32,042 nt of DNA. Source: Acidobacteriaceae bacterium. Lineage in GTDB: Bacteria; Acidobacteriota; Terriglobia; Terriglobales; Acidobacteriaceae. The position numbers and the translations under genes are program-made. Shown here piece after piece: positions 1 to 32,042 of the stretch (position 1 is its first letter; every line of letters starts with the position of its first letter). Location: positions 1 to 32,042 of the forward strand of contig PMUM01000131.1 in assembly GCA_003166855.1 (NCBI GenBank), written 5' to 3'. The notes below the pieces were generated by a model. It was not told the DNA's origin and searched no databases. It worked only from the letters and a program-made list of their open reading frames with translations.

Positions 1-2
1 TG

Positions 3-1526
3 ATCGAAGGCATGGACAGCATTCTGCGCATGCCCGGCGGCTGCTTTGAGCAGACCTCTTCCAGCACCTACCCGAACGTTCTGGCGCTCGATTACATGAA
101 GCGCACGAAGAAACTGACTCCCGAAGTCCATGCTAAGGCCGAGGGATATATCGCCAACGGCTACCAGCGCCTGCTGACCTTTGAGGTTCCGGGCGGTGGA
201 TTTTCCTGGTTCGGCAGCGCGCCCGCCAACAAGATACTGACGGCGTACGGCCTAATGGAGTTCAGCGACATGTCGAAGGTTTATGACGTAGACGCAAGAC
301 TGATCGCACGAACGGAACAGTGGCTCGCGTCGCAGCAGCAAGCGGATGGAAGTTGGAAGCCCGACACGCAGTTCATTAATGAGGGCGCCACGAACCGCTA
401 CAACTCCGACGTCCTTCGCATCACTGCCTACATCGCATGGTCGCTCGAGAACACTGGGTCTCAAGGACCCACAGTCGAAAAAGCAAAACAGTTTATCGAC
501 AGCCACATGAGCGCCAAGGTCGACGCCTACACCCTTGCCGTAGTCGCGAACTTTGCCACTGACTATGGATCTGGCAACCGCGAAAAAGATCAAGCCTTCA
601 CGCGCCAGGCCATGCAACTTTTGCTCGACGCACGCACAGAGAAGGATGAGCAAGCCTGGTGGAACTCGGAAGAAACCGGCGTCTACGCCACCGGTGCCAG
701 CGCCAGCGCGGAGACTACGGGGCTCGCCGTGCAGGCGCTGCTCAAATGGGGCGAGGCATCGGGCACTGCGCGCAAGGCCCTGAATTACATCGCCTCCAAG
801 AAAGATGCTTCGGGCACATGGGGCACGACGCAAGCGACCATCATGGCGCTACGCGCTCTGCTGCTTGCAACCGAAAAAGGTGCAGCCGACGTTCAAGGCA
901 CTCTCGAAGTCCTACTCAACGGTAAGCCGGTCGAGAAACTCACGCTGACCCCAGAGAACAATGACCTGCTCCATCAGTTCGTGTTCAAGGGCGTCGGGGC
1001 AAAGGCCATCGGTTCGGAAGACTCCAACACCGTCGAAATCCGATTCGAAGGAAAGGGCGGCCTGGCGTACCAGGTGGTCGGCAGTTACTTCCTTCCTTGG
1101 GATGAGAAACCGGCGAACGAACCGATGTCGATCAACGTGACCTACGATCGCACTCACCTCGCTCAGGACGACATCGCGACTGCCACCGCTACCGTCAAAA
1201 ATAATCTGCCCAAAGCCGCGAACATGGTGATGGTTGACATCGGAATTCCGCCGGGATTCGACTTGCTCAGCGAGGACCTGCAAACCTACATTGAGAAAAG
1301 CGCCAGCCCTAAGAGTGCTCGCCTGGAGAAGTTCAGCCTCACTGCGACGCAGGCGATCCTCTACTTCGATTCCATCGCGCCCAGCGATTCGGTCGCTCTG
1401 CATTTTCGCCTGCGAGCCAAGTATCCCATCCGCGCGCGAACATTTCAGTCGCGCGTCTATGAGTACTATGACCCGGAAGTCAGCTCGATCGCACGACCGG
1501 TCCAACTGGAGGTGCGCCCGCGTTAG
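3..1526 (+). CDS. Alpha-2-macroglobulin family protein, C-terminal part (5' end outside window)
   Basis: The reading frame is open to the window edge, so only about the last 507 residues are visible. The visible part begins with the thioester motif PGGCFEQTSS; the Cys and Gln of C-F-E-Q form the internal thioester that traps attacking proteases in this family. It is followed by an alpha/alpha-toroid thioester domain of repeated helical segments (conserved GGGFSWF, QQADGSW and GTWGTTQAT-type motifs, roughly residues 1-300). A C-terminal beta-sandwich region then runs to LEVRPR, like the macroglobulin/receptor-binding domains. Bacterial members are periplasmic, usually lipid-anchored, and are thought to protect the cell envelope from foreign proteases. 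They often neighbour penicillin-binding protein PbpC; no such gene follows here. The family call is firm; the anchor and N-terminal domains cannot be seen. Confidence 0.93.
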   Translation: MEGMDSILRMPGGCFEQTSSSTYPNVLALDYMKRTKKLTPEVHAKAEGYIANGYQRLLTFEVPGGGFSWFGSAPANKILTAYGLMEFSDMSKVYDVDARLIARTEQWLASQQQADGSWKPDTQFINEGATNRYNSDVLRITAYIAWSLENTGSQGPTVEKAKQFIDSHMSAKVDAYTLAVVANFATDYGSGNREKDQAFTRQAMQLLLDARTEKDEQAWWNSEETGVYATGASASAETTGLAVQALLKWGEASGTARKALNYIASKKDASGTWGTTQATIMALRALLLATEKGAADVQGTLEVLLNGKPVEKLTLTPENNDLLHQFVFKGVGAKAIGSEDSNTVEIRFEGKGGLAYQVVGSYFLPWDEKPANEPMSINVTYDRTHLAQDDIATATATVKNNLPKAANMVMVDIGIPPGFDLLSEDLQTYIEKSASPKSARLEKFSLTATQAILYFDSIAPSDSVALHFRLRAKYPIRARTFQSRVYEYYDPEVSSIARPVQLEVRPR

Positions 1527-1559
1527 GCCTCCGTCAATCCAGAAAACCGTCCAAAAGGC

Positions 1560-1582
1560 GCGCCTCGTCTATAATCAGGCGC
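1560..1582 (+). promoter_or_regulatory. Candidate promoter/operator of the fucose operon
   Basis: A perfect TATAAT hexamer (1570-1575) lies 47 bases before the first gene of the fucose operon. It is flanked by a perfect 6-base inverted repeat, GCGCCT-N11-AGGCGC. No good -35 box is seen 16-18 bases upstream, so the promoter may need an activator, or the repeat may be an operator. This is an inference from sequence only. Confidence 0.4.
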
Positions 1583-1621
1583 ACCCATGGCGCTAGCGTG
1601 TGGCGCTGATGAATTCCTTCC

Positions 1622-2458
1622 ATGCACATTGACGCGCACCAGCATTTTTGGATTTACAACCCGGCCGAATATGACTGGATCGATGATTCCATGTCCGCAC
1701 TCCGCCGCGATTTTCTACCAGCCGATCTGAAGCCGGAGTTGGACCGCAGCGAATTTCAGGGCTCGGTTGCCGTTCAAGTGCGCCAGACACTGGAAGAGAC
1801 ACGTTGGCTTCTTGAGTTGGCGGAGCGCTCTCCGTCGATTCTCGGCGTGGTCGGCTGGGCTGACTTGCGGTCGCCGGACATTCGGTCTCAACTGAAAGCC
1901 TTGGCTCGAAATCCCAAACTGGTCGGCGTCCGCCACATCGTGCAGAGTGAGCCTGACGACCGGTTCCTGCTGCAGCCAAAGTTTCTGCGGGGAATTTCCG
2001 CGCTCGAAGAGTTCGATCTCGCTTACGATATCCTGATTTACACCAAACATCTTCCAGTAGCCGCTGAGTTTGTCGAGCGTTTCCCACGCCAGCGCTTCGT
2101 CCTCGATCATCTCGCCAAGCCGCCGATCAAGAGCGGCCACATCGATTCATGGGCACACGGGATCAAACAGTTATCCGAATTCCCCAACCTATATTGCAAA
2201 TTGTCGGGACTGGTCACTGAAGCTGACTGGCAGCATTGGCAGCCCGAGCAGATCGTCCCATTCCTCGAAGTCGCCTTTGAATCGTTCGGACCGGATCGCC
2301 TGATGATTGGTTCGGACTGGCCGGTGTGCCTCGTGGCCGCCTCGTATGAGCGGACTGTCCGAGTCGTGCAGAAGTACCTGAGTGGACAAAAACCGGAAAC
2401 TCGTGAGGCCGTGCTCGGCGGCAACGCCCAACGGTTCTGGCGACTGGCCGGTCATTGA
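1622..2458 (+). CDS. L-fucono-1,5-lactonase-like amidohydrolase (COG3618)
   Basis: A 278-residue TIM-barrel amidohydrolase. The first strand carries the metal-binding HxH (H6, H8 in DAHQHFW). Later strands show VGVRHIVQ, a KH in ILIYTKHLP, LDHLAKP, CKLSG and the terminal catalytic Asp in MIGSDWPVC. This is the pattern of COG3618 lactonases, which open L-fucono-, L-rhamnono- and related sugar lactones to the free acid. As the first gene of a cluster with a FucP-like permease, a mutarotase, two SDR enzymes and a sugar-acid dehydratase, L-fucono-lactone is the most likely substrate. There is no strong ribosome binding site before the ATG. The family is well supported; exact substrate is inferred from neighbours. 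Confidence 0.85.
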   Translation: MHIDAHQHFWIYNPAEYDWIDDSMSALRRDFLPADLKPELDRSEFQGSVAVQVRQTLEETRWLLELAERSPSILGVVGWADLRSPDIRSQLKALARNPKLVGVRHIVQSEPDDRFLLQPKFLRGISALEEFDLAYDILIYTKHLPVAAEFVERFPRQRFVLDHLAKPPIKSGHIDSWAHGIKQLSEFPNLYCKLSGLVTEADWQHWQPEQIVPFLEVAFESFGPDRLMIGSDWPVCLVAASYERTVRVVQKYLSGQKPETREAVLGGNAQRFWRLAGH

Positions 2459-2516
2459 CAATCATCGAGAAGCTTCGCCGGACCGATGTTTTACAATAGG
2501 CGGGCTCGAAACTGCG

Positions 2517-4166
2517 ATGCATCTCAACGTTCTCCAACTCGATTCCCGCGACAACGTCTTGATCGCACTCACCGACTTGAAAGCCGGCGATCGAGTCGAA
2601 TTCGACCGCGAAATCTACATTCTCCCGAAGAACGTTCCTGCCAAACACAAATTCACGATGCGCGGCCTCGCCGTGGGAGACGATGTCCTCATGTACGGAG
2701 TTCTGGTGGGCCGAGCCGTCAAACCCATCGCGGCTGGAGAACTCCTGACGACTGGCAACATCCAACATCAGGCCGCTCCGTTCCAGGAGCAGTCGGGTGA
2801 ATTTCGTTGGACGCCCCCCAACGTCTCGCACCGGAAGCAACAAACTTTCATGGGATACCGCCGCTCCGACGGTCAAGTGGGCACCCGAAACTATTGGCTC
2901 GTCGTTCCTCTGGTTTTTTGCGAGAACAAGAACATAGAGGTTCTCAAGCAGTCACTGGAAGAAGAACTGGGTTTCGCTGCCCCCCAACTCTACCGCCACC
3001 AAGTTGCAGAACTGGCAAAACTATATCGAGAAGGACAGGTGGACAAGATCGACGTTCGCGCGCTCCCCACGGAGACCGCTCTGACGCCGCGCAGCCGGCT
3101 GTTCGAGAACATCGATGGCATCCGGTTTCTTCTCCACGAAGGCGGTTGTGGCGGCACCCGGGAAGACTCGAACAACCTCTGCGGCCTCATCGCGGGCTAC
3201 ATCCACCACCCCAACGTCGCGGGAGCCACGGTGCTAAGCCTCGGTTGCCAGCACGCGCAGATCCCGATCCTCCGCGACGAGATTCGCAAACGCAATCCCA
3301 AGTTCGACAAACCGCTGGTCATCCTCGAGCAGCAACGCAGCGGTTCCGAAGCGCAAATGATGTCGGATGCAATCCGCCAGACGTTTCTCGGCCTGGTCGA
3401 AGCCAACAAGGCTCAGCGCACTCCTGCCCCTCTCGCCGATTTGTGTGTTGGCCTGAAGTGCGGAGGCTCAGACGGCTTCTCTGGCATCTCCGCGAATCCC
3501 GCTATCGGGCACACAGCCGACCTGCTCGCCGCCCTGGGAGGACGGACGATCCTCTCGGAGTTCCCAGAGTTGTGCGGTGTGGAACAGGAACTCATCAATC
3601 GCGGCAAGAACAAGGAAGTCGGCAACCGGTTCATTCAACTGATGCGCGACTACGCGGCGCGCGCCGCAGCCGTGCGCTCCGGCTTCGACATGAATCCTTC
3701 ACCGGGAAATATGCGCGACGGTCTTTTGACAGACGCGATGAAATCGGCCGGTGCAGCAAAAAAAGGCGGCACATCTCCCGTAACCGCGGTACTCGACTAT
3801 CCGGAGTACTCGGCTGAGCCCGGACTCAATCTGCAGTGCACGCCCGGCAACGACGTCGAATGCGTCACAGCACAAGTCGGCGCCGGGGCCAGCGTCGTTT
3901 TGTTCACCACCGGTCTCGGCACGCCCACCGGGAATCCAATCGCGCCAGTCGTCAAGCTTTCGACAAACTCAGATTTAGCGAAGCGCATGCACGACATCAT
4001 CGACATCGACACCGGAGCAGTCGTCTCGGGGGAGAAGACAATCGAGGAGATGGGAGAAGCCATCCTCGATCTCGTAATCCAAGTAGCGAACGGTGAAGTC
4101 CGCACCAAGGCCGAGCAGAGGGCTCAGGAAGATTTCATCCCCTGGAAACGAGGCGTTTCTCTGTGA
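2517..4166 (+). CDS. UxaA-family sugar-acid dehydratase (altronate dehydratase-like; probable L-fuconate dehydratase)
   Basis: A 549-residue protein of the altronate/galactarate dehydratase family. An N-terminal SAF-type domain (about residues 1-75, ALTDLKAGDRV to VGRAVKPIAAGELL) is fused to the large catalytic domain beginning at MGYRRSDGQVGTRNYW. Conserved family stretches include EGGCGGTREDSNNLC, LSLGCQ, LKCGGSDGFSGISANPA and the C-terminal GLGTPTGNPIAPVVK. The frame is open farther upstream to 2382, but the ATG at 2517 begins the SAF domain and avoids overlap with the preceding gene, so I chose it. In this operon its expected job is L-fuconate to 2-keto-3-deoxy-L-fuconate. It is unrelated to the enolase-type FucD dehydratase that does this step in Xanthomonas. 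The stop overlaps the next start (GTGA). Confidence 0.85.
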   Translation: MHLNVLQLDSRDNVLIALTDLKAGDRVEFDREIYILPKNVPAKHKFTMRGLAVGDDVLMYGVLVGRAVKPIAAGELLTTGNIQHQAAPFQEQSGEFRWTPPNVSHRKQQTFMGYRRSDGQVGTRNYWLVVPLVFCENKNIEVLKQSLEEELGFAAPQLYRHQVAELAKLYREGQVDKIDVRALPTETALTPRSRLFENIDGIRFLLHEGGCGGTREDSNNLCGLIAGYIHHPNVAGATVLSLGCQHAQIPILRDEIRKRNPKFDKPLVILEQQRSGSEAQMMSDAIRQTFLGLVEANKAQRTPAPLADLCVGLKCGGSDGFSGISANPAIGHTADLLAALGGRTILSEFPELCGVEQELINRGKNKEVGNRFIQLMRDYAARAAAVRSGFDMNPSPGNMRDGLLTDAMKSAGAAKKGGTSPVTAVLDYPEYSAEPGLNLQCTPGNDVECVTAQVGAGASVVLFTTGLGTPTGNPIAPVVKLSTNSDLAKRMHDIIDIDTGAVVSGEKTIEEMGEAILDLVIQVANGEVRTKAEQRAQEDFIPWKRGVSL

Positions 4167-4957
4167 GCAATCCAGGCGCGCAGAGTTTCCGCCTCGACGG
4201 CAAAGTTGCAGTCGTCACGGGAGGCGGTAGCGGGATTGGTCAGGCCATTGCTTTGAAGTTGGCGGCGCACGGCGCGGTGATTCGCGTTCTGGATCTGAAC
4301 GAATCCGCCGCGGCCGCAACCTGCCAACAAATTTCCGCAGCTGACGGCACCGCCTCAGCGCACCTCTGCGACGTGACCAGCCAACCCGACGTGAAGGCTC
4401 TATTCGACCAACTTTTCCGACGAGACCGCATTCACATACTTATCAATAACGCCGGAGTCTCGCATGTCGGCACAGTTGAGAGCACTACCGAGGCAGACTT
4501 CGATCGCGTGGTTCGAGTGAACGTCAAAGGGTTCTATAACTGCATGCACGCGGTCGTCGGGCACATGAAGAACTCCGGCGGCGGAGTCATCGTGAATATG
4601 GCATCAATTGCCGGATCGTCAGGCTTGCCCGACCGTTTCGCTTACTCGATGAGCAAAGGCGCGGTCGTCGCTATGACATATTCCGTGGCGAGAGACTATC
4701 TCGTTCATAACATCCGTTGCAATTGCATTTCGCCGGCCCGCGTTCACACTCCGTTTGTCGACGACTATCTGCAGAAGAACTATCCGGGACACGAGAAGGA
4801 AATGTTCGAGAAGCTGGCAAAGTCGCAACCGATCGGGCGAATGGCGGAACCGGCGGAAATCGCTTCCCTTGCCCTCTTCCTGTGTTCGGACGAAGCTGCG
4901 TTCATTACAGGCGTGGACTATCCGATCGATGGCGGCTTCTTCAACCTGCGAGGCTAG
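4163..4957 (+). CDS. SDR family oxidoreductase, probable 2-keto-3-deoxy-L-fuconate dehydrogenase
   Basis: A 264-residue classical short-chain dehydrogenase. It shows the cofactor motif TGGGSGIG (19-26), NNAG (95-98), the catalytic Ser in NMASIAG (148) and YSMSK (Tyr161, Lys165). An Asp at the end of the second strand (D44 in RVLDLN) points to NAD rather than NADP. The GTG start at 4163 overlaps the preceding TGA by four bases, a sign of translational coupling. In oxidative L-fucose pathways one SDR oxidises L-fucose and a second oxidises the 2-keto-3-deoxy acid at C4. The other SDR here resembles the sugar dehydrogenase, so this one is assigned the second role. The substrate is inference. Confidence 0.8.
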   Translation: MSNPGAQSFRLDGKVAVVTGGGSGIGQAIALKLAAHGAVIRVLDLNESAAAATCQQISAADGTASAHLCDVTSQPDVKALFDQLFRRDRIHILINNAGVSHVGTVESTTEADFDRVVRVNVKGFYNCMHAVVGHMKNSGGGVIVNMASIAGSSGLPDRFAYSMSKGAVVAMTYSVARDYLVHNIRCNCISPARVHTPFVDDYLQKNYPGHEKEMFEKLAKSQPIGRMAEPAEIASLALFLCSDEAAFITGVDYPIDGGFFNLRG

Positions 4958-4960
4958 CAC

Positions 4961-5743
4961 ATGGACCTGCAACTGAAAGGTAAAGTCGTCATCGTCACCG
5001 GCGGAGCCAAGGGAATTGGCGCGGCGATTGTCCATGCCTGCGCCGCCGAAGGCGCGATCCCCGTGATCATCGGCCGCGACGCCGAAGCCGGCAAGCAACT
5101 GCAGAGTGAATTGCAAAACAGCGGCGCAACCTGCGGGCTCATCACGGTCGATCTCGCCACCCCGGAAAGCTGTGCGCAATCCGTCGAGCAAACTCTGAAG
5201 AATTTTGGGCGCATCGATGCGCTCGTAAATAATGCAGGACGCAACGACAAAGTCGGCTTGGAATATGGAAGCGTCAGCGAGTACGTCGCCTCGCTCAACC
5301 GCAATCTGGTGCATTACTACGGCATGGCCCACTATTCCCTGCCCCATTTGAAACGTTCCCGCGGTTCCATCGTCAACGTCGGCTCCAAGACCGCGGTCAC
5401 CGGACAGGGGAGCACCTCGGGCTACGCATCCTCAAAAGGCGCAATCATGGCTCTGACCCGCGAGTGGGCGGCCGAACTGCTGCCCTACGGCATTCGCGTC
5501 AACACCGTCATCCCCGCGGAAGTTATGACTCCGCTATATCGCAGTTGGCTGGACACCTTTCCGAATCCCGAAGATAAGTTGAAGACCATTCTCACCAAGA
5601 TTCCACTCGAGCAGCGCATGACTACGTCGGAGGAGATCGCTGCAATGGTTGTGTTCCTGATCTCGGCGAAATCGAGCCACACCACGGGCCAGCACTTGTT
5701 CGTCGACGGCGGATACGTTCACCTGGACCGTGCACTCACATGA
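4961..5743 (+). CDS. SDR family L-fucose dehydrogenase-like protein
   Basis: A 260-residue SDR with TGGAKGIG (13-20), NNAG (90-93), a catalytic Ser in NVGSKTA (142) and YASSK (Tyr155, Lys159). The stretch NDKVGLEYGSVSEYVASLNRN is typical of the SDR branch that contains bacterial L-fucose dehydrogenase. It would oxidise L-fucose to L-fucono-lactone with NAD(P)+; the Arg after the second strand (IIGRD) may favour NADP+. It starts three bases after the preceding stop and ends in an ATGA overlap with the permease gene. The SDR call is certain; the L-fucose assignment rests on the resemblance and on the adjacent FucP and lactonase. Confidence 0.8.
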   Translation: MDLQLKGKVVIVTGGAKGIGAAIVHACAAEGAIPVIIGRDAEAGKQLQSELQNSGATCGLITVDLATPESCAQSVEQTLKNFGRIDALVNNAGRNDKVGLEYGSVSEYVASLNRNLVHYYGMAHYSLPHLKRSRGSIVNVGSKTAVTGQGSTSGYASSKGAIMALTREWAAELLPYGIRVNTVIPAEVMTPLYRSWLDTFPNPEDKLKTILTKIPLEQRMTTSEEIAAMVVFLISAKSSHTTGQHLFVDGGYVHLDRALT

Positions 5744-7062
5744 CATCGGCGAACAAGCCATCCCCAACCATCACCGAGCGACGTTACGTCGTGCCACTGG
5801 TCCTCGTAACCAGCTTGTTCTTCTTGTGGGCGATCGGTGTCAACCTCAACGACATCCTGATCCAGCATTTCAAGAAGGCCTTTGGTCTTACAGACTCTGG
5901 GTCGTCGCTCATACAGGTTGCGTTCTTCGGCGGCTATTGCCTCGCCGCTCTGCCCGCGGGATGGCTGATGCAGCGCGTGGGCTACAAGCGCGGAATCCTC
6001 ATCGGCCTGCTGGTCTGCTCCACAGGCACGATCCTCTTCATTCCTGCAGCCTCCGTGAGAATCTACGGATTCTTCCTATTCGCGCTTTTCCTGATGGCGT
6101 GTGGACAGTCGGTGCTGGAAGTCGCCGCCAACCCGTATGTGACCACGCTGGGTCCCGCCGACAGCTCGGAACGAAGATTGAATCTGGCCCAGTCCTTCAA
6201 TGCAGCGGGCGCCGTAATGATCGCTCTGGTCGGCTCCAGATTTATTCTCTCGGGCATCGAGCACACGCCTGCAGAAATCGCGGCCATGAGCCCCGCACAG
6301 TTGTTGGTCTACCGGGCGTCCGAGGCTAACATGGTGAAGACTCCGTACCTCGTAATTACCGGAGTCTTCCTGTTCGTCGCGCTGCTCATCTTCCTGACGA
6401 AACTGCCGGAGATCCGCGAGACCAGCACGGATGGGCCGACAACTTCATCCACGAAGCTCAGCGGCACCCTGGCGTTTCCACACTTGATCAAGGGCGTGCT
6501 CGCCCAATTCTTCTACGTTGGAGCGCAGGTTGGTGTCGGTAGCTTCATCATCCGCTTCACCGAGTTCACTCTCCCCGGTGTGCATGAAAAAGATGCCGCT
6601 CACTATCTGCAAGCGCACCTGGCAGGCTTCATGATCGGGCGTTTCGCCGGTTCTGCCATCATGCAGAAGGTCGCGGCTCCACGCCTACTCAGCCTGTTTG
6701 CTGGCGGATCGCTGCTCTGCCTTCTGGTCGTCCTGTTCGCTTCGGGCGCAGCGCCGGTCTGGGCTATTGTGTTGATCGGATTTTTTCACTCCATCATGTT
6801 CCCCACGATTTTCGCCCTGAGCCTGAAGAGCCTAGGCCCGTACACGAAGCTGGGATCTTCCCTGCTGGTCATGGCCATCATCGGAGGCGCGGTCTGCCCC
6901 TGGGTCATGGGCAGGATTTCCGATGCCTGGAGCATCCAACGTGCGTTTGTGGTTCCGCTCGTTTGTCACGCTTTCGTATTCTATTTTGCAATGTGGGGAT
7001 ATCGGCCCGCCGTCGCAAACGCGGGCACACCCTTGGCTATTCCCGCCACTGAGGTCGAATGA
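5740..7062 (+). CDS. fucP: MFS sugar permease, L-fucose:H+ symporter (FucP) type
   Basis: A 440-residue major facilitator with about 12 hydrophobic segments. N-terminal landmarks of the FucP family are clear: LVTSLFFLWAIGVNLNDILI, the FFGGYCLAALPAGWLMQRVGYKRG loop and VLEVAANPYV followed by RRLNLAQSFNAAGAV. FucP-type carriers import L-fucose with a proton across the inner membrane; some close relatives carry glucose/galactose or other sugars. The ATG start overlaps the preceding stop, and the stop overlaps the mutarotase start, so the gene is inside the operon. Substrate is supported by the enzyme neighbours. Confidence 0.88.
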   Translation: MTSANKPSPTITERRYVVPLVLVTSLFFLWAIGVNLNDILIQHFKKAFGLTDSGSSLIQVAFFGGYCLAALPAGWLMQRVGYKRGILIGLLVCSTGTILFIPAASVRIYGFFLFALFLMACGQSVLEVAANPYVTTLGPADSSERRLNLAQSFNAAGAVMIALVGSRFILSGIEHTPAEIAAMSPAQLLVYRASEANMVKTPYLVITGVFLFVALLIFLTKLPEIRETSTDGPTTSSTKLSGTLAFPHLIKGVLAQFFYVGAQVGVGSFIIRFTEFTLPGVHEKDAAHYLQAHLAGFMIGRFAGSAIMQKVAAPRLLSLFAGGSLLCLLVVLFASGAAPVWAIVLIGFFHSIMFPTIFALSLKSLGPYTKLGSSLLVMAIIGGAVCPWVMGRISDAWSIQRAFVVPLVCHAFVFYFAMWGYRPAVANAGTPLAIPATEVE

Positions 7063-7397
7063 AACGACGCTTCTGCCTGACCCTCGACTTGAAAGACGAT
7101 CCCAAGCTGATCGCCGAATACAAGCGCTACCACGAGAAGATATGGCCTGAGATCACCCGCAGCATCAAAGACTCCGGCATCGAGGATATGGAAATCTATC
7201 TGCTCGGCACACGGATGTTCATGATCATGGAAGTGAACGAGTTTTTCTCGTTTGAGGCCAAGAGCAAAGCAGATCGACTCAACCCGAAGGTGCGGGAGTG
7301 GGAGGCGCTCATGGGCACTTTCCAGAAGTTGTTACCCCAAACCAGGCCCGGCGAGAAATGGCTGCTGATGGAACGGGTATTTAAGTTGGAAGACTAA
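7059..7397 (+). CDS. L-rhamnose/L-fucose mutarotase, RhaM family
   Basis: A 112-residue protein of the COG3254 mutarotase family (RhaM fold, a dimeric ferredoxin-like barrel). It shows the family pattern YKRYHEKIWPEI (catalytic-type His25), MFMIMEVN and a C-terminal GEKWLLMERVFKL. Mutarotases of this family interconvert alpha and beta anomers of 6-deoxy-L-sugars. In a fucose operon this speeds the supply of the anomer used by the dehydrogenase, replacing the unrelated FucU. It is the last gene of the operon; the convergent hrpB ends 5 bases beyond it, with no clear terminator between. Confidence 0.87.
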   Translation: MKRRFCLTLDLKDDPKLIAEYKRYHEKIWPEITRSIKDSGIEDMEIYLLGTRMFMIMEVNEFFSFEAKSKADRLNPKVREWEALMGTFQKLLPQTRPGEKWLLMERVFKLED

Positions 7398-7402
7398 GAG
7401 CC

Positions 7403-9742
7403 TCACGGCCGCTCCGGCCAAGCGTGCCGGGGATAGCGCCGCATCAATTCCCGCCGCACTTCTGGATAGAGCCGCTCCCAAAATCCAGCCAGGTCTGTAG
7501 TCGTCTGTACCGCCCGCTGATTCGGAGCCAGCAAGTGCACCACAAGTGGCGTACGTTCAGGGCCGATCCGCGGCGTGTCGTGCATTCCAAAGAAATCCTG
7601 CAGTCGAGACGCGATCCAGGGCGGCTTCCCACGCTCATAGTGAACCTTGGTTTGGCGGCCCTTCTGCAGCCGGATGCTCTCCGGGGCGAGTTCGCGAAAC
7701 CGCCGCGCACCGATCTTCTGTTCGAGCACCGAAACCAAATCCACCGCTGCCTTCTTCAGTTCAGCAAAGCTTCGTAGCCCGACACATAACTCACGCAGTG
7801 CCTGCGGTATATCCGGCACAGCAAGACCAGCAAATTCAACACGCCCCAGGAACTCATTCAGATCATCCACATCCACAAACCGCTCGATGCCCGCTTCCTG
7901 AGCTTTCTGGGCGAGCAGTTCGGCCGCGGCTTGCGGGTCCGGCACCGCACCTCGTGATTCCTGAATCATTAACTCGTCATACAACAACGCGCTCACTGCA
8001 TCGACCCGTTCGGCCACGCGATTCCATACCACGCTGGATTGATCCTTCACATGATCGGGAAACAGATCGATCAGCCACTCCGGCTCGATGCGCGCAGTCA
8101 TGCGGATCAGCGGCAGAGGCTTCTCCTTACGGTCTTCGGCATCTACCGCAACCATGAATTCGTAACGCGGAGACTCACCCTCCAACTCCGCCGACCCGCC
8201 GGTCGAAAGCAGCACCTGCTTTCCAGCCCGCAGGCGCGCTACGCGATCTGGAAATCCGGACAGTACCGACATCAGCAGGGCGACGTCATCGTGTTTCTTC
8301 TTTCCGGAGATCCGCGCGATTCTTCGGAGTTGTGCGACATGCTGCAGAACCCGGCGGTCAAGTTGCGCATCCATAGCCGCGAGTAGGTCATTCTTCTCAG
8401 CACGAACCCCTGCCCCCAGCAGCGCCACAGCTACGCACCCATGCTCGCCCACGCTCCGCTCCACGGCCTCCACAAGAATTCGCGACAACCGCGGAGGAAG
8501 CGGATACCGCGCCAGACGCTGCGCCATCTCTCCGCGGGCACCCAGACGGTCCAGCAGCGACTCGGCGCGTTCCACAGCCACTTCGGCTGGAGCATCCAGC
8601 CATGCGATATCACTGACGTGGGCAATTCCCATGGCTCGCAGTTCAAGACAAAGCTGCGATAGATCGCTGCGCAAAATCTCAGGCGCGTCTTGCTCCGGGC
8701 GACGCGAGTAGTCCTCTTCGGTGTAGAGTCGCAGCACACGGCCCGGCGCAGTCCGCCCCGCTCGCCCCGCTCGTTGTTTCGCCGAAGCCTTGCTCACTCG
8801 GCCCACGTGCAGCGTCGCCAACCCACTCCAAGGCGAGTACGCTGCGAAACGCGCCAGACCGCTGTCGATCACGGCCGTGACACCCTCGACCGTGATCGAG
8901 CTTTCCGCAACATTCGTGGCCAGGATCAGCTTTCTTTGAGACGCTGGTGAGAGCGCCCGGTCCTGCTCGTTGGGCGGCAGGCTTCCATGCAGAGGAAGGA
9001 CCAATGCTCCAGCCCGTCGCGCAACATCACCGCAGGCTCGCATCGCCCGACGAATCTCCACCGACCCAGGCAGGAAAACCAGTGTGTCACCGGAGTGTCC
9101 CGAGTCGACTAGCAGTTCCACCGCATTCTGCACCTGCACCTCGAGTGGCTCGGGTGAATACGGCAGGTGTTTGATCGCAAGGTCAAACAGTTTGCCCTCC
9201 GAACGGACGATGGGACAACCGCCAAGAAATTGCGCCACAGGATCAGCATCGAGGGTTGCCGACATGACGACGACCAGCAGATCGCGCCGCGTCCGCTGCA
9301 ATCGTTTCAGCAACGCGAGCGCGAGATCGCTCTCCAGATGGCGCTCGTGGAATTCATCGAGCACCACGGCTGCGACACCCTGCAGATGAGTATCCGAAAG
9401 GAGGCGACGAGTCAGAATGCCCTCAGTGACAAATCGCAGACGCGTTTGCGGGCCGATCGATTCTTCAAACCGAATCTGGTATCCGACGGTCTCGCCGACC
9501 GTTTCGCCGAGTTCCGACGCGACTCGACGCGCCGCCAGGCGTGCCGCAATCCGGCGCGGCTCGAGCACAACTACATCTCCTCTCACCAACCCCAGCAGCG
9601 CGGGGGGCACGCGGGTGGTCTTTCCCGCCCCCGGGGCGGCAACGATCACCAGGTTAGGGTGCAGTTTTAGGGAATCAAGAATCTCCGGCAGTATGGCATC
9701 CACCGGAAGAGGATTGCGGATCGGCACTTCCCATCGAAACAT
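7403..9742 (-). CDS. hrpB: ATP-dependent helicase HrpB
   Basis: A 779-residue DEAH-type superfamily 2 helicase. Motifs in order: Walker A APGAGKTT (36-43), EPRRIAARLAARRVA, TEGIL, the DEAH-box variant DEFH (129-132), SAT (160-162), TNVAESSIT (276-284) and QRAGRAGR (323-330). A helicase-associated domain and the HrpB-specific C-terminal region (RGKPPWIASRLQDFFGMHDTPRIG) follow. HrpB is widespread in bacteria but its cellular role is poorly defined; RNA or DNA unwinding is assumed from the fold. Length is slightly below the usual 800-850. It is divergent from the DUF2461 gene, 83 bases away, and no strong ribosome site precedes the ATG. Confidence 0.93.
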   Translation of the reverse strand: MFRWEVPIRNPLPVDAILPEILDSLKLHPNLVIVAAPGAGKTTRVPPALLGLVRGDVVVLEPRRIAARLAARRVASELGETVGETVGYQIRFEESIGPQTRLRFVTEGILTRRLLSDTHLQGVAAVVLDEFHERHLESDLALALLKRLQRTRRDLLVVVMSATLDADPVAQFLGGCPIVRSEGKLFDLAIKHLPYSPEPLEVQVQNAVELLVDSGHSGDTLVFLPGSVEIRRAMRACGDVARRAGALVLPLHGSLPPNEQDRALSPASQRKLILATNVAESSITVEGVTAVIDSGLARFAAYSPWSGLATLHVGRVSKASAKQRAGRAGRTAPGRVLRLYTEEDYSRRPEQDAPEILRSDLSQLCLELRAMGIAHVSDIAWLDAPAEVAVERAESLLDRLGARGEMAQRLARYPLPPRLSRILVEAVERSVGEHGCVAVALLGAGVRAEKNDLLAAMDAQLDRRVLQHVAQLRRIARISGKKKHDDVALLMSVLSGFPDRVARLRAGKQVLLSTGGSAELEGESPRYEFMVAVDAEDRKEKPLPLIRMTARIEPEWLIDLFPDHVKDQSSVVWNRVAERVDAVSALLYDELMIQESRGAVPDPQAAAELLAQKAQEAGIERFVDVDDLNEFLGRVEFAGLAVPDIPQALRELCVGLRSFAELKKAAVDLVSVLEQKIGARRFRELAPESIRLQKGRQTKVHYERGKPPWIASRLQDFFGMHDTPRIGPERTPLVVHLLAPNQRAVQTTTDLAGFWERLYPEVRRELMRRYPRHAWPERP

Positions 9743-9825
9743 GGCGCTTCGGCTGGCGTCAAATCGCGTCGGTCTCCGACCGTCGCACTTTACTTTTTCT
9801 TACCTTCTTCTTAACGTATCTTCAA

Positions 9826-10491
9826 ATGCCTGCTTACTTTACTCCCGAGCTTTTCCAGTTTCTGACTCGTCTCAAACGCAACAACAAGCGCGACTGGTTT
9901 CTCGCCCACCAGGACGAATGGGAAGGTCACGTGCGCCAGCCAGTCCTGCGCTTCATCACCGACTTCGCCGCACCTTTATATGAAATCTCGCCATATCTGA
10001 TCGCCGATCCCCGTCCCTCCCGCGGCTCCATGTTCCGCATCTACCGCGACACGAGATTCTCCAACGACAAGCGACCCTATAAGACGCACGTCGCCATGCG
10101 TTTTTCCCACCGCGGCAAAGACGTTCACTCCCCCGGCTTCTATCTTCATCTTGAGCCCGGTGGCTGCTTCGCCGCTTCGGGACTGTGGCATCCCGAGCCG
10201 ACGACGCTGCTCAAAGTTCGCAATGGCATCGTGTCGCGTCCGAAGGAATGGCGCGCCGTCCACAAACTGCTTAACTGGGATGACGCCGGCAAACTCCACC
10301 GCCCGCCCCGCGGCTTCCCCGCTGATCACGAATTTGTGGACGACCTCAAGCTGCGTGATCTCGGCACCGCCGTGAACTTCACGGACAAACAAGTCTGCAG
10401 CCCCAGGTTTATGTCGATCTTCGTTCAAGCGTGCCGCACAATGTCGCCGGTCGCTGGATTTCTCAGCAGCGCGCTCGGGCTGAAGTTTTAG
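9826..10491 (+). CDS. DUF2461 family protein
   Basis: A 221-residue protein of the DUF2461 (TIGR02453) family. It begins with the typical FTPELFQFLTRLKRNNKRDWFLAHQDEW and continues with FRIYRDTRFSNDKRPYKTHVAMRF and PGFYLHLEPGGCFAASGLWHPEP. The function of the family is unknown; it has no clear enzyme motif and no signal peptide. The ATG is preceded by a pyrimidine-rich stretch without a Shine-Dalgarno sequence. It converges with the acyl-CoA ligase gene, 45 bases away; that gap contains a small GGCGG-N6-CCGCC stem (10520-10535) without a T tract, at best a weak terminator. Confidence 0.9.
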   Translation: MPAYFTPELFQFLTRLKRNNKRDWFLAHQDEWEGHVRQPVLRFITDFAAPLYEISPYLIADPRPSRGSMFRIYRDTRFSNDKRPYKTHVAMRFSHRGKDVHSPGFYLHLEPGGCFAASGLWHPEPTTLLKVRNGIVSRPKEWRAVHKLLNWDDAGKLHRPPRGFPADHEFVDDLKLRDLGTAVNFTDKQVCSPRFMSIFVQACRTMSPVAGFLSSALGLKF

Positions 10492-10536
10492 GCTACAAAA
10501 GAAGGTCAAAATTAGAGGAGGCGGTGCGGCCCGCCG

Positions 10537-12309
10537 TTATGCCACGACAGAAGTTTCCGCCTCCCGATATAGCTCATCGATCTGTTTGCGATAACGCGCC
10601 TCGATGGCCCTCCGGCGAAGTTTCAAGGTCGGAGTTAGAGTACCGTCGCTTGCCGTGAATTCATCTGGTACTAGTAGGATTTTCTTCAGCGTTTCGTAGC
10701 GCGCCAGACCTCGATTCACTTCTCCCACGATGCCTTGATAGAGTGCCTTAACCTTGGGATGATCCACCAGTTCTTCGCGCGATGAAAACAATATATGGTT
10801 GGCACGCGCCCATTCTTCCAGCAACGGAAACGCAGGCGAAATAATCACGGACGCGAACTTTCTCCGGTCTCCCAGCACCACGGCGGTTCCGATCAGCGCA
10901 TTGAGCTTCAGCGAATTCTCGACCGGCTGCGGCGCTATGAATTTTCCGCCGGACGTCTTGAGCATATCTTTCTTCCGATCGGTCACGGACAAGAATCCGT
11001 CTTCGTCCAGGTTGCCGATGTCGCCGGTCTTGAACCAGCCATCCACAAACGCGTCCCTCGTCTCCTCGGGACGGTTCCAGTACGCACGGAAAATGGAGGG
11101 CCCCCGCACCAGAATTTCCAGGTCGTGCGCGATCTGGACCTCAACATTAGGCAGGGGACGGCCGACGGTGCCCATCTTGTGAGCGCGTGGAGTGTTGATC
11201 GCGATAACCGGGGAGGTTTCCGTCAGGCCGTAGCCTTCATGGATGCGAATTCCGATGCTCGCGTACCACGCCGCCAGTTCCTTGCCGAGGGGCGCTCCGC
11301 CGGAAACGAATATTTCAACTCGGCCGCCCATGCGCGCCCTCACCTGCGAAAACACAAGCTTGTGTGCCAGTTTCCAAGCCAGCGACGCCGGCTCCACGCC
11401 CGCGAGAATCTTGGGACAGTGCGCACGTCCCACCGAGAGCGCCCAGCGATAGATCGTCTTCTTAGCAAGGCCTTTGACCTTCTGTTCCACCTGGCCGTAG
11501 ATCTTCTCGTACACGCGTGGCACGGCGACGAAGATCGTGGGCCGGACCTCCAGGAGAACTTGAGGCAACTCTTCGAGAAATGAGCAATACGCCAAGGTCA
11601 CGCCGTGATGCAGCAGCGCGATATCGGCATGACGCGCTGTCACATGCGACAGCGGCAGAAAGGAAACACTCACGTGCCCGGGATGAAGTTCAAAACCGTG
11701 CAACGAATTCAGCACATTCGAGGTCAAATTGCCGTGCGTCAGCTGCACGCCCTTCGATGTGCCTGTCGTGCCCGACGTATAAATGATGGATGCCAGATCA
11801 TCGGGAGTGATGGCGTGCGCACGGGCGTCCAGTTCCGGGTCGCGTCCAGCCGGGCCTTTATGCATCAGGCGCTGCATGTGCACCGCGTCAGGGGTTTCAG
11901 CAGGATCCATCAACACGATCTTTTCGATAGCAGTTTGATCCTTGATTGAGAGGACCTTTTCCAGTTGCTTTTCCGTCGAGACCACCACCACGCTCGCCCC
12001 GGAATCACGCAGGATATAGGCCGTTTGCTGAGGTGTGAGCGTGGAATAGATGGGCACAACCGCAAGGCCTAGCAGAAGAGAGGCAAAATCCGTGACGGCC
12101 CACTCCAGCCGGTTTTCGCTGAGGATGGCCAGGCGATCGCCCTTGACTAATCCCCACTGGCTGAACGCTCGGGCCACGCCTGCCACATCACGGTAGAATT
12201 CCTGCGAACTGACGGGAACCCATTCGGAGCCTTCGCGAACCAGCATTACACGATCTTGCCGGCGCTCCACGATGGCAAAGAAAATGTCGTTAAGGGTCTG
12301 AGGCTTCAT
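10537..12309 (-). CDS. Long-chain fatty acid--CoA ligase (AMP-forming)
   Basis: A 590-residue adenylate-forming enzyme. The P-loop-like AMP motif is YTSGTTGTSKGV (about 177-188). Later motifs are GGAPLGKELAAWY, the A5 motif GYGLTETSP, WFKTGDIGNLDEDGFLSVTDRKKD and TSGGKFIAPQPVE near the C-terminus. The length and spacing match FadD15-type long-chain acyl-CoA synthetases, which activate fatty acids with ATP and CoA. Start choice: a TTG at 12315 and an ATG at 12309 are in frame. The AGGAGG site (12320-12325) is 10 bases from the ATG but only 4 from the TTG, so the ATG is preferred. It could feed acyl-CoA to the wax ester synthase and acyl-CoA dehydrogenase nearby. Confidence 0.9.
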   Translation of the reverse strand: MKPQTLNDIFFAIVERRQDRVMLVREGSEWVPVSSQEFYRDVAGVARAFSQWGLVKGDRLAILSENRLEWAVTDFASLLLGLAVVPIYSTLTPQQTAYILRDSGASVVVVSTEKQLEKVLSIKDQTAIEKIVLMDPAETPDAVHMQRLMHKGPAGRDPELDARAHAITPDDLASIIYTSGTTGTSKGVQLTHGNLTSNVLNSLHGFELHPGHVSVSFLPLSHVTARHADIALLHHGVTLAYCSFLEELPQVLLEVRPTIFVAVPRVYEKIYGQVEQKVKGLAKKTIYRWALSVGRAHCPKILAGVEPASLAWKLAHKLVFSQVRARMGGRVEIFVSGGAPLGKELAAWYASIGIRIHEGYGLTETSPVIAINTPRAHKMGTVGRPLPNVEVQIAHDLEILVRGPSIFRAYWNRPEETRDAFVDGWFKTGDIGNLDEDGFLSVTDRKKDMLKTSGGKFIAPQPVENSLKLNALIGTAVVLGDRRKFASVIISPAFPLLEEWARANHILFSSREELVDHPKVKALYQGIVGEVNRGLARYETLKKILLVPDEFTASDGTLTPTLKLRRRAIEARYRKQIDELYREAETSVVA

Positions 12310-12319
12310 AGGCAAGGTT

Positions 12320-12325
12320 CCTCCT
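12320..12325 (-). promoter_or_regulatory. Ribosome binding site of the acyl-CoA ligase gene
   Basis: AGGAGG on the minus strand. Its spacing (10 bases to ATG 12309, 4 to TTG 12315) supports the ATG as the start. Confidence 0.6.
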
Positions 12326-12397
12326 CACTTCGCGAAAGGAAGATCTTTCGCCATCCCTGAACAACCAATTCAACAACTCCTTTAAGTCCACGATCCG

Positions 12398-13072
12398 CTA
12401 GTGCAAGTGACCCCACCGGAAAGTCGGGCCAACGGAGAAGCGAATATAGTTCTGCCGGGGTACCAGCAAGTTTGAAAACAGGTGAGTGTTCACCCAATCA
12501 GTCGCGAACCGCACGCCAATCTTCCGCGACACGTTCAGATCGAAACCGCCGCCCAGCCCGACAAAGTACGTTGTATCCGTCTGGTGCGGATTCGGGACCG
12601 AGGGCAAGATCAGCCCCAAGGTCGGCGGGAAAGCGATGTTCGCGGTTTCATGAATCCCTCCGAAACCGGGGCGGGCAAAAAAAGTGACCTTTTCGAACTT
12701 ACGCAGGTAAAACTGAGGGCCTACGGCAAAGGTGTACGTGGTTGATTTGAACGCCACCTGAATCGAGTTCGGAGGGATTCCGAAACTGCTCAGCAGTGGC
12801 GCATAGACCGTTTCGCCCCCGCTGATGGTCCCTGCGCCACTGATAATGCCGTCCCCCAGGATGCCGAAATCACCGCCCAGACCAAGCCATGGTCTGACGG
12901 TAACTCCGAAATCGCCTTCAAATCCGCGCTCGGTCAGATTACGCGCCGGGCTAATCATGTAATCGAACCCGGTAAAGAGCGTGTAGCGGTTAATGTCGGT
13001 CTGCTGCGCCAAAGCTGGCAGACAAATAAAAAACATAAGGCCGCAAAATATTAAACGTCTCATCGATCTCAT
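12398..13072 (-). CDS. Outer membrane beta-barrel protein, hypothetical
   Basis: About 224 residues starting with a clear signal peptide (MRSMRRLIFCGLMFFICLPALAQQ, cleavage expected after ALA). The rest alternates short hydrophobic and polar strands rich in Gly and aromatic residues (GFDYMISPARN, TYTFAVGPQFYLRKF, VTFFARPGFGG, YFVGLGGGFDLNVSRKIGVRFA) and ends in FSVGPTFRWGHLH, consistent with an 8-strand OmpA/OmpW-like barrel. The frame is open to 13234, but the extra N-terminus is charged and unlike a protein start. Two ATGs, 13072 and 13063, both keep the signal peptide; an AAGGTGGAG stretch precedes the first closely. No partner or function is evident. It lies 151 bases after the wax ester synthase gene. 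Confidence 0.75.
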   Translation of the reverse strand: MRSMRRLIFCGLMFFICLPALAQQTDINRYTLFTGFDYMISPARNLTERGFEGDFGVTVRPWLGLGGDFGILGDGIISGAGTISGGETVYAPLLSSFGIPPNSIQVAFKSTTYTFAVGPQFYLRKFEKVTFFARPGFGGIHETANIAFPPTLGLILPSVPNPHQTDTTYFVGLGGGFDLNVSRKIGVRFATDWVNTHLFSNLLVPRQNYIRFSVGPTFRWGHLH

Positions 13073-13223
13073 ACTCCACCTTTCTCGGAGTTTTGATATA
13101 GAAAATGGATTCGCACTGCAGAAAAGACTTGAAGTACAGATGACCACTTCGAGGCGGGATCTTCCGATACCCTGGCAGACTTCCGAACCTTTCCCATATG
13201 GGTCTACATCCCCGCGTGTGTGC

Positions 13224-14819
13224 CTACGCGACAATCAACTGTGTCAGCGGATTCTCCTGCATAGTCACTGGACTGGGTTCGAGCACTCTTTTCGGCTCCA
13301 GCAGAGCAATATTGGTCGTTGTTGGAACCGGCGCAGCTATGGTCTTTGTTGTTGCCGACGCAGCGATTGAACTCCCAAGCCGTCTCCGGCGCGCTTTCTT
13401 CTTCCGCGGCGGCCTGATTCCAACCGAGTCCCGCAATTCGGTGAAGCTTGTCATTAATAGGGTCTCGAGCCGTCGCAGGTCTGGCGCGGCGTGCACGTCT
13501 CCGCTGAAGCCGAAGTACACTGTTCCGTTGTAGCTCAGGATCGCGCAGTTCACCGCCATCTCGCCGCCGACCGGAACATACGGATAGCAATGCAACATCT
13601 TGTGTCCGAGCAGGTAGAGCGGAAAGTGCGGCCCCGGCACATTCGTGCAGACCAGGTTGAAGGGTGTGATGGGCAACTGGCTCGCAATCGGCCCGGCCAT
13701 GCCCTGTAGGGAAGTCGGAAACATCCCAATCAATCCTCCCGCCAGGCTGACCAGTTCCGCAGCGTGCACGCGCTTCAGAAACTCGGTTCTCTGGTGGACG
13801 GCCGCCAGCAGTTTTCGCGGCTGCCGAATGTCTAGCGGAATAGTGACGGGAACCAGCGAAATGCGGTTCCCCAACTCGGTCGTGCTGACATCGCCGCGCA
13901 GGTTCACGGGAACCATGATCCGCAGCAGTTTGCCCTTCACCCGGTCGCCATGCAGTTCACAATAACGGCGGATCGTTGTGGTCACCAGAGCGAGAATCAC
14001 ATCATTGATGCTGGTCGCACTCTTGTGGCGGATCGCTTTGACTTCCGCCAGCGGCAGCTCAGCGGTGGCGAATTTCTGTGGCCCAGTGTAGATCACGTTG
14101 AACCGCAGTCGCTCGGTGAAAGCCGTGATCTCGGGAAGCAGGCCCACAAACTCGTCGCTGGGAACGCTGTTGCCGTTCGCGGCGGCACGCTCCGAAATGC
14201 TCAAAAGATCGGTGAGTGCGGAGAGAATCCGCTTCACAAAATCAGAATAGGATTCGACGAACCCGGCCGTCAGCGTGGTCAACGGGTCGCGCGGCGGCGG
14301 AACGTGGAATTTAATCTTCTTCGCTGGTAAGCGTGGCGCGTCTGGGCTCGCATCCAGAAGCGCATTCATGATTCCCACGCCGGCGATGCCATCCGCCAGA
14401 CAGTGATGCAGTCGGATGATGAGCCCACTGCGAGCACCCTTGAGTCCGCGAATCAGTGTGAGATCCCACAACGGGTGCTGCCGGTCCATGACCGTGCCGA
14501 AAAGCTTTGCGGCAATTCCTTTCAACTCCGTCTCGGTTCCGTGCTTGAGCGTCACCTCGCGCACGTGGCGGCGCAGATCGAATTCCGGATCGTATTCCCA
14601 ACTCGGAAGGCCCAGTCCGAACGGAGCCGGCACGACACGCTTGAGATAGCGGGGAAGAAGCGGCAGCTTCGTCTCGATGAAATGGACGCACTCTTCAAAT
14701 CCAACTTCACCCTCGAAGATGCATACGCTCGCTACGTTGAGCGGCATGCCTTCCCGTTCAAGATGCAGGAAGACCGTATCACCCCAGGAAAGGCGGTCAC
14801 TCTGTTGATGGTTCTGCAT
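13224..14819 (-). CDS. Wax ester synthase/diacylglycerol acyltransferase (WS/DGAT family)
   Basis: A 531-residue WS/DGAT acyltransferase. The catalytic HHxxxDG motif is LHHCLADGIAG (His138, His139, Asp143, Gly144). Further family signatures are MDRQHPLWDLTLI, SINDVILALVTTTIRRYC, MVPVNLRG and NVPGPHFPLYLLGHKM. These enzymes join acyl-CoA to a fatty alcohol or diacylglycerol, making wax esters or triacylglycerol for storage at the inner membrane. The C-terminus has a basic RKKKARRRR stretch and an Ala/Thr-rich tail of about 60 residues beyond the usual end. A GGAGGAG site precedes the ATG. It follows adhE and a STAS gene on the same strand, 34 bases after the latter, suggesting co-transcription. 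Confidence 0.92.
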   Translation of the reverse strand: MQNHQQSDRLSWGDTVFLHLEREGMPLNVASVCIFEGEVGFEECVHFIETKLPLLPRYLKRVVPAPFGLGLPSWEYDPEFDLRRHVREVTLKHGTETELKGIAAKLFGTVMDRQHPLWDLTLIRGLKGARSGLIIRLHHCLADGIAGVGIMNALLDASPDAPRLPAKKIKFHVPPPRDPLTTLTAGFVESYSDFVKRILSALTDLLSISERAAANGNSVPSDEFVGLLPEITAFTERLRFNVIYTGPQKFATAELPLAEVKAIRHKSATSINDVILALVTTTIRRYCELHGDRVKGKLLRIMVPVNLRGDVSTTELGNRISLVPVTIPLDIRQPRKLLAAVHQRTEFLKRVHAAELVSLAGGLIGMFPTSLQGMAGPIASQLPITPFNLVCTNVPGPHFPLYLLGHKMLHCYPYVPVGGEMAVNCAILSYNGTVYFGFSGDVHAAPDLRRLETLLMTSFTELRDSVGIRPPRKKKARRRRLGSSIAASATTKTIAAPVPTTTNIALLEPKRVLEPSPVTMQENPLTQLIVA

Positions 14820-14853
14820 CGCTACTCTCCTCCATCACTCATCCGGCGAGGGC

Positions 14854-15129
14854 TCAGTTCACGAACGAAAACCGCCGTGTCAGCTTCATCAGCTTGAGAA
14901 CTTTGTAGACGTCGACATTCACGCCGCGGAGAACAACCTTGACATTCTTCTCATCGGCCACTCGGCCAAGCTCTTCCAACGCCCGCACCGCACCGGAATC
15001 GATGCGGGACACGGAAGAGAAGTCCAGAATGGACTCGACTTCGGTGCCATCCAGCTTCTCGCCAGTCTCCCGAAGAGCCCCGACCAGGCGCGTTTCATCA
15101 ATAGTCAGAAACACAGCAACGATTGCCAT
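14854..15129 (-). CDS. STAS domain protein (anti-sigma factor antagonist-like)
   Basis: A 91-residue single-domain STAS protein: an initial beta strand (AIVAVFLTIDETRLVG), then ESILDFSSVSRIDSGAVRALEELGRVADEKNVKVVLRGV. The Ser in RIDSGAV occupies the position phosphorylated in SpoIIAA/RsbV-type antagonists. STAS proteins act in partner-switching control of sigma factors, or as subunits of lipid transport (MlaB). No anti-sigma kinase or Mla gene is nearby. The start lies 15 bases after the adhE stop with a GGGAAGGG ribosome site in that gap, and wax synthase follows, so a regulatory or accessory role for those enzymes is possible but unproven. Confidence 0.85.
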   Translation of the reverse strand: MAIVAVFLTIDETRLVGALRETGEKLDGTEVESILDFSSVSRIDSGAVRALEELGRVADEKNVKVVLRGVNVDVYKVLKLMKLTRRFSFVN

Positions 15130-15144
15130 ATTCTTCGCCCTTCC

Positions 15145-17811
15145 CTAAACAGTTGAGTGCTCGACGGTGCTGGCCACCTTCGCCGCACCTCGCCCTTCAT
15201 AAGCTTTCCAAAACAGTTCGATGAGTTCTGACATGAGCGGCATGCGTGGATTGGATCGCCACGACGGATCCTCAAACGCAATGCTGGCCAGTTCGGGTAC
15301 CGCTTTTTCGAATTCTTCCCTGGATATCCCAAGTTCGGCGATCGACTGCGGGAATCCCAACTGGTCGAGCAACTGGTCTGTCGCCGCGATCAGGTTCGTT
15401 ACCTTTTCCTCGACAGTGTGCCCACCTAGGCCCAGCAGATCCGCGACTGTCGCATACTTCTTGTGTGCCGTGTATCCCTTGGTGTAAGGCGACGGCATGA
15501 ACTTGGTCGGGACCGCGGCGTTATAAGCAATCACGTGCGGCAGCATCAATGCATTGGCACGTCCGTGCGCAATGCCGAAGCGCGCACCGAAAGCGTGCGC
15601 CAGCGCATGGTTCACCCCTACCGAGGCATTCGAGAACGCCATCGCCGCAATGCACGCCGCATTGTGCATCATGCATCGTGCCTCTTCATCTCGCGGATGC
15701 TCGTAGGCAACCGGCAGGTACTTGAACACGAGCCGGATAGCCTGCATGGCGTTGGAGTCGGTGTAAGGCGAAGCGTAATTCGAAACGCCCGCTTCCAATG
15801 CGTGTGTGAGGCAATCAATCCCGGTATCCGCGGTCAAGCCCTTCGGCATGGACATGACAAACTGCGGATCGACGATAGCCACATCCGGAGTCAGCGAGTA
15901 ATCGGCCAGCGTCACCTTGCGCCCGCTCTCCTTATCCGTCAGCACGGCGAACGGTGTGACTTCGCTGCCAGTCCCGCTGGTGGTGGAAATCGCAATCAGT
16001 CGCGCCCGGTTCACCTTCTCTGTTGGATACTGCACCACCCGCTTGCGCAGATCCAGGAAAGGCGCTGCCAGATATTCCAAGTCGGCCTCCGGCGATTCGT
16101 ACTTGAGTTTCATGATCTTCGCCGCATCGATCACCGACCCTCCACCAAGAGCGATGATCTGATCCGCCTTGTAGAAATTGAGCGCCTCCACGCCCAGAGC
16201 GATGACCTTCACTTCGGGCTCTGCGTCTGGAATCACTTGCACATGCACGTGAGTCTTGGGACAGATGTGGCGCCGAACTATATCGACATGACCGATCTGC
16301 TCCAGGAGGGGACTGGTCACAATAATGGTGGAGAGTGACGGAAACTGGCGCAGATTCTCCACCGCATTCATGTTGAAGTAGATCTGATTCGGAACCCGGA
16401 ACCACATATGGTTTTGTGTCCTCCGAGCCACACGCTTGATATTGAGGTAATGAAAAACGTTTACGTTATCGGTGGTGCTGTTGCCTCCGCCGGTTCCGCA
16501 TCCGAAAGAGAACGTCGGCACCAGATCGTTGTAGACCGCTCCCAGCGCCCCGATCGATCCCGGTGAATTCACGATGATCCGCCCGGCATTGATTACTTCG
16601 CCAAACTTGCGGATGACGTCCTCGTTGCGCGAGAACACAACCGCCGTATGTCCCAAGCCCCCCGCATGGTTTACGTCCACACAGACTCGAAGCGCCTCAG
16701 CGACGGATTTCGCTCGATAGACAGCGAGTACCGGAAACAACTTCTCAACTGACAGTGGATGCTCGCGCCCCACACCTTGGATCGGTGCAATGAGCAGTTT
16801 GGTGTCGGGCTTCACCTTCAGGCCGACAAACCGTGCGATATTGGCGGCCGTCTGGCCGACCGCCATGGGCTGCATGAATCCGGTCTCCGGATCAATCACC
16901 GTGCGCTCGAGCAACTTGGTTTCTTTCTCATTGCAAATGTGCGCGCCCAGTTCGGCGAATTTCTTCAGCACCACGTCATAGATCTCATCGTCGATCACGA
17001 CTGTCTGTTCGGACGCGCAAATCGTCCCGTTGTCGAAGGTCTTGGAAACAATAATGTCCACGACAGCCGTGTTCACGTCTGCCGTTTTCTCCAAATAGAC
17101 AGGCGTGTTCCCTGCCCCCACGCCCAGAGCCGGTTTGCCAGAACTGTATGCGGCTTTCACCACGCCCGGTCCACCCGTGGCGTCGATCAGCCCGATGTCT
17201 TTGTGCTTCATCAGGTATGCGTTGTCCGGAAGGGTAGGCGAGTCCAGGCAGGCAAACACTCCTTCGGGCGCACCGTGCTTCACGGCGGCCTCGTACATGA
17301 TCCGTACCGCTTCTGAGCAGCAATGCCACGCCTTTGGATGAGGACTGAAAATCACGGCGTTCCGCGTCTTGATGGCCATGATGCACTTGAACAAGACGGT
17401 GGAAGTGGGATTCGTAATCGGCGTCAGGGAGAAGAGGACACCGATCGGTTCCGCCATCTCGATCAGGTTGCGTTCCGGAATCTCGCGGATGACGCCCACG
17501 GTGCGTTTGTCCTTGACGTAGTTGTAGACGAACTCGCTGGCCACCATATTTTTGATGACCTTGTCTTCCATTACGCCGAGCCGGGTTTCCTCAACTGCCA
17601 AACGCGCGAGATGTTGCGCTTGTTCCAGGCCAGCCAGGACCATCGGCTTCACGATGCGATCGACATCCTCTTGCGTGAATTGGCTGAAAACGGCGGCGGC
17701 GGTTCGGGCCTGACTGACCAGTCCTTCGAGGTAAGCGATCCGTTCCGCACTCACGCCTTCGACGGCGAGCGGAATTTGAACCCGTTCTTTTACCGCGTCA
17801 GTGACGATCAT
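15145..17811 (-). CDS. adhE: Bifunctional acetaldehyde-CoA/alcohol dehydrogenase AdhE
   Basis: An 888-residue fusion, the usual length of AdhE. The N-terminal CoA-acylating aldehyde dehydrogenase (about 1-450) shows TPITNPTSTV, GVGAGNTPVYLE and the catalytic Cys265 in NGTICASEQ. A linker ending near WFRVPNQIYFN leads into the iron-dependent alcohol dehydrogenase, with the NAD motif LGGGSVIDAAK and metal ligands in DCLTHALEAGVSNYASPYTD and NHALAHAFGARFGIAHGRANA. It reduces acetyl-CoA (perhaps other acyl-CoAs) to the alcohol with two NADH, a fermentative electron sink; AdhE typically forms filaments. The ATG has a GGAGG site 5 bases upstream. It is the first gene of a likely adhE-STAS-wax synthase unit, and a TGTGA-N6-TCACA palindrome lies about 275 bases upstream. 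Confidence 0.95.
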   Translation of the reverse strand: MIVTDAVKERVQIPLAVEGVSAERIAYLEGLVSQARTAAAVFSQFTQEDVDRIVKPMVLAGLEQAQHLARLAVEETRLGVMEDKVIKNMVASEFVYNYVKDKRTVGVIREIPERNLIEMAEPIGVLFSLTPITNPTSTVLFKCIMAIKTRNAVIFSPHPKAWHCCSEAVRIMYEAAVKHGAPEGVFACLDSPTLPDNAYLMKHKDIGLIDATGGPGVVKAAYSSGKPALGVGAGNTPVYLEKTADVNTAVVDIIVSKTFDNGTICASEQTVVIDDEIYDVVLKKFAELGAHICNEKETKLLERTVIDPETGFMQPMAVGQTAANIARFVGLKVKPDTKLLIAPIQGVGREHPLSVEKLFPVLAVYRAKSVAEALRVCVDVNHAGGLGHTAVVFSRNEDVIRKFGEVINAGRIIVNSPGSIGALGAVYNDLVPTFSFGCGTGGGNSTTDNVNVFHYLNIKRVARRTQNHMWFRVPNQIYFNMNAVENLRQFPSLSTIIVTSPLLEQIGHVDIVRRHICPKTHVHVQVIPDAEPEVKVIALGVEALNFYKADQIIALGGGSVIDAAKIMKLKYESPEADLEYLAAPFLDLRKRVVQYPTEKVNRARLIAISTTSGTGSEVTPFAVLTDKESGRKVTLADYSLTPDVAIVDPQFVMSMPKGLTADTGIDCLTHALEAGVSNYASPYTDSNAMQAIRLVFKYLPVAYEHPRDEEARCMMHNAACIAAMAFSNASVGVNHALAHAFGARFGIAHGRANALMLPHVIAYNAAVPTKFMPSPYTKGYTAHKKYATVADLLGLGGHTVEEKVTNLIAATDQLLDQLGFPQSIAELGISREEFEKAVPELASIAFEDPSWRSNPRMPLMSELIELFWKAYEGRGAAKVASTVEHSTV

Positions 17812-18155
17812 CGCTTCCTCCGTTGCGCCAGGAGCCGTCGCAAGAATACGTATGGCTGGATAACATCAGCCGGATAAGAGTTCTGAGTCGGGACCTACCG
17901 CTTCTGCCGCCCGCACGAATCGCTCGATCGCATGGGGAATGGAACCATCGTGGGATTCGCGTCAGGTGTGAGAACAACTTCGGAGGTGTCGGCTGTCTGG
18001 GATCCGGGGGGCACTGTGATTCAGCCTCGTCCCAAAGTAGAACTCCCAGAATGGGCGTGGTCAGCAACCACTGTCACGTGGGGCTGTGACGAACGTCACA
18101 CGGTTTTCTCGGGCAGAAACACTACGGCACGGGCCTCGCAAGCCTTCCCGCGCCT
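17812..18155. other. Intergenic region upstream of adhE (344 bases)
   Basis: No convincing gene is seen here. It holds the adhE ribosome site (17817-17821), a GGCTG-N8-CAGCC inverted repeat (about 17864-17881) with two nearby GGATAA copies, and the TGTGACGAACGTCACA palindrome at 18085-18100. No convincing -35/-10 pair for adhE was identified by eye. Confidence 0.5.
18085..18100. promoter_or_regulatory. TGTGA-N6-TCACA palindrome, CRP/FNR- or Rex-like site
   Basis: TGTGACGAACGTCACA has perfect 7-base arms around AA and exactly fits the CRP-type consensus TGTGA-N6-TCACA. The Rex redox repressor, a common regulator of adhE, uses a similar core but with A/T-rich flanks. It lies about 275 bases upstream of the adhE start and 55 bases before the 3' end of the GMC oxidoreductase gene, so adhE is the likely target. 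The regulator is not encoded in the window. Confidence 0.5.
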
Positions 18156-19847
18156 TCACCGGGCGAGGGAACGCGTGGCCGGCGAACTGGCAGCCACGTC
18201 GTTCCACTGCGTCTCTCTCGCAGTAGGAATCAGACTCATCGCGCGCTCTGCTAGCGCAGTAATCGTCAGGCTCGGATTGACTCCGAGATTACTGGCCAGC
18301 ACCGAGCCGTCGCAGATGTACATATTGCAATAGCCAAAGACCCGATGGCGATGGTCGACTACGCCGTGTTCCGGTGAATCGGCGATGACGCACCCTCCAA
18401 TGCAGTGCGCGGTACCGGGAATGTCAAACAGAATTTCGGGCAGCATGCTCATCGCAGTGCCGCCCGCGACATCGGCGAATTTTCGGGCAAACTCGTTGGC
18501 CTTTGGAATGTAGGTTGGCACCTTATCCCCGCGGCTCACCAGAGTCTTCGAGAACGGCCAGAACCACGGCCGTTGCCACCGCATCTCGATATGTCCCTCA
18601 ACCGCTTGCATGCAGAGGAGAATCGTAGCCTCACGCGCCCAGTCCCAGATTCGAAACAGACGTAGAGTCTTGACCGGGTGCAGCAGCAGAGAGCTCACGG
18701 TATTCTTCGCCCACAGCCCAATGCGCAGCAAGCCAGGGCGGCCGTCGGTGAGCATCGTGGTGAGCAAACCCATCGTGTCCGAACCTTTTGGATACCGCAC
18801 GACCTCAACGTGCGTATGTTCGTCGATGTAGATGCCGGAGCCGATTGCGATGCCCTGCGACAAATCCTCAGCACACCTGGGCACGCGCGCGCCGATGATC
18901 GATTCCGAGTTCGTGCGTACATGTTTGCCCAGTCGATCACTGATGCGCGGCAGCGAGCCGTTGTCCTTGAGCCGAAAGAGCAACTCCATCGTGCCGAGTG
19001 ACGACGCGGAGAACACTACTGCGCGACTAGTGAGCGTCCGCGGTGGCTGTGACATCCAGGCCATTGAATTCTCGGTATATACTGCGTACCCGGAACTCCC
19101 ATCGCCCGCACCCTGTAGCGGTTTCACGTTCACCACTTTCGTTTCCGGAATCACCACAGCCCCGTAATTTTCTGCCAAGTATAGATAGTTGAGATCCAGC
19201 GTGTTCTTCGCGCCGTACCGGCAGCCCATCATGCAACCACCGCAGCCGGTGCAGGTCGTTCGGGGCGGACCTTCCCCGCCAAAGAATGGATCCGGCACTG
19301 TCTGATTCTGTGTTCCTCCCTCGGCGGCCTGGAAAATACCCACACGCGTCGGGTAGAAGGTATGGCCAATGCCTGCTACTTCTCCGGTTCTGTTCAGGAG
19401 TTGATCGGCGGGCCCGAGGATCTTGTTTTGTGTGACCCCCAGCATGCGCGACGCCGTCTGATAATGGCGAAGCATCTCCGTCTTCCAGTCGGTCAAACCA
19501 GCCCATGATCCGGTTTGCCAGACTTTGTCCGGCGGAGGAAGCAGAGTGGCTGCATACGTGATCGATCCTCCACCAACGGCACAGCCGTGGAAGATCGTGG
19601 CATGCCGGAAGAAGCGCATGTTGAAGAAGCCGCGCAGGCCGACCTTCGGCCGCCAGAACCAGCGGTGAATCGACCAACTCGTGCGCGGAAAAGAAAGGGG
19701 CGCCCAGCGGCGCCCCATCTCAATCACGGCAACCCGATAGCCCTTCTCCACGAGTCGAAGGGCGGAAACACTGCCTCCGAAACCCGATCCGATCACAATG
19801 AAGTCGAAGTCGAAGTCGAAATCGAATTTGGGGCTACGGGTTGCCAT
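18156..19847 (-). CDS. GMC family oxidoreductase with ferredoxin-like cysteine motif
   Basis: A 563-residue FAD enzyme. The dinucleotide motif is VIGSGFGGSVSA (18-29) with Glu43 closing the strand; the GMC signature region includes HGCAVGGGSITYAA. A CX2CX2CX3C motif (Cys199, 202, 205, 209 in CTGCGGCMMGC) followed by RYGAKNTLDLNYL looks like a [4Fe-4S] ligand set. The C-terminal block DGSVLASNLGVNPSLTITALAERA is the usual GMC end. Overall it resembles cholesterol oxidase/fatty alcohol oxidase-like proteins; the substrate is unknown. The N-terminus has an FDFDFDFDF run encoded by a four-unit AAGTCG-type hexamer repeat. It starts 39 bases after the acyl-CoA dehydrogenase gene, so the two are probably co-transcribed. 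Confidence 0.85.
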   Translation of the reverse strand: MATRSPKFDFDFDFDFIVIGSGFGGSVSALRLVEKGYRVAVIEMGRRWAPLSFPRTSWSIHRWFWRPKVGLRGFFNMRFFRHATIFHGCAVGGGSITYAATLLPPPDKVWQTGSWAGLTDWKTEMLRHYQTASRMLGVTQNKILGPADQLLNRTGEVAGIGHTFYPTRVGIFQAAEGGTQNQTVPDPFFGGEGPPRTTCTGCGGCMMGCRYGAKNTLDLNYLYLAENYGAVVIPETKVVNVKPLQGAGDGSSGYAVYTENSMAWMSQPPRTLTSRAVVFSASSLGTMELLFRLKDNGSLPRISDRLGKHVRTNSESIIGARVPRCAEDLSQGIAIGSGIYIDEHTHVEVVRYPKGSDTMGLLTTMLTDGRPGLLRIGLWAKNTVSSLLLHPVKTLRLFRIWDWAREATILLCMQAVEGHIEMRWQRPWFWPFSKTLVSRGDKVPTYIPKANEFARKFADVAGGTAMSMLPEILFDIPGTAHCIGGCVIADSPEHGVVDHRHRVFGYCNMYICDGSVLASNLGVNPSLTITALAERAMSLIPTARETQWNDVAASSPATRSLAR

Positions 19848-19886
19848 ACAGCACCATCCTCGCGGTCCGGTTAGACGACGCGAAGC

Positions 19887-21680
19887 TTAAGCAACAACAT
19901 ACTTCCCGGTTTCAATGACCTTCTGAGCGATGGCCTGCCGCAGCGCCACCGTGTTGAACGGCTCGTACTTGCACAGCCGCCTCAGAATCGCCAACTGCGA
20001 GCGCAACATGTCTCCCTCGGCACACGCGGCAATCACCATCCTCGACGCGCTTTCGATTTTCTCCATCGCACCCGAAATGTAGACGCGGGCCATGGCAATA
20101 CTATGCGCACAGCCCGCTTCGCCGTGCTGCGCGGCCAGTTTCTGCGCACGTAGCACGGCGGACTCCATGGCATAGGTTTCGATCGTCATGTTGGCGATCG
20201 CGCCCATAATCTCCTGTTGATCCTGGATCGCCTGCATGTATTTCTGAGTGGCAATACCGGCGGCGAACAGGCCAATTTTTTTAGCCGTGGCAACCAGCTT
20301 CCGCTCTTGGGCCAGAAGCCTCTCCTCGACCTCGTCAGACGTTCCAGACAGCACTTCATCCATCAACTTCTTGATCGCGGCCATCAACGGAAGTTGTCCA
20401 GACATGGCCCGTTTCAGCAAAAAGCCGGTGATAAGCAGGCGGTTGATCTCGTTCGTGCCTTCGAAGATCCGGTTCACGCGCACATCCCGGTAGTTGCGTT
20501 CGGCAGGATATTCCTCGACAAATCCGTACCCACCGTAGATCTGTACCGATTCATCGACGACATAGTCGATGAACTCCGATCCCCAAACTTTGAGGATCGA
20601 ACACTCGACGGCGTATTCGTCGATCACCTTGCGCACCTGCGCCATGTCTTCGTGCTGTTCCCCGAGTTGCGCAATGGCTGCATCCATCATGCCGACGGTG
20701 CGATATGCCATTGCCTCGCCAGTGAAGATGCCCGCCGCCATGTTCGCGATCTTCTCGCGAATCAACCCGAAATCAGCAATCACTTTCCCGAACGCCTTGC
20801 GCTGCTTGGCATACGCAATCGCGCTCTCGATGCAGTTGCGCGCCGAGCCGACGCATCCCGCACCTAGCTTGAACCGCCCGACGTTCAGGACATTGAATGC
20901 AATGTGGTGTCCTTTGCCGATCTCTCCGAGCACGTTCCCAACCGGAACCTGGCAGTCGTTGAGAATCAGAGGACACGTTGAAGATCCCCGGATCCCCATC
21001 TTGTGTTCCTCGGCACCCACCGAAAAGCCGGGGAACCCGCGCTCGATGATGAACGCCGTGAACTTATCCCCGCTGACTTTGGCAAACACGATGAACAGAT
21101 CGGCGAAACCTGCATTCGTGATCCACATTTTTTCGCCGTTCAGCAGGTAGTGCTTGCCGTCAGCGGACAGCTTCGCCTGCGTGCGGCAATTCAAAGCATC
21201 CGACCCGGACGATGACTCCGACAGCGCGTACGCGCCGACGGTCTCCCCGCTGGCCAGTCCCGGCAGATATTTCTTCTTCTGCTCTTCCGTACCGAAGTAA
21301 ACGATGGGAAGCGTGCCAATGCAGGTGTGGGCGCCCCAGGTTGTGCTGAAGCCGCCGTACTTCGCGATCCGGTCGGCGATGATCGCGGAAGTCACCTTAT
21401 CCATCTCCATGCCGCCGTATTGCTCGGGCACGTCCACACCGCTCAACCCGAGTTCTCCGGCCTTCTTCACCAGTTCACGGACAATAGCGAAGTTCTTGTG
21501 CTCCATATTCTCGATATTGGGCACAATTTCCTTGTTCGCGAATTCTTCCGCGGTTTGCGCGATGAGCAGGTGCTGCTCGCTGAAATCTTCTGGAGTGAAA
21601 ACTTCCTCCGGCGCCCGCTCCTCGATCAGGAAGCTGCCGCCGCGGATCTTGCTACCCGGTACTGCGGTCACCGTAGCCAT
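19887..21680 (-). CDS. Acyl-CoA dehydrogenase with C-terminal extension (VLCAD/ACAD9-like)
   Basis: A 597-residue flavoenzyme, longer than the usual 380 residues because of a helical C-terminal extension of about 180 residues. Motifs are YALSESSSGSDA (151-162), the FAD/substrate segment WITNAGFADLF, and IQIYGGYGF-type (here VQIYGGYGFVEEYPAERNYRD). IFEGTNEINR carries the likely catalytic Glu407, as in very-long-chain enzymes. It catalyses the first dehydrogenation of acyl-CoA beta-oxidation, passing electrons to ETF. A GAGG-rich ribosome site precedes the ATG, and the GMC oxidoreductase gene follows. No ETF or thiolase gene is seen here. Confidence 0.92.
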   Translation of the reverse strand: MATVTAVPGSKIRGGSFLIEERAPEEVFTPEDFSEQHLLIAQTAEEFANKEIVPNIENMEHKNFAIVRELVKKAGELGLSGVDVPEQYGGMEMDKVTSAIIADRIAKYGGFSTTWGAHTCIGTLPIVYFGTEEQKKKYLPGLASGETVGAYALSESSSGSDALNCRTQAKLSADGKHYLLNGEKMWITNAGFADLFIVFAKVSGDKFTAFIIERGFPGFSVGAEEHKMGIRGSSTCPLILNDCQVPVGNVLGEIGKGHHIAFNVLNVGRFKLGAGCVGSARNCIESAIAYAKQRKAFGKVIADFGLIREKIANMAAGIFTGEAMAYRTVGMMDAAIAQLGEQHEDMAQVRKVIDEYAVECSILKVWGSEFIDYVVDESVQIYGGYGFVEEYPAERNYRDVRVNRIFEGTNEINRLLITGFLLKRAMSGQLPLMAAIKKLMDEVLSGTSDEVEERLLAQERKLVATAKKIGLFAAGIATQKYMQAIQDQQEIMGAIANMTIETYAMESAVLRAQKLAAQHGEAGCAHSIAMARVYISGAMEKIESASRMVIAACAEGDMLRSQLAILRRLCKYEPFNTVALRQAIAQKVIETGKYVVA

Positions 21681-21812
21681 ATTCCCTCTCCCTCAAAATA
21701 TTTGATTCGTGGGTTTCGGTTCAGCTCAGGACACAAACGTAAGTCGGCAGCAGCGGGGTTTTCATACCTGGCCGCCGACCCTCGCCTCCCGAGGTCGAGC
21801 GAAATGGCGCCC

Positions 21813-21835
21813 TCGGGCGAGAGCTTCTCGCCCGA
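21813..21835 (-). terminator. Strong stem-loop after the first phasin gene
   Basis: A perfect 10-base stem TCGGGCGAGA / TCTCGCCCGA with a 3-base loop lies 50 bases after the phasin stop and 133 bases before the acyl-CoA dehydrogenase start. On the minus strand it is followed only by a short ATTT, so it is a terminator-like hairpin without a good T tract. Confidence 0.45.
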
Positions 21836-21885
21836 AGACGCATAGGCATTGACCAGAACACGCTTAACGCAGACAGATCCGTCCC

Positions 21886-22800
21886 TCAGGCTGCGGCTGC
21901 TGCCGCCTTTTTCCCCGGCCTGCGGGTATGATGCTCCGCCTTCGCACTGGCCTTCGCTCCATTCGGCGCCTTCACCATCACATCCATCAATGCCTTCTGG
22001 GCATCGACGTAGCTCTTCACCGCCTCCCGCGTAAGTTCGCTCACGGGAAGAAACGGAAATGGCTTCAGCAGTTCCAGCGTCTTGCCAGCAGTTTTCACAC
22101 CGGTATTCATCTGCCGCCCCGCAACGTCCACCAGCCGCTTCTGCGCTTCCAGGAATGCATCCGTGGCTTTGCGTGCGAGTTCCGGCAACTCAGTCTTCTT
22201 TGTTTTCTTTCCAGCGTGACTGTGTTTGCCGCCGGTCGCCCTTGCCGTCTCATCCGCGAGGACGTCCATGAACTTCTTCTGTGCCTTGACGAAGTTCTCC
22301 ATGCTCTCGCGAGCGAGATCCACCACATGCTCCGGCTGGTACGGCTTGCCGGCCTTGGCGGACTCGACCCAGGCATGCGTCTGCTTGCCGGCGATCTTCA
22401 GATACTCTTCCTGCATCTCGATGAAGGTCTCCACGCTGCGCCGCAGCAGATCGGTCATCGCATGTGCCGCAGGCCAGTCTCCCATCCGTTCTTCCACGCC
22501 CGTAATCAGGAGTTCATTCTGTTGTTTGCCCAGTTCGAGTAGAACCCGTTGTCCCTCGAAAAAGTTCGCGAGGCCATCCTCGGCAATCTCGCCCAGGATC
22601 GCGGTCGGAGAATGATGCGGGTCCGAGAGTTGCTGCCGTACGGCGTGCATCACACTTGCATTCTGCCGCATGGCCAGGTCGATGAGGATACGTTGTGTCG
22701 CAAATAGTGTTTGCGCCCCTTGTTGCGCCCAACCCGAAAGCAGAGAGAACGTCGACGACTCTTTCGGATGAGTGGATTCATGCCTTATTGCCGCTGCCAT
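21886..22800 (-). CDS. Phasin-like granule protein with six ~46-residue repeats
   Basis: A 304-residue, mostly helical protein ending in a Lys/Ala-rich tail. It contains six copies of a motif like F-x-x-A-Q-[KR]-x-[LF]-[LM]-[DE]-[LV]-x-x-x-Q, with the central Gln at 36, 84, 130, 174, 220 and 268. The last four begin FIEMQEEYLKIAGKQ, FVKAQKKFMDVLADE, FLEAQKRLVDVAGRQ and YVDAQKALMDVM. This AQKxxLD pattern is that of phasins, the amphipathic coat proteins of polyhydroxyalkanoate granules, here in tandem. The frame is open to 22911, but the ATG at 22800 has AGGAGG 6 bases upstream and lies after a promoter and a PhaR-like operator, so that start is firm. It is divergent from phaR and paralogous to the gene at 27184-27939. 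The granule role is inferred. Confidence 0.8.
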   Translation of the reverse strand: MAAAIRHESTHPKESSTFSLLSGWAQQGAQTLFATQRILIDLAMRQNASVMHAVRQQLSDPHHSPTAILGEIAEDGLANFFEGQRVLLELGKQQNELLITGVEERMGDWPAAHAMTDLLRRSVETFIEMQEEYLKIAGKQTHAWVESAKAGKPYQPEHVVDLARESMENFVKAQKKFMDVLADETARATGGKHSHAGKKTKKTELPELARKATDAFLEAQKRLVDVAGRQMNTGVKTAGKTLELLKPFPFLPVSELTREAVKSYVDAQKALMDVMVKAPNGAKASAKAEHHTRRPGKKAAAAAA

Positions 22801-22814
22801 AAAACGCCTCCTAT

Positions 22815-22829
22815 TGCTGCATTGCAGCA
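22815..22829. promoter_or_regulatory. PhaR-type operator at the first phasin gene
   Basis: TGCTGCATTGCAGCA is a perfect inverted repeat (TGCTGC/GCAGCA) with an ATT centre. It matches CTGC-N3-GCAG, the site described for PhaR of Paracoccus. It lies between the -10 box and the ribosome site of the phasin gene, where bound repressor would block transcription. The identical 15-mer occurs at 27951-27965. Confidence 0.8.
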
Positions 22830-22837
22830 TCAGCCAA

Positions 22838-22866
22838 ACTATACGAAGGGAAGGGTCTTGTGTCAA
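22838..22866 (-). promoter_or_regulatory. Sigma-70 type promoter of the first phasin gene
   Basis: On the minus strand TTGACA (22861-22866) and TATAGT (22838-22843) are separated by 17 bases, a near-consensus promoter, followed by the PhaR-type operator and the phasin ribosome site. Confidence 0.8.
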
Positions 22867-22881
22867 GATATTCCTGCATCC

Positions 22882-22896
22882 TTGTGCACGGCAGCA
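22882..22896. promoter_or_regulatory. Degenerate PhaR-type site before phaR
   Basis: TTGTGCACGGCAGCA matches 11 of 15 positions of the phasin operator and ends 14 bases before the phaR ATG. It could mediate autoregulation, as known for PhaR elsewhere, but the left half-site is poor. Confidence 0.3.
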
Positions 22897-22910
22897 TGGG
22901 GCAGCGTCCA

Positions 22911-23438
22911 ATGAAACCCTCCACCATTCTCATCAAGAAATACGGCAATCGCCGGTTGTACGACACCACCAGCAGCCGTTACGTGAACCTCGACGATCTG
23001 GCCGCTCACATTCGCGCGGGCCGCGAGGTCAAAGTCGTCGACGCCAAGACCGGGCAGGATCTAACCCGCGTCCTGTTGACCCAGGTCATCACCGAAGACG
23101 CCAAGGACAGGCCCACGGGCTTGCCCCTTGAACTGCTGCGGCAACTGATCATCGCCTCCGATGAGGTGCGGCAGGAATTTCTCATGTGGTATCTAAAGTC
23201 CGCGTTCGACACCTATGAAAAAGTGCAGGACGCCGTGCAGAACCGCTTGAGCGAAGTGCAGTCCGCCATTCTCTCGCCCGTTGATATGATGAAACGCTTT
23301 CTGGGAACCACTGTGTCTCCCCCTTCGCGCACGGACTCGGAGCCGGAGGTTGAGGCCCTGCGGAAGCGGGTGGCGGAACTCGAAGCTCGCCTGAAAAAGC
23401 CCGCGCCGCCAAAACGCCGTCCCCGCAAGAAGCGCTAA
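22911..23438 (+). CDS. phaR: Polyhydroxyalkanoate synthesis regulator PhaR
   Basis: A 175-residue protein whose N-terminus ILIKKYGNRRLYDTTSSRYVNLDDL (about 6-30) is the hallmark of the PhaR/PhbF DNA-binding domain. The second conserved segment (about 70-130: LPLELLRQLIIASDEVRQEFLMWYLKSAFDTYEKVQ) is followed by a short coiled coil (EVEALRKRVAELEARLKK) and a basic tail. PhaR represses phasin genes when granule surface is absent and is titrated away by binding granules. The frame is open back to a GTG at 22860, but the ATG at 22911 starts just before the conserved domain. It is divergent from a phasin gene with a PhaR-type operator between. The family call is firm; local targets are inferred from the operators. 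Confidence 0.92.
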   Translation: MKPSTILIKKYGNRRLYDTTSSRYVNLDDLAAHIRAGREVKVVDAKTGQDLTRVLLTQVITEDAKDRPTGLPLELLRQLIIASDEVRQEFLMWYLKSAFDTYEKVQDAVQNRLSEVQSAILSPVDMMKRFLGTTVSPPSRTDSEPEVEALRKRVAELEARLKKPAPPKRRPRKKR

Positions 23439-23488
23439 GCTTGCAGAATTTTGCACACAAATATTGGATCCTCACTCAGAAATCCCTC

Positions 23489-23517
23489 TTGGACAGGTAA
23501 ACCTCCCGGGGTATACT
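23489..23517 (+). promoter_or_regulatory. Promoter of the alpha/beta hydrolase gene
   Basis: TTGGAC (23489-23494) and TATACT (23512-23517) are spaced by 17 bases, a good sigma-70 type promoter. It lies 66 bases before the TTG start of the hydrolase, so the gene can be transcribed separately from phaR. Confidence 0.65.
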
Positions 23518-23531
23518 TTTGCAGTGCAGCA
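23517..23531. promoter_or_regulatory. PhaR-type operator over the hydrolase transcription start
   Basis: TTTTGCAGTGCAGCA matches 12 of 15 positions of the two phasin operators, with an intact GCAGCA right half. It begins at the last base of the -10 box, so it would cover the transcription start. Confidence 0.55.
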
Positions 23532-23582
23532 TTCGCCCTTTCCGCGCCTCGACGCGCCGATCGGGCAGACCCAGGGACGAAC

Positions 23583-24395
23583 TTGCGGCGTAAACTGAAA
23601 AAAGCAGCGGCGCGCCCTTCCCCGGCCAAGCGGCGCAAGTCTGCTCCCCAGCCCTATCCCAAAGCCAACACTTCCAGTGTCTGGACAGAGGCTCTCTTCG
23701 GAGCTGAGATTCTGCTGTTACACGCCACTCCCGTTTATTACGGCTTGGGCGTACCGCGCGGCGATGGCTCTGCTGTCGTGATCATTCCCGGCTTTCTTGG
23801 CACTGATCTTTACCTGACCGAGCTTCATGCCTGGCTCCGGCGCATCGGATATCGCCCCTACTTTTCCGGTATCGGCATCAACGCAGAATGCCCGAACCTG
23901 CTCATCGAGCGCCGTCTGAACCAGACCATCGAAAAAGCTCTGATGGATACCGAACGAAAAATTCATCTGATCGGTCACAGCCTGGGAGGCCTGATCGCTC
24001 GTTCCGTAGCGGGCAACCGGCCAGACGACATCGCCTCTTTGATTACGCTGGCTGCTCCCATCCGTGGCACGGTTGCGAATCAAGCGGTTCTCCGCGCGGC
24101 CGAAGCCGTTCGTCTCCGCATTCTCGAGGAGCACGGTACAGGGGTACTACCCGACTGCTATACGGGACGCTGCACTTGCAATTTTCTGGGTTCTCTTCGC
24201 CGCAAGGTTCCCGACACGATGCTCGAAACCGCCATCTACACGCGCCAGGACGGCATCGTGGACTGGCGTTACTGCATGACCTTGGATCCTGAAAAGGACG
24301 TAGAGGTTCTGGGCACGCACATCGGAATGGCGTTCAATCCTGCGGCCTACTCGGTCGTCGCCGAGCGCTTGGCCAAAGCGCAATCGTCTGAATAG
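23583..24395 (+). CDS. Alpha/beta hydrolase, lipase/esterase-like (possible granule depolymerase or lipase)
   Basis: About 270 residues. An oxyanion-type segment VVIIPGFLGTD (65-75) is followed by the nucleophile elbow GHSLGG (Ser133), then LAAPIRGT. Likely acid and base lie in YTRQDGIVDW (Asp223) and VLGTHIGMAFNP (His246). The N-terminus is strongly basic (RRKLKKAAARPSPAKRRK), with no signal peptide, so it is probably cytoplasmic. The frame runs back to 23451, but the promoter and operator sit inside that stretch. The TTG at 23583, with AGGGA 5-6 bases upstream, is the best start. Position next to phaR and the PhaR-like operator suggest action on granule polymer or lipid; the sequence alone only says lipase/esterase-like. 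Confidence 0.75.
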   Translation: MRRKLKKAAARPSPAKRRKSAPQPYPKANTSSVWTEALFGAEILLLHATPVYYGLGVPRGDGSAVVIIPGFLGTDLYLTELHAWLRRIGYRPYFSGIGINAECPNLLIERRLNQTIEKALMDTERKIHLIGHSLGGLIARSVAGNRPDDIASLITLAAPIRGTVANQAVLRAAEAVRLRILEEHGTGVLPDCYTGRCTCNFLGSLRRKVPDTMLETAIYTRQDGIVDWRYCMTLDPEKDVEVLGTHIGMAFNPAAYSVVAERLAKAQSSE

Positions 24396-24405
24396 TTCCG
24401 GCCAA

Positions 24406-25353
24406 TCAGGGTCCGCCCACCATCTCCAACACAGATCCTGTAGCCGTTTCTAGTCTCTCGTCCGCACTGCCCAGGGTCTGTATCAGAAGTGACGCTGACG
24501 CCACGCTATTGTTCCAGACTTCGAAGCTGCCCGTGCAATCCGTCTTTACATACGGAAGACGATGCACGCTTGAACCATGCCCGTCGATCACCGCCTCCAC
24601 CCGCAGACCATTGCGTCCGGGGCAATGAAAACTCCAGTGGAAGGGTTCCTTGCTGACGCCGGATTCCTGCAATTTGCCGAACACATATTTCTGCCCATCG
24701 TGCCACAGCACCGCTTTGCGAAAGACCAGCCCAAACGGCATCTCGTAGACCAACGCTTCCAGCGTGCTTGCAGGCTGGCCGGAGCGGGGAAAATAAGCGT
24801 GCGTCCATCTCCAGAAGTTGCGATGTCGGTATCAGCAGTTGTGTCCCTGGACTCCAAACCCCAAAGGTTCGCCCGCAAAGCTCCGCCCGTCCATCGTGAT
24901 CTGCCCGGAAAAACATCCGTCAGAGTGTGGCGTGCGCGAGAAACCAATCCAGCCTTTATTGCTTAGTGTCACCGCAAATGTGGAACGATAGCGCAGATTC
25001 CAGGCGATTGCGTGGCCATCTACGTTCAACGATCCCCTACAAGAATCTTCTTCGATGGAATTCTCGCCCATGCGAAAGCGAAACGGACTCTGCCCTCTTC
25101 GGCTGATATCCAATCCCTCCAGCGGAAATCCCTGAATAAAATTCTGCGGCTTTCCGCCCGCCGGGAACCACGTGGCCCACACTTGCACCGGCATCCCTCG
25201 TGGGTTTCCGGCACAGCCGCCTCGCCCAGGATTCATCAACAAATAGCGAAACCACCACGCTCCGCTCCCGTCCGCCAATCCCATGCGCAGAAACCACACC
25301 TCATAGCGGCGCTTTACCGACAGTCCCGAAAATACTTCGTTCAGAGTAGCCAA
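24406..25353 (-). pseudogene. Lipocalin-like protein gene (CrtC/AttH/tocopherol cyclase-like) with in-frame TGA
   Basis: Two open segments (25353-24832 and 24831-24406) lie in the same frame and are separated only by a TGA at 24832-24834. Read through, they give one 315-residue protein rich in Trp and beta strands: YEVWFLRMGLADGSGAWWFRY, QVWATWFPAGGKPQNF, then FGVQGHNC-stop-YRHRNFWRWTHAYF and a C-terminal domain. The GHN...H...W.W.H pattern resembles the conserved core of lipocalin-type CrtC/AttH and tocopherol cyclase-like proteins, where GHNWG is usual, so the stop falls in the core. A TTG at 25353 is the only plausible start. Likely a recent nonsense pseudogene; sequencing error or readthrough remain possible. 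The family assignment is tentative. Confidence 0.6.
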
Positions 25354-25465
25354 GACTTCCTGCTCCAGACACCTAGACTATCTCACAGGACTTCCGGCGA
25401 TCCGGTGATGCCGGTCACTGCGCATCCGTGGGCTGGGGATCATAGTGTGATCGGTAGCTCCCTCT

Positions 25466-27151
25466 ATGCTGGATGCGTCCGCCATCGCAGCGGGCCTCCG
25501 CCTGCTCGCGCCCGACCAGTTGCGCACCGCCTTGGAGAATTTCCTGCCTCAAGGCGCAACCCCAGCCGAGAAGATCCGCCTCATTGAAGACGCCCTCCGA
25601 AGCCCCGCAGCTCCAGCGGTTCGCGACGCCATGGCACGCTGGATCGTCGACGAGATCGTGCCCGTCGATGCCCTGGTCCCGGAAGCCTACAAGAATTGGC
25701 GTCCGCCGGTGCGCGACGCCATGATGTTCGTGGTCACGCGTCTTTCCCCTGCGCGCCTCGCTCCCAAGCTGCTGGAGCAAATCGAACTGCCGGCCAGCAC
25801 ATCGCCCGAAGTGCGCCTGCTGCGGCTGATCGCGAAAGTCCCCGGCCTGCAGAAACTCGGCCAGGTCATCGCTCGGAACCAGCATCTCCACCCCGCCCTG
25901 CGCCGCGCCCTTTCCAGACTGGAAAACGGAATTCGCGATGTGCAACCGGAAGACATCCGCGCCATCGTCCAAAAAACGCTTGGGCCACGCGTCAAAACCT
26001 ACGCCGTAGAAATCTCGCCCAAAATACTCAAGGAAGCCAGCGTCAGTGCGGTCATTCGATTTACCTGGCGCAATCCAGAAACCGGGAAGCAAGAGCGTGG
26101 CGTCTTCAAAGTTTTGAAGCCGCATATCCCTGAATACTTCGCCGAAGATATGGATTACCTCCAACGCCTGGCCCAATACTTCGGGGATCGCCACCACAAT
26201 TATGGATTTGCACCCCACCTCATCCCTGACACGTTTCGCAAAGTCCGCCGCTTGCTGCGCCACGAGGTCAACTTCTCCCGTGAACAGAAGACGCTGATCG
26301 AGGCCGAGGCTCTCTATCGTGGCTTTCCCTTAGTGCGCATCCCACAATTAATTCGGCCGTTGTGCACGCCAACGATCACCGCGCTCACGGAGGAACCCGG
26401 AATTAAAGTGACCAGCGCGGCCGCCCGCTTGCCAGCCGCACGTCGCCGAAAGGTGGCCGAGCAACTGGTGGAAGCCCTGGTCGCCGTGCCCCTTTTCTCC
26501 TCGACACCAGATGCAATCTTTCACGGTGATCCCCACGCCGGCAACTTGCTGTACAACAACAAAACCGGCGAACTCGTAATCCTCGACTGGGCCCTGCGCG
26601 AACGTCTGAGCCGCGAACAGCGGCGTCATCTCGCGCTCTTATTTCTGATGGTCAGCCTGCGCGATCCAGTCGGCACGTCCAGCGAAGTCGCTGCGCTCAG
26701 TCAAACCCGCATCAGACTGGCTTCGCCCCGGGGCCGGAAGGTCCGCGAGACCGTGGGCAAGTTCCTCGAGGAGTTGCCGCCTTCCCGCATGCCCAGCGGA
26801 GCCGACGCCATGCGACTTGTGGAGCGCGTCGCGATCAACGGCGTCAAGTTCCCCAGCTCCCTGATCATGTTGTCAAAGGTGATGTTCACACTGGAAGGGA
26901 TACTGGGCGACATCGTCGGCGAGGACACGGGAATGGGGTTCACCCTCGCTCGTCACGTCGCCCAGCATTGGATTGCCAACCGCTCTGCGTTCCGTTCGCC
27001 ACTCATGACGCGCGACTGGTTTGCGCTTCAGTGTAGCGCCCTGCTCTACACGAGCCGCTTGTGGCTGCAGTGGGAACGAGCCTTGCTGAATCGCTTGCCT
27101 CAATCGAAACAATTGCTCGCGGCCACGGGAACGGAAGGGCGGCCGTCATAA
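25466..27151 (+). CDS. ABC1 (AarF/UbiB-like) atypical kinase family protein
   Basis: 561 residues. The ABC1-specific KxGQ motif is GLQKLGQ (Lys130-Gln133). The Ala-rich loop is degenerate (ASVSAVIRF, 191-199), followed by the lysine strand GVFKVLKP (Lys215, Lys218). The ExD motif reads EVN (Glu267-Asn269) instead of Glu-x-Asp. The catalytic loop HGDPHAGN (353-360) and the metal-binding LDWA (Asp374) are intact. About 110 N-terminal residues precede the family core. ABC1 proteins support ubiquinone or isoprenoid lipid biosynthesis and are major plastoglobule proteins in plants. There is no ubi gene nearby; it sits between storage-granule genes. The Asp-to-Asn change may alter ATP handling. The ATG at 25466 lacks a good ribosome site. 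Confidence 0.82.
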   Translation: MLDASAIAAGLRLLAPDQLRTALENFLPQGATPAEKIRLIEDALRSPAAPAVRDAMARWIVDEIVPVDALVPEAYKNWRPPVRDAMMFVVTRLSPARLAPKLLEQIELPASTSPEVRLLRLIAKVPGLQKLGQVIARNQHLHPALRRALSRLENGIRDVQPEDIRAIVQKTLGPRVKTYAVEISPKILKEASVSAVIRFTWRNPETGKQERGVFKVLKPHIPEYFAEDMDYLQRLAQYFGDRHHNYGFAPHLIPDTFRKVRRLLRHEVNFSREQKTLIEAEALYRGFPLVRIPQLIRPLCTPTITALTEEPGIKVTSAAARLPAARRRKVAEQLVEALVAVPLFSSTPDAIFHGDPHAGNLLYNNKTGELVILDWALRERLSREQRRHLALLFLMVSLRDPVGTSSEVAALSQTRIRLASPRGRKVRETVGKFLEELPPSRMPSGADAMRLVERVAINGVKFPSSLIMLSKVMFTLEGILGDIVGEDTGMGFTLARHVAQHWIANRSAFRSPLMTRDWFALQCSALLYTSRLWLQWERALLNRLPQSKQLLAATGTEGRPS

Positions 27152-27183
27152 ACCGACCACCGCCCGTTACAGTTTCACCCTGT

Positions 27184-27939
27184 CTAGACCGTGACAGCCT
27201 TCGGCCGGCGCGTTGTGCGAGCCCGGCCATGTTTGGCCGCCCGTCCGACGTTTTTCTTCGGCGGTTTGATGAGCGACCCGATCATCGAAGTCTCCGCGTC
27301 AAATAAGTTCTTTACACCTTGGCCGGTTCGAGTCGCAAAGGGTAAGAGCTGAGAAGGCGACACCAGTCCCATCGTTCGTGTCGCTGCGTCCAGGTTCACG
27401 TTCATCTGCTGGCCCATGACGTCGAGCAGTCTCTTCTGCGCCTCGACAAAAGCATTCCCGGCGTCGCGCGCCAGTTGTGCCAGTTCCGTCTTCTTCGCCG
27501 GTTTGCCTTCATGCGGCTTCCTGCTGCCGGTTGCCGTCGCGGCTTCCTGCGCCACCGCCTCGAGGAACTTCTTCTGGGCGCGAGTAAAGCTGTCCATTCC
27601 CTCACGGGCGAACTCGACCAGCCGCGCCGCGCGGGCGTCCTTCCCGACTGGTTCTGACTCCAGCCACTGCATCGTTTGCTTGCTGGTGGTGGTCAGCAGC
27701 TCCTGTTGCATCCCGATGAGCGTATCCAGGCTGCGTTGTACGAGACCTGTCACTGCAACTGCCGGCATGAAGCCGCCAATCCGTTCTTTGACTCCATTGC
27801 AGATAATGTCGGTTTCTTGTTGTGCCAGGTTAAGAAAAGTTCGCTGTGCTTCCACGAGGCTCGAGGTTCCCTCGACCGCCAGTTCAGTCAGAATCGACAG
27901 AGGAGACTCCTCTTCGTGGTTCTTGGTGTGGGTTGGCAT
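27184..27939 (-). CDS. Second phasin-like protein, paralogue with five repeats
   Basis: A 251-residue helical protein with a basic tail (RAAKHGRARTTRRPK). Repeat cores LVEAQRTFLNLAQQE, LIGMQQELLTTTSKQ, FTRAQKKFLEAVAQE, FVEAQKRLLDVMGQQ and LFDAETSMIGSL have their central residue at 32, 78, 122, 168 and 216. The spacings 46, 44, 46 and 48 equal those of repeats 2-6 of the phasin at 21886-22800. The block KKTELAQLAR...FVEAQKRLLDV is closely shared, so the genes are paralogues. The ATG at 27939 has GGAGG 4 bases upstream and lies after an operator and promoter; the longer frame to 28002 includes these signals and is rejected. Converges with the ABC1 gene. A granule coat role is inferred. Confidence 0.8.
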   Translation of the reverse strand: MPTHTKNHEEESPLSILTELAVEGTSSLVEAQRTFLNLAQQETDIICNGVKERIGGFMPAVAVTGLVQRSLDTLIGMQQELLTTTSKQTMQWLESEPVGKDARAARLVEFAREGMDSFTRAQKKFLEAVAQEAATATGSRKPHEGKPAKKTELAQLARDAGNAFVEAQKRLLDVMGQQMNVNLDAATRTMGLVSPSQLLPFATRTGQGVKNLFDAETSMIGSLIKPPKKNVGRAAKHGRARTTRRPKAVTV

Positions 27940-27950
27940 AGTGCCTCCAT

Positions 27951-27965
27951 TGCTGCATTGCAGCA
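27951..27965. promoter_or_regulatory. PhaR-type operator at the second phasin gene
   Basis: TGCTGCATTGCAGCA, identical to the site at 22815-22829 and in the same place between the -10 box and the ribosome site. Confidence 0.8.
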
Positions 27966-27973
27966 TTAACCAA

Positions 27974-28002
27974 ACTGTAGTATCCACGCGGCTTCCAGTC
28001 AA
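27974..28002 (-). promoter_or_regulatory. Sigma-70 type promoter of the second phasin gene
   Basis: On the minus strand TTGACT (27997-28002) and TACAGT (27974-27979) are separated by 17 bases. The stretch from the -10 box through the operator (27949-27979) differs from that of the first phasin (22813-22843) at only 3 of 31 positions. Confidence 0.78.
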
Positions 28003-28041
28003 TAGGCGCGGCGCAAGATTTGCGTCATATCACTGCGAAGT

Positions 28042-28055
28042 GTGACCGCGGTCAC
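28042..28055. promoter_or_regulatory. 14-base perfect palindrome
   Basis: GTGACCGCGGTCAC lies between the second phasin promoter and the divergent hypothetical gene. It could be an operator for either. A TATTCT at 28083-28088 is a possible -10 box for the downstream gene. Confidence 0.3.
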
Positions 28056-28126
28056 CGGAATTAATTAAGCGAAAACCGAATCTATTCTGGTGGAGGAGTG
28101 AGGGTTGTCGGCCCTCTTTGCGCTCG

Positions 28127-28588
28127 ATGGAAAAACTTCCTGCAGTCGAAAACGCGAAAGCGCTAATGACCGAAGCGATGACCTGGTCGGTCATGAAGTG
28201 GCTGCGCGAAAAGAAAAGAGTGCGCAGAACTGCCGATCTGGCTAACGCCGCCCTGGACCAAGCGAGCCAAGCAATCCGAGAGCGCTGGCCGGAGCTTATC
28301 AGAACGGCCTACGAAGCACTGGTCATGCGAACTGCCGGAACCGTCTCCGCGGATCGCCAGCAGGCCGTACCGTTGAAGACTGACCCGGCGGCAACGCTCA
28401 CCGCCAGCAAAAGCCACGAAGCCGATGACGAAGCCTACCGCGCCCGCATGGAAGCCGAAAAAGCCTTCGACGATGCCGAGCGACAACTCAGCACCAGCCT
28501 CGCTCGCGAAGGATGTCGAAAAGCCATTCACTCCTGGGACCTGCACGAGAAGGCGATTCGCAAAGCCGAAGTCCTCATTCGCACGTAG
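28127..28588 (+). CDS. Hypothetical charged helical protein
   Basis: About 153 residues from the ATG at 28127 (a TTG at 28118 is also in frame; neither has a well-placed ribosome site, a GGAGGAG lies about 30 bases upstream). No known domain is recognised. The N-terminal half (MEKLPAVENAKALMTEAMTWSVMKWLREKKRVRRTADLANAALDQAS) and the C-terminal half (DEAYRARMEAEKAFDDAERQLSTSLAREGCRKAIHSWDLHEKAIRKAE) look helical and highly charged, joined by a Thr/Ala-rich linker. There is no signal peptide or membrane segment. It is divergent from the second phasin and its 3' end overlaps the convergent hisA by 14 bases. A granule link is possible from position only. Confidence 0.6.
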   Translation: MEKLPAVENAKALMTEAMTWSVMKWLREKKRVRRTADLANAALDQASQAIRERWPELIRTAYEALVMRTAGTVSADRQQAVPLKTDPAATLTASKSHEADDEAYRARMEAEKAFDDAERQLSTSLAREGCRKAIHSWDLHEKAIRKAEVLIRT

Positions 28589-29267
28589 TGACGAACCCTG
28601 GCAGGAGCCCTTGGTAGATCGCCATTCCCACCACGGCATCCACGCCCATGGCATGTAATTCGTCGATCTCTTCTTGACTCCGGATTCCCCCCGCCGCAAT
28701 GAGTTGTCGCGCCGTAGCCTCGCGCAGCGGACGAATCACCTCCTGCGGAAATCCCCCTAGCATGCCCTCCGTCTCCACATGCGTATAGAGAAACGCTCCG
28801 CACCACGGCTCCAGTGCCAGTACCATTTCGAGCGGCGTCACGGCTGTCACCTTCCGCCACCCGTGAATCGCCACTCGATCCTCAATTGCATCGAGAGCAA
28901 AAACCAATCTGCCGGAGCCCACCGCTTCGGCCAGCCGTTCCGCGAATCCCACGTCGAGTTTGTCCTCGGCGAACAGCGCTGACCCGAGGATGACCCTCTG
29001 CGCCCCCGCGGCGAGCGCCGCTTGCGCGGCCTCCACCGACCGGATGCCCCCTCCCACCTGGCACGGCAACTGACGAGCCAATTCCCTCACCAGCCCAGCG
29101 TTGTTCCCCGTCCCAATAGCGGCGTCAAGATCGATGAGTTGCACCAGAGGGAACTTCGAGAAGCGATCCACCCATAGTGCGAAGTCATCGAACTCCAGCG
29201 CCTTCTTCCGGCCCTGCACCAACTGGACGATCTTGCCGCCCATCAAGTCGATCGACGGAATCAGCAT
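28575..29267 (-). CDS. hisA: Phosphoribosylformimino-5-aminoimidazole carboxamide ribotide isomerase HisA
   Basis: A 230-residue TIM barrel starting [19 protein letters not shown], with catalytic Asp7, Asp126 (FALDAIED) and Thr162 ([10 protein letters not shown]), and phosphate-binding VGGGIR and AAGGIRS loops. It isomerises ProFAR to PRFAR in histidine synthesis. A GTG six bases earlier (29273) is in frame; the ATG at 29267 has GAGG 5 bases upstream and fits the family start. It overlaps the end of hisF by 7 bases. The THVETEG segment replaces the more common TDI.RDG but keeps the key Thr. Confidence 0.92.
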
Positions 29268-30028
29268 GGCCACCTCACCGGAATTCCCTCCGAGCCAATC
29301 TCTTGCTTGAGCTCCGTGAGCCGGCTGAAACCATAGTGGAAAATCGACGCCGCCAGCGCGGCATCGGCATGTCCCTCGCGGAAGACTTCGACAAAGTCTT
29401 GCGCTCCGCCCGCACCGCCCGAGGCAATCACCGGAATCCGCACCGAGTCAGCCACAACCCGCGTCAACTCGCAATCAAAACCGATGCCCGTGCCGTCGCG
29501 GTCCATCGAAGTCAGCAGGATCTCGCCCGCGCCGCGGTCTTCCGCCTCCTGCGCCCACGCAACCGCATCGCGTCCGCTGGTCGTGCGTCCTCCATGCGTG
29601 TACGCCTCCCAGCGCGCCGCCTCCTCACACCGCTTGGCATCAATCGCCACCACGACCGCCTGGGACCCGAATCGCAACGCGATTCGGGTAATCAGATCTG
29701 GATCGGCCAGCGCCGCGGAATTGATGCTGATCTTGTCCGCGCCCGCCGAAAACACCGCAGCCGCATCCTCCAGCGTGCGAATCCCACCGCCTACGGTAAA
29801 AGGAATAAACAACTGCTGCGCCGCCCGCTGCACGGTGTCGAGCAAAGTCGCGCGCCGCTCGTGCGCCGCCGAGATATCCAACAAGACGATCTCGTCTGCT
29901 CCCGACGCGCTGTGCGCCTTCGCCAGTTCCGCCGGATCCCCCGCGTCGCGCAGGTTCTCAAACTGCACGCCCTTCACCACGCGGCCGCCGTTCACGTCGA
30001 GGCAAGCGATAATTCGTTTCGTCAGCAT
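29261..30028 (-). CDS. hisF: Imidazole glycerol phosphate synthase cyclase subunit HisF
   Basis: A 255-residue TIM barrel, [20 protein letters not shown], with both catalytic aspartates at the family positions (Asp11, Asp130 in VVVAIDAKR), plus TVGGGIR and SGGAGG phosphate loops. With HisH it converts PRFAR and ammonia to imidazole glycerol phosphate and AICAR. The ATG at 30028 lies one base after the hisH stop; a GTG at 30040 inside hisH is less likely. It has no clear ribosome site of its own, consistent with coupling to hisH. Confidence 0.95.
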
Positions 30029-30029
30029 G

Positions 30030-30620
30030 TTAGAGAGCACAGAAATTGCCCAGTATCTTCAAACCCATCTCTCCCGATTTTTCGGGATGAAACTGCACAC
30101 CAAAGAGATGGTCGCGTTCCACCGCTGCCGAAAACCGCCCGCCGTAGTCGCAACAGGCCACCGTCGTCGACGTAACCGGCGCACGAAATGAATGCGTGAA
30201 ATACACAAACGAGCCCGACGGCACACCCCGCAACAACCGCGAGGATGAGTCGACCTCGAGTTGATTCCACCCCACATGTGGCGACTTCACGCTCGATGCG
30301 AAGCGCTTGCATTCTTCGTCGAACACACCCAGGCCGCGCGTCGACAACGACTCTTCGCTGCCAGCAAACATCCACTGCATCCCAACACAGATGCCCAGGA
30401 AGGGAATACCTCGACTGAGGGACTCTACAATGGCCTGCTTCAAACCTGTGCGTTCCAGCGATTCAGTCGAAGTAAAATGTCCGACCCCGGGAAGCACCAC
30501 CTTCGTCGCGGTAGCGACCAGCGCAGGATCAGAAGTAATGGCGCACTCCTGCCCCAGCCAGTCGAGCGCCTTTTTCACCGAAACCAGGTTTCCCGCGCCG
30601 TAATCGACAATGGCGATCAT
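30030..30620 (-). CDS. hisH: Imidazole glycerol phosphate synthase glutaminase subunit HisH
   Basis: A 196-residue class I glutamine amidotransferase, [19 protein letters not shown], with nucleophile Cys78 (GICVGMQ) and the His178/Glu180 pair in GVQFHPEKS. It supplies ammonia to HisF. The start ATG shares its first base with the hisB TGA stop (TGATG), so the genes are coupled; a GTG one codon earlier is possible. Confidence 0.95.
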
Positions 30621-31207
30621 CACAGTACTCCCTTGGTGCTCGGTAGCAGCCGCGCCATGCGCCGGTCACGCCAGCAAGCCGCCCGTAACGCACGCGCGAA
30701 CGCCTTGAACAGCGCCTCAATCTTGTGGTGACTCGACCGCCCGTACAGCGTTCGCACGTGAACATTGGCCCGCGCTCCTCGTGCAAACCCTTCAAAGAAG
30801 TCATGCACGAGCTCGGCCTGCAGATCGCCCACCAGCCGCGTGCGCACCTTGGTATCCACCACAGCGGCGGTGCGTCCGCAGAAATCCACGGCGGCCATGC
30901 CCATCGTTTCGTCCATCGGCATCAGAAAATATCCCGCGCGGAGAATCCCGCGCTTGCTTCCCAGCGCCTTATCAAACGCCTGCCCGAGAACGATCCCAAC
31001 GTCCTCGACAGTGTGGTGCTGGTCCACGTCAAGGTCTCCGCGGGCCTTGAGTTTCAGATCGAAGCCTCCGTGATGTGCGAACAACTCCAGCATGTGATCG
31101 AAGAATCGAATGCCGGTCGACACCTGGTACCGCCCGCGCCCTTCAATGGTGAGCGAGATCTGAATCTGCGTCTCCTTGCTGACCCGTTTGATGGTCCCTT
31201 TTCTCAT
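30620..31207 (-). CDS. hisB: Imidazoleglycerol-phosphate dehydratase HisB
   Basis: A 195-residue monofunctional dehydratase without the N-terminal phosphatase domain found in enterobacteria. Metal-binding motifs are HHTVED (64-69) and [17 protein letters not shown] (His160, His161, Glu164), with [17 protein letters not shown] near the N-terminus. It converts imidazole glycerol phosphate to imidazole acetol phosphate. The frame extends upstream into hisC, but the ATG at 31207 gives the ATGA overlap with the hisC stop and the family start. Confidence 0.95.
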
Positions 31208-32042
31208 CGTCGCGATGCTCCTTGCGCAATACCAAGTTCGTCGCACGTCTCCTGCAGCGCGGTGAGCAGGCGATCGGCATGCGCTCGCGGACCCAGCGTG
31301 ATGCGCACACATCCCTCGCACCCGTGATCTCCCGACCGGTCGCGAACCAGAACGCCTCGCCGCCTCATGTGCTCGACAAAGGGTCCCGCGGCCCCCACAC
31401 GCGCCAGCACGAAGTTCGCCTGACTGGACCAGAATTGAATCCCGCTGGCCTCAAGAGCGCGCTCCAGCCGTGCCCGCGACTCGCGAACCTCAGTCACATA
31501 TTCCCGGATGTAAACCTGATCACTAAGCGCTTCCGGCAGACATGCCAGCGCCACGGCGTTCACGTTGTAAGGCGAACTGACGCGCCGCACCGACCGCATT
31601 TGTTCAGCGTCGCCAACCAGCGCACCCATGCGCAGTCCCGCCAGCCCGTACGCCTTGGAGAAGGTGCGCGCAACAAACAGGTTCGGACACTCGTTACGGA
31701 CACCGAGCATGCTTTGACCGAAGAACTCAAAGTACGCTTCATCCACGAGCACCGCGGCGCCCGGCGCCGAGCGCGCAATTCTCGCTAGATCTTCGGAGGC
31801 CGCAACCGTTCCTGTCGGATTGTTCGGATTCGCAATGGCGATCAGCCGCGTGCGCGGCGTAACTCGACTACACAGATCATCGACCGGAAAAACAAAATTC
31901 TCGCCAGCCGGAACGGTGATGACCTTCGCACCCGCCGCCATCATATAAATCCGGTACATCGAGTATGTGGGCACAACAATCAGCGCTTCGTCGCCAGGCT
32001 CAAGGTAAGTCTCACAGAGCAGATGAATCGCTTCGTCCACGC
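31204..32042 (-). CDS. hisC: Histidinol-phosphate aminotransferase HisC (N-terminus outside window)
   Basis: About 279 residues of a fold-type I aminotransferase run to the window edge; roughly the first 80 residues are missing. Visible landmarks are [10 protein letters not shown], the cofactor-binding [17 protein letters not shown] (Asp and Tyr that contact PLP), the Schiff-base lysine in [14 protein letters not shown], and [14 protein letters not shown] near the end. It transaminates imidazole acetol phosphate to histidinol phosphate. Its stop overlaps the hisB start. Confidence 0.94.

Follow-up and report, generated by a model that had tools for sequence, protein, structure and literature searches.

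A PhaR-like repressor and conserved palindromic operators at phasin-like genes of an acidobacterial locus carrying predicted wax ester/triacylglycerol synthesis genes

Introduction

Among the closest described counterparts of the locus analysed here is the PhaR/AniA-phasin circuit of PHA-storing proteobacteria (Cupriavidus, Paracoccus, Rhodobacter and Sinorhizobium), for which excerpts of a published account give the PhaR site as CTGCNNNGCAG, the core of the palindrome described below (PMC12542648). A second counterpart is MLDS/MLDSR of Rhodococcus jostii RHA1, in which, according to sections of the primary account, the regulator can repress the droplet coat gene and neutral-lipid droplets pull it away from DNA; those sections make no mention of PhaR (PMC5504291). 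A PHA phasin is described in part of another paper as able to associate with TAG inclusions (PMC6273058). Neutral-lipid accumulation in Acidobacteriota has been termed unexplored in a study whose excerpted text contains one mention of a phasin, for a scaffold treated under Pseudomonadota, and none of PhaR (PMC10351704). Titles and opening lines of abstracts, among the matches listed, linked PhaR neither to wax ester synthase/diacylglycerol acyltransferase (WS/DGAT) nor to acidobacterial storage. Here, we analysed a 32,042-nucleotide stretch of an Acidobacteriaceae genome (contig PMUM01000131.1; hereafter the window), in which a bioplastic-granule type of repressor and its candidate DNA switches lie beside wax ester/fat storage genes, which suggests that uncultured soil acidobacteria have reused a granule-sensing circuit for a different type of storage.

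Results

The predicted repressor (22911..23438, plus strand; 175 aa) carries a PF07879 domain (92.2 bits, cut-off 25) and scored 97.5 bits against the NCBIfam equivalog TIGR01848, below its cut-off of 109.45, and we therefore call it PhaR-like. PF05233 (PHB_acc) was not matched up to an E-value of 10 by a search that detects it in the PhaR of S. meliloti and Azospirillum. The idea that this absence indicates a new ligand was considered and dropped, because the domain is also lacking from the three scanned PhaR proteins of acidobacterial PhaC loci (L096, L101 and L204); the absence thus does not show a changed ligand.

Two phasin-like genes lie on the minus strand, encoding protein 1 (21886..22800; 304 aa, with an Ala/Lys-rich tail) and protein 2 (27184..27939; 251 aa), which are paralogues with 42% identity. 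Protein 1 shows weak similarity to PHA_synth_III_E and Phasin_2 below the cut-offs, and neither protein matched the Pfam phasin families PF05597 and PF09361 at 1e-3; among 25 members, the best matches were PF09712 (7.8e-5) and PF09361 (9.7e-4). Homology to the phasin-like proteins of acidobacterial PhaC loci was detected by blastp against only 15 database proteins (21–25% identity, E 1e-9 to 1e-12) and by hhalign (probability 96, E 3e-9 for the pair), and the PhaC-locus proteins are themselves weak Phasin_2 matches (best 4.5e-4). A low-confidence structure model of protein 1 (pLDDT 43.5) was helical and uninformative beyond that, and no usable match came from searching solved structures with profiles built on the phasin-like and PhaR alignments.

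Both genes are preceded by a promoter and a palindrome on the minus strand. The promoter of gene 1 (TTGACA-17-TATAGT; 22838..22866), which resembles promoters in relatives, is followed by operator 1, TGCTGCAATGCAGCA, at 22815..22829 between the -10 box and the ribosome-binding site, and the promoter of gene 2 (TTGACT-17-TACAGT; 27974..28002) is followed by the identical operator 2 at 27951..27965. The first-pass annotation had claimed one 15-mer at both genes, and exact copies of TGCTGCATTGCAGCA indeed occupy both places; this 15-mer is a perfect palindrome with 7-base arms and a free central base. Its claim of a shared promoter-operator module was likewise borne out, with both promoters confirmed and 28 of 31 positions identical between 22813-22843 and 27949-27979, and the term 'duplicated module' is true at the gene level also, given the paralogy of the encoded proteins. 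Positions 13000-28700, scanned mechanically for promoters, yielded four sites, a number not above the 4.6 expected in shuffles; three of these were the promoters of the two phasin-like genes and that of the hydrolase gene described below. Window matches to the operator at ≥ 11 of 14 counted positions numbered 8, relative to shuffle means of 2.04 at ≥ 11 and 0.17 at ≥ 12.

The exact 15-mer occurs only twice in the 6.94 Mb assembly, both times within the window, which removes the concern that it might be common at random positions; at ≤ 3 mismatches, 7 matches over both strands (4 places) were found relative to 1.25 expected. A third palindrome, on contig C372, differs only at the free central base and lies 5' of a third paralogous phasin-like gene. 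The regulon is therefore not wholly local: the two local phasin-like genes of the 'local regulon' proposed earlier stand, but the same module recurs on another contig. Two single-mismatch sites in the same genome (C131:69658 and C271:28395) were taken as chance matches, as they lie within reading frames that by inspection are aminopeptidase-like and outer-membrane-efflux-like.

Across 101 genomes (the source genome and 100 relatives), the exact palindrome TGCTGCANTGCAGCA was found at 38 places in 23 genomes, and the reversed-sequence control at 2 places; the exact-palindrome scans of the source genome and of all 101 genomes rule out a chance origin. The clustering at phasin genes that had been proposed as a check was observed, since 36 of the 38 palindromes lie immediately 5' of a phasin-like gene, and promoter-like sequence (≥ 9/12) precedes each of those 36. 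All 56 loci collected by protein similarity have a CTGC-N3-GCAG site 5' of their phasin-like match, so that the site is conserved upstream of phasin orthologues, where its absence would have counted against the original proposal. Arm positions are invariant in the site counts by construction of the pattern, and positions 7 (A in 65 of 67 sites) and 9 (T in 64 of 67) alone are informative. Outside the window's family, none of 23 phylum-sample loci had the palindrome near phaR, and one had the shorter core CTGC-N3-GCAG.

All 23 palindrome genomes belong to the 27 with PF07879, and none of the 74 genomes without PF07879 carries the palindrome (Fisher p 5e-19; here and below, co-occurrence p-values are inflated by shared ancestry). 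With one mismatch allowed, matches occurred in 54 of 101 genomes, PhaR-negative ones among them, and were uninformative. That the palindromes belong to another regulator, with PhaR a bystander, is very improbable given this confinement of the exact palindrome to PhaR-positive genomes and the agreement of its core with the published PhaR site (PMC12542648, in part). The PhaR-like protein very probably represses both phasin-like genes through these sites, and the original assignment of both phasins to the PhaR encoded at 22911 is well supported by the conserved CTGC-N3-GCAG at both promoters.

Weaker copies of the operator precede two further genes. The copy before phaR (TTGTGCACGGCAGCA; 22882..22896, plus strand) matches at 11 of 14 counted positions; the 11/15 copy listed by the first-pass annotation is therefore present, but it is not significant alone in the window because shuffles average 2.04 matches at ≥ 11. 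Its support is conservation: a pattern that was read from an alignment and then counted in a wider set of loci put a weak site no more than 80 bases ahead of the phaR match at 36 of 49 loci, or 35 of 49 without L182, in which the 'weak site' is the phasin operator itself. Autoregulation of phaR, suggested earlier as a possibility, is on this pattern quite likely.

The second copy (TTTTGCAGTGCAGCA; 23517..23531, plus strand; 12 of 14 counted positions) overlaps the end of the -10 box of a promoter (TGGACA-16-TATACT; 23490..23517) ahead of a lipase-like alpha/beta hydrolase gene (23583..24395, plus strand; start codon uncertain), which was identified by domain, profile and motif (GHSLG) searches. 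In a profile search against solved structures, triacylglycerol lipases ranked first (E 1e-9, positions 34-139 of 239), and a fold search found generic alpha/beta hydrolases (TMq 0.36-0.58 among the matches listed). The site was present in 9 of 15 aligned loci (the window counted in, the alignment read by eye) and in 8 of 42 loci of a wider set; judged from these comparisons, it is real and kept only in close relatives. The hydrolase was accordingly narrowed from a general PhaR target to a lineage-specific one; the earlier proposal of PhaR control holds as to the site and not as to its breadth, and direct control in this genome appears reasonably probable. In 13 of the 56 loci, the gene found 3' of the phasin-like gene is that of the hydrolase in place of WS/DGAT.

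The lipid-synthesis genes of the window lie on the minus strand. HHxxxDG is the WS/DGAT motif, and the gene at 13224..14819 encodes a WS/DGAT with HHCLADG (TIGR02946, 332 bits, cut-off 310). It is accompanied by genes for a STAS-domain protein (14854..15129; PF01740), an AdhE-type bifunctional aldehyde/alcohol dehydrogenase (15145..17811; PRK13805, 1151 bits, cut-off 951), a cholesterol-oxidase-like GMC oxidoreductase (18156..19847; NF058674, 859 bits, cut-off 850), a FadE-type acyl-CoA dehydrogenase (19887..21680; NF058590, above cut-off) and a FadD-like long-chain acyl-CoA ligase (10537..12315; profile matches). An ABC1/UbiB-like kinase (25466..27151, plus strand; PF03109) is a conserved neighbour. 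No operator copy (≥ 10/14) was found in the window within 330 bases 5' of the WS/DGAT, STAS, AdhE, GMC, FadE or FadD genes, so direct PhaR control of lipid synthesis is unsupported. In 5 of the 56 loci, WS/DGAT follows the phasin-like gene on its strand at a distance of 202-302 bases, a place comparable to that of PhaC in sister loci.

The PhaR regulon of this locus is probably not a PHA regulon: no PhaC was matched by PF07167 or TIGR01836 in the source genome, whose assembly is estimated to be 93% complete, and WS/DGAT lies in the window. In nine of the 27 PhaR genomes, phaR has a class III-like PhaC gene next to it and WS/DGAT is absent. The other 18, the source genome included, have no clear PhaC (a 20-bit match in G058), and 17 of them have WS/DGAT, 15 above the family cut-off, G058 just below it and G034 with a 58-bit fragment at a contig end that was counted in this tally, from which no rows were left out; WS/DGAT occurred in 2 of the 74 PhaR-negative genomes. 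Matches to PF06850 fell inside the PhaC genes themselves. PF07993 was rejected as a marker, as it matched in all 14 controls; being unspecific, it leaves wax ester versus TAG undecided.

An ordinary PHA regulon, in which the synthase is absent from the assembly or has diverged beyond detection and WS/DGAT is an independent neighbour, would account for a repressor, phasin-like proteins and operator all of PHA type and for PhaC beside phaR in nine related genomes (six with the same exact operator), and the assembly is 93% complete. We consider it unlikely, since the searches that found no clear PhaC in 18 genomes succeed in nine others, no homologue of the sister PhaC was detected within the examined flanks of the 56 loci, and WS/DGAT tracks PhaR more widely. 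In a phylum sample of 396 genomes, 57 of 58 with clear WS/DGAT also carry PhaR (p 9e-46; 16 of 74 WS/DGAT genomes, whose best match did not exceed about 62 bits, were left out, as were 21 of 51 PhaC genomes, whose best match did not exceed about 36 bits), and the two genes lie < 10 kb apart in 19 genomes.

PhaR does not go with a single product in this sample, because PhaC and WS/DGAT occur together in 17 genomes and both are missing from 18 PhaR genomes at the thresholds used. The latter genomes, the Ala/Lys-rich C-terminal tails and weak family scores of the phasin-like proteins, and the operator-free lipid-synthesis genes of the window are what a generic lipid-surface or stress module would show, membrane- or nucleoid-associated, partly like MLDS/MLDSR and only loosely linked to storage lipid. 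This reading is improbable in view of the 57 of 58 co-occurrences and 19 close linkages, and of the conserved island that the lipase-like hydrolase shares with acyl-CoA genes. In the PhaR tree, the rows of phasin-B loci lie to the same side of a branch, but the support of 44/0 does not establish that WS/DGAT-linked PhaR arose once.

Discussion

We propose that the PhaR-like repressor binds TGCTGCANTGCAGCA just 3' of the -10 box, about the expected transcription start, and would thereby block transcription of both local phasin-like genes and of the third copy on another contig, with weaker copies bound before phaR and, in this lineage, before the hydrolase gene. In analogy to PhaR of PHA systems, it would leave the DNA once storage inclusions appear, which would match the supply of coat proteins to the inclusions. 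As the genome yielded no PHA synthase, the most probable inclusions here are bodies of wax ester or triacylglycerol produced by the WS/DGAT that this locus encodes; a neutral-lipid rather than a PHA inclusion is likely, and it is fairly probable that the repressor controls coat proteins of such bodies and not of PHA granules.

More tentatively, and at somewhat less than even chances, one PhaR lineage in Acidobacteriota may have retained the same operator and shifted to sensing wax ester/TAG bodies, accompanied by dedicated phasin-like coats, a PhaR-controlled lipase and an AdhE-STAS-WS/DGAT set, PhaC having been swapped for WS/DGAT and the regulatory module kept; AdhE would then hint at a redox-sink wax ester fermentation that esterifies fermentatively made alcohols. 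If this is true, a circuit regarded as PHA-granule-specific senses storage bodies more generally and its stored product is exchangeable, and Acidobacteriota, which are common in soil and peat, gain a concrete fat/wax storage gene set with a defined operator. The question whether PhaR recognises PHA or any hydrophobic inclusion surface becomes testable.

Like the proteobacterial PhaR/AniA circuit, the locus has a PF07879 regulator, the core CTGC-N3-GCAG, sites at phasin promoters and probable autoregulation (PMC12542648, in part). It differs from that circuit in that PhaC was not found, WS/DGAT is in the locus, PF05233 was undetected, the phasin-like proteins fall below Pfam cut-offs and the operator is a palindrome with 7-base arms. 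The behaviour described for MLDSR is that proposed here for the PhaR-like protein; unlike PhaR, MLDSR has a predicted XRE-type helix-turn-helix and a GNT(T/A)GCTNNTGCTANC box, and is also able to activate (PMC5504291, in part). With bacterial WS/DGAT clusters, the window shares a TIGR02946 match above cut-off, the HHxxxDG motif and nearby acyl-CoA genes. Finally, phaR-phasin-phaC loci of the same genus (9 of 101 genomes) have the same exact palindrome in six of nine cases, where the phasin-like gene adjoins the operator, divergent from phaR; their PhaR (all nine loci) and phasin (the six compared) share about 38-44% and 21-25% identity, respectively, with the window's proteins, and they carry a class III-like PhaC where the window's locus type has WS/DGAT.

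Promoter-operator modules of the phasin-like genes

The first-pass annotation had proposed that the PhaR-like repressor encoded at 22911–23438 (+) controls two phasin-like genes, and this reading was largely supported by the operators themselves, their geometry, their conservation and their co-occurrence with the repressor. Both 15-mers (22815–22829 and 27951–27965), the promoters and the 28/31 identity between the two modules were confirmed in the window sequence, ahead of phasin 1 (21886–22800) and phasin 2 (27184–27939), both of which lie on the minus strand. Read along that strand, each copy consists of a −35 box, 17 bases, a −10 box, 8 bases, the palindrome TGCTGCAATGCAGCA, a ribosome-binding site and ATG; the palindrome would cover the transcription start, a common place for a repressor site.

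The window's assembly comprises 6.94 Mb in 479 contigs (estimated completeness 93%, contamination 6%), and, judged by the phasin-like protein, its near relatives are genomes of acidobacteria from metagenomes, e.g. Candidatus Sulfotelmatobacter. The exact 15-mer TGCTGCAWTGCAGCA matched only twice in the whole assembly, both times in the window. When the central base was left free, a third palindrome was found at position 2318 of another contig (C372), ahead of a phasin-like gene that shares 56% identity with phasin 1. Allowing up to two mismatches gave 21 places, compared to 6 for a reversed control, and two more single-mismatch places fall within reading frames. In the locus fetched from C372 (L125), a gene for a patatin-like phospholipase (PF01734; 2–1141, −) adjoins the third phasin-like gene (1426–2301).

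Conservation of the operator

Across 101 genomes (the window's own and 100 relatives), TGCTGCANTGCAGCA was found at 38 places in 23 genomes, relative to 2 places for the reversed control, and all 23 belong to the 27 in which PF07879 was matched. The next gene was phasin-like at 36 of the 38 places, and promoter-like sequence (9 to 11 of 12) preceded the palindrome at these 36. Two places lacked a phasin-like gene downstream. At G007:C33:64022 (L143 10023–10037), the best adjoining promoter-like match, scored under the locus label L140, was just 6 of 12. The other, G019:C10:4282 (L145 4282–4296), is near a contig end that cuts the downstream stretch; here the exact palindrome and the −10 box of a promoter-like sequence, read by eye as TTGACA-17-TATGCT, overlap, and the site is possibly a further PhaR target. 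The one-mismatch pattern was rejected as an informative signal, with matches in 54 of the 101 genomes.

A search of the phasin-like alignment against 84,980 species genomes yielded a second set of 56 loci, all from records titled Acidobacteriota or groups within the phylum; this set is not independent of the first, as several contigs, recognised by their equal lengths, are common to both. Promoters of relatives retained the operator throughout, as TGCTGC-N3-GCAGCA was present upstream of the phasin-like match in 56/56 loci, at a distance of 9–72 bases in 55 loci and 244 in one, counted up to where the match, rather than the gene, begins. Within the fetched stretches, PhaR was matched in 49 loci, the hydrolase in 44 and wax ester synthase/diacylglycerol acyltransferase (WS/DGAT) in 30, and the PhaC of sister loci in 0/56; all gene counts in this set are lower bounds because many stretches stop at contig ends.

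In a sample of 396 genomes from the phylum, some of them common to the first set, the palindrome was present in four loci newly taken inside the window's family (L203, L214, L218 and L222), and was not detected in the roughly 1.5 kb around phaR at any of 23 loci outside that family, one of which (L228) had the shorter core. Thus, the operator was traced in the window's family and in loci titled Bryobacterales, Bryobacteraceae and Solibacteraceae, but not across the phylum. Many of the genomes compared are metagenome assemblies.

Weaker sites at phaR and the hydrolase gene

Imperfect operator copies had also been proposed ahead of phaR and of a lipase-like alpha/beta hydrolase gene (23583–24395, +). 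The phaR site was recovered as TTGTGCA-N2-GCA-N-CA (≤ 2 mismatches) within the 80 bases preceding the phaR match at 36/49 loci (0.05 loci expected from shuffles), one of which, L182, is the phasin operator itself; because the pattern was itself taken from an alignment of such loci, its recovery in close relatives is not independent evidence. The hydrolase copy was present in 9/15 aligned loci (window included) and in 8 of 42 loci of the wider set, all eight with about equal spacing to the gene. At 13 loci the hydrolase match instead follows the phasin-like one on the same strand, 200–561 bases further downstream, which suggests, but does not prove, that an operator of its own replaced control by the phasin promoter when the hydrolase gene moved.

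PhaR paired with WS/DGAT rather than PHA synthase

More interesting, and absent from the first-pass annotation, is that PhaR is paired with WS/DGAT instead of a PHA synthase. PhaR was present in 27 of the 101 genomes. Nine of these carry a class III-like PhaC, each beside phaR (TIGR01836 322–339 bits, under the cut-off of 365), and WS/DGAT was found in 0/9. No clear PhaC was detected in the other 18 (PF07167, no match; TIGR01836, one 20-bit match, in G058), 17 of which carry WS/DGAT. In 15 of them the match exceeds the family cut-off, in G058 it is just under it (304 vs 310 bits), and in G034 it is a fragment of 58 bits where a contig ends. G023, the sole one of the 18 without WS/DGAT, is 77% complete. 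Among the 74 PhaR-negative genomes, WS/DGAT was found in two, one of them partial (Fisher P = 4e-16 for WS/DGAT with this PhaR type, a value inflated by shared ancestry).

In the phylum sample, PhaR was found in 86 of 396 genomes, clear WS/DGAT in 58 (57 with PhaR) and clear PhaC in 30 (28 with PhaR). The PhaR genomes included 40 with WS/DGAT only, 17 with both, 11 with PhaC only and 18 with neither; 19 genomes have WS/DGAT, and 23 have PhaC, within 10 kb of phaR. The association of WS/DGAT with PhaR held when one oversampled genus was left out (P = 3e-36). Fourteen genomes of genus g113 combine a PhaC adjacent to phaR with two WS/DGAT matches at other positions, and thus both storage routes may coexist there. 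In 5/56 loci of the second set the WS/DGAT match is directly downstream of the phasin-like match, a place comparable to that of phaC in sister loci.

Genes of the locus

The repressor is named PhaR-like because it carries the DNA-binding domain of PhaR, yet scores under the TIGR01848 equivalog cut-off and has no detectable PF05233. The two phasin-like proteins of the window are paralogues (42% identity) with Ala/Lys-rich tails and are predicted, in a poor model, to be helical; they are weakly related to the Pfam phasin and PhaE families, and homologous to the phasin-like proteins encoded at PhaC loci, themselves weak Phasin_2 matches. The hydrolase contains GHSLG, and its best profile matches, over part of its length, are triacylglycerol lipases.

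WS/DGAT (13224–14819, −) carries the motif HHCLADG, and the locus also encodes FadE, FadD and a STAS protein. A full-length AdhE-type enzyme (15145–17811, −) lies directly before the STAS protein and WS/DGAT; AdhE was found in 23/56 loci, and the AdhE-STAS-WS/DGAT order in many relatives. A GMC oxidoreductase (18156–19847, −; NCBIfam cholesterol oxidase, 859 bits vs a cut-off of 850) recurs in 13/56 loci. No operator copy of at least 10 of 14 positions was found within 330 bases upstream of the WS/DGAT, AdhE, STAS, FadE, FadD or GMC genes. A conserved neighbour at 24406–25353 (−) has one in-frame stop (24832–24834), and the corresponding stretches of 14 other loci contain no stops.

Proposed regulation and comparison with known systems

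We propose that PhaR would block the phasin-like genes at their start region and that growing lipid bodies, of wax ester or TAG, might pull it off the DNA, by analogy with PHB in proteobacteria; the coat proteins would therefore rise together with the lipid bodies. The open papers searched yielded no link of PhaR to WS/DGAT or to storage in Acidobacteriota. Published reports describe PHB drawing PhaR from DNA in Sinorhizobium and other proteobacteria (PMC12542648), and state that a PHA phasin can associate with TAG inclusions (PMC6273058). In Rhodococcus, a coat gene is reported to have a regulator titrated by droplets, with a predicted DNA-binding domain that differs from that of PhaR (PMC5504291).
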